NCBI RefSeq assembly: GCF_023115465.1
Contig: NZ_CP096034.1
Location: forward strand, 4,216,001-4,280,000
Length of the DNA: 64,000 nucleotides
From: Gottfriedia acidiceleris
Lineage (GTDB): Bacteria > Bacillota > Bacilli > Bacillales > Bacillaceae_G
Direction of reading: 5' to 3'
Shown here: piece after piece, positions 1 to 64,000 of the stretch
Layout: each line of letters opens with the position of its first letter
Position numbering within the stretch: position 1 is the stretch's first letter
Program-made: the position numbers and the translations under genes
Notes under the pieces: model-generated
Told to the model about the DNA's origin: nothing
Database searches by the model: none
The model's input: only the letters and a program-made list of their open reading frames with translations

Positions 1-1213
1 ATACGGATGCAGCAGTAGTCATTAAACCGAATACAGTCCATGGTTGGCGACCTATTTCCGTCATAACCCATCCAGCTGTATTTGCAATAAACGGTAAAGA
101 AATTAGTAAAATTGATGCCTTTAAGAATAGATTTTTTGATTCTAATTTCTTACGATAGCTAAAATATAAACCTAGCATCGCCATTAAAATCATGACCATT
201 CCTGCTCCTGCCATTATTCTAAAGCTCCAGAAAGTTGTATTAACTGGTGGAATATAATTTCCAGGACCATATAATTTCTCGTACTGCTTTTGTAATGTAT
301 TCATACCAGGTACTTTACCTTCAAACTTCTCATAAGCCAGATAACTTAATAAATATGGTACTTCTACCTCGTATTTATTTTCTTTCTTTTTCGAATCAAT
401 CAGACCAAAGACCATCCAGCTTGCAGGGTCTCCGCTGTCTTTCCATAGACCTTCACTTGCAGCCATTTTCATCGGCTGAGTTTTCATTAAATGCTTCGCT
501 TGAGAATGTCCGCTAAATGCAACACCAATTCCTGCAATTAGCGCGAACACCATTGCAAGATTAAATGCTTTTTTAAATAATTCTATTTCCTGTTTTTTTA
601 AGATTTTATATGCACTTACACCAGCAACAAATAACGCGCCAGTTGCTAATGCTCCAGCGATTGTGTGAGGAAACTCAACTTTAAGTTGTGGATTTGTAAT
701 AATCGCTAAAAAGTCGGTCATTTCTGCGCGACCATTTTTAATCGCAAAGCCAACTGGCTCCTGCATAAAAGAATTGGCTGCTAAAATCCAAAATGCAGAC
801 ATTAACGTTCCGAATGCAACTAACCAAATACACATTAAATGAATTTTTTTATTAAGTCTTTCCCAACCAAATATCCATATGCCTAAAAATGTAGATTCCA
901 TAAAAAATGCTAAAAGTGCCTCAATTGCAAGTGGTGCTCCAAATACATCACCTACGAAACGAGAGTATTCAGACCAGTTCATACCAAATTGAAACTCTTG
1001 AATAATACCTGTCACAACACCAACCGCAAAATTAATTAAAAATAAGTGCCCAAAGAATTTTGTTAACTTTTTATATTCTTCTTTATTTCGAAGCACATAC
1101 AATGTTTCCATAATTGCTACCATAAATACTAAACCTATTGAAAGTGGTACAAATAAAAAATGGAAAATTGTTGTAGAACCAAATTGTATTCTTGCAAGCT
1201 CTAACACACTCAC
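1..1213 (-). CDS. cydA: Cytochrome bd ubiquinol oxidase subunit I (partial, C-terminus off the edge)
   Basis: Subunit I of the membrane quinol oxidase cytochrome bd, which reduces oxygen to water at high affinity. The translated protein begins MSVLELARIQFG and carries family blocks FHFLFVPLSIGLVFMVAIME, GMNWSEYSRFVGDVFGAPL, MESTFLG and TEIGRQPWTVFG, matching Bacillus CydA closely. About 404 codons are present; the family is near 468 residues, so roughly 60 C-terminal residues and any cydB lie beyond the left edge. The start is GTG at 1213, seven bases after an AAGGGGG ribosome binding site. An ATG just upstream is in another frame. Multiple hydrophobic segments fit an integral membrane protein. 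A Rex/Fnr-like palindrome lies about 205 bp upstream. Identification is near certain from sequence similarity recalled. Confidence 0.95.
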   Translation of the reverse strand, partial: MSVLELARIQFGSTTIFHFLFVPLSIGLVFMVAIMETLYVLRNKEEYKKLTKFFGHLFLINFAVGVVTGIIQEFQFGMNWSEYSRFVGDVFGAPLAIEALLAFFMESTFLGIWIFGWERLNKKIHLMCIWLVAFGTLMSAFWILAANSFMQEPVGFAIKNGRAEMTDFLAIITNPQLKVEFPHTIAGALATGALFVAGVSAYKILKKQEIELFKKAFNLAMVFALIAGIGVAFSGHSQAKHLMKTQPMKMAASEGLWKDSGDPASWMVFGLIDSKKKENKYEVEVPYLLSYLAYEKFEGKVPGMNTLQKQYEKLYGPGNYIPPVNTTFWSFRIMAGAGMVMILMAMLGLYFSYRKKLESKNLFLKASILLISLPFIANTAGWVMTEIGRQPWTVFGLMTTAASV

Positions 1214-1417
1214 AGTACATCCCCCTTAGGATCAAAATCATTTCAAAAAAATTTTCATTAAGCTCGAGCGAAATTTTGAACATTTTTTCACAAATAAATC
1301 ATTAAGTAAATTTTAGAGAACCACTCTATAGTACTCTTGTTACTTCTAGTTTACTTTTCCAAAGGGGTTTTTGCCTTAATCTTTTTTGTCTAAATCGTGT
1401 CTATAAATTGTCTATTT

Positions 1418-1433
1418 TGTGACATAGTTCACA
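1418..1433. promoter_or_regulatory. Rex/Fnr-type operator upstream of cydA
   Basis: A perfect inverted repeat TGTGA-N6-TCACA, preceded by T so that one half reads TTGTGA. It fits both the Fnr box (TGTGA-N6-TCACA) and most of the Rex box (TTGTGA-N6-TCACAA). Both regulators are known to act on cyd or anaerobic respiration genes in Bacillus. It lies about 205 bp before the cydA start. I infer redox or oxygen control but cannot tell the two proteins apart. The rest of the 1214-1739 gap shows no convincing gene; an 86-codon frame there has a TTG start and no ribosome binding site. Confidence 0.6.
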
Positions 1434-1739
1434 TTCACTGATAAAGTTACTTTTTAATTCTAAAGAAAGCTCGTTGATTGGTGAGCCTTTACACGAAGAC
1501 AGAGGCGTAGTTGCACTCATATTTAATATTTCGTCGAGTTTTCTCCTCCGCTGGCAATTTATACTTAACGTGTAAAATAGTCGTCCCTTTTTTTCCTTAG
1601 CTTTGAGCTTATTAACTAAAAAAACATTACTGAAAGCAACCATATAATGGCATTGCTTCAATAATGTTCCGAAAAAGCTAAAAAAAGTTGTTCATTATTT
1701 AAGATAGAAATACTGGACCATAAACAAGGGCCCCTCCGA

Positions 1740-2030
1740 TTACGTATAACGTTCAAGTAATAATAAGGAAAGTACACTAATTATAATTGTTTGCGTTAGG
1801 CCTACCCCCATTATATGAATCGTTAAAAAAGTCAAAGGCCATAATGCCAAGAAAACGGCGATTAAAGGTCTAACTAGTGACGTCATCTTTTTGACTTTTG
1901 GTGAATTCTTATGCTCCATTAATATGCTTAATAAAGCAATCATCAAGATTAGAGAGGGTGTAATTGTTGCAAATAATCCTACAAAGGAACCAAAAAAGCC
2001 GCCCTCAACATTTCCAATATATCCGGCCAT
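1740..2030 (-). pseudogene. Chromate transporter (ChrA family) C-terminal remnant
   Basis: The 96 codons from the first ATG read MAGYIGNVEGGFFGSFVG, then a hydrophobic stretch with TPSLILMIALL and SPKVKKMTSLVRPLIAVFLALWP. These match the middle and end of ChrA-type half-transporters such as Bacillus YwrA/YwrB, normally about 180-200 residues. Recognisable family sequence (LVTTKMAGYIG) continues five codons upstream of this ATG without a start, and an in-frame TAA follows at about 2070. There is no ribosome binding site, and only 66 bases separate the ATG from the neighbouring yhgE stop. The N-terminal half is missing. I read it as a 5'-truncated remnant; a short expressed protein is possible but unlikely. 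Confidence 0.7.
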
Positions 2031-2096
2031 CTTTGTAGTAACTAAGTAAAAAAGAATTGAAATCTTTTTTTATAAGACTCCAATCCTTTTATTATT

Positions 2097-4277
2097 TTAA
2101 GCCTCGATTTCACTTAATTGTTTTTTCTTGGATAATTTAACTCGAACTGCAAAAGTTACATTTGTTAAGATAATGAATAACGCTGCAAATCCACATAAAT
2201 AGTAGACTTGATCCCAAACAAACCCTTTGCTAACAGAACTAGAGATTAATTCTCTGAATCCTTTTATTGCATAAGTCATAGGTAAATATGGATGAATGGT
2301 TTGGAAAAATGTTGGCGTTAATGAAATTGGGAAAGTACCTGAAGTTCCACCAATTTGTAATAACATCATAACAAACACTAAATATTGACCTATATTTCCT
2401 AATGTAACAGTTAAGAATTGTATTAATGAATAGAAGGTCAAGCTAGTGATAATGGTAAACACTACGAATAACCACACGTTTTTAACATCAAGACCCATAC
2501 CGTAAATTAAAACCATATCTGCTACGATTGATTGCATGATCCCCACGAAAATAAGAACACTATATTTACTAAAGAACCAAGCTAAACCAGTAGTCGGAGC
2601 AATAGAGTTCTTTCTCATTGGATAAACTGAAGTGAACATTAACCCACCTGCAAAAAGTCCAATAGATAATATATAAGGTGTTAATCCTACACCATATTCT
2701 TTTACATTATTTAATTTATGAGAAACTAGCTCTGTAGGTTCTGCAAAGAATTTATCAGTTGCATCACTAGTTTTAACTTTATTAACTTCATCTCCTCCAT
2801 CTTTTAGGGATTTATGAAGTTCAGTTGTTCCTTTTGTTAAATCAGTTGCTCCTTTCAATAAGTCTCCAGACCCACTATATAACTTATTCGTTCCATCAGA
2901 TAGTTGTTTAGAACCATTATTTAATTGATTGATCCCTTGGACTAATTGGTCCCCACCTGTATTTAATTTACCTAGGCCAAATGAAAGTAATGAACTTCCT
3001 TCACTTAATTCCTTTGTACCATTGTATAAAGCATTACTTCCTTGAGCTAATTGATTTGCTCCATTAGACGCTTCTTGCAATTTACTATTAAATAAACTTA
3101 AATTTGCATTTAATTCTTTTTGTCCAGCAAGTAGATTATTTGAACCTTCATATAATTGACCTTGTGCTGCAGCAATTTGATCAACACCATTTTTAATTTG
3201 ATTACTTCCTTTTGATAGTTGATCTAAGCTATTTGAAATTGCTTGTAATTTCTGTAATTCTTCTTTACTTAATGAACCCTCTTTCAATCCATTAACGATT
3301 GATTTAAGAGCATCATTAGTAGTACTTAGATTCTGATTAAATCCTGCTTCATTTTTTTGCAGTTGGCTTGAGCCAGCATAAGATTGTTTTAGTCCTGCAT
3401 TCAATTGGTTACTTCCAGCTTCTAGCTTAGAAGAACCAGCTTCGATTTTATTGCCACCATCTACTAGTTGCGATAGTCCATTATTTAAATCACTAGAACC
3501 TGCTTTTAATGTACCAGTTCCTTCTAGAAGAGCGTTTAAACCAGTATTTAATTTATTTGCACCATCACTTGATTGTTTAATACCATCCGATAATTGTGTC
3601 GCTCCACTTTTCAGTTTCGTACTACCATTTTCAAATGTGATCATGCTGTCATTTAATTTTTTTAAATTTTTATTTAAAACATCTGTTCCATCTGTTATTT
3701 TTGCTGCACCATCATTGATTTTACCGGCACCATCAGATGCTTTTGTCATACCTTCACCAATATCCTTGAAATTATCAAATACTGTTTTAGCATATTGTTC
3801 TGTAATTTCTTTTGAGATATTAGCATTTACTTCTTTCATTGCATTTGTACCAATTTGTGCGCCTACATAGTTTTTACCCGCATTCGTGTAATAATTTAAT
3901 TTCATTTTCTGCGGTTTTTCGTCTAATAACGTAGCTGCATTTTTGGAGAAGTTAGAAGGTAATTCGATGACTAAATAATATTTTTCATCGTTTAATCCTT
4001 CCATTGCCTGTTTTTTATTTGTAACTTTCCATTTGAATGATTTATTATCTTTCAATCCGTCTACAAAATCTTTCCCTACATTAAGCTTTTTATCATTAAA
4101 CTCAGTTCCCTTGTCATTGTTAACAATTGCGACAGATAGTTTTTCTGTTTTATTATAAGGATTCCAATAAGCTGATAAGAAAATTAATGAGTAAAGCATT
4201 GGTACAAGACCAATTGCAATGATTGTAGCAATCGTCATTGGTTTCTTTAAAATATTTTTCCATTCTTGTTTAAACAC
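2097..4277 (-). CDS. yhgE: YhgE/Pip-type ABC-2 membrane protein
   Basis: A 726-residue integral membrane protein of the YhgE/Pip family, related to ABC-2 permeases and ESX/type VII-associated proteins. One TM near residues 10-35 (KPMTIATIIAIGLVPMLYSL) is followed by an extracytoplasmic region with the family signature AIVNNDKGTEF. Then comes a long stretch of heptad-like repeats rich in SDG, NG and L (about residues 190-520), and about five C-terminal TMs (about 550-715). Start: GTG at 4277, seven bases after AAGGGGAG; the frame is open 20 codons further up but without a ribosome binding site. Bacillus subtilis has the same order, yhgD then yhgE. Homologues act as phage receptors or in export; the substrate here is unknown. 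Likely controlled by the TetR regulator just upstream. Confidence 0.85.
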   Translation of the reverse strand: MFKQEWKNILKKPMTIATIIAIGLVPMLYSLIFLSAYWNPYNKTEKLSVAIVNNDKGTEFNDKKLNVGKDFVDGLKDNKSFKWKVTNKKQAMEGLNDEKYYLVIELPSNFSKNAATLLDEKPQKMKLNYYTNAGKNYVGAQIGTNAMKEVNANISKEITEQYAKTVFDNFKDIGEGMTKASDGAGKINDGAAKITDGTDVLNKNLKKLNDSMITFENGSTKLKSGATQLSDGIKQSSDGANKLNTGLNALLEGTGTLKAGSSDLNNGLSQLVDGGNKIEAGSSKLEAGSNQLNAGLKQSYAGSSQLQKNEAGFNQNLSTTNDALKSIVNGLKEGSLSKEELQKLQAISNSLDQLSKGSNQIKNGVDQIAAAQGQLYEGSNNLLAGQKELNANLSLFNSKLQEASNGANQLAQGSNALYNGTKELSEGSSLLSFGLGKLNTGGDQLVQGINQLNNGSKQLSDGTNKLYSGSGDLLKGATDLTKGTTELHKSLKDGGDEVNKVKTSDATDKFFAEPTELVSHKLNNVKEYGVGLTPYILSIGLFAGGLMFTSVYPMRKNSIAPTTGLAWFFSKYSVLIFVGIMQSIVADMVLIYGMGLDVKNVWLFVVFTIITSLTFYSLIQFLTVTLGNIGQYLVFVMMLLQIGGTSGTFPISLTPTFFQTIHPYLPMTYAIKGFRELISSSVSKGFVWDQVYYLCGFAALFIILTNVTFAVRVKLSKKKQLSEIEA

Positions 4278-4302
4278 ATTCTCACTCCCCTTGTTAGACC
4301 AA

Positions 4303-4327
4303 TTGACCAAATGTGTATTATGGTCAA
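4303..4327. promoter_or_regulatory. Inverted repeat before yhgE
   Basis: TTGACCA and TGGTCAA arms separated by 11 bases lie 26-50 bp upstream of the yhgE GTG start, with an extra GACCAA half-site adjacent. It differs from the operators before yhgD. It may bind a regulator or shape the leader; the function is inferred only. Confidence 0.35.
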
Positions 4328-4416
4328 TCCATTGCATTTAAATAGTTTAATACTCCCTTTTATAAAAAAATAAAAGGTAATACTAAACCATTCTCCCGTT
4401 AAACTCATTTTCATGT

Positions 4417-5007
4417 TTATTCTGGACTTTTATTTCCTATTAATCCAAATAAAATTAATTGCACCATTTTATTTATAGCGTCATCTGTAATATGCATTGG
4501 ATCATTATCCAGAACACTCTTTTGTAGATTAAGAATTGATATAATCGTCGTAATCATACTTAAACTTAGTATAGGAATTTCTAAATGGAAATTTGTTTCT
4601 TTTGCAAGCATTCTTGATTCTATTTCTTCTTCAATTGGTGTTTTACGATAGATCTGTTGGAAGAAAATTTCTGATAACTCAGGGTGTCGTAAAGTTTCAC
4701 TGATCAAGATTTCAATTTGATTTCGATTCTTTTCTACCCATCTAATCCTTTTCTCAACATATAACCTAAGCAATTCTTCAATTGAAAGCTTACTAAAATC
4801 CTCTTCCATCCAAACGTCTTGAATATCTGGTTTTACACATGTAATTAATACATCCAGCTTGCTTTTAAAATACTTATAAATCGTTGCTTCGGAAATTTTA
4901 CTTTCTTTTGCAATTTGATTAATTGTCGTGCCATCATAACCATTTTTCGCAAATAAATGTTTAGACTTTTCTAGTATTAGATGTTTTGTTCTTTCTCCTT
5001 TATTCAC
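4417..5007 (-). CDS. yhgD: TetR-family transcriptional regulator (YhgD-like)
   Basis: A 196-residue one-component repressor. The N-terminal helix-turn-helix (about residues 8-55) reads HLFAKNGYDGTTINQIAKES and SEATIYKYFKSK, the standard TetR_N pattern. The remaining 140 residues are an all-helical ligand-binding domain that I cannot assign to a ligand. Start: GTG at 5007, six bases after a full AAGGAGG. It is followed after 139 bp by yhgE on the same strand, the same pairing as in B. subtilis, so it probably controls that membrane protein. Two palindromic sites sharing AAGTAAGTG lie 70-150 bp upstream of its start, which suggests autoregulation. Confident on family; the target is inferred from position. 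Confidence 0.85.
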   Translation of the reverse strand: MNKGERTKHLILEKSKHLFAKNGYDGTTINQIAKESKISEATIYKYFKSKLDVLITCVKPDIQDVWMEEDFSKLSIEELLRLYVEKRIRWVEKNRNQIEILISETLRHPELSEIFFQQIYRKTPIEEEIESRMLAKETNFHLEIPILSLSMITTIISILNLQKSVLDNDPMHITDDAINKMVQLILFGLIGNKSPE

Positions 5008-5077
5008 TTTTTACCTCCTTAAAAACCTTTGTTAAAAAGGAATTAAATTTTAGGTATTAGCATGCTACAAAAAAAGT

Positions 5078-5093
5078 AAGTGTTTATTCACTT
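5078..5093. promoter_or_regulatory. Probable TetR operator 1 (AAGTG...CACTT)
   Basis: AAGTG and CACTT arms around six bases; the left half extends to AAAAAGTAAGTG, identical to the left arm of the stronger palindrome 50 bp upstream. Two related palindromes before a TetR gene are the usual arrangement for autoregulation. Confidence 0.5.
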
Positions 5094-5127
5094 TTCTAGT
5101 ATATTCATCGAATTCGTATTCGTCAAC

Positions 5128-5153
5128 AAAAAGTAAGTGAACACTTACTTTTT
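5128..5153. promoter_or_regulatory. Probable TetR operator 2 (perfect 26-bp palindrome)
   Basis: A perfect palindrome with 12-bp arms (AAAAAGTAAGTG) around a 2-base spacer. It sits in the divergent region between the TetR regulator and the AGCS symporter, so it could also affect the symporter gene. Confidence 0.6.
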
Positions 5154-5295
5154 TAATCTTTTTTTAATATTTCCTTTTTTATACGACAAATATTAAAAAA
5201 ATGTTGCCTTAATCGGCAGTATAATTTATTATTACACTTTGTAGTCAAAATTATCGAATAATTTTGCGAATATTCTTACAAAGGAGAGGGATTTC

Positions 5296-6723
5296 ATGAC
5301 AGAATTGATTACAGTACTCAACGACTATCTATGGGCTAAATTAATTGTTATTTTATTAGTTGCAATCGGCCTATTTTTAACAGTCTATTTAGGATTTATT
5401 CAGTTTAAATTCTTACCTGAAATGATTCGATTATTAAGTGATGGTCGAAACAGAGACAAAAGCAAAAAGACTGTTTCTTCATTACAAGCGTTTATGATCG
5501 GAATGGCTGCTCGAATTGGTACGGGGAATATTGCCGGTGTTGCAACAGCAGTAGCATTAGGTGGACCAGGTGCAGTATTTTGGATGTGGTTAATGGCATT
5601 AATTGGTTCAGCATCAGCGTTTGTAGAAAGTACTTTGGCTCAGCTTTATAAAGTGAAAGATGGTTCTTCATGGCGTGGTGGACCTGCTTATTATATGGAA
5701 AAAGCTTTAGGTAATCGAAAGCTTGGTATTATTTTTAGTATTTTAATTACTTTATCTTTTGGTCTTATTTTTAACGCCGTACAAGCAAACACGATTGCTG
5801 CTTCGATTAATAATGAATTTGGCGTTAATACAAAAACAACTGCAATTGTACTTGCTATTATTACGGCATTAATTATTTTTGGTGGCGTACATTCAGTTGC
5901 AAAATTCTCAACTGTTTTAGTACCAATTAAAGCTGGTGTCTACATTATTTTAGCTTTATGGGTAATGTTTTCAAATTTCGATATTTTACCAGATGTATTT
6001 GGTGCAATTTTCTCTGAAGGAATTTTTTCGTTTAAACAAATGTTTGGCGGTGTCATGGGTGCTGCAGTTCTTCATGGAATTCGTCGTGGATTATTCTCAA
6101 ACGAAGCTGGTATGGGTTCAGCTCCAAACGCAGCTGCAACAGCTGACGTTACTCACCCTATAAAACAAGGTTTAATCCAAGCATTAGGTGTAATTGTCGA
6201 TACATTTATCATCTGTTCATCTACAGCTATGATCGTATTAGTTTCAGGCGTTTATAAAACATCTGAACTATCAGGTATTCCTTTAACACAGGAATCTTTA
6301 CGTGTAAGTCTAGGTGATTTTGCTGCAACATTCGTTTCAATTTCAGTATTCTTATTTGCATTAAGTACAATTATGGGTAACTATTACTATGGTGAATCAA
6401 ATATTAGCTTCATGAAGCATTCGAAAAAATCCATTTACCTATACCGTTTTGCTGTAATTGGAATGGTATTATTCGGTGCTTTATATAGCGCTGAATTAAT
6501 ATGGTCTTTAGCAGATATCTTCATGGGATTAATGGTATTAGTTAATCTTTACGCAATTACACGTTTAGCTAAAGTTGTAAAAGCTTTATTAAAAGATTAT
6601 GTTTCTCAAAAGAAACAAGGCTTGGATCCTGTTTTTTCTGCTGATAAAATCGAAAACATACCAGGTCGTGATCAGTTAGAGGCTTGGGTTGATGAAAAAG
6701 ACGCTAAGAAACAGATTGGATAA
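5296..6723 (+). CDS. Sodium:amino-acid symporter, AGCS family (alanine/glycine/glutamine)
   Basis: A 475-residue cytoplasmic-membrane symporter that couples amino-acid uptake (usually alanine, glycine or glutamine) to sodium or proton entry. Family blocks are clear: GNIAGVATAVALGGPGAVFWMWL (about 79-101), the WRGGPAYYM motif (about 124-132), and GLFSNEAGMGSAPNAAATA (about 264-282), which is the AGCS signature. About ten to eleven hydrophobic segments are visible. Length is usual for the family (B. subtilis AlsT, YflA and GlnT are 465-480). The ATG is preceded by AAGGAGAGGG at good spacing. It is transcribed away from the TetR gene and is monocistronic, ending in an intrinsic terminator. The substrate cannot be decided here. 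Confidence 0.93.
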   Translation: MTELITVLNDYLWAKLIVILLVAIGLFLTVYLGFIQFKFLPEMIRLLSDGRNRDKSKKTVSSLQAFMIGMAARIGTGNIAGVATAVALGGPGAVFWMWLMALIGSASAFVESTLAQLYKVKDGSSWRGGPAYYMEKALGNRKLGIIFSILITLSFGLIFNAVQANTIAASINNEFGVNTKTTAIVLAIITALIIFGGVHSVAKFSTVLVPIKAGVYIILALWVMFSNFDILPDVFGAIFSEGIFSFKQMFGGVMGAAVLHGIRRGLFSNEAGMGSAPNAAATADVTHPIKQGLIQALGVIVDTFIICSSTAMIVLVSGVYKTSELSGIPLTQESLRVSLGDFAATFVSISVFLFALSTIMGNYYYGESNISFMKHSKKSIYLYRFAVIGMVLFGALYSAELIWSLADIFMGLMVLVNLYAITRLAKVVKALLKDYVSQKKQGLDPVFSADKIENIPGRDQLEAWVDEKDAKKQIG

Positions 6724-6739
6724 TAAACTCTGAGTAACT

Positions 6740-6772
6740 ACCCTTCATCTTTTAAGATGAGGGGTTTTTTTT
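6740..6772 (+). terminator. Intrinsic terminator after the AGCS symporter
   Basis: Stem CCCTTCATCTT / AAGATGAGGG with a two-base loop, followed by nine or more T residues, directly after the symporter stop. Confidence 0.9.
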
Positions 6773-6790
6773 TATAACTCTTCTCCCCTA

Positions 6791-6816
6791 AAAAGCCACC
6801 AACGAATTATTGGTGG
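6791..6816 (-). terminator. Intrinsic terminator, minus strand
   Basis: A perfect stem CCACCAA / TTGGTGG with a 7-base loop; on the minus strand it is followed by CTTTTTAGG. It lies 35 bp beyond the stop of the VanZ-like remnant. Confidence 0.6.
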
Positions 6817-6850
6817 AGTTGGTTCATCACACTTAATTTTATATACTGTC

Positions 6851-7177
6851 CTAATCTGATTTTTCAAGAAGGTTTTTAGATATTTTGTTACCTCCTCCTT
6901 CTAATATTTTTATACCTAAATACATCCCAAGTGAGTTTAATAGTATATCATCAATATCGAAACTTCCTACAACATATTTTTTTTGTAAAAATTCTATAAG
7001 TATTACTAATAATATTGAAACTAAAATACAAATAGAAACTTTCATCTTTCTATAAAAGTAATAATAAACTATACATCCTAGAGGAATAAAAATTACAATA
7101 TTCCCTACGATATTCGAAAAGATATAAATAAAGGCAGTTTTACTGCCTAAATACCCTAATATAGTTTTTTTTGTATA
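6851..7177 (-). pseudogene. VanZ-like membrane protein remnant
   Basis: Only 64 codons follow the first ATG (7045), but the same frame stays open upstream to a TAA at about 7180. It reads family-like sequence there: FSNIVGNIVIFIPLG, typical of the VanZ block N-(I/L)-x-x-F-x-P-(F/L)-G. It then continues through the ATG into LIEFLQ and SFDIDDILLNSLGMYLG, the VanZ core. No start codon or ribosome binding site precedes the conserved part, and the first TM of VanZ proteins is missing, so the gene is 5'-truncated. VanZ-domain proteins are small membrane proteins linked to teicoplanin or lipopeptide tolerance; no activity can be assumed here. The 7178-7380 stretch beyond it holds nothing I recognise apart from AT-rich sequence. 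Confidence 0.65.
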
Positions 7178-7380
7178 TTAATCTAGTATTAGTTTCAATT
7201 AAAAAATCCAAACTAATAAAATATTAATATATTTTTAATGTATCATTTCAAGCTTGACCATTACCCGAAATAATCTGAAAACTTTATGTACTTTCTATAT
7301 TTTTCATAATTATGTCACAATGAAGGAGTATGTCCCTCACTTCTAACTCTCTCCCTACTCAAATTCTAAAAGGTATTTCA

Positions 7381-7416
7381 AAAAATAAAAAAACCGTCTG
7401 AAAAATATCAGACGGT
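7381..7416 (-). terminator. Intrinsic terminator of the DHA2 exporter/SDR unit
   Basis: Stem ACCGTCTGA / TCAGACGGT with a 6-base loop; on the minus strand a run TTTTTTTATTTTT follows. It lies just past the broken SDR gene. Confidence 0.85.
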
Positions 7417-7446
7417 CTTACTTCTTTCATTATAAAATTCCCCATC

Positions 7447-7676
<230 letters not shown>

Positions 7677-7697
7677 ATCAATTAGTCTGTATTGTAC

Positions 7698-9227
7698 TTA
7701 GGCTTTTACTGTTACCTTTTTTAAATGAGTTGTCGTCTCTTCAGAAGCTACTTGTTTGCCTTTCTTTATAAAGAAGGAAAGTAGTAAGCCGATGATCCCA
7801 ATTCCGACAATTACAAGATAAGCATCGTTAATTCCTTGAATTGAAGCCTCTTTAATTAGTTGTGCTTGCGTTAGGCCCTTTGTAGCTGCTGTAGGAATTA
7901 AATCCAACATATGAGTTTTAGTACGGTCTGTCATTACTGTAACAAGAAGTGAAGTACCAACAGCTCCGGCAACTTGACGAATTGTATTTGTTATAGCAGT
8001 ACCATGTGCATTCAATTCTTTTGGCAATTGATTTAAACCAGCTGTCTGGATCGGCATCATCATTAAAGCCATACCGATTCGGCGTCCCGTAGACATAAGA
8101 ACTAGATAAGTGTAGCTAGTTGAGTCAGTTAAGTTTGTAAAGCCAAGGGTAGTAGCAATCGTAATGATCATTCCAATAATAGCTAACCACTTTGCACCAA
8201 CACGATCGAATAGCTTTCCGGTAACTGGCATCAGGAAGCCCATTACCAGGGCACCTGGTAGTAGAAGAAGTCCAGACTCTACTGGTGTGTAACCACGAGC
8301 ATTCTGTAGATAAAGTGGAAGTAGCATCATATCAGCATACATAACCATTGTTACTGCGATATTAATAACTGTCGTTAATGAGAACACATTAAATTTGAAT
8401 GCACGTAAATCAAGTAAAGGATTATTTGAGATTATTTGTCTCCATGCAAATAGCACTAATGCAACAACCCCAGCAATAACCGTGCTAATTACTTCTGAAT
8501 CTGACCAACCTAATGTTCCAGCACGGCTGAAACCATAAAGTAATGCCCCAAATCCAATAGTAGATAAAGTAACACTAAGAGTATCAAATTTAGTGATGAT
8601 TCGATCTGATACGTTACGTAAATAAATGAATCCTAGTACGATTACAATAACCGCAAATGGAATCATTCCGTAAAACATCGTTTCCCATTTGTAATTCTCC
8701 ATAACGTAGCCTGCAAGTGTAGGACCTATCGCTGGTGCGAAAATAATCGCAAGCCCAACCATCCCCATTGCTCCCCCACGTTTTTCTGGAGGGAAAAGTG
8801 TCAAAATAACATTTGTAAGTAGTGGCATAATAATTCCAGCACCCGCTGCCTGAATCAAGCGTCCAGTTAACAAAATTGGAAAATCTGTCGCAATTGCAGA
8901 AACAATCGTTCCCGCTAAAAAGATAACCATTGAAGCTTGAAAAAGTTCGCGTGTTGTAAATCGCTGCATTAAATACGCAGTAATCGGTATTAATACACCA
9001 TTTACAAGCATATATCCTGTCGTTAACCATTGTGCTGTTGCTGCCTTGATATGAAAATCAACCATTAGCTCCGGAATGGCAACACTCATAAGCGTTTGAT
9101 TTAATGTTGCAAGAAAAGCACCTAAAATCAAAATAAACATAATAGGTCCTTTTTTTAGCGAATTTGTATCTGTTACAGAATTTTTACTCAATCCCCCATC
9201 AATCCTTTCTCTCTTTATCATGGACAT
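7698..9227 (-). CDS. MFS multidrug exporter, DHA2 (EmrB/QacA) family
   Basis: A 509-residue proton-driven drug exporter of the 14-TM DHA2 group, close to Bacillus LmrB/Mdr-type proteins. Visible signatures: LGAFLATLNQTLMSVAIPEL in TM1 (motif D1 region), TAQWLTTGYMLVNGV in TM2, GRLIQAAGAGIIMPL in TM4, and motif C-like GLAIIFAPAIGPTLAGYV in TM5. The start is uncertain: ATG at 9227 has no ribosome binding site, and a TTG at 9191 has AAAGGA upstream, which would shorten the protein by 12 residues. It is divergent from a TetR gene 186 bp away, the usual layout for a repressed efflux pump. A broken SDR gene follows. The substrate is unknown. Confidence 0.9.
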   Translation of the reverse strand: MSMIKRERIDGGLSKNSVTDTNSLKKGPIMFILILGAFLATLNQTLMSVAIPELMVDFHIKAATAQWLTTGYMLVNGVLIPITAYLMQRFTTRELFQASMVIFLAGTIVSAIATDFPILLTGRLIQAAGAGIIMPLLTNVILTLFPPEKRGGAMGMVGLAIIFAPAIGPTLAGYVMENYKWETMFYGMIPFAVIVIVLGFIYLRNVSDRIITKFDTLSVTLSTIGFGALLYGFSRAGTLGWSDSEVISTVIAGVVALVLFAWRQIISNNPLLDLRAFKFNVFSLTTVINIAVTMVMYADMMLLPLYLQNARGYTPVESGLLLLPGALVMGFLMPVTGKLFDRVGAKWLAIIGMIITIATTLGFTNLTDSTSYTYLVLMSTGRRIGMALMMMPIQTAGLNQLPKELNAHGTAITNTIRQVAGAVGTSLLVTVMTDRTKTHMLDLIPTAATKGLTQAQLIKEASIQGINDAYLVIVGIGIIGLLLSFFIKKGKQVASEETTTHLKKVTVKA

Positions 9228-9413
9228 AATTTACAAAGTGTTTAATAATTAACATGATATAAATTACATTATAATTAGTTAGTTAATTCTTACAACCGAC
9301 AATATTTCTAGAAATGTATCGTAGTTATCACTCTTTATGGTTCTGTAGTTAATTTCGATCATAATAAACACATCTGAAATAATTGTAAATTTTATTGAGA
9401 AAGGTGATTTAAA

Positions 9414-10004
9414 TTGAAAGAAGGTACAAAAAAACGAGTGGATCCTCGAATTACTCGTACACGCCAATTAATTAAGGACGCTTTTATCGATTTGCTTGAG
9501 GAAATGGAAATGAGCAAAATAACCGTTAACCGCATAGCTGAACGAGCAACCGTTAATCGAGTAACATTTTATCTGCATTATCGTGACATTCAGGATATGT
9601 TGGAAAAAATGGCTCAGGAAATGGGTGAGGAAATCGAGCAAATTTTAAGGAGATCAGAAATCAACCATAAATCAATAGAAGAAATCGATTCGTTAAGTCT
9701 CTTAAACTTACTTGAACATATAGCTGAGAATGCTAAGTTCTATAAAGTTGTTCTTGCTTCAACTCAAACACCAATCTTTACTCAGCAATTATTAAATATC
9801 ATTACTGAAACAATAACAATACGAAGAGAAATCGATTCCTTGCACGTTCAGATGGCTATTCAAAGGGATATTATTATCTGGTACGGTTCTTCCGCTCTAA
9901 TCGGTACGATTGTATCTTGGTTAAGAAATGACATGCCTTATACACCTCATTTTCTTGCTAAGCAATTATCACTACTCTTCAGAATTGGTAACAGATTGCA
10001 GTAG
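9414..10004 (+). CDS. TetR-family regulator of the divergent DHA2 exporter
   Basis: A 196-residue TetR repressor with helix-turn-helix at about residues 12-60 (RQLIKDAFIDLLEEMEMSKI, then RATVNRVTFYLHYRD). The C-terminal half resembles the TetR_C_8/DhaS-like type (WLRNDMPYTPHFLAKQL near the end). Start: TTG at 9414, six bases after AAAGGTGA; no nearby ATG is better. The divergent position next to the drug exporter suggests that it represses that gene and itself. The 9228-9413 intergenic region is very AT-rich with TTAGTTAGTTAA-like repeats, and I could not single out one convincing operator. Confidence 0.85.
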   Translation: MKEGTKKRVDPRITRTRQLIKDAFIDLLEEMEMSKITVNRIAERATVNRVTFYLHYRDIQDMLEKMAQEMGEEIEQILRRSEINHKSIEEIDSLSLLNLLEHIAENAKFYKVVLASTQTPIFTQQLLNIITETITIRREIDSLHVQMAIQRDIIIWYGSSALIGTIVSWLRNDMPYTPHFLAKQLSLLFRIGNRLQ

Positions 10005-10044
10005 TTCATTTAGTTAATTTTAGATTTGATTGTAATATAAAAAA

Positions 10045-10091
10045 AATCATTAAAATCTGTCTGTACGTATTGCCTACAGTTTTTAATGATT
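10045..10091 (+). terminator. Possible terminator hairpin after the TetR gene
   Basis: Long AT-rich stem AATCATTAAAA / TTTTTAATGATT around about 24 bases, with an inner CTGT/ACAG pairing. There is no strong T-tract on the plus strand; six T residues follow on the minus strand. The remaining part of 10005-10338 shows no gene. Confidence 0.4.
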
Positions 10092-10338
10092 CATTCAAAT
10101 TGTCCGATTAGACATACAATTTTATCCAAAAACACTCAGTGCTATTACTGAAAAACGAATGAGCAATTATCCATAATTTCTCAATAATCTTATTCAAATT
10201 TTATTTTTCCTTAATAGATCTTTAAGTAATACTTCATAGCCTATACCAGTTTTCTAAATATACTATTTTTGTTGATAAATGTAGAATTTTAGTATTAACT
10301 ACTATATTTGAAAACCTGAATGGGAGGTGGAATTAGTT

Positions 10339-11559
10339 ATGTATGAAGGAAAAATCATCAAGTTTTATAGAGAAAAGTACAAACTAACGCAAGAACAGCT
10401 TGGAAAAGATATTTGCTCCGTTACCCATATAAGTAAAATAGAGTGTGCACAGACAAAGTACGCTCCTGAAATTGTTAATTTATTATCTAAAAGACTAGGC
10501 ATTAATATGGAATTAGAAGTAGCTAATTTTATGAATATCAAACAGCGTCTACTTCATTGGCACGATGTAATCATCATGCAATTATTTGAAGAGATGGATC
10601 AAATAAATTATGAATTTGAAATGGAAGAATTAATTCAAATTTCAGAGTACCACGACATGTATCAGTTACTAAGAGCTAAATATTTTCTAACTCATAATAA
10701 GATCAATGAAGCTTATAAAATCATCAAAAAGATTCAAAAAAAAGAAGCCAAGTTAGCACAATATGAAAGCAACTTATTAAAGCATATTTTAGGAATTTAT
10801 TATTTAGCAAAACAAGAATATGTTAAAGTAATCCAAATTCTAAAGTCCATCGATCATACTAATTATAAAAACCCTGAATATTATTACCATTTAGCAGTTG
10901 CTTATCATACATTAAAGGCCCCTGTATTAACCTATTATTATGCTGAAAAATCTCATCAATTTTTTAAACAAATCAATAACTATCTTCGAGTGATTGACGC
11001 CGAAATGTTAATGATTATTCAAGTACAAGGTGAGACTTTGGATGAAGAGATTATTATTCGGTTTAAAAATTTGATTAGAAGCTGTGAGTTATGTAATTCA
11101 CCTGATCGAAAAGCAAAGGCTTTGCATAATTTAGCATATGAATATTACAGAGGTAAAAATTATAAAGAAGCTAGTAATTACTATAAGCAATCTATGCATC
11201 TTAAAGATTCAGAATGTTCATCATATTTGTTATCTTTAGAAGGCTATATTCGAAGTTCTTTTGAAGATGCTGCATGTAACTTGGAAGAACTAATTCAACA
11301 AGCAGAAACCGGCCTTTCTACAGCAAAAAAGCATAGTTACACTTTATATATCCATTTATTTAAGCTTTTACTTTATTTCTTAAAGTCGAAAGAAAAGGAA
11401 TACTATCATTATTTAAACAACAGGGCGTTACCTATGTTTATGAAAAGTGGATTTTCATTTTTAGTGGAGCGCTCTAAGAAGGAGTTATTTAACTATTATT
11501 CTAAAATGGATTTAAATGAGCAGGCAATGGAAATAGCACAATTAATCGTAAATTCTTAA
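10339..11559 (+). CDS. HTH-XRE regulator with TPR-like helical domain (RRNPP-like)
   Basis: A 406-residue cytoplasmic protein. An N-terminal XRE helix-turn-helix (about 5-60: IIKFYREKYKLTQEQLGKDI, SVTHISKIE) is followed by about 340 helical residues with tetratricopeptide-like periodicity (HNLAYEYYRGKNYKEASNYYKQ near 260-285). This architecture is that of PlcR/NprR/Rgg-type RRNPP sensors and other orphan XRE-TPR regulators. The ATG at 10339 follows GGGAGGTGG at 8 bases; an in-frame GTG four codons earlier overlaps that site and is unlikely. No small secreted peptide gene follows within 180 bp, unlike nprR-nprX or plcR-papR. It faces the two giant proteases convergently; RRNPP members often control proteases, so a link is possible but only inferred. 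Confidence 0.75.
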   Translation: MYEGKIIKFYREKYKLTQEQLGKDICSVTHISKIECAQTKYAPEIVNLLSKRLGINMELEVANFMNIKQRLLHWHDVIIMQLFEEMDQINYEFEMEELIQISEYHDMYQLLRAKYFLTHNKINEAYKIIKKIQKKEAKLAQYESNLLKHILGIYYLAKQEYVKVIQILKSIDHTNYKNPEYYYHLAVAYHTLKAPVLTYYYAEKSHQFFKQINNYLRVIDAEMLMIIQVQGETLDEEIIIRFKNLIRSCELCNSPDRKAKALHNLAYEYYRGKNYKEASNYYKQSMHLKDSECSSYLLSLEGYIRSSFEDAACNLEELIQQAETGLSTAKKHSYTLYIHLFKLLLYFLKSKEKEYYHYLNNRALPMFMKSGFSFLVERSKKELFNYYSKMDLNEQAMEIAQLIVNS

Positions 11560-11610
11560 TAACGTTTTTAGGACTTTTTATTATTACACTTATATATAAG
11601 ATAAAAAAAT

Positions 11611-11650
11611 AAGACAAGAATACAATTTTCGTATTCTTGTCTTTTCTATT
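11611..11650 (+). terminator. Intrinsic terminator after the HTH-TPR gene
   Basis: A 13-bp stem AAGACAAGAATAC / GTATTCTTGTCTT, then TTCTATTTTT. An almost identical hairpin lies downstream of the second giant protease at 19666. Confidence 0.85.
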
Positions 11651-11699
11651 TTTAAGGGAAAGTTTAGATGTTGAAAAAAGTTGATCTAATTCATTTTAC

Positions 11700-11736
11700 A
11701 AAAGGGTGTTTATACTTTTTTCTAAACACCCTTTTT
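11700..11736 (-). terminator. Intrinsic terminator of giant protease 1
   Basis: Stem AAAAGGGTGTTTA / TAAACACCCTTTT with a 10-base loop, eight bases beyond the protease stop on the minus strand. It has a close relative at 19766 beyond protease 2. Confidence 0.8.
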
Positions 11737-11743
11737 GTAATTT

Positions 11744-14700
11744 TTACTTAACAGTTACTTGACGTACTACCTTACCACTCTTATTACCTGCTTTATCAAC
11801 CGCATGTAATGAAATTGAGATTTTACCTGCCTTTTGTTTAGGTAATTTTCCAGCAAATGTTCCATTACTTGAAACTTTTACATTCGCTTCAACTTTAGAT
11901 CCGATTGAAATAACAATCTTCGCATTTGCTTCTGCTTTACCATTTATTTGAATACCTGTTTTTGAGCTTACAGATACGCTAGTAATAGCTGGTGCCTTTG
12001 GAGCAGTGCGATCTATTGTTACTTTTGGTTTACTTACAGTAATATTTGAAGCAACACTTTCGTTTCCTGCTTGATCTTTAGCTGTTACAGATAGAACTGT
12101 ACCTGCTTTTTGTTTACTTATTGTAACTTTAAATGCTCCGTTTGAATCTGCTTTTCCTGAACCGATTACGTTACTTCCAATTTTAACAGTAATTGTTGCA
12201 TTTGCTTCTGTCTTACCTGTTAAAGTTACGTCATTATCATCAATCGGGTTAATAACTGGCGAAGTAGGTGCTGTTTTGTCTAGTACGATTGTATTAGAAG
12301 CCCCGCTCTCGTTTCCTGCTTGATCTTTTGCAGTTACAGTTAGAATCGTGCCTGCTATTAGTTTACCTACTTGAATTTGATAATTCCCGTTCGAATCAGC
12401 CTTTCCTGAGCCGATTACATTATTTCCAATTTTGACCGTAATAGTCGCATTTGCTTCTGTTTTACCAGTTAATGCTACGTCATTATCTCCAATTGGGTTA
12501 ATAACCGGAACGCTAGGTGCTGTTTTGTCTAATACAATTGTATCGAAACCATTACTCTCATTTCCTGCTGAATCTTTAGCAAAAACTGAAAGAACTGTAC
12601 CAGCTTTTTGTTTACCTACTTGAATTTGATATGATCCGTTTGAATCTGCCTTTCCTGTTCCAATTACATTATTCCCAACTTTTACAATGATTGTTGCATT
12701 TGCTTCTGTTTTACCAGTTAATGCTACGTCATTATCTCCAATCGGATTAACAACCAAGCTTGGTGCTGTTTTGTCTAATACAGTTGTATTGAAAGCATTA
12801 CTTTCGTTTCCTGCTAAATCCTTAGCAGTAACTGAAAGAACTGTACCAGCTTTTTGTTTACCTACTTGAATTTGATATGATCCGTTTGAATCTGCCTTTC
12901 CTGTTCCAATTTCCTCATTACCAATTTTAACAATGACAGTTGCATTTGCTTCTGTTTTACCAGTTAACACTTCGTCATTGTCTCCAATTGGATCAATTAC
13001 AATTGATGTAGGAGCTGTATGATCTTCTTGTTTTAATACGTTAATCGTAAATTCTTTTGTTGTTTTGTCGCTACCTTTTGAAATCGTCGCCGTTAAAGTG
13101 ACTGTCTTGTCTCCAGCTTCGTAAGTAGGACGAGTTACTGTTCCATCCTCTTTAATTACTGGTGGCTCACTTGAAGACCATGTAATCGTTGTATCTTGGC
13201 TACCGTTTGTAGGTAAGTTTAGATTTGTTGTAACAGCATTTGAATCTGTATTTTCTTTCTTGATTAGATTCCATACAAGTGAAGCTTTTGCTGCTTGTAC
13301 AATTGCTGAATTGTCCGAATTCTCACTTCTTACCACGAAACCAAATTGGTTTGCTATAGAAGCGTTACCTAAACGGTAAATCGCAGTTAAAGTAACATCT
13401 GTATTCTTTGCTGGTCTAGTCACTTTTCCATCAGGAGCTATTACGCCTGGGTCACTAGATTGCCATGTGATTGTTACTCCATCATTACCATAAGTTGTTG
13501 GTAAATTTAAGTCTTTCGTAATATCAGTTACTACCTTATTTTCACCAAGTAAATCTCCAACTTGAACTTCATGATATGCTCTTAATACAATTGTTCTTTC
13601 TTTATTATCTGTATCTTTTAAGACTGTTACATTAAACGTTTTATACACTGTAGATGTGTTTCTTGTAATTTTTGCTACTAGTTGTACATGTGCATCATCT
13701 TCATCAAATAATGGTTTATAAACGTTTCCTTTATTTGTTACATGCTTTTGATCATCTGATGTCCAAACGATTCTTGATCCATTTGAACCGAATGTTGGAA
13801 GTGAAAGTGCATCTGTTAGATTGTTTAAATCCGTGTTATCACCGCGAATAACATCCCAAGTGATATTTGATGCATCTTCATTCGCTGCAATTTCATCATT
13901 AACTTCTTTAGCGGCAACTGTTACGTTAAATGTTTTTACAATACTTGCACCACCAACTAATACTGTTGCAGTCAATGTTACATTAGTATCTTCTGTTGGT
14001 CTAATAACAGTTCCATCATTTTTGATTACTGCTGGATTACTACTACTCCAGCTAATTACCGCATGATTTGCATCATCATAATTAGGTAATGCTAAATTCG
14101 TTAAGATTAATGATTGATCCTTGTTTTCTCCATTGATTTTATCCCATGTTAAGGCATTAGCTGCAATTGTTGCTAATGGTAAATCTGCTCCTTCTGCCGT
14201 ACCAAGACGATACACTACCACGTTTTTAACAAGTGGATGAGTACCTCCTAAAGTTTTAGCTGGATTGCTTCCAACGATACTGCCACCATCAATTTCAAAA
14301 TAGTTAGGTCCAGGTTTTAGTTCACCTGTATTAAAGCTAAAAGATTTTACTCCTGGATCATTTTCGTACCCTGGATAGATTTCACCAGCAGAAGTAGTTG
14401 GTGATTTACCCCAGTCTGAAGTAGGATCAAATAAATTTTTGTTAGCATTAAACCCATTTCCTACACGCTGCCAATCAGTCCAAGTAGCAAAGAAACGATC
14501 TTGAACACCAGTAATTGTTCCTTTTACCGTAAAGTTTGAATCATACGTGAAGAATGTTGCCGTTTGATTGTTATTGTTGTCAATAATCGCATCATTAAGC
14601 TTAACCTTTGGAATATATGCATTTTTGTGTAGCTTTACTTTAATAGGTGTTTCATTACCTAAGCAATCGACCATCGTAACTGGGATATCACTATCTCCTT

Positions 14701-17700
14701 GAGGATATGCTCCAATATCATTGTATCCTGTTGCTAGTCCTGAGAAAGTATAACTATCAGCTGGTATATTCCAACTCGGGATTCCCGTCTTTGTATAAAA
14801 CACTTGTGCTCTATTTTGCGAATTACCACCTATTAAAATAGGAGCAAGTGCAGTATCGGTACTATTCAGATTACCGTTTGGTGTTTGAATATAGCCCATT
14901 AACGATGGGTCATTACCTTCAGTATTGAACACATAATTAGAATCATAAATTTTTGATTTAGAGCTGAAACTATCTACTAATGTAATAGTTGGAGCTATAT
15001 TTGAACTAGCAATCTTTTGAATCGCGATGTCTTGTGTCTTACTTTGTCCATTTAGCGTGTAATTTACAGTAACTTTAGTCGCTGCAACATTTACTGTTAA
15101 TGGATATTCGCTTTTATTTCCTAACGTGTCTGTCGCAATAATTTTAATATCATGTTGACCACTTGCATTTGGTAATACAACTGGATATCTAAACGTTTGA
15201 GTCGATGTTGTACTATAAGTTGAATACGCTCCCATTGATTTTGGAGCACCGCCATCAACAGAATACTCTACTTTATACCCTCTCGAATTCGAAACTGCAT
15301 CTTTCACAGAAGCATTTAGCATTAGCGCTACAGGATCACCATCGTTTTTCACAACCGCTCTCATTGAAGTAGTATTCAATGAAGTAATTGTAGGAGCATC
15401 AGTATCAACATATGTCTCAATTCCGATCGCTGGTACACCTGGATCATTCCATTTTTCGCCTTCTGCCATTAGTAAAAACTTAACTGCATAAGCTCCTTTA
15501 GGTAATGTCGATGGAATTGTAACATTTCCTTTAATTGAATATTCACTATAATTGCTGAAGTATGGCGTTTGTGTAACACTTTGCGCCATGTCAATATCAA
15601 TTGGGTCCCCAACAATCGTACTATTATCATAATAATTCTTTAAGATGACTGCTTGGATCTTTTTAACACTGTCTGTAGCTCCTACAGCTTTGAAACCTAA
15701 ACTATAGCTGTCACCCGGTTTAACGTTTGCTTCCCATTTCATACTCGGAATATTGTCATTTAAAGTTGCTGATGTTGTATCAATCCATACATGCTTACTT
15801 GTTTTTCTCACAATAATTGTATGAGCGTCACCCATATTACCGATTTTATCCACCGGTGCAACATGAATTACGTTTAATCCTTCTACTAAACCGTTTACTG
15901 TTAATTCATATGTTCCATCTGCACTTTGTTTTACATTTTGTTGATAGCCATCTTGCTCTGAACCGTTTAAGGCCATGAATACATTACCATCAACATTTCC
16001 TGCATCGCCATCATCCATTTTCCAACGTACAGTATAGCTATTTGAATCCGTTGTTTCCGGATGTGTTTTTTCATCATAATCTGCTGAACGTATTACATTC
16101 ATTTTTGGAGCAGTTGTATCTTTATACATTGGGATGTAAACTGTTTTTTGCGGTTTTGCATTCAGCGCATCAGCTGTTGCAGTTAGCGCGAAATAATATT
16201 GTCCATCTGGAACTTCTACAGCTTCATTCCAAAATGGCCATACTTCCGAAGCCGGTTGTCCAGGATTTCCTCCAGAATATGGATCCGTCTTTTTAACCCA
16301 GTCATTATTTGCTAAATGTGTGATAAGATTATGATCTTTATCTACAACATCCACTTTTAAATTACGTGCATTTCGAAGTAAAGCAACGATAGGTATCGGT
16401 AGCAGATTATCGTTAACTACATAATATTTATCGCCTAGAGCTAGTTGTCCAGGAGTTCTTGGTGGACCAAATAATGTTTCATATCCAAAAATGCCTGCTG
16501 GTGTTTGGAGTGCCAGTTGAGTTCCCGTTGTAGATGCTGTCCAAACATTTGTATCTTTTGTATCGATCACATTTGGTTCATCCCATTTACCATAAAATCC
16601 GTTGTATGGAACATTTAATGTCGGAAGAGCTTGATCAGTTGGCGTTAAATAGACATACCCTTCAATAAACGTATTTTTAGTAGTTGTATCCGCAAGTGAT
16701 ACTGTTACGTTAACTCGTTTAACTGTATTTGCTGGTATTGTAATTTCATTTTGATCAAACGTTAATTTTGCATCATCTAAATAACGACTACGAATATTAT
16801 CCGAATTCGCTTTTTTACTATCTTTTAAGACATCTGTCATGACAGTACCATTCAATTTGTACGTTACTGCTTTATCAGTAAGATTTTGTGCAGTAATCGT
16901 AAAAGTAGTCGTGCCGCCAATCTCTCTTAAGCTGACACTTCCTGTACCATCTTTATTTGTTACCACAACCGGTGATTTCAGTGCTAAATCAGGTCGAATC
17001 ATACCAGCACCTTGTCTTCTTGGTTGGTATTCTGTCATGTAATCTTGACGATCTGCTGGATTGTTATCGTTTATATAGTCTCTTTTTGCTGGAATTGCTG
17101 TGTTCATAATTAGATTTTTTGTTAATTGTGCAAATGCTCTTGTTCCTGGTTGGAACCCTTTTGCAATTAACCCTTGCATCACATCTGCAACCGCTCCCGT
17201 TACATATGGAGCTGCCATTGACGTACCATCTTCGTTTTCATACGTATCGTGTTTATCTGCTGTTACACGAACAGATGAATAAATTGCATGCCCAGGTGCC
17301 ATGATTTCTGGTTTTAATAATAAATCACTTGTTGTACCCCAAGACGTAAAGTCAGTTGGCTCACCTGGATTTGACTCACTAAACGCTGAGCCTAATTTTT
17401 CATTTGTAATTTTAAGCGTAAGAGGCTTTGGCGCAACAACCGCAAGTCCGCCAACACCAGGTCCAGGTCCAGGTCCAATAACGGTGTTTAGCTTAGAATA
17501 TGCATCTTCTAGTTTAACTCCAGCATCATTACTAATAAATGTATACGGAATTAATCCAAAACCAACTGGATTATCTAATGGCGCTTTACCTGGTGCATTG
17601 TAAATAATGACACCTGCAGCTCCTGCTTTTTGAGCATTGACTACTTTGTCAGTTATGTTAATCGTACCGCGTTGAATTAAAACAATCTTACCTGTTACGT

Positions 17701-19249
17701 CTAATCCACTAAAATCAGATGGTTGTCCAATTTTAGGCGATCCATCTGTATTTTTACCTAATGAAACTAACTTATATTCCTTACTTGTGTCGTTGTTCCA
17801 GTGCCAATCATCAAGACCATCTCCAGTAAATGAGCCTACTGTTCCACCAGAAGTTAGAGCATCATTTGATGTAAATGTATACTTATGATTCGATACGATA
17901 TTGTTAGCTGCTGCAACTGTAAATGAATCTGGATATACTCCAGGATTCCCGATTTTATTTAAATCAGGTGTTTGACCAATCTTAATCGATTGACCCATTC
18001 CACCTACACGATCTGCATATGCATTTGATGCATTTCCTGCTGCTACTACAACAACATGGCCTTCATCAGTAGCATTTCGAATGGCAATTCCCATTGGATC
18101 ATTAGGGTCCCTTGTGTCAAATGAGGAAGATGAACCAAGGCTCATGTTAATTACATCTGCACCTAATGACGCTGCATGGTCAATACCTTTAATAATATCT
18201 TCAGTAAATGCACCTGGTGCGTAATCGGAAAATACTTTTTCTGCGATAATTTGTGCTTCCGGTGCAACTCCTTGAATGACTGGTCCAGAACCTGCTGCAA
18301 TACCTGCAACGTGCACACCATGTGAGCTTGTATTACTATCCGGTAGCTCTACGTGTGGGATTACATCACTATCTTGATCCGCCCAGTCGTATCCATCAAC
18401 AACCTTATGTGAAATTGTTCCATCATCACGTTTAAATTTGCCAGTTTTAATTCGAGCTTTACTCATATCTTTTGGATCAGGGAATGCTTCATGGGTATAG
18501 TCAACACCTGTGTCAACAATTGCAACGACCATTCCTTCTCCTTTATATCCAGAAGGTTGTCCAACTGCTGAACCGTTCCAAACATTTTTAATGCCTGTTA
18601 AATCATGTTGTTGATTAACTGCTGGATAGTATTTATTTTGTAAAGTAACTGCTTTAACATTTGACAATGATTTAATTGTATCGATATCACCGTACTTAAT
18701 ATTATCAATACTAAAACCTTTAAAAACATTTGTATATTCTTGTTTAAAATTAAGACCATTATCACTCTTTACTTTACTAATTGATAATGAGCTCATAATT
18801 TCATTCTTTGTTGATTGAATATCTTTTTGTACTAAACTTGTTGCAGTACTTAAAGACATTTGGCTGACACCAATACCACTTGTCATCTCAGAAGCTGTTT
18901 GACCTTTTAACTGAACGATTACTGATACTAAATCATCTGGTTTATGTGTATCAACATCCAGTGTTTCCTTATTTTTAAATAAGTCTTTCTGAGCTTTTGC
19001 ATGTTCAGCGTCAATTGCTTTTTTACCTTTTTCTTTAAGAGCCGTGATCATGTCTTCCGTCAAGTTCAGTGTATTTAGATTGTTCTCACTATTCGTTACT
19101 AAAATACCTTGATTGGGATCTTTGTCATCTGTTATTACCGGTAATTGTTGTGCTAGATCTTCGGCTTTTACATATGACATGTTTGACATAATCAGTCCGA
19201 AAAGTGATAAAGATGATACGCCTTTAATCCATCTTTTCTTGATATTCAT
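11744..19249 (-). CDS. Giant secreted S8 subtilase with bacterial Ig repeats (2501 aa)
   Basis: An extracellular serine protease. It has an N-terminal signal peptide (about 1-29, cleaved near VKA), a propeptide-like region (about 100-205, DLVSVIVQLKG) and an S8 catalytic domain. The triad is visible: Asp246 (VAIVDTGVD), His310 (SSHGVHVAGIAAG) and Ser677 (DGTSMAAPYVTGA), with oxyanion Asn406 (VAAGN). A PA insert (about 515-575, GKIVLIQRG...AGAAGVIIY) precedes Ser677, as in Vpr/lactocepin-type subtilases. Then come Fn3-like and Ig-like regions, about four 'atrophied' bacterial Ig repeats (about 1690-2080, pattern ITWSSSxPxVI then GTVTRP), and five C-terminal Ig-type repeats of about 80 residues (about 2080-2501, INPIGDNDVALTGKTEANATI). 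There is no LPXTG or SLH anchor, so probably released or loosely bound. The ATG follows GGGGGGAAA. A second giant subtilase lies just upstream on the same strand. Confidence 0.9.
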   Translation of the reverse strand: MNIKKRWIKGVSSLSLFGLIMSNMSYVKAEDLAQQLPVITDDKDPNQGILVTNSENNLNTLNLTEDMITALKEKGKKAIDAEHAKAQKDLFKNKETLDVDTHKPDDLVSVIVQLKGQTASEMTSGIGVSQMSLSTATSLVQKDIQSTKNEIMSSLSISKVKSDNGLNFKQEYTNVFKGFSIDNIKYGDIDTIKSLSNVKAVTLQNKYYPAVNQQHDLTGIKNVWNGSAVGQPSGYKGEGMVVAIVDTGVDYTHEAFPDPKDMSKARIKTGKFKRDDGTISHKVVDGYDWADQDSDVIPHVELPDSNTSSHGVHVAGIAAGSGPVIQGVAPEAQIIAEKVFSDYAPGAFTEDIIKGIDHAASLGADVINMSLGSSSSFDTRDPNDPMGIAIRNATDEGHVVVVAAGNASNAYADRVGGMGQSIKIGQTPDLNKIGNPGVYPDSFTVAAANNIVSNHKYTFTSNDALTSGGTVGSFTGDGLDDWHWNNDTSKEYKLVSLGKNTDGSPKIGQPSDFSGLDVTGKIVLIQRGTINITDKVVNAQKAGAAGVIIYNAPGKAPLDNPVGFGLIPYTFISNDAGVKLEDAYSKLNTVIGPGPGPGVGGLAVVAPKPLTLKITNEKLGSAFSESNPGEPTDFTSWGTTSDLLLKPEIMAPGHAIYSSVRVTADKHDTYENEDGTSMAAPYVTGAVADVMQGLIAKGFQPGTRAFAQLTKNLIMNTAIPAKRDYINDNNPADRQDYMTEYQPRRQGAGMIRPDLALKSPVVVTNKDGTGSVSLREIGGTTTFTITAQNLTDKAVTYKLNGTVMTDVLKDSKKANSDNIRSRYLDDAKLTFDQNEITIPANTVKRVNVTVSLADTTTKNTFIEGYVYLTPTDQALPTLNVPYNGFYGKWDEPNVIDTKDTNVWTASTTGTQLALQTPAGIFGYETLFGPPRTPGQLALGDKYYVVNDNLLPIPIVALLRNARNLKVDVVDKDHNLITHLANNDWVKKTDPYSGGNPGQPASEVWPFWNEAVEVPDGQYYFALTATADALNAKPQKTVYIPMYKDTTAPKMNVIRSADYDEKTHPETTDSNSYTVRWKMDDGDAGNVDGNVFMALNGSEQDGYQQNVKQSADGTYELTVNGLVEGLNVIHVAPVDKIGNMGDAHTIIVRKTSKHVWIDTTSATLNDNIPSMKWEANVKPGDSYSLGFKAVGATDSVKKIQAVILKNYYDNSTIVGDPIDIDMAQSVTQTPYFSNYSEYSIKGNVTIPSTLPKGAYAVKFLLMAEGEKWNDPGVPAIGIETYVDTDAPTITSLNTTSMRAVVKNDGDPVALMLNASVKDAVSNSRGYKVEYSVDGGAPKSMGAYSTYSTTSTQTFRYPVVLPNASGQHDIKIIATDTLGNKSEYPLTVNVAATKVTVNYTLNGQSKTQDIAIQKIASSNIAPTITLVDSFSSKSKIYDSNYVFNTEGNDPSLMGYIQTPNGNLNSTDTALAPILIGGNSQNRAQVFYTKTGIPSWNIPADSYTFSGLATGYNDIGAYPQGDSDIPVTMVDCLGNETPIKVKLHKNAYIPKVKLNDAIIDNNNNQTATFFTYDSNFTVKGTITGVQDRFFATWTDWQRVGNGFNANKNLFDPTSDWGKSPTTSAGEIYPGYENDPGVKSFSFNTGELKPGPNYFEIDGGSIVGSNPAKTLGGTHPLVKNVVVYRLGTAEGADLPLATIAANALTWDKINGENKDQSLILTNLALPNYDDANHAVISWSSSNPAVIKNDGTVIRPTEDTNVTLTATVLVGGASIVKTFNVTVAAKEVNDEIAANEDASNITWDVIRGDNTDLNNLTDALSLPTFGSNGSRIVWTSDDQKHVTNKGNVYKPLFDEDDAHVQLVAKITRNTSTVYKTFNVTVLKDTDNKERTIVLRAYHEVQVGDLLGENKVVTDITKDLNLPTTYGNDGVTITWQSSDPGVIAPDGKVTRPAKNTDVTLTAIYRLGNASIANQFGFVVRSENSDNSAIVQAAKASLVWNLIKKENTDSNAVTTNLNLPTNGSQDTTITWSSSEPPVIKEDGTVTRPTYEAGDKTVTLTATISKGSDKTTKEFTINVLKQEDHTAPTSIVIDPIGDNDEVLTGKTEANATVIVKIGNEEIGTGKADSNGSYQIQVGKQKAGTVLSVTAKDLAGNESNAFNTTVLDKTAPSLVVNPIGDNDVALTGKTEANATIIVKVGNNVIGTGKADSNGSYQIQVGKQKAGTVLSVFAKDSAGNESNGFDTIVLDKTAPSVPVINPIGDNDVALTGKTEANATITVKIGNNVIGSGKADSNGNYQIQVGKLIAGTILTVTAKDQAGNESGASNTIVLDKTAPTSPVINPIDDNDVTLTGKTEANATITVKIGSNVIGSGKADSNGAFKVTISKQKAGTVLSVTAKDQAGNESVASNITVSKPKVTIDRTAPKAPAITSVSVSSKTGIQINGKAEANAKIVISIGSKVEANVKVSSNGTFAGKLPKQKAGKISISLHAVDKAGNKSGKVVRQVTVK

Positions 19250-19363
19250 TTGTTTCCCCCCTGATAAGCAAATTGCTTTTCTATTTTTAGTAATTTAAGT
19301 ATTGAAAATTTTCTAAACACTTAAATATAAATAAATATTACTCGACGATTATCAAATCGTACA

Positions 19364-19374
19364 TTGGGGGAATT
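19364..19374. promoter_or_regulatory. TTGGGGGAATT motif, proximal copy upstream of protease 1
   Basis: The 11-bp sequence lies 115 bp before the protease 1 start. The same motif occurs once more upstream of this gene and twice upstream of protease 2 at matching distances, which points to a shared regulator site. No known consensus is assigned. Confidence 0.5.
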
Positions 19375-19546
19375 GGGCACTTTTGACTATATTTTTTTCG
19401 TATATTAACTGCAAAAAACGACATAATTCAACTAAAAAATATAATAATTTTCTTAAATTCAATAAAATTTTATAAGATTTTGTAAAAAAAGCTCTTATTA
19501 AGCAAAAAATTGTTAATTTAAAAAAAAGAATTCATTTTGTGCTAAT

Positions 19547-19557
19547 TTGGGGGAATT
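19547..19557. promoter_or_regulatory. TTGGGGGAATT motif, distal copy upstream of protease 1
   Basis: Second copy, 183 bp beyond the proximal one; the flanks (AATTTGGGGGAATTT) match the distal copy upstream of protease 2. The rest of 19250-19660 is very AT-rich and holds no gene. Confidence 0.5.
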
Positions 19558-19665
19558 TGAACAATTTTTTTAAAAAATTGATTTGCGGATTCAAGTTGCC
19601 AATGATTGTTATCAAAAATTTTATCGTACTTTAATACTATTAGGTTTTTATTAATATAAAAAAAT

Positions 19666-19705
19666 AAGACAAGAATACTAAAATTGTATTCTTGTCTTTT
19701 ATTAT
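19666..19705 (+). terminator. Hairpin related to the one at 11611
   Basis: Stem AAGACAAGAATAC / GTATTCTTGTCTT followed by TTATTATTTTT, nearly identical to the terminator after the HTH-TPR gene. No plus-strand gene precedes it here, so it looks like part of a duplicated 3' region. Confidence 0.7.
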
Positions 19706-19765
19706 TTTTAAGGGAAAGTTTGTATATGAAAAAAGTTATACTAATCGTTTTACCTGCTTACTTTT

Positions 19766-19806
19766 CAAAAAGGGTGTTTATTAATTACCTTATAAACACC
19801 CTTTTT
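19766..19806 (-). terminator. Intrinsic terminator of giant protease 2
   Basis: Stem AAAAGGGTGTTTA / TAAACACCCTTTT, 44 bp past the protease 2 stop; related to the hairpin at 11700. Confidence 0.75.
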
Positions 19807-19849
19807 AATTTTTACTTGAGAGAATTTATACTGCTTGTTATTACATTTC

Positions 19850-22800
19850 TTATAGTTTGATCGCTACAACACTTGACCAGTCGCTATAGATTTTTTTCGA
19901 TCCAACAATTTTAAATGAACGGACTTTGTAATAGTAAGTTTTACCCTTACTTAATCCAGTATTTGTGTATGACGTCGTTTTTACGTCACTTAGGTGCGAA
20001 TATGAACCTGTTTTTGAAGTTGATTTAACAATTTCATAACCTGCAGCACCTGACACACTTGACCACGTTAATTTAGCTGAAGTTTTTCCGTACTTTGTCA
20101 CTTTAGCATTTGATGGTTTAGCTGGAATTGCTACCCATTTCGCATAAATTGTCGTGTTTGTTGTAACTCGATCCTTCGCAAAGTTCCAAGCTACTTTACC
20201 TGCAGCATCTTTGTACCATCCAAGGAATACATATCCTTTTCTAGTTGGTGATGCTGGTTGACCTACTGTTGAATTGTATTTCACTGTTTTAGCAGCCACA
20301 GAACTTCCGCCATTACTGTTAAATTTAACAGAATATTTGTTAATGTTCCATTTTGCATAAAGTGTAATATTACTTGTTAATGTTACATTTGAACCTACTG
20401 CTGTTTTTAATGCAGCATCTTTGTACCATCCAACGAATGTATAACCCGTTCTTGTTGGGATTGGTAATTTAATCACGCTATTATAATTTGCAGTTTTGTC
20501 AGCCACTTGACTGCCGCCATTGCTAATATAGTGAATCTTGTAAGAGTTAATACTCCATTTCGCATACAAGATCATGTCACCTGATACTTTATCAGTTTCA
20601 AAGTTCCATGGTGTTTTACCTTCTGCATCTTTGTACCAACCAAGGAAAGTATAGCCTGTTCTTGTTGGTTTTGATTCATCAAGTAATGAGTTGTAATCAG
20701 CTTTCACTGAAACTACAAGTCCAGCATCTTGTGTGTCATAGATTACAGTGTATTTAGCTAGTTTCCATTGTCCATAAAGTGTTTTTGTAGAATAGATCGA
20801 GCTTGTGAAATCCCAAGGAATTGTACATTCTGCATCTGCAAACCAAGCTAATTCATAGCCATTAACAGTCGGTGCTGTTATTCTGCGTGACACAATTTGA
20901 TCTTTTGTTGCATCCTTAACTACTTGAGGAGCATCACTTTGAAGAACGAAATGTACATTATATCCATTCACCACTTTTTGAGTTACAGTTACATCTGCAT
21001 AATCAGTAGCACTGATATTGATCTTGAAGTCTCCAATTTTAGAGAAGACACTCTTATCAATTGTAATCGTACGTGCAGCCTTATCTAATTTATATTTTGT
21101 TTCATCTAAAGTAACTGCACCAACTTTAATTCTAGTGATGGCATTTGCCCACTCAGAATCAACGAATTCAAGTGTAATATCGTTACCTAGCGCGTTATCT
21201 GTCGTATCTGTTAAAACTTGAGATCCGACTAAAGCATATTTTGCATAAAGAGTAATTGGTTTTGTTACAATGTTTGCAAAATCATACGGTGTTGTTAAAT
21301 TTTGATCTGTATACCAGCCGTAGAACTTATAGCCAACCTTTGTAGGCTCTAGTGGCTTTGTTGCAGTTCGATCGACGATTTGAGCTGGAACAGAATCCCC
21401 ACCATTTGATACAAACGTTACTTGATATCCGATTACTTGATCTGTAACAATTGCATCCGCATAACCTTCAGAAACAATCACTACATTGACCTTTTGTCCT
21501 GCTGTAAATAGGTTATGGTTTAATGTAATCGCGTTATTGCTAATTGTATAATCCTTGTTTAAAACTAAATCTTTTGAACCGATTTTTACTGCTTTGATAT
21601 TATTTTTCCATGTTCCATCATCTGTAAATGGTAACGTAATATCGCTACCTACAGTGTTTCCAACTGTATCCTTCAATACTGTTGGAGGTGTTTTAATCCA
21701 ACATACATAGTAAGTTGCATTATCCGTTAAATAAATACCGTTAGTTTGTGAAATCGGTGCTACCTTGTCACTTGAGTTTGCACTGTCTAGATATAGCTTA
21801 TCGCTTATTGAAAGCGTTCCATTTGTGATATGTGATAATGCTGATTGCATACTAGGTACATTCGCTTTACCATTCACAAGGCCATCAGCAAAGTATAAGT
21901 CAGTTGCATTCTTTACCGTTCCGCCGTTTAAATCAATATGACGTCTGTAACTAAGTTTAATATTTGGAATCACGATCTTTTCACCAGTCGTTGCAGTAAG
22001 CGTTAAATTATATCCACTAATTTGCCCTGCATTTGATAAACTTGGTGCTGCACTAAACGCAAATTTTTGATCTGGATGTTCACTTGCAAATTTTTCCGTC
22101 GCAGTCGTAAATGAAAGCGTTCCAATTCGATCATTCGTTGACATGTCATATGTGCTTGGATCTAACGTATAAGTTGTCGGTGTAGCCTCTGTCGTTCCAT
22201 CACTCTTTAATTTATAGTAAGTGGCTTCGATTTTGGCAATTTGATTTTTACCCGTTAACCAAGGGATATTCGCAGCATAATCTGGAATATTGACTTTCAC
22301 ATCTCCTTCACCAAGTACCCAACCAATACCGCTTGCTCCACTTATTCCGTCAAACTTCAATCCATTTGGTTTCGTAACATCAACAGGTGAATAGTTTTGC
22401 GTAAAATTCACTTGCCATTTCGCATAAACGGTTTGATCTGCACTTACATTAGCAGTTGTGTCCCATTGATTTGTGCCTGCTGGTTCGTTAAACCAACCCA
22501 TAAATTTATACCCAGGTTTTGTTGTACTTGGATTAACACCTCCACCTCCAGGACTATTTGTAATGACATCTCCATTTACACGGGTTCTATTCGGTCTAAA
22601 TCCAAATGCGATTGGATTAACTGGAGCGCCACCTTGAGTATCAAACGTAATGCCATATCCAACTGCTTGACTATAAAAACCGTTTGAATCAAGTCCGATT
22701 GTTTTAACCGGGTAAATGGTATTATCTGCACCCTTTGAACTGATATCAAACTTATACAACTGAGGCAACCAGTTCGTTCCACCTGGATTGATTGGCGAAG

Positions 22801-25800
22801 CTGAACTAACAGCTGCATCATTCGTCTTGAATAAATCTGCCTTAAACGTAATTTGACCTGGTACACTAATGTCGTAATATTTGTTCCCACTACCGTCTTT
22901 CAAATCTGTGATATCTAGAACGGTTGAGTTTTGTGTTTTCACTTTGATATTATTAATTCCATTACGCCAATTCGCATCATCTGTGAATTTAAACGTTAAA
23001 TCCTTCCCTACATGTGCTTTTGATGGATCAGTCACTTCTGGAATTGTAGGCGTCGGAATTGGTAGAGCTGAAACCGTAAAGGTATTGGTTACATCTTGAT
23101 AACCAGCAGCCTTGATTGTAACCGTGTAATTCGTATTCGAATTCGGATTTGATGTGAAAAGAGAACCAGGTAACGTAATTTTTGAAGGCATTACCGCTAG
23201 CGCTCCAAATTGATCATAATACGTAGTTGCTTCTGAGATTTTCACTAGATTAGTTACGTCTGTTGAACCTACCATCACTTTTGTAATTGCTTTTCGCCAT
23301 ACCACATCATCTTTAAACACATCACTAACTGGGATGAGATTGATTGATGCACCATTTTGTAAGTCTTTTAACGTTGGAATGGTCGTTTCACTTGTTTTTT
23401 GTTTTGGACCTGCAAAATTTAGCGCTGCTCTAATTTGATCGATTCCATCACCAGCATGTAAAGTGAATGTATTTGCAAATCGATCGAATCTTGGATCTGT
23501 ATAATCTCCTCTGTTTGTCCCAATCGTCACATCTTTCGTTAACGTTAGTTGTGGTTCTGGAACCGTTACACCTGCGTCGATCGCACTTTGATTTTTCAAC
23601 CCAAAGTTTTTGAAAATAAAATAGAAATCATTGTAATCAATTTTACTTGTTGCAATCGGCGAACCTGTATAGTTAATATCATTGTTACGATAGCTTCTTA
23701 ATAACGATTTAACTGCTGGGTCGTTTCCACCAAGAAGCGTACTTTGGAACGAATAATCGTTATAAGCTTGAATCTCCGAAGTTAAGTCATTGATGTCAAT
23801 GACATTATCCCCATTCACATCTCCACCTAAAAGAATCGGGAAAAGACCTCTGATATCTTTTATTGTTCCTGATTGGTAGCCAAATTTATTTTCACCAATG
23901 ACTGGTGTTTTCTCATATCCTTTGAAATGTCCTGGTACACTCGCTTCGACAGAATATGGAGAGTTACTTACATCCATTGTTACAGCATAATACGGGTTAA
24001 TAAACGTATAAGCAATTGTGTTATTAAACGATGTAGGATTATCCGTTTCAAACGTTTTACCCTTGTCATCTTTAACCGTTACCTTCGCTCCTGAATCCAC
24101 TGTGAATTGAGGATATTCATTGGATACGTTGTTTCTTGCGAAAGCTTCAGCCGCCAATTGACCTCTCAGCACGGAAATTGACTGTCTGATATAAGGTACA
24201 TTTGTTGGGAACCACGTAACTTCTGTATCCTCGCCTGATAACGTTAAATTGGATTTTAAAACCACTAATTCATCTGGTCCTGTAATCGGATCAGGGTTTG
24301 AATAGGTTACATCTGCTTCGATAATATTCATATCATGATCAAGTGCACCTTTTGCATCAATGCCAGATATCGTAATATCAACGTTTTTACCAACTTGATA
24401 AACTGGATGAACATAAGGTTCACTTACAGTTAATACCTTAGTAGGGTCAATCCCTTTACTGATTAAATAGTTTTTATACTCATCTGTTAATCTGATATTG
24501 CTATATTTGTAAACTTGATTATCGTTAAGTGTAATTTTAGCGCCTGTCATACCTACGCCGTGCTTTGTCGCGATTGTCGTTTTGAACGGTTTATTCGCAT
24601 CGACAACCACTTTATCTTCATTACCTGGCCCCGCATCGACACCTCCAGAATTGGTAAGTGTTAAATATGGGGTACCTTTTTTAATGAAATAATATTCTTG
24701 TTTTGTGACCGATGGATCACCAGACCCCGCATAATCAAGTGGATAGACCCAGAAATAGCTACCGAATTTTGACGCTACGTCCTCAGGCGTAATACCAAAA
24801 TGGAAACGACCTTTCTCATCTGTATTGAACCTTACAGTTGGCGAATCACTATCTTGGAAACCTAAAACTGTGTTTAACCCTTGGTCGACAGGTACAGGTG
24901 ACCCATCTTTTGGACTTGGCACCGTCGTTTCGCCATTATTTTTCATCACATCGACGTTTGAATCGTAGACTGAACCATAAAATCCTTTAATCTCTTGATT
25001 AGGTTGGTAGCCTGTCGTGTCGATTTCATAAATTCCTGGCTTTGAATCACTGTCCATTTTAATGGTCGGTGGTGTGTTGTCTACATAAAGTGTATCTTCT
25101 TTTGTGTAACGTTTTCCCGCTTCATCCGTCATGATCATTTCAAGAGAATAAGTACCCTCTTTTATCACTACAGGTTTTGTTGCGATACCGGATGGATCAT
25201 ATGAACCATCATATGGCTTCGTAAATGGAAGATATTGCCCAAGATAAAGTGTGATCCGATTGCCGTAACGGACTCCTGGCGTAATCCCACTTGCATCCCC
25301 TAAAGAATTTGTCACCCCTAAATAATGTCCGTCCTTATCTTTTAAGACCATATAAGCGTCTTTCATTGCATTATTCACCGATAAGTCGTAAGTCGTTAGG
25401 CTATTCGGTGTCATTGCCTTCGTCGTCACTTTAAACGAATCAATTCCTTTTTCAGCGACAGTAATCGTGAACGGAACTCGATAAGACTCCGATGAGTCCG
25501 CCGCATTGACAAGGTGAATATACCCCTCATAAGTGCCATCCAAAGCATTTGATGGTACGGTAATTTTTGCTGTTGCTTTTACTGTACTACCACCATCAAC
25601 TTTAATAGATGTCAGGTTGGACCCACCAGTAGAAAATGCGATTTTGACATCATTTCCTGTGCCAGGACCTACTTTATTCGATTCGGCAAATTTAGTTGAA
25701 AGGAACTCTGTACTTACGTTAAATGTTTTACCGCTTGTTCCTTCGTTTGTTACGTTAAAATCTTTCGATGAAATCACGTCATCGGATCCGTTCGTTGATC

Positions 25801-28114
25801 CTTCTCCTCTACCTTTAAAGCCAAAGAACATGCTTCCTGTAAGGTTATCCACTTGAGTTAGCATCGAATCTGAATTAGTAGCATATGCTTTGTCTAAAAC
25901 TTGGATTTTTACATTCTCATTAATTGCGCGTGCAGGATCAACACGTCCAGCACCAACTTGGTATACGCTATAAGTTTTTGAATCTGTATTTATATCCTTA
26001 GCTGTATTCATTAATGCCGTTTTTACATCAGCAGGAGTATAGTCTGGATGAGCAGCTAAAACCAATGCTGAAATACCTGCCATATGAGGCGTTGCCATTG
26101 AAGTACCTGACATTAATTGATAAGAATACTTATAATCCCTTTTATCTGCACTTACATCTGCTTGTGGTTCCCAAACATCATATGGAGCAGTCGACGATAT
26201 GTCAACACCAGGCGCAACAATATCTGGCTTGATTGTCCAATCTTTTACTGGTCCTGTTGAACTAAAGCTTGCCAAATCGTCACCTTTTTTTGTGATTGGC
26301 GCATCAAGCGTACTTGGGAACGTAATTTTTGCTGATTTAGGATCCTTAAAGATCGCATCAGAAAGAGCTTGTCCCGCAGCTTGAGTCAATGAAACAGAAT
26401 AAACATTATCCATACTGACACCTAAGAAGCTATTAATATATCCTTGGTTATCCTCATCAGCACCATTGTCCCAAATGATCATACCAGCTACGCCAGCTTT
26501 GTGCGCATTTGCCATTTTTGTCTGTAAATACTCCCCGCCACGTTTCACAAGGGCAATTTTACCGGTCATGTCTAATCCACTATAATCTGCCGCACTACCT
26601 AAGCCGACATCAACAATTGGAAAAGTTTTTCCTTTAAATGCGTCATCAGTTTGTGTGAAGTTTTTACCAAACAAACGAGCTTTATAGTTCGATGTGCCGT
26701 TCTTTAAGGTCATTGTTGCAATATCTTCTGGAATCGTACTTGCACCAACCGTTATCGCTAGTCCAGCAGTTCCTGGTGAACCAACAGTCCCTGAACCAGG
26801 TCCTGCATTCCCCGCTGCAACATCACAAACAACTCCCGCTAAAGTAGCATTGTTGATGGCAATACTAGTTGGATACATTGGGTCGTTAACATTCGCACCA
26901 AGCGAAAGATTGATAACATCCATATGATCCTTAACAGCTTGGTCAATCCCGTTCAATACTGAGTCTGATGTACCATGACCACCTGGTCCTAATACACGGT
27001 AACCATAAAGGTCTACATTTGGCGCTACACCATTTGCTGAATAAACATCATTATTATTTGTCGTATTAGCAGCGATTGTCCCTGAAACGTGAGTTCCATG
27101 TTCTGTAATATACTGCTTATAATCTCCAGGAGGTGGGCCTGATATTACATCTGGATTCGTCTTCGCAGCTACCCAATCATCATAAGTTGTTTCCATTGGA
27201 TCATGGTCATCCACGTATTTTACATTTCCATTTTCATCAAGGCCAACATTATTTACAAGGTCATGGCCTCCTTTATAGACAGCCTTTAAATCAGGGTGAT
27301 TGTAATCAATACCAGTATCGAGTACACCAACCTTAATTTTTTGGCCTTTTCGAGGACCCGATTTAATAATACCTGTATTACCTTCAGCTTGAAGTTTATC
27401 TAATCCTAAGTAGGAAAGCGCTGATGTAGGCTTGCCTACAGATCCACTTGCCTCTTGAGCTTGAGGAGCACTTCCTTCAGCTGCCGTGTATTCAACTTGA
27501 GACCAAACAGAAGCAACTTCTGGATTTTCTGCAATTTTTTGAACTAATTTTGCTGGTAGGGATAAAGCAACTCCATTAAATGCTTCTGTATATTCTCTCG
27601 TTATACTAATACCCGTTTTAACAGTTTTCCCACCAACTATTTGCGTTTTAGGCTGTGCATTGACAAAGCTCTTAAATTTGGCATGAGAATCTTTGACCTT
27701 ATTTTGTGCGTCGGAATATTCGTTTGCAAAAGCTTGACTATTTACAGTTGCTCCGCCTTTAGCTAACGATTGCTTAATGATTTGAATCTTAGCCGGATCT
27801 TCTTTAAATTGAACAAGTACATTAATATGCTTATCAGGACTATTCAAATCTTTCTGATCGACACGTATTTTTTGACCATTGTCTGCTCCAGTGAGCTTAT
27901 TTATGTTAGCCTTTTGTTCTGGCGTCAACCCAGCCAAAATGCGATTCACTTCATCTGCTGAAAATTTTCCATCAGATGAGCTTTTTGAGCTTTTTTGATC
28001 AACATTCGACTCTGCATGTGCAAGAATTGCACTTTGAGGTAATAAGACATTTAGTAACATTGCACTACTTAATGCAACAGCCGAAAATGTTCGTTTCTTT
28101 TGTCTCTTTTTCAT
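19850..28114 (-). CDS. Giant secreted S8 subtilase with dockerin-like and InlB-type repeats (2754 aa)
   Basis: An extracellular serine protease. It has a signal peptide (about 1-35), an I9-like propeptide (about 95-210, HINVLVQFKEDP) and an S8 domain with Asp266 (VGVLDTGID), His339 (TEHGTHVSGTIAAN), oxyanion Asn436 and Ser672 (MSGTSMATPHMAG). A PA insert (about 510-590, GKIALVKRG) is present. Next come Fn3-like modules, then a dockerin/EF-hand-like segment near 1428-1505 (GGDVNGDNVIDINDLTSEI, later IDYNDFYFIF). Regions ending in pattern ...VTIKAAGYQDVT follow, like Hb-interacting/DUF1533 domains. Six InlB B-repeat (Flg_new) units (about 1850-2660, pattern RTGYTFLGWYKD...LYAKW) and a C-terminal Fn3 domain (about 2666-2753) complete it. 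There is no sortase or SLH anchor. The ATG follows GGGGGG. It is a paralogue of protease 1 in the catalytic part, but the C-terminal modules differ. Confidence 0.9.
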   Translation of the reverse strand: MKKRQKKRTFSAVALSSAMLLNVLLPQSAILAHAESNVDQKSSKSSSDGKFSADEVNRILAGLTPEQKANINKLTGADNGQKIRVDQKDLNSPDKHINVLVQFKEDPAKIQIIKQSLAKGGATVNSQAFANEYSDAQNKVKDSHAKFKSFVNAQPKTQIVGGKTVKTGISITREYTEAFNGVALSLPAKLVQKIAENPEVASVWSQVEYTAAEGSAPQAQEASGSVGKPTSALSYLGLDKLQAEGNTGIIKSGPRKGQKIKVGVLDTGIDYNHPDLKAVYKGGHDLVNNVGLDENGNVKYVDDHDPMETTYDDWVAAKTNPDVISGPPPGDYKQYITEHGTHVSGTIAANTTNNNDVYSANGVAPNVDLYGYRVLGPGGHGTSDSVLNGIDQAVKDHMDVINLSLGANVNDPMYPTSIAINNATLAGVVCDVAAGNAGPGSGTVGSPGTAGLAITVGASTIPEDIATMTLKNGTSNYKARLFGKNFTQTDDAFKGKTFPIVDVGLGSAADYSGLDMTGKIALVKRGGEYLQTKMANAHKAGVAGMIIWDNGADEDNQGYINSFLGVSMDNVYSVSLTQAAGQALSDAIFKDPKSAKITFPSTLDAPITKKGDDLASFSSTGPVKDWTIKPDIVAPGVDISSTAPYDVWEPQADVSADKRDYKYSYQLMSGTSMATPHMAGISALVLAAHPDYTPADVKTALMNTAKDINTDSKTYSVYQVGAGRVDPARAINENVKIQVLDKAYATNSDSMLTQVDNLTGSMFFGFKGRGEGSTNGSDDVISSKDFNVTNEGTSGKTFNVSTEFLSTKFAESNKVGPGTGNDVKIAFSTGGSNLTSIKVDGGSTVKATAKITVPSNALDGTYEGYIHLVNAADSSESYRVPFTITVAEKGIDSFKVTTKAMTPNSLTTYDLSVNNAMKDAYMVLKDKDGHYLGVTNSLGDASGITPGVRYGNRITLYLGQYLPFTKPYDGSYDPSGIATKPVVIKEGTYSLEMIMTDEAGKRYTKEDTLYVDNTPPTIKMDSDSKPGIYEIDTTGYQPNQEIKGFYGSVYDSNVDVMKNNGETTVPSPKDGSPVPVDQGLNTVLGFQDSDSPTVRFNTDEKGRFHFGITPEDVASKFGSYFWVYPLDYAGSGDPSVTKQEYYFIKKGTPYLTLTNSGGVDAGPGNEDKVVVDANKPFKTTIATKHGVGMTGAKITLNDNQVYKYSNIRLTDEYKNYLISKGIDPTKVLTVSEPYVHPVYQVGKNVDITISGIDAKGALDHDMNIIEADVTYSNPDPITGPDELVVLKSNLTLSGEDTEVTWFPTNVPYIRQSISVLRGQLAAEAFARNNVSNEYPQFTVDSGAKVTVKDDKGKTFETDNPTSFNNTIAYTFINPYYAVTMDVSNSPYSVEASVPGHFKGYEKTPVIGENKFGYQSGTIKDIRGLFPILLGGDVNGDNVIDINDLTSEIQAYNDYSFQSTLLGGNDPAVKSLLRSYRNNDINYTGSPIATSKIDYNDFYFIFKNFGLKNQSAIDAGVTVPEPQLTLTKDVTIGTNRGDYTDPRFDRFANTFTLHAGDGIDQIRAALNFAGPKQKTSETTIPTLKDLQNGASINLIPVSDVFKDDVVWRKAITKVMVGSTDVTNLVKISEATTYYDQFGALAVMPSKITLPGSLFTSNPNSNTNYTVTIKAAGYQDVTNTFTVSALPIPTPTIPEVTDPSKAHVGKDLTFKFTDDANWRNGINNIKVKTQNSTVLDITDLKDGSGNKYYDISVPGQITFKADLFKTNDAAVSSASPINPGGTNWLPQLYKFDISSKGADNTIYPVKTIGLDSNGFYSQAVGYGITFDTQGGAPVNPIAFGFRPNRTRVNGDVITNSPGGGGVNPSTTKPGYKFMGWFNEPAGTNQWDTTANVSADQTVYAKWQVNFTQNYSPVDVTKPNGLKFDGISGASGIGWVLGEGDVKVNIPDYAANIPWLTGKNQIAKIEATYYKLKSDGTTEATPTTYTLDPSTYDMSTNDRIGTLSFTTATEKFASEHPDQKFAFSAAPSLSNAGQISGYNLTLTATTGEKIVIPNIKLSYRRHIDLNGGTVKNATDLYFADGLVNGKANVPSMQSALSHITNGTLSISDKLYLDSANSSDKVAPISQTNGIYLTDNATYYVCWIKTPPTVLKDTVGNTVGSDITLPFTDDGTWKNNIKAVKIGSKDLVLNKDYTISNNAITLNHNLFTAGQKVNVVIVSEGYADAIVTDQVIGYQVTFVSNGGDSVPAQIVDRTATKPLEPTKVGYKFYGWYTDQNLTTPYDFANIVTKPITLYAKYALVGSQVLTDTTDNALGNDITLEFVDSEWANAITRIKVGAVTLDETKYKLDKAARTITIDKSVFSKIGDFKINISATDYADVTVTQKVVNGYNVHFVLQSDAPQVVKDATKDQIVSRRITAPTVNGYELAWFADAECTIPWDFTSSIYSTKTLYGQWKLAKYTVIYDTQDAGLVVSVKADYNSLLDESKPTRTGYTFLGWYKDAEGKTPWNFETDKVSGDMILYAKWSINSYKIHYISNGGSQVADKTANYNSVIKLPIPTRTGYTFVGWYKDAALKTAVGSNVTLTSNITLYAKWNINKYSVKFNSNGGSSVAAKTVKYNSTVGQPASPTRKGYVFLGWYKDAAGKVAWNFAKDRVTTNTTIYAKWVAIPAKPSNAKVTKYGKTSAKLTWSSVSGAAGYEIVKSTSKTGSYSHLSDVKTTSYTNTGLSKGKTYYYKVRSFKIVGSKKIYSDWSSVVAIKL

Positions 28115-28220
28115 GGTTTTCCCCCCATTTTAAGTCAACTTTGATTAAGTATTTAAGAATTTACAATATTCAAATACTAATCTTCTACTTAATAATACTC
28201 CACTAAAAAGCCGCGATGTA

Positions 28221-28231
28221 TTGGGGGAATT
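28221..28231. promoter_or_regulatory. TTGGGGGAATT motif, proximal copy upstream of protease 2
   Basis: It lies 107 bp before the start. On the coding strand the sequence reads AATTCCCCCAAT, followed about 23 bases later by TATTAT, a possible -10 element; this would suit an activator site just above a promoter. Confidence 0.5.
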
Positions 28232-28396
28232 TGCGATATTTTGTCGTCGTTTGACGAAACAATTCATCGAAATTTACTACTAAAAACAAGTTTTTTACTG
28301 TTTTTATTCTCAGAATTGTCGTTTTATGCCATTTTTTCGTTCCATCAACCTAACAGATCAGTTAATTTTTTTAAAAAAAATACAAAACATTCGAAT

Positions 28397-28407
28397 TTGG
28401 GGGAATT
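28397..28407. promoter_or_regulatory. TTGGGGGAATT motif, distal copy upstream of protease 2
   Basis: It lies 283 bp before the start, 176 bp from the proximal copy. Between 28115 and 28653 I see no gene, only AT-rich sequence and these two motifs. Confidence 0.5.
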
Positions 28408-28653
28408 TTAGCATTTTTATAATTAAATTTATTTCATTTTTTTAGAATACCATATTTTCCTAAATGAATTTATTGTCTTTCATACATAAACAACAAAACT
28501 AAATACCTTATTAAAACTGTTAGGAATTTCTCATGTGTTTAACTGAAACGCTAGTTCTAACTTTCTTTTCTATAATATTAGTCATTGCAATATCCTCACT
28601 TCTAAGAGATAAACAGGACTAGTAAAAACAGATTTAGTTTGGAGGAAAAAAGA

Positions 28654-28695
28654 AAACCTCTTAAAACTTTTATAAATCAAAGTTTCAAGAGGTTT
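28654..28695 (-). terminator. Second hairpin downstream of ssrA
   Basis: AAACCTCTT / AAGAGGTTT with a nested AAACTTT / AAAGTTT pairing; on the minus strand TTCTTTTTTCC follows. A back-up terminator beyond the ssrA terminator. Confidence 0.6.
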
Positions 28696-28715
28696 ACGAA
28701 TTATTATTTTAGTAT

Positions 28716-28747
28716 AAAAAAAACCACCAAACAGTATGTATTGGTGG
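28716..28747 (-). terminator. ssrA terminator overlapping the tmRNA 3' CCA
   Basis: On the minus strand CCACCAA and TTTGGTGG pair around nine bases and are followed by TTTTTTTT. The left arm contains the encoded CCA end of tmRNA, so the terminator stem must be removed or opened during 3' maturation. Confidence 0.75.
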
Positions 28748-29099
28748 AGACGGTGGGAGTCGAACCCACGTCCAAGAATATCGGCACTTAAGCTTCTACG
28801 AGCGTAGTCACTGTATTAGCATTTCGCATACCATTTGGCCCAATGACAGGCTTCCTGATAGCTAGTCTGGTTAATCTCTTCCATTCCCCTCAGACGGTGA
28901 GGTCCGGCGTAGCCCACTAATAAGTGAACCCCTCTAAGCTATGCACATGGGCGATACATAGGAGGAGCCTTTAGTGCAATTAAGCAGCTAAAGAGAAATT
29001 GTTGTTTTTGCCAGTTATTGGCTTTTGCGTTTTAACGAGGCCGACCCCTCGACTCGCGACTTAAGCTCGAACTACCCCTGTCGAATCCGTAACGTCCCC
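28742..29099 (-). ncRNA. ssrA: Transfer-messenger RNA (tmRNA)
   Basis: A 358-nt tmRNA that rescues stalled ribosomes together with SmpB. The 5' end GGGGACG pairs with 3' CGTCTCC to form the alanyl acceptor stem, with encoded CCA. The T-arm TGGGTTCGACTCCCA is intact and GGATTCGACAGGGGT is the conserved 5' segment. The tag frame GGC AAA AAC AAC AAT TTC TCT TTA GCT GCT TAA gives GKNNNFSLAA, ending in the LAA degron-like tail recognised by ClpXP. The neighbour order rnr-smpB-ssrA is conserved in Bacillus. Coordinates are exact to a base or two at the 5' end. Confidence 0.97.
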
Positions 29100-29230
29100 A
29101 TATAAAATGCTCACATAACTTATTCAGTTCTGTTCGCTATGAGTGACTTACGAAGCATAAAGCAAAGGCTTCATAATCTATAAAATCTGCACATCGTGCT
29201 TATTTATGTTGCTGATTAACTTACAAACTT

Positions 29231-29258
29231 ATTATAGCATAATGTGTCCAAGTTGCAA
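29231..29258 (-). promoter_or_regulatory. ssrA promoter (sigma-A)
   Basis: -35 TTGCAA and -10 TATAAT with a 16-base spacer on the minus strand. Transcription would start near 29224, giving a 5' leader of about 125 nt to be trimmed from pre-tmRNA. Confidence 0.65.
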
Positions 29259-29313
29259 TTAACAATTGTTTCTAAAACAAAAACAGAATTCCAATGCTTC
29301 AACATTTATCCAA

Positions 29314-29781
29314 TTAGATTCGCTGACGATCTCGGAATGCACGCTCCACTTCACGCTTTGCTTCTTTTTTCTTTAAATCATCACGTTTATCATATTGTTT
29401 CTTACCTTTACCTAATCCAAGTAAAAGCTTGGCATAGCCATTTTTTAAATAGATTTTTAATGGAACTAAAGTATAACCTGTTTCCTTTGTATAACCAATT
29501 AACTTCACGATTTCTCTATTATGTAGCAGTAATTTTCGAGTACGTAATGGTTCGTGATTATAACGATTGCCTTGTTCATATGGACTTATATGCATATTAT
29601 GAAGCCATACTTCTCCGCCTTGCACACGTGCAAAGGAATCCTTTAGATTAGCTTTTCCAGCACGTAATGATTTTATTTCAGTACCTTGTAATACGATACC
29701 TGTTTCATACGTTTCTTCGATAAAGTAATCATGATAAGCTTTTTTATTTTGAGCAATTACTTTCCCTTCACCTTTTGGCAT
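29314..29781 (-). CDS. smpB: SsrA-binding protein SmpB
   Basis: A 155-residue RNA-binding protein of trans-translation; it binds the tRNA-like part of tmRNA and fills the decoding site. Conserved blocks: [54 protein letters not shown] and the C-terminal basic tail ending RQRI. Start: ATG at 29781 after AGAGAGGTG; an upstream in-frame ATG (26 codons earlier) has no ribosome binding site and adds non-homologous residues. It lies downstream of rnr and upstream of ssrA on the same strand. Confidence 0.97.
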
Positions 29782-29835
29782 AAATAACACCTCTCTATCT
29801 TTACTTATTTTACCATAAAATATGTTTGTATACAT

Positions 29836-29865
29836 AAAGCAGTGGACAATTTTGTCCACTGCTTT
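29836..29865 (-). terminator. Hairpin between rnr and smpB
   Basis: A perfect 13-bp stem (AAAGCAGTGGACA) with a 4-base loop, seven bases after the rnr stop. The minus-strand T-tract is weak (TTTATG), so it may attenuate rather than end transcription into smpB. Confidence 0.55.
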
Positions 29866-29872
29866 TTATTTA

Positions 29873-32314
29873 CTATCGTTTTTTATTACCTTTTGCGACT
29901 TTTTCGTAAAAAGGCTTATTCTTTTTGCTCTTGCTTTTGCTTTTCGTTGGATTAAAACGATCATCGCGTTTATTTCTCGATGATTTTCCACCACGTCCGC
30001 TTTCTTTCTCTTCATTTCGAGGTGAAGTATCACCGCCACGTCTTCCACGAGAACGGCCACTGCGAGAGCTGTCTCCATTTCGTTCTGAAGAACCTCTGCC
30101 GCGTCCTCCTCGTCCTCTGCCGCCACCAGAGCCACCGCCAAGATTAACCGGTCCTCTACCGCCGCTTCTACGAGGTTTGTTCGATTTCATGCCAACAATT
30201 TCAAAATCGATTGCTCGTTCTTCTTTATTAACATTAACTACTCGAACTGAAACTTCATCACCGATTCTGAAGATTTTCCCTGTTCTTTCACCAATCATCG
30301 CGTACGTACGCTCGTCATAGTTATAATAGTCATCTGATAAATCAGCAACGCGAACTAAACCTTCAATTGTATTTGGCAGTTCAATAAACATACCGAAATT
30401 TGTAACAGAGCTGATAATACCGTCATACTCTTCACCAATTTTATCAAGCATGTACTCTGCTTTTTTCAAATCATCAGTTTCTCTTTCTGCTTCAACTGAG
30501 CGACGCTCCATATTGGATGCATGTTCAGCAATTGCAGGTAATTTATCATCCCACTCACGTTTTGTCTCATTATCCATTTTTCCTTCGATTAAATATTTAC
30601 GAATTAATCGATGAACAATTAAATCCGGATATCGACGAATCGGTGATGTGAAATGAGTATAATACTCCGCTGCTAATCCGAAATGGCCAAGATTATCAGC
30701 CTCGTATTTCGCTTGTTTCATTGAACGAAGCATTACTGTTGAAATGACTGTCTCTTCTGGTTGCCCATGAACCATATCTAGAACTTGTTGCAACGCTCTC
30801 GGGTGAATTTCATTTCCAGCACCTTTTACTGTATAACCAAATGATGCAATAAATTCAAAGAATCGTTGTAACTTTTCTTCTTTAGGATCCTCATGGACAC
30901 GATACATGAACGGTACATTTAACCAATGAAAATGCTCAGCTACTGTTTCATTCGCTACAAGCATAAATTCTTCAATTAGTTTTTCTGCAGTTGAGCGCTC
31001 ACGAATGACGACATCAGTTGGATGACCTTCTTCATCAACTAATACTTTTGATTCTTTAAAATCAAAATCGATTGCTCCACGAGTCATTCGTCGATTACGT
31101 AAGATTTTGGCTAACTTGGCCATTTCCTCAAACATTGGGACTAACGGTTCGTAACGCTCACGCAATTCAGTATCTTGCTCATCTAATATTTTATTTACAT
31201 CGCTATACGTCATTCTTTCAGTTGTTTTAATAATACTTTCAAAAATTTCATGCTTAACAACTTCACCTTTTTGGTCAATTTCCATTTCACATGAAAGTGT
31301 AAATCGATTTACTTTTGGATTTAATGAACAAATTCCATTTGATAAACGATGCGGAATCATTGGAATAACTCGGTCAACTAAGTAAATACTTGTTCCACGA
31401 TCATGTGCTTCTTGATCAATTGGTGAGTTATCTGTCACATAGTATGATACGTCTGCAATATGTACACCTAACTTATAATGACCATTTTCAAGCGCTGTTA
31501 CTGTAACAGCATCATCTAAGTCCTTTGCATCTGCTCCATCTATCGTTACAATTTGTTCATCACGAAGATCGCGACGAGTGCCAATAGCTGATTCATCAAT
31601 CTCATCCGGTACAGCATTTGCTTGATCCATTACTTCCTTAGGGAATTCTTGAGGTAAATCAAACTTATGAATGACCGATAAAATATCAACACCAGGATCA
31701 TTTTTATGTCCTAGTACTTGTACTACAATACCCTCTGCATTTTTCCCATTCTCAGGAAACTGAGTAAGTTCTACAACGACTTTGTGACCTTCCACTGCGC
31801 CTTGGGAATTACTCTTTGTAATAAAAATATCACTTCCGAATCGTTTATCATCAGGAACAACGAAACCGAAACTTTTCTGAGCCTGGTATGTACCTACCAT
31901 TTTCGTTTGACCACGTTCAACAATTTTTACAATTGTCCCTTCTCTACGTGCATCACTTTTTTCTTTTGTAATACGAGCTAAAACGATGTCTCCATGTAAA
32001 GCACCATTTAAATCTGACGGTGAAATAAATACATCTTCTGCTCCTGCTTCTTCTGGAATGACAAACGCAAAGCCTTTAGCATGGCCAGTTAATTTACCTC
32101 TAACTAAATTAGATTGATCAGGTAAACTGTATTTATTATTTCGTGAACGTACAATATACCCCTCATCTTCTAACATAACCAGCGTTTTTACTACTTCTCG
32201 AAAGTCACTTGCATCAGTCAACTCCATAGCCTCTTCTATCCCCTGGATATTTAAAGGCTTATAATCTTCACTTTTCATCAATTCCAATAATTTTTCTTTC
32301 CATTGTTGATTCAT
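29873..32314 (-). CDS. rnr: Ribonuclease R
   Basis: An 813-residue processive 3'-5' exoribonuclease (RNB/RNase II family) that degrades structured RNA and works with tmRNA-SmpB on stalled messages. Domain order: N-terminal winged helix (about 1-70), two cold-shock/OB domains (about 70-220), and the RNB catalytic domain with the metal-binding motif [13 protein letters not shown] (about 265-277). C-terminal of this are the [15 protein letters not shown] block (about 565-580), an S1 domain (about 635-715), and a very basic Gly/Arg/Ser-rich tail (about 720-813). The tail is longer and richer in RGG-like repeats than I expect in B. subtilis. The ATG follows AGGGAGGG. Operon order is est-rnr-smpB-ssrA. 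Confidence 0.96.
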
Positions 32315-32380
32315 ACTTTTCCCTCCTTTTTCTAATTGCTAAAGGGTATTTAATTTAAGTTTGTCCAGAAAGATTTCATT

Positions 32381-33121
32381 CTACCATTCCAATTCATTAA
32401 GAAATGCTAGTACATCTTCATGTAACATATCTTTTTCCTGTCCAAGTGTAATAACATGTGTTGAATTTTCGTACCATTTTAATTTTTTCTGATCAGATTG
32501 CACTTCATTAAAAATAATATTTGCGCTGTCAGTATTAATCATCTCGTCTACAGTAGATTGTACGACAAACGTTGGTGCATATACTGTATCAACATTTTCA
32601 CGCACTTCTTTAATTAAACCTTGAAGAGCTTTTAATGTATTCATCGGATTTTTTTTAAATTCTTCCATTTCTACTTCAATTTGTTCAGGAGATTTCCCTT
32701 CACGTTTTTTAAACTCTCTTGTGTAAGCTAAAACGCCTTCATACATAATTTCTTCACTTTTTATGTACATCGGCGAACACATTGTGACAATACCATTCAA
32801 TGGAACAGTATAACCTAGCTTTAGTGCAAATACTCCACCTAAAGATAGACCTACCGCTGCAATTTTTTGATGTCCTTTATCCTTTAGAAATTGATAAGCT
32901 TCCATTACATCCTTCCACCAGTCCTCTGGTCCCGTATGAACAAGCTCATCTGGTGGTACACCATGCCCTTTATAGTGCGGTGCATGACAAGTATAACCTT
33001 GTTTTTCTAAAAAACGGCCAAGCATTCGAACATCCGCAGAATGTCCTGTAAATCCATGTAATAATAAAACTGCTCGATCTCCACCTTCAAACGTAAATGG
33101 CTTCGGCATTGTTACTCTCAT
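32381..33121 (-). CDS. est: Carboxylesterase (Est30/YvaK family)
   Basis: A 246-residue alpha/beta hydrolase that cleaves short-chain esters. Oxyanion region [20 protein letters not shown], nucleophile elbow GLSLGG with Ser93, acid Asp in STVDEMIN (about 193) and His in ENSTHVITL (about 223) match Geobacillus Est30 and B. subtilis YvaK. The ATG at 33121 follows GGAGTGAG. In B. subtilis yvaK lies between secG and rnr, and here it also precedes rnr, with 66 bp between them. The physiological substrate is not known. Confidence 0.93.
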
Positions 33122-33362
33122 ATATACTCACTCCAAAACTTTTCTATCCATTTTTCTTTCGTTAATTTTATGTTATCTATAAATGATTTTGTTTATTTAA
33201 ATTTATAATCGATTTCTTCAATATAAATCATTAATAATAATATTTAACTAATTTTACGTAAAGAAATTGTTCTTTTATTTTACCTTTAATTTCAATAATT
33301 TACCAATAAACAGTTTTTTTAATTAACTTGTTATGATTTAATAAAAGGTGTGGTAATAATAA

Positions 33363-33382
33363 TGTTGGTCATTTAACCAACA
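33363..33382 (+). promoter_or_regulatory. Inverted repeat just before the DinB-gene ribosome binding site
   Basis: A perfect 7-bp inverted repeat TGTTGGT / ACCAACA around six bases, ending one base before AAAGGAGG. It could be an operator or a leader hairpin affecting translation start. The rest of the 33122-33362 gap is AT-rich with no gene. Confidence 0.45.
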
Positions 33383-33397
33383 AAAGGAGGATACGTT

Positions 33398-33889
33398 ATG
33401 TTTAATAATGTTGAAGAATTTATTACTGAATGGAAAATGGAAGAAGCAAACACAATTAAATTACTAAATGCTATGACAGATGAATCACTTGATCAATCAA
33501 TAGGTGAAGATTTTAGCTCATTAGGGGAACTAGCTTGGCACATAACGACAGCAATTAAAGCGATTATTTCACAGTCAGGATTACAATTCGAAGCATCTAT
33601 GAGCAAAGAAGAAATGCCTGCAACTGCGAAGGAAATTACCGAAAAATACTCAGAGGCTAGTAAAGCTATGACTGAAGCAGCTCAAAAAGAATGGAAAGAA
33701 AAAGATTTAAATCAAATCATTAACGCTTTTGGATTCATTGAAATGCCTATCCACGCATTACTACGCATGGCAATTTCACATCAAACGCATCACCGTGGCC
33801 AAATGACTGTATTAATGCGTCAAGCTGGACTAGCTATTCCAGGAATGTACGGTCCAAGTAAAGAAGAATGGGCTGCAATGAAAGGTTAA
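33398..33889 (+). CDS. DinB/YfiT-type metal-binding family protein
   Basis: A 163-residue four-helix-bundle protein of the DinB superfamily. The expected metal-binding histidine triad is visible: His48 (LAWHITT), His128 and His132 (SHQTHHRGQ). Members include stress-induced proteins of unknown activity and thiol-dependent (bacillithiol) transferases; no specific reaction can be named. It starts with ATG after AAAGGAGG and ends in its own terminator. It is on the opposite strand to, and inserted between, secG and est, which are neighbours in B. subtilis, so it is a lineage-specific insertion. Confidence 0.85.
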   Translation: MFNNVEEFITEWKMEEANTIKLLNAMTDESLDQSIGEDFSSLGELAWHITTAIKAIISQSGLQFEASMSKEEMPATAKEITEKYSEASKAMTEAAQKEWKEKDLNQIINAFGFIEMPIHALLRMAISHQTHHRGQMTVLMRQAGLAIPGMYGPSKEEWAAMKG

Positions 33890-33915
33890 TAGTTAGAAAT
33901 TGTCTACATTCTAAA

Positions 33916-33946
33916 ATACAGCCAAAAACCTGGCTGTATTTTTTTC
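33916..33946 (+). terminator. Terminator of the DinB-family gene
   Basis: Stem ATACAGCCA / TGGCTGTAT with a 6-base loop followed by a run of T residues. Confidence 0.9.
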
Positions 33947-33995
33947 CAAATTATTTAGAAAAATATCTTCCTATCCAAGAGAAATTTTTAACAAA

Positions 33996-34022
33996 ATAAA
34001 AAGCCACCCTTTTAGGTAGCTT
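33996..34022 (-). terminator. Terminator of secG
   Basis: On the minus strand AAGCTACC / GGTGGCTT (one U-G pair) is followed by TTTATTTTG, immediately past the secG stop. Confidence 0.8.
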
Positions 34023-34027
34023 GTTTA

Positions 34028-34261
34028 TTACAGTTTAAAATATGTTACAGCAATCGTTAGAATGAAGAATAAAACTGCTACAACAACTGTTATTCTTTGT
34101 AAAACTAGTTCAAAACCACGAGCTTTTTGCTTGCCAAACAGTTGCTCAGCACCACCAGATATCGCACCTGATAGGCCGTTACTTTTACTAGATTGAAGTA
34201 AAACTAAAACAATCATAAGTACTGAAACAATAATTAAAAGTACAGATAAAAACGTATGCAT
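34028..34261 (-). CDS. secG: Preprotein translocase subunit SecG
   Basis: A 77-residue, two-TM subunit of the SecYEG channel. It reads [20 protein letters not shown], then the conserved [29 protein letters not shown] loop and a second TM. The ATG at 34261 follows GGAGGTG. It lies upstream of est-rnr-smpB in Bacillus synteny, here separated by the inserted DinB gene. Confidence 0.95.
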
Positions 34262-34344
34262 TTCTTCACCTCCACAGTAATACACTGTTACTTCCTATTC
34301 TACTATGAAGAATACTATACTTCAATATGAGAGTACAACCTTAT

Positions 34345-35274
34345 TTAATGATTTAAGATTGTTTCTTCTATCCAAGTTTTTACATCTTGATGAACTTCAT
34401 CTTTATTTATTTCATGAAGCATCTCATGACGACCTTCTTCATATAATTTCAACTTTACATTTGTACATCCAATTTCTTTATATAGCCCATAAACTTTCTT
34501 TACACCTTCACCATTTTGACCAACAGGATCTTTATCTCCAGAAAAAATATAAATTGGCAATGAAGTTGGTGTCTTCTTTATTTCATCTTTTCGATGTATA
34601 ATTCCAATTCCTTTCAACAATTCACGATAATAACTTGAAGAACAAATAAAACCACAATATGGATCTTTAATATAGCGATCAATCTCGGCTTCATCTCTTG
34701 TTAACCAATCATATTTTGTTTTAGGAAACTTAAAATGATTATTGAAGTTTCCAAAAGTTAAAAAGTCTAAAATTTTACTTCTCTTATTGGCACCAATCAA
34801 AAATGCCTCTGCACTTGAAATAAAGACACCTAATTTTCTTAGTATTCCTGGATCGTATCCAGTTCCAGAAATAATTAACCCATCGTATAGTCCTCCATTT
34901 AATTGAACTACTCGTCTGCTCAAATAAGACCCCATACTATGTCCAAATAGAATTAAAGGAATATCTTTTATTTCTTTTCTAATCATTTTACTTATAAAAA
35001 TAATATCTTTAGCAACTTCATCCCAGCCAATTTCTTCACCAAAAAAACCTAAATCATCTTCAATAGATGCCGTTTTCCCGTGACCTCTTTGATCATGAAT
35101 AAACACTGCAAACTGATTATGAACTAAATATTCAATAAATTTTTCATAAGCCCCACCATGTTCTGCCATTCCATGTACAATTTGAATTACAGCAATTGGT
35201 TCAGCAGGAATATATTTTCGCAAATAGATTTTTGTTCGATCCTTCGCCGAAATTAATCCTTCCCAATTATTCAT
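34345..35274 (-). CDS. Alpha/beta hydrolase, monoacylglycerol-lipase-like
   Basis: A 309-residue hydrolase of the Hydrolase_4 (serine aminopeptidase S33-like) group. Motifs: IVHGMAEHGGAYEKF (oxyanion loop), HDQRGHGKT, nucleophile GHSMGS with Ser113, an acid Asp in FSGDKDPVGQNGEG and His in EEGRHEMLHE. This set is typical of bacterial monoacylglycerol lipases and lysophospholipases. There is no signal peptide, so it is cytoplasmic or membrane-associated. Its ATG overlaps the stop of a small membrane protein gene upstream by 8 bases, so the two are translationally coupled. Substrate inferred only at class level. Confidence 0.88.
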   Translation of the reverse strand: MNNWEGLISAKDRTKIYLRKYIPAEPIAVIQIVHGMAEHGGAYEKFIEYLVHNQFAVFIHDQRGHGKTASIEDDLGFFGEEIGWDEVAKDIIFISKMIRKEIKDIPLILFGHSMGSYLSRRVVQLNGGLYDGLIISGTGYDPGILRKLGVFISSAEAFLIGANKRSKILDFLTFGNFNNHFKFPKTKYDWLTRDEAEIDRYIKDPYCGFICSSSYYRELLKGIGIIHRKDEIKKTPTSLPIYIFSGDKDPVGQNGEGVKKVYGLYKEIGCTNVKLKLYEEGRHEMLHEINKDEVHQDVKTWIEETILNH

Positions 35275-35488
35275 TTTTATGCCCCTTCATCTCATATGTT
35301 GTAAAAGATACTACTAAGAAAAAACAAGTGAAATAGATTATTTCTAATCGTATGTATGTAAATGTAAATTCATCACCCAATATTCTCCAAAAAACAATTA
35401 CTAATGAAACTATAACAATAATAAATGGAAGTAAATAGGTTTTTATAGTATACCAAATATAATCTTTTAAGTATGCGAAAAAGTTCAT
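35267..35488 (-). CDS. Small membrane protein of unknown function
   Basis: A 73-residue protein with two hydrophobic segments (about residues 17-36, LLPFIIVIVSLVIVFW, and 45-62) and a charged C-terminus (EMKGHKNE). I do not recognise the family. ATG at 35488 follows GGGAGGATAATT; an earlier ATG 14 codons up has no ribosome binding site. It overlaps the hydrolase start (ATGAATAA overlap), so it probably partners the lipase-like enzyme. Confidence 0.65.
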   Translation of the reverse strand: MNFFAYLKDYIWYTIKTYLLPFIIVIVSLVIVFWRILGDEFTFTYIRLEIIYFTCFFLVVSFTTYEMKGHKNE

Positions 35489-35694
35489 AATTATCCTCCC
35501 AATTATTTGACACTCATATCCATAATTCAATACTAATCCAAATTATTTTATTCTTTAGGTTAATTTTTAACAATTTTTCATCAATTTGATGAACTTTTTA
35601 TGTCAAAGTTAAACTAATTTTTTGGATTTTAACTAAACATGTTTTGTATTGATGTTTGAATTGAGATCAAAACAGAATGAATGGGGGATTCGAA

Positions 35695-36258
35695 ATGAAA
35701 AGAGGTATACAAACAATTTTAAGCATCGTCTTTGCAATTGTCATGCTTGTCTTGTTCGTTATTTTCTTCGTAAAAGACGATTCTTATCGGTATCCAATCG
35801 CATTAGGTGGCTTCGCTTGTGCACTCGTACCGCTCATATTAGATAAGCTTTTCAAGATTCGATTTGCATTTCCGTTTATTCTCTCTTATTTTGCTTTTTT
35901 AATAGGGTCCTTATGTCTTGGTTCAATGCTTAGATTTTATAGTTTAGGCTGGTGGGATACGTTTTTACATTTTTTAAGTGGCACACTAGTCGCGTTTTTA
36001 GCAATTGATTTAATGGGAAAATTGACTACCAAACAGTCTCGGAGTGAAATGTCTGCTGGATTCATTTTTCTCTTTGTTTTTTCATTTGGAGTATTTTGTG
36101 GAGCAATATGGGAGATTTGGGAATTCAGTAGCGACCAATTTTTTGGAACTAATACGCAAGGCGGAGGTAATTTTGATACAATGACAGATATAATCGCAGA
36201 CTCAATTGGAGCACTCATTATCGCATTTTGGTTTGCTAGATCGAAAAAAAATAAGTAA
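35695..36258 (+). CDS. Membrane protein, DUF2238/YjdF-like
   Basis: A 187-residue protein with about six TMs. The C-terminal half has the conserved pattern GWWDTFLHFLSGTLVAFLAIDLMGKL, then CGAIWEIWEFSSDQFFGTNTQGGGNFDTMTDI and ADSIGALI, as in the DUF2238 (YjdF-like) family. The function is unknown. ATG at 35695 follows GGGGG; the ATG six codons earlier overlaps that site. It is monocistronic, and the nearest downstream gene (MFS exporter) converges on it. Confidence 0.75.
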   Translation: MKRGIQTILSIVFAIVMLVLFVIFFVKDDSYRYPIALGGFACALVPLILDKLFKIRFAFPFILSYFAFLIGSLCLGSMLRFYSLGWWDTFLHFLSGTLVAFLAIDLMGKLTTKQSRSEMSAGFIFLFVFSFGVFCGAIWEIWEFSSDQFFGTNTQGGGNFDTMTDIIADSIGALIIAFWFARSKKNK

Positions 36259-36311
36259 AAGTATTTATTAATGGATAATATGAAACTATTAAATCTAATT
36301 TAGTAGTCACA

Positions 36312-36349
36312 ATAAAAAAACCTGATTAATCTAAATGAATAATCAGGTT
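36312..36349 (-). terminator. Terminator between convergent genes
   Basis: Stem AACCTGATTA / TAATCAGGTT with an 11-base loop; seven T residues follow on the minus strand, so it mainly serves the MFS gene, and it can also stop transcripts from the DUF2238 gene. Confidence 0.85.
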
Positions 36350-36356
36350 TCATATT

Positions 36357-37607
36357 TTATGACTTCACTTCAACTACGATATTCTTCATAATCTTGAACA
36401 TTGGCACCATGATGATGATTCCAATAACGAATAATAATGCTGAAACTTGATAAATAGAGATTAAAGAAAAATGCTCCTTTAAAATACCTGCCAAGCTCAT
36501 AGTAATGACCATAGCTCCCATAAATAAAGGTGTTAATATACCGTTTACCCTGCCTACAAACTTTTCATCAGTATTTTTTAAGATGATTGTATTAATACCG
36601 ATATGCAACGCAGGCATAAATAGTCCGATAAAGAATTCAGCAACAAGCGTTAGCCAGAACATCTCAGACCAACCTATAACAAATATTCCAATCGCATTGA
36701 CCGCCATACCGATTAATAATAATACATGCGGTGCCAACTTATTCGATATGACCATTATTAGGCCACCACCTATAATCATAGCGGCTCCATTTGCCGCGAA
36801 TATCCATTGTAAATATTCCTTATCTAATCCTAGTCGTTCAGTTACTAAAAAAATTGCTAGAGGATGGATAAGACCTATACCTAATCCTGCCGCTGCAAAT
36901 ACTCCACCTAAATAGACGAGAATTTTTCGAGACCAAACGTATTGGAATCCTGACTTCATCTCTTCCAATAATGATGTTGTATGTTCAGACTTTTCTTCTT
37001 CTTGATCCTTAGGTAATCTTGTTAATACTAAAGCTGACATAAGAAAAGCAATCCCTACAATTCCCATCGAAACATGTATTCCAGCTTGTTGAAATACGAA
37101 TGTACCTAATACTGGACCTAAAATCATAAACACTGCCATCATCGTTTGAAAGATAGACATACCTGCTTGCATTTGCTCACCAGGTACATGAACTTTAAAT
37201 AATTTCATATTGGAAGGCTGAGAAAACTGGGACAAGATTGCTGAAACTAATGTAGCAAAAAACACAAACTTCCATGTTCCATATAATAGTGCTAACAAAA
37301 TAACAAATATAGATACAGCACTTAACAGATCGCACCATATCATTGTACGCTTTGGTTTCCAACGATCGGCAAAAGTTCCACCGATAAAAGAAAAAATAAA
37401 AATTGGCGCAAATTCAGCAACTGATATCAATGATACGGCTGTTGCATCACCATTGGTCTTTTCCACTACAAATAATAAGATTGCAAAATTACGAATCCAA
37501 ATACCAACTTGAATAAACAAACCTGCTGAAAGAATCGTCTGAATAAAAGGATTTTTTAACAAAGAAGCCATTGAAGGATTTGAAGCTGTTGGAGTAGTTT
37601 TAGACAT
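36357..37607 (-). CDS. MFS transporter (MFS_3 / EntS-like)
   Basis: A 416-residue, 12-TM major facilitator. The N-terminal half has FIGGTFADRWKPKRTMIWCDL, the MFS motif A between TM2 and TM3, and SQFSQPSNMKLFKVHVPGEQMQAG, typical of MFS_3 proteins related to enterobactin exporter EntS and macrolide exporter MefA. A charged central loop (RLPKDQEEEKSEHTTS) separates the halves. ATG follows GAGAGGGGAAAAA. No neighbouring biosynthesis or regulator gene indicates the substrate. Confidence 0.88.
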   Translation of the reverse strand: MSKTTPTASNPSMASLLKNPFIQTILSAGLFIQVGIWIRNFAILLFVVEKTNGDATAVSLISVAEFAPIFIFSFIGGTFADRWKPKRTMIWCDLLSAVSIFVILLALLYGTWKFVFFATLVSAILSQFSQPSNMKLFKVHVPGEQMQAGMSIFQTMMAVFMILGPVLGTFVFQQAGIHVSMGIVGIAFLMSALVLTRLPKDQEEEKSEHTTSLLEEMKSGFQYVWSRKILVYLGGVFAAAGLGIGLIHPLAIFLVTERLGLDKEYLQWIFAANGAAMIIGGGLIMVISNKLAPHVLLLIGMAVNAIGIFVIGWSEMFWLTLVAEFFIGLFMPALHIGINTIILKNTDEKFVGRVNGILTPLFMGAMVITMSLAGILKEHFSLISIYQVSALLFVIGIIIMVPMFKIMKNIVVEVKS

Positions 37608-37809
37608 TTTTTCCCCTCTCTTATTTCAATTACATTTTAACCACGCAAGAACTAACGTTCCTTAGAACATACATTCTTATTTTAACATTAAATTTCTTTA
37701 ATAATCAATCCCAATTCTTGTCAATTGGAAAATTTAAAGTCACCATGGAAAGGAGAAAAATTAAGTTCGTTTATACCATTCAATAAAGTAATTTACTTTA
37801 AAAGTTACA

Positions 37810-37844
37810 AAAAAATGTCACTGAGTTAATCAATGACATTTTTT
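37810..37844. repeat. Hairpin flank (left) of the ~510-bp element
   Basis: AAAAAATGTCA / TGACATTTTTT stem around 13 bases. A near-identical hairpin lies at the other end of the element at 38354, differing only in the loop. Read as a target-site duplication of a terminator-like hairpin. Confidence 0.7.
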
Positions 37845-38353
37845 CATGCTGTTGAAAAACTACCTTGTCAATTAAATATCAAATTTTCGTGAAAGGAGTA
37901 GAGTGATGTTGATTTCCATTACAGGATGCTCGCTTTCCATGGGGCGAGATTCTTTAGCCTCCTCGGCAAGCCTGTGGGGTCTCAGCCTTCCCGCTTATCC
38001 CATAGGAGTCGAGCATCCCTCCATTCCAATCAACTTATTCATCTAAAAATGTCTGAGATAAACCCTAATCAAATAGCCTTTCCTTAGAGTAATCTAACTT
38101 TAATCAGATAGTAGATCAATTAATATTGAACATTTATTAAACTAAACAATCGAATTTGTTTTCTAAAAAAAGCTTATAATATTTTTAACGTCTAAAAAAT
38201 CATTTCTATTGTTATTGAAATAATGAAATTGCTCAAACATATTAACATTTATAACCATTAAAAGATCATTCAAAAAATGCTAATTTTATAATTATGAAAT
38301 GTTCACTTAAAGTCCCTTTTCCCTATTTGACGATTTTATATTTCAACACTCTG
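37845..38353. mobile_element. ~510-bp non-autonomous (MITE-like) element, copy 1
   Basis: It has imperfect 13-bp inverted ends: CATGCTGTTGAAA at the left and the complement of CAGAGTGTTGAAA at the right. The whole length aligns by eye with the sequence at 50362-50762 plus 52447-52572 in the opposite orientation. There is no coding capacity. The left third contains a long imperfect palindrome (about 37890-38040; GTTGATT, GGATGCTCG and TCCATGGG arms pair with partners ending CGAGCATCC and AATCAAC). The right part is AT-rich. It lies between eno and the MFS gene and accounts for most of the long gap there. Confidence 0.7.
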
Positions 38354-38385
38354 AAAAAATGTCACCTTAATCAATGACATTTTTT
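38354..38385. repeat. Hairpin flank (right) of the ~510-bp element
   Basis: AAAAAATGTCA / TGACATTTTTT stem around 10 bases; direct repeat of the hairpin at 37810 with a 3-base shorter loop. On the minus strand it would also act as a terminator downstream of eno. Confidence 0.7.
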
Positions 38386-38393
38386 ACAGCAAT

Positions 38394-38427
38394 AAAAAAA
38401 AGAGAAGGTGACGATCCTTCTCTTTTT
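38394..38427 (-). terminator. Terminator of the glycolytic operon (after eno)
   Basis: Stem AAAAAGAGAAGG / CCTTCTCTTTTT with a 7-base loop, 55 bp past the eno stop on the minus strand, followed by T residues. Confidence 0.85.
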
Positions 38428-38481
38428 AACGTGTCTATAATGGATTATGTTTTTTTGTTAATACACTTAGTTTTGATTAAA

Positions 38482-39801
<1,320 letters not shown>

Positions 39802-39841
39802 TTAATACGCATTATTAAAAACTTTTTATATTAACTGTCAC

Positions 39842-41374
39842 TTATTTAATAAGTGATTTACCAGTCATTTCTTTTGGTTGTTCTACTTTTAATAAATCAA
39901 GAACAGTTGGAGCTAAATCACCTAAAATACCATCTTCACGTAATGTAATACCTTCTTCAGTAACAATAACTGGTACAGGATTAGTCGTGTGAGCTGTCAT
40001 AGGTTCACCCTCTGGTGTAATTTCTTCATCAGCATTTCCATGGTCAGCAGTAATGATTGCTTTTCCGCCTTTAGCAAGAATTGCATCAACTACTTCTCCT
40101 AAACATTCATCAACCGCTTCAATTGCTTTAATTGTCGGCTCAAGTTTTCCTGAATGTCCTACCATATCTGGATTTGCAAAGTTTAAGATGATGACATCAT
40201 GCTTGTCTGCTGCAATCTCTTTCAGTAATGCATCTTTTACTTCATAAGCACTCATTTCAGGTTTCAAATCGTAAGTCGCAACTTTTGGCGAGTTAATTAA
40301 AATACGTTCTTCACCTGGGAACTCTGCTTCACGGCCTCCACTAAAGAAAAATGTAACGTGTGGATACTTTTCCGTTTCAGCAATTCGTAATTGTTTTAAG
40401 TTATTTTGTGACAGAACTTCACCTAAAGTGTTATCTAGGTTTGTTGGTTTAAATGCTACATAACCTTGTACTGTTTCGCTAAAATGTGTTAAGCAAACGA
40501 AATGAACATTTTTCGGGAACTTACTTCCACGATCAAAGTCACGGAAATCATCGTTTGTAAATACATTTGAAATTTGAATTGCACGGTCAGGTCGGAAGTT
40601 GTAGAAAATAATGGAGTCATCATCACTTATTGTTGCAACTGGTGTTCCATCTTCTTTTACCATTACAGAAGGTAAAACGAATTCATCATGGATACCGTTC
40701 GCATACGAATCTTCAATTAATTCATACGGACTTGTATAAGTTGGCCCTTCTCCATATACCATTGCGCAATAGCACTTTTCTACACGATCCCAACGTTTGT
40801 CACGGTCCATGGAATAATAACGGCCAGAAATTGTTGCAAATTCTCCGACACCATATTCTTTAAACTTTGCTTCTGTTCGATCGATATATTTTTTAGCTGT
40901 AGTTGGACCAACATCTCGTCCATCAAGGAAAGCATGTAAATATACCTTTTTCATGCCTTCTTCAGCAGCTAATTTTAATAAAGCAAACATGTGATTAATA
41001 TGACTGTGAATACCACCATCAGACAGTAGACCGAAAATATGTAATGCTTTATCTTTTTCTTTTGCACTTTTAATTGCATCGATGAACGTGTCATTTTTTT
41101 CGAATTCGCCTTCACGAATTGCCTTGTTTACACGCGTTAAGCTTTGATAAACAATTCGTCCAGCTCCGATATTTAAATGACCAACTTCAGAATTACCCAT
41201 TTGTCCTTCAGGTAAACCTACTGCTTCACCGCTAGCCGTTAATTGTGCGTGAGGATATTTATTCCAATATCTATCATAATTTGGTTTCTTCGCTTGTGCA
41301 ACAGCATTTCCAAATGTTTCGTCGCGCAAACCAAATCCATCTAGGATAATTAACGCTACTGGTTGTTTACTCAT
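39842..41374 (-). CDS. gpmI: 2,3-bisphosphoglycerate-independent phosphoglycerate mutase
   Basis: A 510-residue manganese enzyme interconverting 3- and 2-phosphoglycerate; essential in Bacilli, pH-sensitive during sporulation. Alkaline-phosphatase-fold motifs: [18 protein letters not shown], the phosphoserine loop [17 protein letters not shown] (catalytic Ser about 62), DGGIHSH and [10 protein letters not shown]. Its ATG shares one base with the tpiA stop (TAATG), indicating translational coupling. Confidence 0.98.
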
Positions 41375-42129
41375 TACTTAACAGCCTCCAATAATGCAAG
41401 GAAAGAAGCTGGTTCTAAACTTGCTCCACCTACTAAAGCACCGTCAATATCAGGTTGAGCCATATATTCTTTAATGTTTTCAGGTTTAACACTGCCGCCA
41501 TATTGTACACGTACAGATTCTGCAACAGTTTCATCATAAAGACTTGCTACAACATCACGAACAAATTTACATGAATCTTGTGCATCTTTTTCTGTAGCAG
41601 ATTTCCCTGTTCCAATTGCCCAAATTGGTTCATATGCAATAACTAAATTCTTTACTTGCTCGTCTGTAAGGCCTGCAAGATCAGCTGTTAATTGAGTACG
41701 AATTACTTCCTCAAATTTACCGCCTTCACGTTCTTCAAGCGTTTCGCCACAGCAAAGAATTGGTGTAAGACCATGTTCAAAAGCTTTTTTTGTTTTACTA
41801 TTAATAAACTCATCTGTTTCGCCATAATATTCACGACGCTCTGAATGTCCGATAATCGCATAAGTTACGCCTAAATCTTTAAGTGCTACTGGGCTAATTT
41901 CTCCAGTATAAGCTCCACTATCTTGATTACTTACATTTTGAGAACCAATTTTCAATTCAGTTCCTTTTACACCGTATAACATAGGTGCAATAAATAATGC
42001 AGGCGCACAAACTGCTGAATCTACTTTATCAGATGATGGAATGCTATTTTTTACTTCCTCAACGAATGTCATTGCTTCGTTAAGCGTCTTATTCATTTTC
42101 CAGTTACCTGCGATAATTGGTTTACGCAT
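41374..42129 (-). CDS. tpiA: Triosephosphate isomerase
   Basis: A 251-residue TIM barrel isomerising dihydroxyacetone phosphate and glyceraldehyde 3-phosphate. [15 protein letters not shown] (Lys12 region), [15 protein letters not shown] (catalytic His), [17 protein letters not shown] (catalytic Glu and loop 6) and YGGSVKPEN are all intact. ATG at 42129 follows AGGAAGGTG; the in-frame ATG ten codons earlier lacks a ribosome binding site and homology. Confidence 0.98.
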
Positions 42130-42206
42130 GAGAAACACCTTCCTAACATGGTAAGACATAAAATCTTACTCTATTTCAATTACTAAATATTGTAAAGCTA
42201 TAAGAC

Positions 42207-43388
42207 CTATTTATCGTTTAATAATGCAACTCCAGGAAGTTCTTTACCCTCCATAAATTCTAATGAAGCACCGCCACCAGTTGAAATATGGCTCATTTTA
42301 TCTGCTAGGCCGAATTTTTCAGCAGCAGCAGCTGAATCTCCACCACCGATTATTGAGTATGCATCAGAATCTGCTAATGCTTGTGCTACACCTTTAGTAC
42401 CTTGAGCAAATTTATCGATTTCAAACACACCCATAGGTCCATTCCAAATGACTAATTTAGAGCTTTTAATAACATCTGCATAAAGAGCAGTTGTTTTTGG
42501 ACCAATATCTAGAGCTTGCCAATCTGCAGGAATGCTATCAATATCAACTTCCTGAGTATTAGCATCTTCACCGAATTTGTCAGCAATAATTGCATCAATT
42601 GGCATATAGAATTTAACACCTTTAGCTTCTGCTTTTTGTATAAATTCATTTGCTAAATCAATTTTATCCTCTTCTAAAAGAGATTGACCGATTTCATAGC
42701 CTTTAGCTTTTAAGAAAGTATAAGCTAGTCCGCCACCAATAATTAAGTTATCTACTTTTTCTAATAAGTTTTCAATTACGCCAATTTTATCTCGAACTTT
42801 CGCTCCACCGATAATAGCTGTAAATGGGCGCTCTGGATTAGAAAGTGCTTTACCTAAAACATTAATTTCTTTTTCCATTAAGAAACCTGCTACAGCTGGG
42901 ATATGTTTAGCAATACCAGCAGTTGTAGCGTGTGCACGGTGAGCAGCACCAAATGCATCGTTTACATATACATCAGCTAATGAAGCAAATTCTTTTGCTA
43001 GAGCTTCATCATTTTTCTCTTCGCCTGGGTAGAAACGAACGTTTTCTAATAATAAAACATCGCCTTCGTTCATTTTGCTGATTTCTTCTTGAACTTTAGG
43101 TCCGTATGCTTCATCAGCTTTAATAACGTTTTTACCTAATTTTTCACTTAAACGTTTTGCAACAGCATTTAAACGCATGTCTTCATTTACTTGACCTTTT
43201 GGACGTCCTAAGTGAGATGCTAAAATAACTTTTGCTCCGTTTTCTATTAAATACTGAATCGTAGGAAGAGCAGCACGAATACGAGTATCATCTGTTACTT
43301 CACCATTTGCCATTGGTACGTTAAAATCTACACGGCAAAATACGCGTTTCCCTTTTACATCAATGTCATGTAATGACTTTTTGTTCAT
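42207..43388 (-). CDS. pgk: Phosphoglycerate kinase
   Basis: A 393-residue enzyme forming ATP from 1,3-bisphosphoglycerate. Signature [22 protein letters not shown], substrate residues in [10 protein letters not shown] and [12 protein letters not shown], and nucleotide-binding [13 protein letters not shown] near the C-terminus. ATG follows GGAGG. It is 240 bp downstream of gapA, with a hairpin between, so expression may differ from gapA. Confidence 0.98.
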
Positions 43389-43579
43389 AGTAGGTGCCTC
43401 CAGTACTGTTTTTATTCATCCATGTTCAATTCCACTGGTCGATCCGTCTCATATAAAGTCGTATCTATTGTGATATTGTCACCGCAATTTTAACAGATTA
43501 TGTACATCAATTGGAATTTATTTCTAGAGTAATTTTTAATATTGTGTTGGATTAGTGACAAAAGAGGATTTTTTCAAAC

Positions 43580-43603
43580 AAAAGAGGGGAGGAAAATCCC
43601 CTC
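43580..43603 (-). terminator. Hairpin between gapA and pgk
   Basis: Stem GAGGGGA / TCCCCTC with a 6-base loop and CTTTTGTTTG after it on the minus strand. It may partly terminate or stabilise the cggR-gapA transcript relative to the downstream genes. Confidence 0.6.
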
Positions 43604-43628
43604 ACCCTCATATTAATTTTTATAAAAA

Positions 43629-44672
<1,044 letters not shown>

Positions 44673-44677
44673 TTATT

Positions 44678-45706
44678 TTAAAGGGTACATCCTTTAATTA
44701 ACTCTTTTGCTGCTCCTTCGTCTGTGACAAGGATGTTTACATGGCCTTTCTTTAAGAAAGAAGCCATTGCTTTTGCTTTAGAAGATCCTCCAGCTACTCC
44801 CAGGACATAAGGTATTTTCTCCAATTCATTCAGTTGTAAACCGATTGTTCTTACTCTGTAAACAACTTCACCATTTTCATTAAAGTAATAGCCAAATGCC
44901 TCTCCTACAGCTTCAGATTCAGTTAAAATTTCTAACTGTTCTGATGAAGATTGTCTTCGTTTTGCCATCGTAAATGCATCTCCAATGCCGTGTACGACAA
45001 TTGAAGAAGATCGAATTAAATTTAGAACCTCTTTTACTCTTGGTTCTTCCATCATAGTAAGGTAGGCTTCTTCACTAAGTTCATCTGGCAAGTGAAGTAA
45101 TCGATAATTACCTTTTGCCATTTCAGCCATTTTTGCACAAATTGTATTTGCTTGATTTCTTACTTCTTCACCTAAACCGCCTCGCGCTGGTACAAATAAG
45201 GTATTTAGATCTTTCGAGTCATCATTCATCATTTCAGCTACAGCAGCTAAAGTGGAACCACCAGTAACAGCAACAATATTATTTGTTTCTAGCCTTTGGT
45301 TTATACAACCAACAGCCGCTCGACCCATCTCCTTTTTTACCCAGTCCAGCTCGTCACTATCGCCTGAAACCACGATTACTTCTTTAAGGTTAAATGTTTC
45401 CTTAAGCAAGTCTTCGATATTTTTCAAACCGAATAGTTCACGCATTGGTTCTTCTAGGTCTAGAAGTAAGCTTAGTCCTTCATCCGTTAATGTCATACCA
45501 GAAGATGCGACATTAATCAGTCTTTGCTCTTTTAATAAAGCAACTTCTGATCTAAGTACTCTTTCTGTTAATCCTACGCTAGCAGACAAATTCCTTCGAC
45601 CGATCGGCTGCATAATTCGTATATATTGTAGGATTTGAAATCTCTTTTGGATAACTGGAATTAGATCAGGTAATAATTTTTGTTGTAGCTTTAAAATATG
45701 GTTCAT
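44678..45706 (-). CDS. cggR: Central glycolytic genes regulator CggR
   Basis: A 342-residue SorC/DeoR-type repressor of the gapA operon, inactivated by fructose 1,6-bisphosphate. N-terminal winged helix (KRFQILQYIRIMQPIGRRNLSASVG, about 22-50) and a sugar-phosphate-binding domain with VTGGSTLAAVAEMM, FVPARGGLGEEVRNQANTIC and VAGGSSKAKAM match B. subtilis CggR strongly. ATG at 45706 follows AGAGGAG at seven bases; in-frame starts a few codons earlier overlap that site. The known-type CggR operator lies 34-69 bp upstream. Confidence 0.95.
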   Translation of the reverse strand: MNHILKLQQKLLPDLIPVIQKRFQILQYIRIMQPIGRRNLSASVGLTERVLRSEVALLKEQRLINVASSGMTLTDEGLSLLLDLEEPMRELFGLKNIEDLLKETFNLKEVIVVSGDSDELDWVKKEMGRAAVGCINQRLETNNIVAVTGGSTLAAVAEMMNDDSKDLNTLFVPARGGLGEEVRNQANTICAKMAEMAKGNYRLLHLPDELSEEAYLTMMEEPRVKEVLNLIRSSSIVVHGIGDAFTMAKRRQSSSEQLEILTESEAVGEAFGYYFNENGEVVYRVRTIGLQLNELEKIPYVLGVAGGSSKAKAMASFLKKGHVNILVTDEGAAKELIKGCTL

Positions 45707-45739
45707 TTTCATCTCCTCTTTCACAGAGTATTCACTTGG

Positions 45740-45775
45740 GTCTATTTATGTCCCACTATGACATATTATGTCCCA
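45740..45775 (-). promoter_or_regulatory. CggR operator
   Basis: On the minus strand: TGGGAC-N6-TGTC-N4-TGGGAC-N6-AGAC. This matches the known CggR tandem operator CGGGAC-N6-TGTC-N4-CGGGAC-N6-TGTC, with T for the first C in both halves and one change in the last TGTC. The position just before cggR fits autoregulation. Confidence 0.9.
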
Positions 45776-45848
45776 CTTGTTTTAAAAAAATTACAGCGTT
45801 TTGCAACGTTGTTTTTTTTTTGAACAAGACTTACTCCAGAAGTGAAAT

Positions 45849-45879
45849 AACCCTGCTACATTTATATTGTAACAGGGTC
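45849..45879 (-). terminator. Terminator of the rpoN-glutaredoxin unit
   Basis: Imperfect stem ACCCTGnTACA / TGTAnCAGGGT, then TTATTTC on the minus strand, 22 bp past the glutaredoxin-like stop. It separates this unit from cggR. Confidence 0.65.
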
Positions 45880-45901
45880 ATTCATTTCTTTCAACTGATA
45901 A

Positions 45902-46141
45902 CTAACCATTTATGGCATTTAATATGTCAATCTTATGAATTTTTCCGTATGCAACGGTTTCCCCATCAATTTGAATAACAGGGATCATTAGTTGATATTC
46001 CTCTAATAATGCGTCATCAGAATAAATATCAACTTCATTTACTTCGATTTCATATTCCGATTGAACCAAACGAATTGCATCTTTTGCTTCTTCGCATAAT
46101 CCACAATTCTCTTTTGTAAATAAAGTTAACTTTATCGACAT
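45902..46141 (-). CDS. Glutaredoxin-family (DUF836) thiol protein
   Basis: A 79-residue thioredoxin-fold protein. N-terminal LTLFTKENCGLCEEAKDAI gives a CxxC redox motif (Cys14-Gly-Leu-Cys17), followed by EVDIYSDDALLEEYQLMIPVIQIDGE with the cis-proline IPV block. Members of this family are often encoded next to rpoN/sigL in Bacilli. It lies 13 bp downstream of rpoN on the same strand. Partner and substrate are unknown. Confidence 0.85.
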   Translation of the reverse strand: MSIKLTLFTKENCGLCEEAKDAIRLVQSEYEIEVNEVDIYSDDALLEEYQLMIPVIQIDGETVAYGKIHKIDILNAING

Positions 46142-46154
46142 ACCATTCTCCTTT

Positions 46155-47456
46155 TTAACTAAAGCGCTTTCGTTTTGATGAACCAGGAATTCTAAGTATA
46201 TCTCTATATTTTGCTACAGTTCTTCTAGAGATTTCCACTCCATGTTTTTCAGCTAATAATTCAACTAGTTTTTGATCTGATAATGGTTTTTCTTTGTTTT
46301 CTTCATCTACTAGCTGCTTGATGAATACCTGTACACTCGTTGATGCAAGCTCCTCGCCGTCCACACTTACACCTTGATGAAAGAATTTCTTCATTTCATA
46401 TAAGCCAAACGGTGTCTGTACATATTTGTTTTTACAAGTACGGCTAATGGTCGATTCATGTAATGAAAGTTCTTCCGCTATCTCTTTTAAAGTAAGAGTT
46501 TTTAAATTTGCAGGACCTTTTTCAAAAAAAGCAATTTGCTTTCGAAGGATACAATTCATTACTGCTAACATCGTTGATTTTCGTTCTTCCAAGCTTTTCA
46601 TTAACCAGTTAACTTGCGTATTTTTATCCTTTAAATAAGTTGAAACTTCCTTCTCATGTTGACCATTTAAAATTGAAGAATATTCATTAAGTACTTTTAA
46701 ACGGGGCATAATTTTATCATTAATTAGTACAACAAATTCCCCACCTATTTTTTCAACTGTTAAATCAGGAGCCACATAATTTACTTGGTCTTGGAAATAA
46801 TTTAAACCTGGCCTTGGCTGAAGGGTTAAAATTAAGTCAATTTCTTTTTGTAAATCAGGTAAGCTAATCTTAAGTTTCTTCGCTATTTCTTTCCAATTTT
46901 TATTAACAAATAGATCAAAATAATCTTTAATGACCTGTTTTGCAATTGTTGTATCAACTTCTAGACCATTTAGTTGAATCAATAAGCACTCTTTAACTGA
47001 TCTTGCTCCAACTCCTGAGGGTTCGAAACGTTGAAGGGTATCAATGCAGATTTGTAACTGGACGTAAGAAATATTTAATTCATGAATAAGCTCTTCATCT
47101 GATTCCATCAAAAATCCATTTTTATCTAAGTTATAAATTAAATATTTAATAATTTTATATTCCTCATTATCTATTTTCAACTCATTTAACTGACTAACAA
47201 GTTCTTCTTGTAATGTTTCTGTTCTTCGAGTATATAACTCCATTCCTTGTCCGCTGGAAGTAGTTTGTTGTTTGACTTTTGAAGAAGTGTAATCGTTATA
47301 AGGAGTTTCGACCTCAATTAAGGGATTTTCTAATGATTGCTCAAATAAAAAATCAGTTAACTCTTGGGCATTAAATTGAAGCATTGTAATGGCTTGTCGT
47401 AGTTCCTGAGTCATTGCAAGTTTCAATGATTGTTTTTGCATTAAATTCATTTCCAT
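46155..47456 (-). CDS. rpoN: RNA polymerase sigma-54 factor (SigL)
   Basis: A 433-residue sigma-54, needed for -24/-12 promoters with AAA+ activators. Region I is Gln/Leu-rich (MQKQSLKLAMTQELRQAITMLQ). The core-binding middle and the C-terminal RpoN box RRTVAKYRDILRIP (family ARRTVAKYRE), preceded by a helix-turn-helix (SLHESTISRTCKNKYVQTPFG), are intact. ATG follows GGGAGTGA. Divergent from the LevR-type activator; two matching -24/-12 promoters lie 10 kb away in the same window. Confidence 0.96.
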   Translation of the reverse strand: MEMNLMQKQSLKLAMTQELRQAITMLQFNAQELTDFLFEQSLENPLIEVETPYNDYTSSKVKQQTTSSGQGMELYTRRTETLQEELVSQLNELKIDNEEYKIIKYLIYNLDKNGFLMESDEELIHELNISYVQLQICIDTLQRFEPSGVGARSVKECLLIQLNGLEVDTTIAKQVIKDYFDLFVNKNWKEIAKKLKISLPDLQKEIDLILTLQPRPGLNYFQDQVNYVAPDLTVEKIGGEFVVLINDKIMPRLKVLNEYSSILNGQHEKEVSTYLKDKNTQVNWLMKSLEERKSTMLAVMNCILRKQIAFFEKGPANLKTLTLKEIAEELSLHESTISRTCKNKYVQTPFGLYEMKKFFHQGVSVDGEELASTSVQVFIKQLVDEENKEKPLSDQKLVELLAEKHGVEISRRTVAKYRDILRIPGSSKRKRFS

Positions 47457-47541
47457 ACTACTTCACTCCCTTATTACTATTTTACTCGATATTTAACTTT
47501 TTCATAGTACTTGACGAATTGTTACACTAATTTAAATATAG

Positions 47542-47555
47542 TGAAAACGTTTACT
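47542..47555. promoter_or_regulatory. Possible cre site between rpoN and the LevR-type gene
   Basis: TGAAAACGTTTACT resembles the CcpA consensus (TGWAANCGNTNWCA) with one end mismatch. The position between the divergent genes suggests carbon control of the activator and/or sigL. Confidence 0.5.
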
Positions 47556-47604
47556 TTTTCCTGTATAGTAAAAGTATACAACTCTTTATGATGGGTGGGC
47601 CATT

Positions 47605-50325
47605 ATGAACAGAAAAAATCAGATTTATGAAGTTTTTCTTCAAAATAAGGAACAAGGTTTTACTGCTAATGAGATTGCTCAAAAGCTCAGTTTAGATAGA
47701 GCAAACGTTAGCAGTGATTTAAATAAATTAGTTAAAGAAGAATTATTAATTAAAACGAATTCTAGACCGGTCATATTTAAACTTCTATCTCAAACTTTAC
47801 AACGAACGGATAAATCTCAAATTAAGATAGCAAGTTCAGACTATAAATATGAATATTTTTATGAGGAAAATATTAGTTTAAGACCTGCCATCGAAAAAGC
47901 TAGATCAGCTATACTCTATCCACCAAGTGGTATGCATACATTAATACTCGGTGAGACTGGGGTTGGTAAATCTGCTTTTGCTAAAAGAATGCATGATTAC
48001 GCAATTCTTACGAATGTTTTAGAAAAGGATTCTCCATTCATTATTTTTAATTGCGCAGACTATGCAAATAATCCACAACTATTATTAGGTCAGCTTTTCG
48101 GTGTAAGAAAAGGTGCTTATACAGGTGCAACAGAACAAAAAGGTCTACTTGAGAAAGCAAATAATGGAATTTTATTTTTAGATGAGGTTCATCGTCTTAC
48201 TCCCGAAGGTCAAGAAATGTTATTTACGTTCATTGATTATAAGTTGTATAGAAGACTAGGAGAGACAGAAAACGAGCGAACATCAAATGTTTTAATCATT
48301 TCAGCAACAACAGAGGATCCCGGGTCCACTTTATTATCTACATTTACGCGCCGGATTCCTATGGTCATTACATTGCCAGCTCTTCGTGATCGAACTTATG
48401 AAGAGAGATTGACACTCATTAAACGATTTTTCACTGAAGAAAGTGTTCGTCTAGGAAAAGAGATCGTTGTAAGTGCAAATACTATTCGCTCTTTTCTATT
48501 TTATCCGTGTCAAAACAATATCGGACAACTTAAAGCCGACATCCAATTAGCTTGCGCGAAAGCTTATGCAGATTTTATTACTCATAAACATGACAAAATA
48601 CGTATTTATAGCACTGATTTGAACTGGTATGTGAAGGAAGGCTTATTCATTGAAAAAAAAGTAAAGCATGCAGTCACACTGTTAAATGAGCATTTTGAAT
48701 TTTCACCAACAAAGGGTATAACTAGTAACCAACAATTGGATCATTCTGCAGATACAATTTATGACCGAATTGATACGAAATATGAAGAACTTAAACAACG
48801 TGGCGTTGCTCAGGACGAGTTATCCTTACTAATGGAAAACGATATTGAAAGTTATTTTACGCATTATTTAACTTCTATTAATCGCAAACTATCTAGTAAA
48901 GAAAATGTCCAAAAAATAATCAAGCCTGAAATTGTTACACTAAGTGAAAAGGTACTAAAACTAGCAGAAGAAAAATTAAGTAAGAGATTTAATGAAAAAA
49001 TACTTGTTGCACTTAGCCTTCACATACAAACCCTATTACAACGTATACAGTCAAACAAGAAAATTTATCATCCAAATATAACGCAAATCCGAGATCAATA
49101 TAAGAAAGAGTTTTCCGTTTCAATTGAATGTGTAAAAATGATTGAAGATTTTTCAAATGTTTCAATCCCATTTGATGAAGTAGCATTTATAACGATGTTT
49201 TTTGTATATGGAAACGAAGATTATAAAGTGACTAGTTCCAATGTAAAAGTAATTGTATTAGCTCACGGTAATGGAATTGCTAGAGAAATGGCAAATGTAA
49301 CAAATGAACTGCTAGAAAACGAGGAAGTTATTGGAATCGATATGCCATTAAGTGAACCACCACAAGATTTTTTAATTCGAGTAAAAGATTATATTAAATC
49401 CTTAGGTAAATTAAATGGAATTCTACTTTGTATCGATATGGGGTCACTATCTTATATTGGTGACATAATTGAAGCCGAATATTCAATTCCTGTACGCGTG
49501 ATTCAATTGGTAAGTACTGCACATGTAATCGAAGCCTCTAGAAAAGCAACACTAGGTTATAATTTAGACGAGCTTTATCAGGACGTGCGAAACTTAACTA
49601 CTTTCTTCATCAATTCTCATTCGAATAAAACGAAACAACCTGAATTTAATCGTTCTGTCATTTTAACTGCATGTCTGACTGGTCAGGGAAGTGCAATCGC
49701 CATTAAAAATATACTAGCGAATAACTTGGTCTATGATAAAGAGATGCTAGAAATCGTACCAATTAGCCTTTTAAATAAAGACGAATTACAAAAAATGTTA
49801 AATGATATATCTAAAGAACGTAGTATCGTATGTATTGTTTCGAATTTTGATATAAATGTTCCATTTAATACGTTTCATTTACAGGATGTATTAAACATGA
49901 AGGCTACAAAGACAATACAAGAATTGATAACTTATGAAGAAACGTATTTAAAAATGGCTGAAACATTACAAGAGACTATTTCTTTAAAGGATGCTAAAAA
50001 AGTAATTAGTGTGATTAGACGTGCCTTAAATGATATACAAGTCCAAACAGATAAATTTTTCAAAAACGAGGATCTAATGGGAATTGTTATTCATATGAGT
50101 TGTATGATTGAGCGAATTCAAAACTCACAGCCTCTCATCCCATTTAAAGATAAAGAAGATAAAATAAATAGTGACTATATGCTATATTTAAAAATTAAAA
50201 AAATAATGCAGCAAATTGAGGATGCTTGTGACATTATCATACCTGATGATGAAATATGTTACTTAATGGAATTTTATTCTAGAAATGATATAAGCAGATT
50301 AGATGAAGAATTTTATATAAAATAA
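47605..50325 (+). CDS. LevR/ManR-type sigma-54-dependent PTS activator
   Basis: A 906-residue transcriptional activator. Domains: N-terminal winged helix (about 1-60, FTANEIAQKLSLDRANVSSDL) and AAA+ (about 75-380) with Walker A GETGVGKS (116-123), the sigma-54 contact loop GAYTGA (170-175) and Walker B GILFLDEV (188-195). Then come PRD1 (about 455-560), a mannose-EIIA-like domain (about 565-690, VIVLAHGNG with the probable phospho-His), an EIIB-like segment (about 690-790, VILTACLTGQG) and PRD2 (about 800-906, IHMSCMIERI). This is the LevR/ManR layout, so activity is set by PTS phosphorylation. It is transcribed divergently from rpoN. The likely targets are the two PTS operons at 52.6-59.4 kb. 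ATG follows GATGGGTGG, a modest site. Confidence 0.92.
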   Translation: MNRKNQIYEVFLQNKEQGFTANEIAQKLSLDRANVSSDLNKLVKEELLIKTNSRPVIFKLLSQTLQRTDKSQIKIASSDYKYEYFYEENISLRPAIEKARSAILYPPSGMHTLILGETGVGKSAFAKRMHDYAILTNVLEKDSPFIIFNCADYANNPQLLLGQLFGVRKGAYTGATEQKGLLEKANNGILFLDEVHRLTPEGQEMLFTFIDYKLYRRLGETENERTSNVLIISATTEDPGSTLLSTFTRRIPMVITLPALRDRTYEERLTLIKRFFTEESVRLGKEIVVSANTIRSFLFYPCQNNIGQLKADIQLACAKAYADFITHKHDKIRIYSTDLNWYVKEGLFIEKKVKHAVTLLNEHFEFSPTKGITSNQQLDHSADTIYDRIDTKYEELKQRGVAQDELSLLMENDIESYFTHYLTSINRKLSSKENVQKIIKPEIVTLSEKVLKLAEEKLSKRFNEKILVALSLHIQTLLQRIQSNKKIYHPNITQIRDQYKKEFSVSIECVKMIEDFSNVSIPFDEVAFITMFFVYGNEDYKVTSSNVKVIVLAHGNGIAREMANVTNELLENEEVIGIDMPLSEPPQDFLIRVKDYIKSLGKLNGILLCIDMGSLSYIGDIIEAEYSIPVRVIQLVSTAHVIEASRKATLGYNLDELYQDVRNLTTFFINSHSNKTKQPEFNRSVILTACLTGQGSAIAIKNILANNLVYDKEMLEIVPISLLNKDELQKMLNDISKERSIVCIVSNFDINVPFNTFHLQDVLNMKATKTIQELITYEETYLKMAETLQETISLKDAKKVISVIRRALNDIQVQTDKFFKNEDLMGIVIHMSCMIERIQNSQPLIPFKDKEDKINSDYMLYLKIKKIMQQIEDACDIIIPDDEICYLMEFYSRNDISRLDEEFYIK

Positions 50326-50328
50326 GAA

Positions 50329-50361
50329 AAAAGCCAGTTACTTTAATGAGGTAACTGGCTT
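50329..50361. repeat. Hairpin flank (left) of interrupted element copy 2
   Basis: AAGCCAGTTAC / GTAACTGGCTT stem just after the LevR-type stop. A direct copy lies at 52573 differing only in a few loop bases. On the plus strand the T-tract has been cut off by the element, and on the minus strand six T residues remain. Confidence 0.75.
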
Positions 50362-50784
50362 CAGAGTGTTGAAATATAAAATCCTCGATAGGGAAAATGG
50401 TTATTAAATGAATATTTATTAATGATGAATTTATCCTTTTTTGGATGATCTATCTATTAATGTAATATATTTTGAGCAATTTTATGATTCTAATAACTCT
50501 AGTAATGGTTTTTTCAAAATTTAAAAATATAATGAGCTAATTTTTTAGAAAAACAAATTCAATTGATTAGTTTATTAATTAATGTTCGAAATTTGTTGAC
50601 CTACAAATTGATTTATAAACTAATGTTAGAATACTCTAAGAAAAAGGCTATTTGATTAGGGTTTATCGCAGGCATTTTTTGATGAATAAGTTGATTGGAA
50701 TGGAGGGATGCTCGACTCCTATGGGATTAGCGGGAAGGCTGAGACCCCGCAGGCTTGCCGAGGCCACTGAAAAAGTCCTTGTGA

Positions 50785-50836
50785 TTAAAAAAAGTGAAGG
50801 CTTTCTCGATTTCATCGAGGAAGCCTTCACTTTTTT
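50785..50836. terminator. Hairpin at the left end of the IS
   Basis: Nearly perfect stem of about 22 bp (AGTGAAGGCTTtCTCGAT arm) with T-tracts on both strands, upstream of the transposase. It would shield the transposase from outside transcription. Confidence 0.8.
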
Positions 50837-50875
50837 CTTGTATAATTGTTGTATCAAGTAACGGTGGTGTATCGA

Positions 50876-52336
50876 ATGATCTCAAATCAAGAATCTTTTA
50901 CTCTCAGTCCTTTCATGGCTTTATACGATTTAATTGTTCCGAAAGATAATATACTTCGTCAAATAAATGAATTAGTAGATTTTACGTTTGTTTTAGAAGA
51001 ATTAAAAAATAAATATTGCCTTGATAACGGCCGGAATGCAGTGCCGCCTATTCGTATGTTCAAATATTTGTTACTAAAATCGATCTTTGATTTATCAGAT
51101 GTTGATGTTGTTGAACGATCAAAGTATGATATGTCTTTTAAATATTTTCTTGATATGGCTCCGGAAGAATCAGTGATCAATTCAAGTTCTTTAACGAAAT
51201 TTCGTAAGCTTCGTTTAAAAGATGTTGAATTATTAGACATGTTGATCAATAAAACAGTCGAAATCGCACTTGAAAAAGAACTAATTAAAAGTACGTCCAT
51301 TATAGTTGATGCAACTCATACAAGATCGCGATATAATCAAAAATCACCAAAAGAATTTTTAATGGAAAAGTCAAAGCTTCTTCGAAAAGCTGTTTATCAA
51401 ATCAATGAGGGAATGAGAGGAAAATTCCCACAAAAGCCAACAACGAATGATTTAATCGATGAAATTAAATATAGTCAAAAAGTCATCCAATCTGTGGAAA
51501 AAGAAGAATCAATCCGTGAATATCCAAAAGTCAAAGAAAAACTAAACTATCTAAAAGAAATTGTAGAAGATTACGAGGGCAACCTAGAATTTTCACATGA
51601 TCCTGACGCAAAAACTGGTCACAAATCAGCTGATACCTCATTCTTTGGTTATAAAACACATATTGCGATGAACGAAGAGCGTCTTATTACAGCTGCATTG
51701 GTTACTACTGGTGAAAAAAATGATGGAAAGTACCTACAAACATTGATTGAAAAAAGTTGTGAAACAGGAATGGAAATTGATACAGTCATTGGTGATACAG
51801 CTTATTCAGAGATTGATAATCTTCAATACGTAAATGAAAATGAATTAAAATTAGTTTCGAAATTAAACCCAACGATTACACATGGAACACGTAAAAAAGA
51901 AGATGAATTTCAATATAATAAGGATGCGGGTATGTACGTTTGCAAGGCAGGTCATATGGCAATCCGAAAAAGAAGACAAGAAAGAAAAAATCAGAAAAAA
52001 AATCCGCGAGATATGTATTACTTTGATATTGAAAAATGTAAAAAATGTCCCTTTAAAGATGGATGTTACAAAGAAGGTGCCAAAAGTAAATCATATAGTG
52101 TAACAATTAAATCAACTGAACACAAAGAGCATGCACAATTTCAAGAAAGCGAATATTTCAAAGAGAAATCAAAAGAACGCTATAAAATTGAAGCAAAAAA
52201 TAGTGAATTAAAACACAGACACGGGTACAATGTAGCAAATTCCACGGGTCTATTAGGCATGGAAATGCAAGGGGCAATGGCCATATTCGCAGTTAATTTA
52301 AAACGAATACTGACCTTAATGAAGGAAGAAAACTAA
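50876..52336 (+). CDS. IS1182-family transposase
   Basis: A 486-residue DDE transposase. N-terminal part (PPIRMFKYLLLKSIFDLSDVDVVERSKYDMSFKYFL) is the DUF772-type domain. The catalytic core contains SIIVDATHTRSRYN (first Asp), TVIGDTAYSE (second Asp) and a C-terminal YKIEAKNSELKHRHG with the Glu. A zinc-like cluster CKKCPFKDGC precedes it. It appears full length and may be active. Start chosen at ATG 50876 after ACGGTGGTG; an in-frame TTG-type start ten codons earlier is less likely. Confidence 0.92.
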   Translation: MISNQESFTLSPFMALYDLIVPKDNILRQINELVDFTFVLEELKNKYCLDNGRNAVPPIRMFKYLLLKSIFDLSDVDVVERSKYDMSFKYFLDMAPEESVINSSSLTKFRKLRLKDVELLDMLINKTVEIALEKELIKSTSIIVDATHTRSRYNQKSPKEFLMEKSKLLRKAVYQINEGMRGKFPQKPTTNDLIDEIKYSQKVIQSVEKEESIREYPKVKEKLNYLKEIVEDYEGNLEFSHDPDAKTGHKSADTSFFGYKTHIAMNEERLITAALVTTGEKNDGKYLQTLIEKSCETGMEIDTVIGDTAYSEIDNLQYVNENELKLVSKLNPTITHGTRKKEDEFQYNKDAGMYVCKAGHMAIRKRRQERKNQKKNPRDMYYFDIEKCKKCPFKDGCYKEGAKSKSYSVTIKSTEHKEHAQFQESEYFKEKSKERYKIEAKNSELKHRHGYNVANSTGLLGMEMQGAMAIFAVNLKRILTLMKEEN

Positions 52337-52350
52337 AAATGTATAAAGGA

Positions 52351-52396
52351 AAAGGCGATTTTCCGTTCAATTCTGAACGAAAAATCGCCTTTTTTA
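52351..52396 (+). terminator. Transposase terminator
   Basis: Stem AAGGCGATTTTnCGTTCA / TGAACGAAAAATCGCCTT followed by TTTTT, 14 bp past the transposase stop. Confidence 0.85.
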
Positions 52397-52572
52397 GATC
52401 ATATATAGATTACAGTAAATAAAATTGACTGTTTTTCAGTGGCCTCGGCTTGCCGAGCAGGCTCAGGTCTCGCCCCATGGAAAGCGAGCATCCTGTAGTG
52501 GAAATCAACATCACTCTACTCCTTTTACGATAATTTTGTAATTTAATTGACAAGATTGTTTTTCAACAACGT

Positions 52573-52610
52573 AAAAGCCAGTTACTTTAATAAAGTTAAC
52601 TGGCTTTTTT
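52573..52610. terminator. Bidirectional terminator / right hairpin flank of element copy 2
   Basis: AAGCCAGTTA.. / ..TTAACTGGCTT stem followed by six T residues on plus and four on minus. It ends the chbG operon on the minus strand. It is nearly the same sequence as the hairpin at 50329. Before insertion it was presumably the single shared terminator between the convergent LevR-type gene and chbG. Confidence 0.8.
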
Positions 52611-52617
52611 CTCTATA

Positions 52618-53334
52618 TTAATACTTTACTAACTCTACTCCCTCAGGAAGTTTTGAATTCGTTAAGATATCTAGTTCTGTTAATCTCTCAAAGCAATAGG
52701 ATGTACCATTTTTCAAATGATTATCTAAGAATGCAGGGTGAACCATAACCTCTACTGACCCAATATTATTATTTATTCTATCTTCTATTGTCTCAAAATA
52801 ATTTATTGGAATATCACTACCATAAAAATCAGTTAATAATTGATCCGTAAAAGGTTTGATTCCATCAATTTTACTCTTTGGCGAAATTCTGACTGGAAGA
52901 TCATACTTTTGAGATAATTTTGCAATTACAGGGTGAAGAATTGCGATCATGTGTACATGGTGATGACTATCTAAATGTGAAGGATTTAATCCATAAGAAA
53001 GAAACTTTTGAATTTGAGCATCCCATTCCTTTTCAACTTCTTCAACATTAATAACCGGATTGTCATACCAATAACTATTTTTAAGGAAATTCCCATTTTG
53101 ATCAACAATTGTTTGTAGATCCGTTAATAAAGGTTTGCCCGCAGTTAATACAAGATGTACACCTAGTCCTAAAGTAGGATGTAATTTTGCTAATTCAATT
53201 CCATGCTCCAAAGCATACATATTCATCATCATTGTCGCAGAGTTCACTATTCCATTCAAATGAGCTTCAATAATGCCATAATTTACACCTTTTGAAAATC
53301 CGAAATCATCTGCATTTACAATAAGCTTCGTCAT
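52618..53334 (-). CDS. chbG: Chitooligosaccharide/chitin disaccharide deacetylase (ChbG/YdjC)
   Basis: A 238-residue metal-dependent carbohydrate deacetylase. N-terminal LIVNADDFGFSKGVNYGI (catalytic/metal Asp-Asp), GLGVHLVLTAGKPL and HLDSHHHVHM (metal His) are the YdjC family marks. In E. coli ChbG deacetylates N,N'-diacetylchitobiose-6-phosphate so that ChbF can cleave it; here it follows the GH4 gene, the same partnership. ATG at 53334 follows AAGGGGA at seven bases. Last gene of the second PTS operon. Confidence 0.92.
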   Translation of the reverse strand: MTKLIVNADDFGFSKGVNYGIIEAHLNGIVNSATMMMNMYALEHGIELAKLHPTLGLGVHLVLTAGKPLLTDLQTIVDQNGNFLKNSYWYDNPVINVEEVEKEWDAQIQKFLSYGLNPSHLDSHHHVHMIAILHPVIAKLSQKYDLPVRISPKSKIDGIKPFTDQLLTDFYGSDIPINYFETIEDRINNNIGSVEVMVHPAFLDNHLKNGTSYCFERLTELDILTNSKLPEGVELVKY

Positions 53335-53365
53335 CAATCATTCCCCTTTTTTCATTTAGTATGAT

Positions 53366-53407
53366 AAAAAGGGATGCACTCTTCCATTCGAGCTACATCC
53401 CTCTTTT
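53366..53407 (-). terminator. Intra-operon hairpin between the GH4 gene and chbG
   Basis: GGGATG / CATCCC arms with about 19 bases between, followed on the minus strand by TTTTTATC. It may partly end transcripts after the GH4 gene, lowering chbG expression. Confidence 0.65.
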
Positions 53408-53414
53408 TTAATCG

Positions 53415-54752
53415 TTAATTTGCTGCTACTTTTTCGTTTTTGAAAAATTGAGGTAAATGCTCTTTGTGAGCCTCTAACATTTCATCTAGAATTTGTTTTG
53501 CTAAGTTATCAGACCCAACTAGTGGGTTAATACACATAGCAAGTAATGCTGTTTTATAATCACCAGTTACTCCAGCTTCTGCAGCAACACGTTCGAAAGA
53601 TTTAATTTGTTGAACTAAACCGCGTACTGCAACCGGCAAATCACCCATTGTAAGTGGTTTTGGACCATCTTTTGTAATAACGGCACTTACTTCAACAGCA
53701 CAATCATCTGGAATTGATGCAATAGCACCATTATTCATTGTGTTAACAGGTTGGATATCACCTTTATTGTTATATAGAGATGAAATTAATCGGCATGCAG
53801 CATCACTATAATAAGCTCCGCCGCGTTTTTCTAATTGTGGTGGCTTACTATTTAAATTAGGATCTTTATATAATTCGAATAATGATTCTTCTAATTTTTT
53901 TACAACTTCAGCGCGCGTACCATCTTTTTTTGCTGCTTCAAGCTCTTCCTCTAGCATTACTTTTGTTTGATAGTAGTAGCGATGATACGGGCATGGAATC
54001 GCTCCAAGTGCTTCAATAAAATCAGGATTCCAATCCATTGCCTTAATATTTTGCATCGTCATGCTTTCAGCAGGGCGTGCAAACTCACTTACCACACGAC
54101 TTGTTACGTCTTCACCATCTAATAATACTTTCGTTCCGTAAACCATATGATTTAATCCCATAAAATCAATATGTACCCGTTCAGCTTCTACTCCTAGACC
54201 TTTTGCAATGTTCATGTGAATATGAATAGGTACATTACATAAACCTACCACTTTACGGAAATTTGTATATCTTAAAATCGCTTCTGTTAAAATACCTGTA
54301 GGATTCGTAAAGTTTACTAGCCAAGCATTTGGACAAAGCTCCTCAATATCCTTAACGATATCTAAAATAACCGGGATTGTACGAAGTGCTTTAAACAGAC
54401 CACCTGGACCATTTGTTTCTTGACCAATTACCCCATATTTTAAAGGGATACGTTCATCCTTCATACGAGCTTCAAGTAAGCCTACACGAAATTGCGTCGT
54501 AACAAAATCAGCATCTTTAAGAGCAGCTCGTCGATCAAGTGTTAAATGAATTTCCATTGGTACTCCTGCTTTTTCTACCATCCTTTTCGCAAGGTTTCCA
54601 ACGATTTCAAGTTTCTCTCTACCTTCTTCAATATCCACTAACCATAGCTCTCTTACAGGTAGTTCATCATAACGTTTAATAAACCCTTCAACTAATTCTG
54701 GAGTATAACTTGAACCGCCACCAATTGTTGCTATTTTAATACCGTTTCTCAT
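53415..54752 (-). CDS. 6-phospho-beta-glucosidase, GH4 (LicH/ChbF-like)
   Basis: A 445-residue NAD- and metal-dependent glycosidase cleaving phosphorylated beta-disaccharides (cellobiose-, chitobiose- or lichenan-derived). NAD-binding IKIATIGGGSSYTPELVEG, substrate loop GVIGQETNGPGGLFKALRTIPV, NFTNPTGILTEA and the metal-binding Cys in VVGLCNVPIH identify GH4. ATG at 54752 follows AAGGAGTGA; an open frame 15 codons upstream lacks a ribosome binding site. It lies between the EIIA gene and chbG. With ChbG beside it, chitobiose-6-phosphate is a good candidate substrate, but cellobiose-6-phosphate cannot be excluded. Confidence 0.92.
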   Translation of the reverse strand: MRNGIKIATIGGGSSYTPELVEGFIKRYDELPVRELWLVDIEEGREKLEIVGNLAKRMVEKAGVPMEIHLTLDRRAALKDADFVTTQFRVGLLEARMKDERIPLKYGVIGQETNGPGGLFKALRTIPVILDIVKDIEELCPNAWLVNFTNPTGILTEAILRYTNFRKVVGLCNVPIHIHMNIAKGLGVEAERVHIDFMGLNHMVYGTKVLLDGEDVTSRVVSEFARPAESMTMQNIKAMDWNPDFIEALGAIPCPYHRYYYQTKVMLEEELEAAKKDGTRAEVVKKLEESLFELYKDPNLNSKPPQLEKRGGAYYSDAACRLISSLYNNKGDIQPVNTMNNGAIASIPDDCAVEVSAVITKDGPKPLTMGDLPVAVRGLVQQIKSFERVAAEAGVTGDYKTALLAMCINPLVGSDNLAKQILDEMLEAHKEHLPQFFKNEKVAAN

Positions 54753-54824
54753 TTTCTTCACTCCTTCTATATGATAGGAGAAAAGTAGCCCGGTCATTCT
54801 AGAAAACTACTTTTCTATTTTCTC

Positions 54825-55145
54825 TTATTGATTTAATTTTTCATGTAGGAAAATTATTTCTGTTACTAAATCTCTCATCGTTAATGCATTCATTAAATGA
54901 TCTTGAGCATGGATTAATAAGATACTTAATTCAACATTCTCTCCACGTGCTTCGCCTTGAATTAATGAAGTTTGTGCCTGATGCGCAAGATTTAATTCTT
55001 TCTTTGCTTCTTCAATCTTACTATTTGCTTCTTCTAAATTACCCGCTCGAGCAGCCTGCATCCCTTCCATTAATGAGCTTTTTGCGTTTCCTGCGTGTAA
55101 GATTAATTGGAATGCTGTTTGCTCGATTGTCGTTAAAGTACTCAT
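54825..55145 (-). CDS. PTS lactose/cellobiose-type EIIA (operon 2)
   Basis: A 106-residue cytoplasmic phosphocarrier of the Lac/Cel family, a trimeric helical bundle. It passes phosphate from HPr to EIIB. Motif LLIHAQDHLMNALT holds the phospho-His (His79) and the metal Asp (Asp82). ATG follows GAGGAGG. Downstream of EIIC by 22 bp; paralogue of the EIIA at 57312. Confidence 0.95.
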   Translation of the reverse strand: MSTLTTIEQTAFQLILHAGNAKSSLMEGMQAARAGNLEEANSKIEEAKKELNLAHQAQTSLIQGEARGENVELSILLIHAQDHLMNALTMRDLVTEIIFLHEKLNQ

Positions 55146-55167
55146 TTCGTATCCTCCTCAAACTGCC

Positions 55168-56523
55168 TTACATAGCAGCACTTTGATTATTTGCTGCTTC
55201 TCTCATTTTTTTAGATTCCATACGTCGTTGTAGTGCAACGAAAGGTAAATAGATGACCACTGAGATCACTAAGTTGAATGCTGCTAAGGCTGCACCTGTC
55301 CAATGTCCACCTGTAATCAACCACCCACCTAAAATTGGTGGTGTTACCCATGGAATATTCGTAGTTACTGGGTGAACCATACCTAAAGAAATAGCTAAAT
55401 ATGAAATAACTGTTAAGATAATTGGTGTACCAATGAATGGTATTAACCACATTGGATTTAACACAATCGGTAATCCGAAAAGAACTGGTTCATTAATTTG
55501 GAATAAACCTGGTGCCCCACCTAATGCGATCATTTGTTTATTACGTTTTCGATTAATTAATATCATTGAAATGATTAACCCTAATGTAGCACCTGATCCA
55601 CCTAAGAATACAAATGCATCAAAGAACTGGCCAGCCATTACATTATATTCACTCCACTTTGTAACACCTTTTGCTGCTAAATCAATATTTTCATTTCCTA
55701 AAGCTGTAAATAATGGTGTTGTAATTCCACCTAGTATATTTGGTCCATGTAAGCCAAGCATCCAGAAGAAATGAATAAAGAATGCAATACCGATAGCAAA
55801 CGGTAAAGAGTCTGCAGCATTCGTTAATGGCTTAACAAGCACTGAGCTTAACCAATCATTAAAATAGACTCCATCCGATAAATATAATCTGAATAGTAAT
55901 CCAACAATCGCGATCACAAAGATTGTTAGCATACCAGGTAAGAGCTTTGCAAATGCTTTTGAAACTGCTGGTGGTACACCATCTGGTAATTTAATAACTA
56001 ATTGCTTTACTCTTGATAAGCGAACAAAAATTTCTGTTGCAATAATTGCAACGATTATTCCGGTAAATAGTGCAGTTGAATTAGTATAAGTAGAGTTCAC
56101 TAATCCCCAAACACTACCAGTAGCTGTTTTTCCATTTTCTAATGTAACCGTTACAGTGTTTAATGATTGTGGCACTAGTACAAAATATGACGCTAATGCG
56201 ACAAGCATTGCTTCAAATCCTTCATCACCATAAGAACGAGCCAATTTATAAGCAATCCCCACAACTGCAAAAACAGTCATAAATGCGAATGTTCCCCACC
56301 AAATGTCTCCACCTAATGTCTTCCAGTTCACTCCAAAAAGAGCTTCCATCATTTTGTCGTAACCTTTGATCGCTCCACCTAAATTATTAAATAAAACTGC
56401 AAATGAACCGACCATCGTAATGGCAATCATCCCGATTAACGCATCGCGTATTGCTAATAAATGACGTTGGTTACCGAACTTTGCTGCAGCTGGCATTATA
56501 TATCTATCTACAAAATTCATCAT
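55168..56523 (-). CDS. PTS cellobiose/chitobiose-type EIIC (operon 2)
   Basis: A 451-residue membrane permease of the cellobiose EIIC family. About ten hydrophobic segments, HFFWMLGLHGPNILGGITTPL, the FVFLGGSGATLGL block and GAPGLFQINEPVLFGLPIVLNP (substrate-binding loop) are typical of CelB/ChbC/LicC. ATG ATG start follows AAAAGGAGTC. Very similar throughout to the EIIC at 57658, showing recent or constrained duplication. Imports and phosphorylates the beta-disaccharide with EIIB and EIIA. Confidence 0.95.
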   Translation of the reverse strand: MMNFVDRYIMPAAAKFGNQRHLLAIRDALIGMIAITMVGSFAVLFNNLGGAIKGYDKMMEALFGVNWKTLGGDIWWGTFAFMTVFAVVGIAYKLARSYGDEGFEAMLVALASYFVLVPQSLNTVTVTLENGKTATGSVWGLVNSTYTNSTALFTGIIVAIIATEIFVRLSRVKQLVIKLPDGVPPAVSKAFAKLLPGMLTIFVIAIVGLLFRLYLSDGVYFNDWLSSVLVKPLTNAADSLPFAIGIAFFIHFFWMLGLHGPNILGGITTPLFTALGNENIDLAAKGVTKWSEYNVMAGQFFDAFVFLGGSGATLGLIISMILINRKRNKQMIALGGAPGLFQINEPVLFGLPIVLNPMWLIPFIGTPIILTVISYLAISLGMVHPVTTNIPWVTPPILGGWLITGGHWTGAALAAFNLVISVVIYLPFVALQRRMESKKMREAANNQSAAM

Positions 56524-56567
56524 TTTTTAAGACTCCTTTTTGTTTAAAATTTATGTAAGGTACATGA

Positions 56568-56870
56568 CTATTTTTTTAAACTAAGTGCCAATTCTAAAAC
56601 AGCTTCACCATTCATAAGTCCATAATGTACTGGATTGATTACATCAACTGGTATCCCTTTTGGCTCGGCAACTTTTTTCATTTCAGCAGCTAAATAACGT
56701 ACTTGTGGTCCTAATAAAAGAACATCCGCTTTATCTAGATTTTCTTTTGCAGCATCACCCGATACTGCCCAAATCTTTACTTCAATTCCTTTTGCTTTTG
56801 CTGCATCCTCCATTTTAGTTACTAGTAAACTAGTAGACATCCCTGCTGAACAAGCTAATAAAATATTCAT
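56568..56870 (-). CDS. PTS cellobiose/chitobiose-type EIIB (operon 2)
   Basis: A 100-residue EIIB phosphocarrier. [17 protein letters not shown] has the phospho-Cys7 in the P-loop-like motif, followed by [16 protein letters not shown] and [19 protein letters not shown] at 56870 follows CTGGAGGAATA; the frame is open 21 codons further up without support. First gene of the operon, 110 bp below a sigma-54 promoter. Confidence 0.95.
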
Positions 56871-56896
56871 TGTTATTCCTCCAGTATTAGAATTAG

Positions 56897-56909
56897 TGTA
56901 GCGCTTACA
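56897..56909 (-). promoter_or_regulatory. cre site (CcpA) in the leader of PTS operon 2
   Basis: TGTAAGCGCTACA on the minus strand matches the CcpA cre pattern. It lies between the sigma-54 promoter and the first gene, so CcpA would act as a roadblock to transcription. Confidence 0.75.
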
Positions 56910-56980
56910 GATTTGTTTGAACGTAAGAAACAAGTCCTTCTAGCAACTACAAATTTATTTATTTTGTACACTCTTTATAT

Positions 56981-56997
56981 AGCAAATGGCGTGCCAA
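56981..56997 (-). promoter_or_regulatory. Sigma-54 promoter of PTS operon 2
   Basis: TTGGCAC-N5-TTGCT on the minus strand, an exact match to the -24/-12 consensus TTGGCAC-N5-TTGCW. Transcription start about 56970. Confidence 0.93.
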
Positions 56998-57111
56998 CTT
57001 TTTCTGATTAATTGAAAAATATATAATTTAATCTTTAAAACCTTGTCCTATAAGGCATCATAGTCATAAAATCTTTTTCTTTGCTTTAAAAGGGAAAGAA
57101 CTTAAAACGTC

Positions 57112-57219
57112 TAGTGTGTTAAATCTAGTTCGTCAATCTTCTTAATTTGTTTTAGTGTGTTGTTCCTCTGTTAGTGTGTCGTGATTTATGTACACTAAAT
57201 TGTAGTGTTTTAAAACACT
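57112..57219. promoter_or_regulatory. Upstream activating region of PTS operon 2 (TAGTGTG repeats)
   Basis: TAGTGTGTT at 57112 and 57153, TAGTGTGTC at 57172, an inverted TACACTA at 57191, and TAGTGTTTTAAAACACT (palindrome) at 57203. About 140-250 bp above the start point, the usual place for LevR-type activator sites. Confidence 0.7.
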
Positions 57220-57267
57220 TTTATGATTCTTACTTAAATTATACATTTTGTACTAAGTAATCTATTA

Positions 57268-57304
57268 AAAAAAGTGATGTAGAATTAATCTACACCACTT
57301 TTTA
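57268..57304 (-). terminator. Terminator of PTS operon 1
   Basis: AAAGTGgTGTAGA / TCTACAtCACTTT on the minus strand with a 5-base loop, then TTTTT. Lies eight bases past the EIIA stop. Confidence 0.9.
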
Positions 57305-57311
57305 TCAATAA

Positions 57312-57632
57312 TTAAAGTGAAACTTTTTCATGCAAGTAAATAATTTCCTCTACTAAATCTCTTGTTGTAAGAGTGTTCATTAAATGATCCTGTGCATGTA
57401 CTAAAAGAATATTGATTTTGTATTGTTGCCCACCTGCTTCACTTTGTATAAGTGAAGTTTGTGAATGATGAGCCAGCCTAAGTTCGGCATTCGCCTCGTT
57501 TACTTTTCTACGAGCTTCCTCGAACTCTCCATCACGAGCTTTATACATTGCTTCCATTAATAAACTCTTAGCATTACCGGAATGTAATATAAGCTGAAAT
57601 GCAATTTGTTCATTATTTGTGTCGGTAGGCAT
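57312..57632 (-). CDS. PTS lactose/cellobiose-type EIIA (operon 1)
   Basis: A 106-residue Lac/Cel-family EIIA with LLVHAQDHLMNTLTTRDLVEE carrying the phospho-His and metal Asp. ATG at 57632 is ten bases after AAGGAG; a GTG two codons earlier is only four bases from it, so ATG is preferred. Last gene of a B-C-A cassette with no attached hydrolase; its products would have to rely on the GH4 enzyme of operon 2 or on genes elsewhere. Confidence 0.94.
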   Translation of the reverse strand: MPTDTNNEQIAFQLILHSGNAKSLLMEAMYKARDGEFEEARRKVNEANAELRLAHHSQTSLIQSEAGGQQYKINILLVHAQDHLMNTLTTRDLVEEIIYLHEKVSL

Positions 57633-57657
57633 TTTCACTCTTCTCCTTCACATTCTA

Positions 57658-59013
57658 TTATACATTCAATGAATTACTACTTGTCGTTTCTGTTGACTTT
57701 CTAACTTCCATTCTTTCTGCAACAACAACGAACGGTAAGTAAATAACGATTGAAATCACTACGTTTACAAGTGCTAAAACTGCACCGCTCCAGTGTCCTC
57801 CAGTAGCTAAATAGCCACCGATAACTGGTGGAGTTACCCAAGGGATTGTAGAGACAACTGGGAAAACAATATGTGATTGAACAGCTAAATAAGAAATAAT
57901 AGTTAAAACAATTGGAGTAATGATAAATGGTATTAACCACACTGGGTTTAACACAATTGGTAATCCGAAAATAATTGGTTCATTAATATTAAATAGTCCT
58001 GGAGGTGTTCCTAATGCAATCATCTGTTTATGACGTTTACGGTTAACTAAGAACATTGCAACAAGTAAACCGATTGTAGTACCCGATCCACCCATATATA
58101 CGAATGCGTCTAAGAATGGCCCTGCTAACACAGAATACTTATCTAAATCTGTCACACCTTTTGCGTATAAATCGATGTTATGGTTACCTAAAGTTGTTAA
58201 TAAAGGAGTTGTAATCCCCCCTAAAATATTTGGACCATGTAATCCAAGCGCCCAGAAGAAATGGACAAAGAATGCAATCGCAACTGCAAATCCTAATGAA
58301 TCTGCTGCATCAGTTAATGGTTTTACAAGAACCGAATTTAACCAATCATTAAAGAATACGCCGTTTGAAATGTATAATCTGAACAGTAAGCCAATTAATG
58401 CAACGATAAAAATTGTTAGCATTCCTGGTAATAACTTTGCAAATGCTTTTGATACTGCTGGTGGAACGCCATCTGGCAATTTAATAACTAATTTTTTCAC
58501 TCTAGCTAAACGTACAAAAATTTCAGTCGCAATAATTGCAACGATAATTCCGGTAAATAAAGCCGTTGAGTTTAATGAATTCCAACTAATAAAACCCCAA
58601 GTTCCACCTGTAGCTGTCTTACCACCATTTAACGTAACAGAAACTGCAGCTAATGATTGTGGAACAAGTACAAAGTAACACGCTAATGCAACAAGCATAG
58701 CTTCAAAACCTTCATCACCATAAGAACGAGCTAATCTATGCGCAATCCCTACTACGGCAAATACTGTCATAAATGCAAATGTTCCCCACCAAATATCACT
58801 TCCTAGTGTTTTCCAGTTTGCACCAAAGACTGTTTCCATCATTTTGTCGTAGCCGTGGATTGCGCCACCTAAGTTATTAATAAGTACAGCAAACGCTCCA
58901 ATCATCGTAATGGCAATCATTCCAATTAACGCATCACGGATCGCTAACAAATGACGTTGATTACCAAACTTCGCTGCAGCAGGCATTATATACTTCTCAG
59001 CAAAACGCATCAT
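57658..59013 (-). CDS. PTS cellobiose/chitobiose-type EIIC (operon 1)
   Basis: A 451-residue membrane permease, same length as and clearly paralogous to the one at 55168 (shared MPAAAKFGNQRHLLAIRDAL and KLLPGMLTIF blocks). Substrate-loop TPPGLFNINEPIIFGLPIVLNP differs at few positions from its paralogue, so sugar preference may be close. ATG ATG start follows AGAAAAGAAGGTG. Acts with the EIIB upstream and EIIA downstream. Confidence 0.95.
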   Translation of the reverse strand: MMRFAEKYIMPAAAKFGNQRHLLAIRDALIGMIAITMIGAFAVLINNLGGAIHGYDKMMETVFGANWKTLGSDIWWGTFAFMTVFAVVGIAHRLARSYGDEGFEAMLVALACYFVLVPQSLAAVSVTLNGGKTATGGTWGFISWNSLNSTALFTGIIVAIIATEIFVRLARVKKLVIKLPDGVPPAVSKAFAKLLPGMLTIFIVALIGLLFRLYISNGVFFNDWLNSVLVKPLTDAADSLGFAVAIAFFVHFFWALGLHGPNILGGITTPLLTTLGNHNIDLYAKGVTDLDKYSVLAGPFLDAFVYMGGSGTTIGLLVAMFLVNRKRHKQMIALGTPPGLFNINEPIIFGLPIVLNPVWLIPFIITPIVLTIISYLAVQSHIVFPVVSTIPWVTPPVIGGYLATGGHWSGAVLALVNVVISIVIYLPFVVVAERMEVRKSTETTSSNSLNV

Positions 59014-59056
59014 TCAAATACACCTTCTTTTCTCTCTAGATTTTTAATTTCCCGTT

Positions 59057-59359
59057 TTATTTTTTCAAATTTAAAGCCATTTCCAGTACAGCTTCTCCAT
59101 TCATCAATCCATAATGTACTGGATTAATCGTATCTACTGGTATCCCTTTAGGTTCAGCTAGTTTCTTCAATTCTGAGGCTAGATAACGAACCTGTGGACC
59201 AAGTAGTAATACATCGGCTTTGGCTAAATTTTCTTTTGCTTCATCACCAGCAACAGCCCATATTGTTGCCTGAATTCCTTTTGCCTTAGCTGCTTGTTCC
59301 ATTTTTTCAACTAGTAGACTAGTCGACATCCCTGCAGAACATACCAATAAAATATTCAT
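59057..59359 (-). CDS. PTS cellobiose/chitobiose-type EIIB (operon 1)
   Basis: A 100-residue [21 protein letters not shown] with phospho-Cys7, then [16 protein letters not shown] and [20 protein letters not shown] at 59359 follows GAGGAGGTG. First gene of operon 1; nearly identical in layout to the EIIB of operon 2. Confidence 0.95.
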
Positions 59360-59387
59360 CCTACACCTCCTCAATTTTCCTCGTCGA

Positions 59388-59400
59388 TGAAACGCTTACA
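59388..59400 (-). promoter_or_regulatory. cre site (CcpA) in the leader of PTS operon 1
   Basis: TGTAAGCGTTTCA on the minus strand, a strong cre match, 29 bp above the EIIB start and below the sigma-54 promoter, mirroring operon 2. Confidence 0.82.
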
Positions 59401-59465
59401 TTTTTACAAATAATGACAAAAGAATTACGCGTTTCAAAGACAAGTTATGTAATCAATTTAAATAT

Positions 59466-59482
59466 TGCAAATTCTGTGCCAA
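59466..59482 (-). promoter_or_regulatory. Sigma-54 promoter of PTS operon 1
   Basis: TTGGCAC-N5-TTGCA on the minus strand, an exact -24/-12 match; start about 59455. Confidence 0.94.
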
Positions 59483-59514
59483 TATTCTAAAAAATCTATC
59501 TTTTTAAATACGCA

Positions 59515-59542
59515 ACAAAAAAACCTTGATAAATCAAGGTTT
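59515..59542 (-). terminator. Terminator of the DUF6509-type gene
   Basis: AAACCTTGA / TCAAGGTTT with a 4-base loop and seven T residues on the minus strand. It lies between the activating region and the sigma-54 promoter of PTS operon 1. Confidence 0.85.
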
Positions 59543-59569
59543 TCAAAACGTAACATTTATTCAAAATAT

Positions 59570-59690
59570 TAGTGTTTTATAAGTGTGTAAGCACAATTGG
59601 TACTGTGTTTACAATCACACAATAGTGTGTTGCCAAATTACACAATCTAAACGATTCCCTAAGCTGAAGTGTGTCATTCAGTAACACATT
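59570..59690. promoter_or_regulatory. Upstream activating region of PTS operon 1 (AGTGTG repeats)
   Basis: TAGTGTTTTA at 59570, AAGTGTGTAA at 59581, CTGTGTTTAC at 59603, TAGTGTGTTG at 59623, and AAGTGTGTC paired with inverted AACACATT at 59667-59690. Same motif and same distance range as before operon 2. It lies in the 3' untranslated part of the neighbouring gene. Confidence 0.7.
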
Positions 59691-59694
59691 AATA

Positions 59695-59988
59695 CTATTC
59701 TTCAACTGTTAAATGAGATTTACAAAATTCGAATACTTCTTTTTCTTCATCTTCTTCCAAATCAAAATCTAAATACTGATTTGATTCAGCTTCATACAAG
59801 TCATATTTAATTAATTTTGACTCGTCACCATTGACTCCAAAAAGTACTTTTATGTATATACCTTTTTCATTAAATAATTCATCATCCTCTGGTACATTGA
59901 TATAAAGAATAAACTCATATCGATCACCCTCAATGATACCAAATGGATCTTTTATTTCTTCTACAGTGTATTCTGCAATCGTTAACAC
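59695..59988 (-). CDS. Conserved small protein, DUF6509-type
   Basis: A 97-residue acidic protein beginning (GTG)LTIAEYTVEEIKDPFGI, with GDRYEFILYINVPEDDELF and a very acidic C-terminus (DFDLEEDEEKEVFEFC). I recall this as a Bacillaceae family (DUF6509) of unknown function. GTG at 59988 follows GAAGGGAA at seven bases; the longer frame to 60105 runs into a structured GC-rich region and a terminator, so it is not coding there. Monocistronic. A GC-rich RNA candidate ends 50 bp upstream. Confidence 0.75.
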   Translation of the reverse strand: MLTIAEYTVEEIKDPFGIIEGDRYEFILYINVPEDDELFNEKGIYIKVLFGVNGDESKLIKYDLYEAESNQYLDFDLEEDEEKEVFEFCKSHLTVEE

Positions 59989-60039
59989 AAAAACATTCCC
60001 TTCAATTTTAATATGTACTATTATACACAAAGGAATGGA

Positions 60040-60140
60040 CAAAAAGAAAGACGCCTGCCGCAGCAGACGTCTTGATGCGTTTGAGGCGAGAGACCGGGCG
60101 GCCACATCCGCGCGTTTAGCTTGCGCATATCTCTCGTCTT
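60040..60140 (-). ncRNA. Candidate structured RNA with its own terminator
   Basis: A GC-rich island in AT-rich surroundings. On the minus strand CGAGAGA (60136) pairs with TCTCTCG (60087), enclosing GCGC/GCGC and GCGG/CCGC hairpins. About 13 bases on, AAGACGtCTGC / GCAGgCGTCTT with a 4-base loop is followed by TCTTTTTG, an intrinsic terminator. It lies just upstream of the DUF6509-type gene and could be an independent small RNA or a leader attenuator. It does not show T-box, SAM, purine or THF signatures that I know. It might be a described Bacillus sporulation sRNA (for example CsfG-like); I cannot verify. Confidence 0.55.
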
Positions 60141-60299
60141 ACTCAAATTAGCTCATCGCAAAGAGTAATATATCATATATTTAGGAAAAAGAATAGAGGA
60201 AAAAAATAGAAGGAGCAATAATAACCGAATAATTTTATAAATATATAATCAATCGGTCTTTTTTTAGGAAATTTAAAATTTAATTAATCATCCTCTAAT

Positions 60300-60455
60300 T
60301 TAGAAACAGAATTTGATGATTTTTAGGTCGATGCAGTATTTTTTCTTTTTAGATGTTGAGTACAGATTATAAGTTTCATTAAACTTTAATTCTCTTTCCA
60401 TTTCACCTCTATTGAATTTTGCCATTTCTTCAAAAACCCAAGAATTCATATCCAT
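60300..60455 (-). CDS. Small protein, 51 aa, unknown
   Basis: ATG at 60455 follows an excellent AAAAGGAGG at eight bases. The product starts MDMNSWVFEEMAKF, is amphipathic and highly charged (MERELKF, TSKKKKY), and ends KIIKFCF, with two cysteines and no TM. I do not recognise it. Support comes from the ribosome binding site and an uninterrupted frame; no homology can be claimed. It lies on the same strand as tRNA-Arg, beyond the terminator at 60602. Confidence 0.55.
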   Translation of the reverse strand: MDMNSWVFEEMAKFNRGEMERELKFNETYNLYSTSKKKKYCIDLKIIKFCF

Positions 60456-60601
60456 TTAAATGACCTCCTTTTATTTACTTTAAATATATGACTTTAAGTT
60501 AAGGGAACCCATTCTTCATTAGATGGAGTTAAAGTACATCTTTGGTTGTAGGAAAAAGATAGGATTTAAGGCTGAGATTTAGGTATTAACGGAGGAAAAA
60601 T

Positions 60602-60660
60602 AAAAACCGAGTGATAAGATCTGTTAATTAACGAATCTTATCACTCGGTTTATTTTTTTA
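60602..60660 (-). terminator. Terminator downstream of tRNA-Arg
   Basis: A perfect 17-bp stem (AAACCGAGTGATAAGAT) with a 14-base loop and T-tracts on both strands; on the minus strand it directly follows the tRNA. Confidence 0.9.
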
Positions 60661-60661
60661 G

Positions 60662-60734
60662 CGCGCTCGACAGGATTCGAACCTGCGACACACGGTACCG
60701 GAAACCGATGCTCTATCCACTGAGCTACGAACGC
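60662..60734 (-). tRNA. tRNA-Arg (anticodon CCG)
   Basis: A 73-nt cloverleaf: acceptor GCGTTCG / CGAGCGC, D-arm GCTCAGTGGATAGAGC, anticodon loop TTCCGGT with CCG, T-arm GCAGG-TTCGAAT-CCTGT. CCA is not encoded. One mismatch (U-U) at the top of the anticodon stem. It reads CGG arginine codons. Located near clpP as in Bacillus. Confidence 0.92.
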
Positions 60735-60888
60735 ATTATAATTTTAAGTTTAAAATAAGTATATCGTATCTGTCGCCCCAATCTCAGTAAGTTAATGCAA
60801 GGAGTGGCTCGATTGGTTTTCACTAGAAATATGTTTACTCTGCCCCACCCTTGCCTCAGTATGTAATTGCAAGGAGTGGCTCGGCAAG

Positions 60889-60951
60889 TGCGCTCGAAGT
60901 TGTTTCATGGGTGCATATTCATTCGTGCTCTATCCACTGAGCTACGAACGC
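60889..60951 (-). other. tRNA-like element 1 (acceptor + D-arm, no T-arm)
   Basis: A 63-base segment starting GCGTTCG-TA-GCTCAGTGGATAGAGC and ending CGAGCGC-A. The 7-bp acceptor stem and D-arm equal those of tRNA-Arg, but the anticodon and T regions are replaced by about 30 unrelated bases. Not a functional tRNA. Confidence 0.6.
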
Positions 60952-61104
60952 ATATTATATAAAGGGGTAAATAAGTATATCGTATTGTCGCCCCAATCTC
61001 AGTAAGCTTAAGCAAGTAGCAGCTCGATTGGTTTTTCACCAGAAATATGTTTACTCTGCCCCACCCTTGCCTCAGTATGTAATTGCAAGGAGTGGCTCGG
61101 CAAG

Positions 61105-61167
61105 TGCGCTCGAAGTTGTTTCATGGGTGCATATTCATTCGTGCTCTATCCACTGAGCTACGAACGC
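61105..61167 (-). other. tRNA-like element 2
   Basis: Same 63-base layout as element 1, with acceptor halves intact. Confidence 0.6.
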
Positions 61168-61320
61168 ATATTATATAAAGGGGTAAATAAGTATATCGTA
61201 TTGTCGCCCCAATCTCAGTAAGCTTAAGCAAGTAGCAGCTCGATTGGTTTTTCACCAGAAATATGTTTACCCTGTCTCACCATTGCCTCAGTATGTCATT
61301 GCAAGGAGTGGCTCGGCAAG

Positions 61321-61383
61321 TGCGCTCGAAGTTGTTTCATGGGTGCATATTCATTCGTGCTCTATCCACTGAGCTACGAACGC
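61321..61383 (-). other. tRNA-like element 3
   Basis: Same 63-base layout, with acceptor halves intact. Confidence 0.6.
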
Positions 61384-61535
61384 ATGTTGTATAAAAGGGT
61401 AAATAAGTATATCGTATTGTCGCCCCAATCTCAGTAAGTTAATGCAAGGAGTGGTTCGATTGGTTTTCACTAGAAATATGTTTACTCTGTCCCACCCTTG
61501 CCTCAGTATGTAATTGCAAGGAGTGGCTCGGCAAG

Positions 61536-61598
61536 TGCGCTCGAAGTTGTTTCATGGGTGCATATTCATTCGTGCTCTATCCACTGAGCTACGAACAC
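61536..61598 (-). other. tRNA-like element 4 (degenerate acceptor)
   Basis: Same layout, but the 5' strand is changed near the end (CGTGTTCG), so the acceptor stem is weakened; the outermost, oldest-looking unit. Confidence 0.5.
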
Positions 61599-61680
61599 GT
61601 ATTGTATAAAGGGTAAGTAAGTATATCGTATTGTGCCCCAATCTCAGTAGGTAGTTGCAAGTAGCGGCTCGATTAGTGCG

Positions 61681-62066
61681 CTGATGTTTCGCTAAATAGC
61701 TTACCCGTAGGTTTATAAGAAATTCTTATGTTTTATTATATCGTTAGAATGTTCTGACCGCAATGATTTAGGTTTTTTTGAGTGCGAAAATAAATATAAT
61801 TTTGATGTACTCTGTAAATAGGGGACTTTTTTTATTGTTTGCTTCTTTCGTTCTCATCTTGGAATGTCTACTTTCTTTTCATAGGCCTTGAATAAGCTTT
61901 AATCAATTAGTTAGTAGTTTTTTAACTTATCAAAAGAAAAACTACATAAAGTTACGTTTAATAATAGGAAAAGTCGTTAATGATGTTGAAGTATTAGATA
62001 AATAGATATGTTATAAAAGGTCAATATTTTTTAGTTTAAATAATACATTAAATTAGCATCTCTTTT
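61681..62066. other. Intergenic region before clpP
   Basis: AT-rich, with no coding frame I would support. A CtsR half-site GGTCAA lies at 62019 ahead of the main operator. Confidence 0.5.
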
Positions 62067-62096
62067 ATTTGACCTTTTCTGACCTTAAAGGTATTA
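62067..62096 (+). promoter_or_regulatory. clpP promoter with CtsR operator
   Basis: -35 TTGACC (62068) and -10 TATTAT (62091) with a 17-base spacer. The overlapping sequence TTTGACCTTTTCTGACC (62067-62083) is the complement of the CtsR box RGTCAAANANRGTCAAA with one mismatch. CtsR would block the promoter until heat or protein stress. Confidence 0.88.
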
Positions 62097-62138
62097 TTGT
62101 ATTAATCATTCATTTGTTTTAAACAAGGAGGAGAAAAA

Positions 62139-62732
62139 ATGAATTTAATTCCTACAGTTATTGAACAAACAAGTCGTGGTGAGCGTGCGTATGATATATA
62201 CTCTCGTCTATTAAAAGATCGCATCATCATGTTAGGTAGCGCAATCGATGATAACGTAGCTAACTCAATTGTTTCACAACTTTTATTTTTAGCAGCAGAA
62301 GATCCAGATAAGGATATTTCATTATACATAAATAGTCCAGGAGGAAGTATTACTGCTGGTATGGCTATTTATGATACGATGAACTTTATTAAGCCACAAG
62401 TATCTACAATTTGTATTGGTATGGCGGCTTCAATGGGTGCTTTCTTATTATCTGCTGGGGAAAAAGGAAAGAGATATGCTCTTCCAAATGCTGAAGTTAT
62501 GATTCACCAACCATTAGGTGGTGCTCAAGGTCAAGCTACTGAAATCGAAATTGCAGCTAAGCGAATCTTGTTCTTACGTGATAAATTAAACAAAATTCTT
62601 GCAGATCGTACTGGTCAACCATTAGATACGATCGAGCGTGATACAGAGCGCGATAACTTTATGACTGCAGACCGTGCATTAGAATACGGATTAATTGATA
62701 AAGTAATTTCTAATACTACAGCTATTAAATAA
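62139..62732 (+). CDS. clpP: ATP-dependent Clp protease proteolytic subunit
   Basis: A 197-residue serine peptidase forming the double heptamer that works with ClpX, ClpC and ClpE. Catalytic Ser98 ([11 protein letters not shown]), His123 ([13 protein letters not shown]) and Asp172 ([10 protein letters not shown]) are at the usual numbers. ATG follows AAGGAGGAG. It degrades, among others, tmRNA-tagged proteins, tying it to smpB-ssrA in this window. Confidence 0.98.
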
Positions 62733-62736
62733 TGAT

Positions 62737-62770
62737 AAAAAACTAGCCGTAATTTTTCGGCTAGTTTTTT
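62737..62770 (+). terminator. clpP terminator
   Basis: AAAAACTAGCCG / CGGCTAGTTTTT with an 8-base loop and T-tract, just after clpP. Confidence 0.92.
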
Positions 62771-62774
62771 TATA

Positions 62775-62810
62775 GAAAAAATTGGACATCCAACTTGTGA
62801 ATGTCCAATT
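62775..62810 (-). terminator. crh terminator
   Basis: ATTGGACAT / ATGTCCAAT with an 11-base loop, followed by TTTTTTC on the minus strand; ends the whiA-crh unit. Confidence 0.88.
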
Positions 62811-62813
62811 ACA

Positions 62814-63071
62814 TTAAATTTCTTCTCCGATAAAATCCATTACAGCTTCCATCGCTTCAACTTCATCGTCGCCCGTAACAGTAATTACGATTTCTTCGCC
62901 ATGAGGTACAGCAAGACTCATAACACCCATGATACTCTTTACGTTTACTTGTTTACCTTTGTAAGCTAATAATACTTCTGAACGAAATCTCGTAGCAACT
63001 TGAACAAATTGTGCTGCTGGACGAGCCTGTATTCCTGTTTCTAATAGTACTCTCCCTTTTTTCTCAATCAT
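62814..63071 (-). CDS. crh: HPr-like catabolite repression protein Crh
   Basis: An 85-residue HPr paralogue. Position 15 is Gln (ETGIQARPAA) where HPr has the phospho-His, so it cannot serve sugar uptake. Ser46 (NVKSIMGV), the HPr kinase target, is kept. Ser-phosphorylated Crh is a CcpA co-repressor. It follows whiA, as in Bacillus. ATG after AGAGGGAAG. It could act with CcpA at the cre sites of the PTS operons in this window. Confidence 0.96.
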   Translation of the reverse strand: MIEKKGRVLLETGIQARPAAQFVQVATRFRSEVLLAYKGKQVNVKSIMGVMSLAVPHGEEIVITVTGDDEVEAMEAVMDFIGEEI

Positions 63072-63091
63072 TTTTTCTTCCCTCTTAACTT

Positions 63092-64000
63092 TTATTTTAA
63101 TTTTATTGATTCTCCCGCTCTTAGTTTATCAGCTATTTCATCAATTTTACGTAGTCGATGATTGATTCCTGATTTACTAATTGCACCGCTAGATACCATT
63201 TCACCTAACTCTTTTAATGTTACATCCTCATACGCTACTCGAAGTTCTGCAATTTCACGTAGCTTTGGGGGTAATATATCTAAACCAACTGAGCTTTGGA
63301 TATAACGTATATTTTCAATTTGCCTGAAGGCTGCACTGATTGTTTTATTTAAGTTCGCAGTTTCACAATTTACTAGACGATTAACACTGTTTCTCATATC
63401 TCTTACAATGCGGATATCTTCAAACCTTAATAAAGCTGAATGTGCACCAACAACGTTTAAAAACTCAGTAATTTTTTCCGCTTCCTTTAAGTACGTAATA
63501 TAGCCTTTACGTCTCTCCAATGTTTTAGCATTTAATCCGAATTCATTCATTAGACGACAAATTTCTTCTGTATGCTCCTTATATAGTGAAAAAATTTCTA
63601 AATGATATGAAGATGTCTCTGGATTATTTACCGAACCACCAGCTAGAAAGGCACCTCTTAAATAGGAGCGTTTACAACATTTCTTCGTAATTAGCTCTTT
63701 CGCTATTTCATTCGTAAAGGTAAATCCTTCACCAGTTATATAAAGATCATTTAAAATATGTTTCGCTTCTTCTTTTATTCGAACAATATATACATTGTTC
63801 TTTTTAAGACGCATTTTTTTACGAACGAGCAATTCAACGTCCACATCATAAACACGTTTAATTAATACATATATCCTTCTAGCAATTGCTGCATTTTCAG
63901 TAACTACATCTACAATAAATTGGCGATTCGCAATTGATAATGAACCATTCATTCGAATTAAAGAGGATAGCTCAGATTTTGAACAACAATCTTTGATCTC
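63092..64000 (-). CDS. whiA: DNA-binding protein WhiA (5' end beyond the window)
   Basis: The WhiA family couples a LAGLIDADG-like domain to a helix-turn-helix and affects cell division and sporulation in Gram-positives. The frame is open to the right edge, reading [21 protein letters not shown] before an internal ATG at 63952. The true start therefore lies beyond 64000, about ten codons away by comparison with the ~316-residue family. [21 protein letters not shown] and [23 protein letters not shown] (HTH) are clear. It sits 20 bp upstream of crh. Confidence 0.96.

What the first reader, a model, noticed from the sequence alone, without database searches (positions are those of the whole stretch)
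37810..38385. Non-coding ~510-bp element flanked by direct copies of a whole terminator-like hairpin (copy 1)
Seen: the element with imperfect 13-bp inverted ends (…TGTTGAAA) lies between two hairpins AAAAAATGTCA…TGACATTTTTT that are near-identical to each other but unrelated to the hairpins flanking copy 2. Because the hairpins differ between sites but match within a site, they look like ~32-35 bp target duplications, not part of the element. Inference: a mobile element that recognises intrinsic terminators and duplicates them, so the host gene keeps termination. Differences between each pair lie only in the loop, as if selection kept the stems.
Basis: partly seen in the sequence, partly recalled or inferred. 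Interest (0 to 1): 0.8.

Follow-up and report, generated by a model that had tools for sequence, protein, structure and literature searches.

The report
Mobile elements that duplicate whole terminators
This 509-bp stretch is a gene-less mobile element, probably moved by an IS1182-type transposase, that inserts at hairpins behind genes and leaves a whole copy of the hairpin on each side, so the shape of the target rather than the enzyme seems to set how much DNA is duplicated.

Summary
Element X (37845-38353) has at least 42 copies in this Gottfriedia-type chromosome. In 38 of 42 examined copies a whole hairpin is repeated on both sides, 36 of them flush. The flush repeats are 19-37 bp and end at the stem's feet: pairing is 0.88-0.97 inside the edge, 0.29-0.65 outside. 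Relatives carry a single hairpin at 8 of 8 sites tested, so these are target duplications, not element sequence. X has no ORF over 53 aa. A sister genome holds an intact insertion sequence with matching ends, an IS1182-family transposase and a duplicated hairpin of 33-34 bp, so X is probably its non-autonomous relative. Relatives across the order show the same at 37 of 48 loci, and so do plasmids of Vibrio, Sphingobium and Rhizobium. Corrections: the target is a palindrome rather than a terminator as such (two are A+T-only), and differences are not confined to loops. IS1182/IS1272 targeting of hairpins is known; whole-hairpin duplication was drawn as a hypothesis in 2017 (PMC5678879). The likely step, attack at the two 5' feet of a cruciform, is inferred.

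The parts
37810..37844 (.). left copy of the duplicated target hairpin (35 nt)
37845..38353 (+). element X copy 1, 509 bp, no ORF over 53 aa; ends CATGCTGTTGAAA...TTTCAACACTCTG
   Evidence: matching ends in an intact IS1182-family element
37905..38050 (+). stretch holding the G+C-rich structured module (about 130 nt) inside X, found in other genomes of the order in other surroundings
38354..38385 (.). right copy of the duplicated target hairpin (32 nt, shorter loop)
38482..39777 (-). enolase gene; X lies downstream of its 3' end, beyond a hairpin right behind enolase (about 38395-38428)
50330..50361 (.). target hairpin, one side of window copy 2
50362..52573 (-). element X copy 2, with an IS1182-family insertion sequence nested inside
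50752..50759 (.). 8-bp palindromic duplication (GGCTTGCC) left of the nested insertion sequence
50760..52446 (+). nested IS1182-family insertion sequence, 1687 bp, ends GAGGCCACTG...CAGTGGCCTC, transposase ORF 50846-52336
   Evidence: NCBIfam scan was run on the L049 copy, shown as 100% identical
52447..52454 (.). 8-bp palindromic duplication right of the nested insertion sequence
52574..52606 (.). target hairpin, other side of window copy 2

Best explanation
X is a non-autonomous (MITE-like) member of a lineage of IS1182-family insertion sequences whose transposase picks perfect or near-perfect palindromes, mostly terminator-like ones. SHOWN by comparison: the duplicated stretch is the whole palindrome, foot to foot, 19-37 bp here and 17-42 bp in the order-wide sample, and its length follows the target. 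INFERRED: the palindrome is attacked while extruded as a cruciform. [quoted passage not shown] The two element ends are joined there, one per strand, and gap filling then copies each single-stranded hairpin, leaving a whole terminator on both sides. X itself would be moved in trans; no intact transposase with its ends was found in this genome. The confidence given is for the shown part and for the link to IS1182; the cruciform step alone is about 0.5.
For: 42 copies, 38 with the whole hairpin on both sides, 36 of them flush, 24 of those identical. The repeat edge coincides with the stem foot: pairing 0.88-0.97 inside, 0.29-0.65 outside, n=34; shifted windows average 2.31 of 6. No flush repeat in 1482 mismatched pairings. 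Single hairpins in relatives at 8 of 8 sites, and related elements at the same palindromes in other species, in opposite orientation at three sites (my reading). Intact 1536-bp insertion sequence (L103) whose ends match X's (left end 12 of 13, right end 13 of 13), with an IS1182-family transposase (NF033551, 290.8 bits, cut-off 270) and a 34-bp direct repeat that is a hairpin plus one base. Of 48 order-wide transposase loci outside the genus, 37 have flush repeats between recognisable ends; 37 of 37 are palindromic with up to 3 nt trimmed per end. 9 of 9 plasmid loci chosen from 30 listed, three in Pseudomonadota, have a hairpin on both sides. A copy shrunk to about 138 bp lies between repeats of the same hairpin, so the ends seem to suffice.
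Against: The cruciform step is not shown and no transposition was observed. Duplication lengths cluster weakly at a 10.5-bp period (R 0.30, p 0.047 in this genome; R 0.28, p 0.059 order-wide), which could mean that duplex DNA is read. Exceptions among 42: one half-hairpin (L020), one damaged right hairpin (L031), one displaced repeat (L038), one truncated element without repeat (L040). Three of 34 repeats do not pair end to end. 11 of 48 order-wide loci gave no repeat by the script; some are contig ends or fragments, and L214 has a palindromic 18-bp repeat that my end filter rejected, but others are unexplained. At some tested sites a relative lacks the hairpin altogether (G006 and G007 at the L011 site). 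The published IS1272 cases, also of the IS1182 family, lose the hairpin instead of duplicating it. The link of X to the L103 transposase rests on similar ends alone.
Confidence: 0.85

Rival explanations
1. The transposase reads the palindrome's two-fold symmetry in ordinary duplex DNA (one subunit per half-site) and cuts at the outer edges; no cruciform is formed.
For: Weak clustering of duplication lengths near two and three helical turns. Perfect arms would serve a dimer as well.
Against: Every length from 17 to 37 bp, and 41-42 bp, occurs in the pooled samples. By eye no sequence is shared between targets, which a half-site reader would be expected to need. The edge lies at the foot of the stem at 31 of 34 sites.
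Confidence: 0.2
2. The hairpins are attacked in single-stranded DNA at replication forks, as for IS200/IS605-type elements.
For: Hairpins form readily in single strands.
Against: The transposases match DDE-type families. Long target duplications are present. Of 28 sites with a stop codon within 80 bp, it lies at X's left end at 9, right end at 15, both at 4 (read), so there is no fixed orientation to the gene; orientation to the fork was not tested.
Confidence: 0.08
3. The hairpins are part of the element and move with it.
For: They abut the element in nearly all copies.
Against: They differ from site to site and match single hairpins without the element in relatives.
Confidence: 0.01
4. The IS1182 copy nested in X (ends GAGGCCACTG) is X's own transposase, and the 2.2-kb composite is the autonomous form.
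For: All six full-length copies in this genome lie inside X. Its left end resembles X's left end by eye.
Against: It lies in both orientations within X (2 with X, 4 against it, from the strands), with an 8-bp duplication that in L052 is the variant GGCTCGCC on both sides, so it was probably inserted repeatedly. An intact element with X-type ends carries a different transposase (19% identity over the best 161 residues). Acting in trans on X is not excluded.
Confidence: 0.1

Closest known systems
IS1272 / TnSha1 (IS1182 family), PMC4923244 and PMC5678879
   Same: IS1182-family transposase; target is a stem-loop without sequence specificity, often a gene terminator; both orientations at one terminator
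   Different: There the stem-loop is partly or wholly deleted and no duplication is seen; here the whole stem-loop is duplicated. Wan et al. 2017 drew whole-stem-loop duplication only as a hypothetical branch (Fig 13, pathway b; legend and discussion text read).
IS1182-family elements such as ISBspe1 and ISEfa7 (annotation names seen)
   Same: Homologous transposase and similar ends; the plasmid copies read here also lie between hairpin repeats
   Different: They are autonomous; X has no transposase gene and carries a G+C-rich structured module
Class C group II introns (recalled)
   Same: Insert next to intrinsic terminators (recalled)
   Different: Ribozymes with no target duplication (recalled); no group II intron match in Rfam here
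IS200/IS605-type elements (recalled)
   Same: Hairpin recognition (recalled)
   Different: HUH enzymes acting on single strands without target duplication (recalled)

Membership tests
IS1182 family, as a non-autonomous member | a transposase of the family lying between the same terminal sequences | tested here: met
   L103: CACGCTGTTGAAA...TTTCAACACTCTG around a 490-aa protein over the NF033551 cut-off. By similarity of ends only; activity not tested, and the element is in a sister genome.
IS1182 family, as a non-autonomous member | own transposase gene | tested here: not met
   Longest ORF overlapping 37845-38353 is 53 aa; hence non-autonomous
IS1182 family, as a non-autonomous member | same target behaviour as autonomous relatives | tested here: met
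   whole-palindrome repeats at L103, at 37 of 48 order-wide loci and at 9 of 9 plasmid loci read
IS1272-type stem-loop replacement | loss of the target hairpin and no duplication | tested here: not met
class C group II intron | group II intron RNA | tested here: not met
   only a sub-threshold rli61 match in 37500-38700 at E<=1
IS200/IS605 | no target duplication | tested here: not met
   duplications of 19-37 bp; the defining feature is recalled

The most novel reading that the evidence does not exclude
A lineage of DDE transposases, found in both Bacillota and Pseudomonadota, does not measure its target: it reads a four-way junction, attacks the two 5' feet of an extruded palindrome, and so makes a duplication whose length (17-42 bp) is dictated by the target's shape. 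IS1272's hairpin loss would be the same reaction with the other pair of feet attacked. Because each insertion leaves two intact terminators, the site can be used again.
Probability: 0.5. Interest if true: 0.8.

Novelty: new variant of a known kind. Interest (0 to 1): 0.64.

Why it matters
Textbook DDE transposition gives a duplication of near-constant length set by the spacing of the two active sites (recalled). Here the length follows the hairpin, so the target's shape, probably a cruciform, must be read. That would make cruciform extrusion in living cells testable from insertion data, explain why such elements sit harmlessly behind genes while leaving a terminator on each side, and give a sequence-independent way to map palindromes that extrude. 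It also offers a common frame for the hairpin-deleting IS1272 and the hairpin-duplicating relatives.

Tried and rejected
Rejected: hairpins as element ends; nested IS1182 as part of an autonomous composite (both orientations, local-variant duplication at L052); terminator as the strict requirement (A+T-only palindromes L023 and L024); loop-only divergence (L013 has a compensating pair change, L024 and L052 break a pair). An empty site for the finding's own locus is only weakly shown: of 12 relatives (L120-L131), two (L122, L123) carry a degenerate single hairpin of the same kind past the enolase hairpin by my reading; in the rest, the two closest included, I saw none. The helical-phase test was indecisive. 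A 3-mismatch end-pattern search was little better than its control (183 against 151 matches). The first length test pooled two samples and was redone separately. The genome-contig scan returned 6 loci, one intact.

Literature: ten searches. Five papers were opened, by sections or passages; the other listed papers were seen as listings only. None of what I read reports whole-hairpin duplication as data. Two IS reviews, looked up by DOIs from memory, are not held. The feature may therefore be in print or in ISfinder.

Full report
WHAT IS THERE. Window 37845-38353 is a 509-bp element, X, between two hairpins (37810-37844 and 38354-38385). X lies between enolase and an MFS transporter gene, beyond a further hairpin right behind enolase (about 38395-38428) that I also see behind enolase in the relatives. 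A search of the own genome gave 45 matches; only 40 of 150 candidates were scored, so this is a lower bound. I examined 42 copies: 40 loci covering that list (two fragments beside the L029 copy were not counted), the second window copy (50362-52573), and one at about 1.859 Mb found through its nested insertion sequence. The genus is Gottfriedia by inference: a genome of the same genus (G005) has a 113,966-base contig, the length of a Gottfriedia acidiceleris DSM 18954 contig returned.

THE DUPLICATION. Of 42 copies, 36 have the hairpin repeated flush (within 1 nt) with both ends; 24 of these pairs are identical and 12 differ. Two more (L022, L043) have it on both sides but 4-7 bases from an altered right end. 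L038 has it 25 bp off. L020 has only a 15-bp half, L031 a damaged right hairpin, and L040 a truncated element without a repeat. Flush whole-hairpin repeats run from 19 to 37 bp. In the 34 repeats found without gaps (L020's half included), the ends pair with each other at 5.65 of 6 positions on average against 2.31 for shifted windows, and 31 of 34 have 5 or more. Pairing is 0.88-0.97 at the first eight positions inside the edge and 0.29-0.65 at the six positions outside. No flush repeat arises in 1482 mismatched flank pairs. The five of 39 parsed copies that miss that ungapped test are L031, L038, L048, L051 and window copy 2; L048 is the finding's own copy, whose two hairpins differ by a loop indel.

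LOOP OR STEM. Of the 12 unequal flush pairs, changes lie in the loop or outside the stem in five (L016, L037, L048, L049, L051) and touch the stem in seven (L012, L013, L017, L024, L052, L056, window copy 2). L013 is a compensating A-T to T-A swap, L017 and L056 keep pairing, L024 and L052 break a pair, L012 and window copy 2 change the top of the stem (classes are my reading). For L048 the program's gap placement labels part of the indel as stem; by eye it is the loop.

EMPTY SITES. For eight copies I searched coding flanks in the 13 genomes of the genus, own included, and read orthologous loci (not every relative at every site). At all eight sites at least four relatives carry a single hairpin with no element (my reading). 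Against this, G006 and G007 show no such hairpin at the L011 site, and the more distant G001 and G004 differ at the L027 site. At six of the eight sites at least one relative carries an X-like element at the same palindrome, and at three (the sites of L018, L025 and L027) a relative has it in the opposite orientation to this genome. Some palindromes have therefore been hit repeatedly. For the finding's own site the evidence is weak.

WHERE THE TARGETS LIE. An open frame of at least 70 codons reading towards the hairpin ends within 80 bp of it at 28 of 39 parsed copies, against 270 of 2000 random window points, a control not limited to intergenic DNA. Most targets are thus terminator-like. Two are A+T-only palindromes with folds of -3.1 and -1.8 kcal/mol (L023, L024), so the palindrome seems to be the signal.

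WHO MOVES IT. The longest ORF overlapping X is 53 aa. In G011 (probably Bacillus sp. AFS055030, by a 100% protein match) an intact 1536-bp insertion sequence has ends CACGCTGTTGAAA...TTTCAACACTCTG, a 490-aa protein over the IS1182-family cut-off, and a 34-bp direct repeat that is a hairpin plus one base. G002 has a broken relative with two different hairpins at its sides. In the own genome the IS1182-family model found six full-length genes, all in the nested element described below, one broken gene and a fragment (15 of 15 candidates scored); the L103 protein had no match at E 1e-40 there (4 of 14 candidates scored). A copy shrunk to about 138 bp lies beside the L061 copy, between repeats of the same hairpin.

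GENERALITY. A search of 397 genomes of the order with this transposase found matches in 50. Of 48 loci outside the genus that I read (28 returned by the tool, 20 chosen by me as further copies from genomes already sampled), 37 have a flush direct repeat between recognisable ends, and 37 of 37 are palindromic with up to 3 nt trimmed, 17-42 bp. The 11 without include fragments, contig ends and one palindromic 18-bp repeat that failed my end filter (L214); others are unexplained. Copies within one genome are not independent of each other. Nine named plasmid loci were read, of 30 listed and 339 matching records: Lysinibacillus, Alkalihalophilus, two Bacillus, Sutcliffiella, Enterococcus, Vibrio, Sphingobium, Rhizobium. 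Six have an exact direct repeat with all 6 end positions paired; Vibrio and Enterococcus have a hairpin repeat with one or two extra bases; in Lysinibacillus the first of two tandem copies lies between copies of one hairpin.

NESTED ELEMENT. All six full-length copies of another IS1182-family element (1687 bp, ends GAGGCCACTG) in this genome lie inside X at one spot, in both orientations, with an 8-bp palindromic duplication: GGCAAGCC or its complement at five, and the variant GGCTCGCC on both sides at L052. Three further X copies hold short inserts at the same spot; two of these show the same duplication, the third was not resolved. Its transposase and the L103 one align over 161 residues at 19%.

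MECHANISM. Shown by comparison: variable, structure-bounded duplication; use of both orientations; the same in homologous elements of two phyla. Inferred: attack at the two 5' feet of an extruded cruciform, which lie side by side at the four-way junction whatever the stem length. Wan et al. 2017 (PMC5678879; abstract, sections 22 and 24, first part of section 29 and passages read) drew this branch as a possibility beside their own case, IS1272, in which the hairpin is lost; Furi et al. 2016 (PMC4923244; passages read) report partial hairpin deletion, at terminators among other sites. Wan et al. say that Siguier et al. had noted palindromic targets in the IS1182 family without detail. A 2025 paper (PMC12056078; [quoted passage not shown] Passages of PMC3852290 and PMC3098183 were also read; they list IS1182 elements without mention of hairpin targets there. 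Weak clustering of lengths at 10.5 bp (p 0.047 and 0.059) keeps a duplex-reading rival open.

VERDICT. Real, well supported, and apparently a general property of a transposase lineage. Not a new class of element; a variant of known IS1182 hairpin targeting whose whole-hairpin duplication I found, in what I read of the held library, only as a hypothesis.

Noticed in passing
37905-38050: A G+C-rich module of about 130 nt inside X recurs in other genomes of the order in other surroundings. An alignment of 22 copies (own plus 21 loci; shorter matches dropped) gives a consensus fold with both-side changes in 9 of 23 pairs, no control run; single-copy fold z -3.46; no Rfam family at E<=1 covers it.
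   Followed up: partly
50760-52446: IS1182-family insertion sequence nested in X; all six full-length copies in the genome lie in X at the same palindromic apex, both orientations, with 8-bp palindromic duplications.
   Followed up: yes
L061 801-938: A roughly 138-bp X derivative made of little more than the two ends, in a chain hairpin-element-hairpin-element-hairpin, so a duplicated hairpin seems to have been used again.
   Followed up: partly
L013 flanks: The two copies of one duplicated hairpin differ by a compensating A-T to T-A pair, suggesting selection for, or copying of, the stem.
   Followed up: no
L259 575-2146 and beyond: Tandem IS1182 elements in a Lysinibacillus capsici plasmid share one hairpin between them.
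   Followed up: no
11744-28114: Two very long ORFs (2501 and 2754 aa) on the minus strand; not examined.
   Followed up: no
38350-38425: Sub-threshold match to Listeria sRNA rli61 (20.6 bits, gathering 50), probably chance from the paired hairpins.
   Followed up: no
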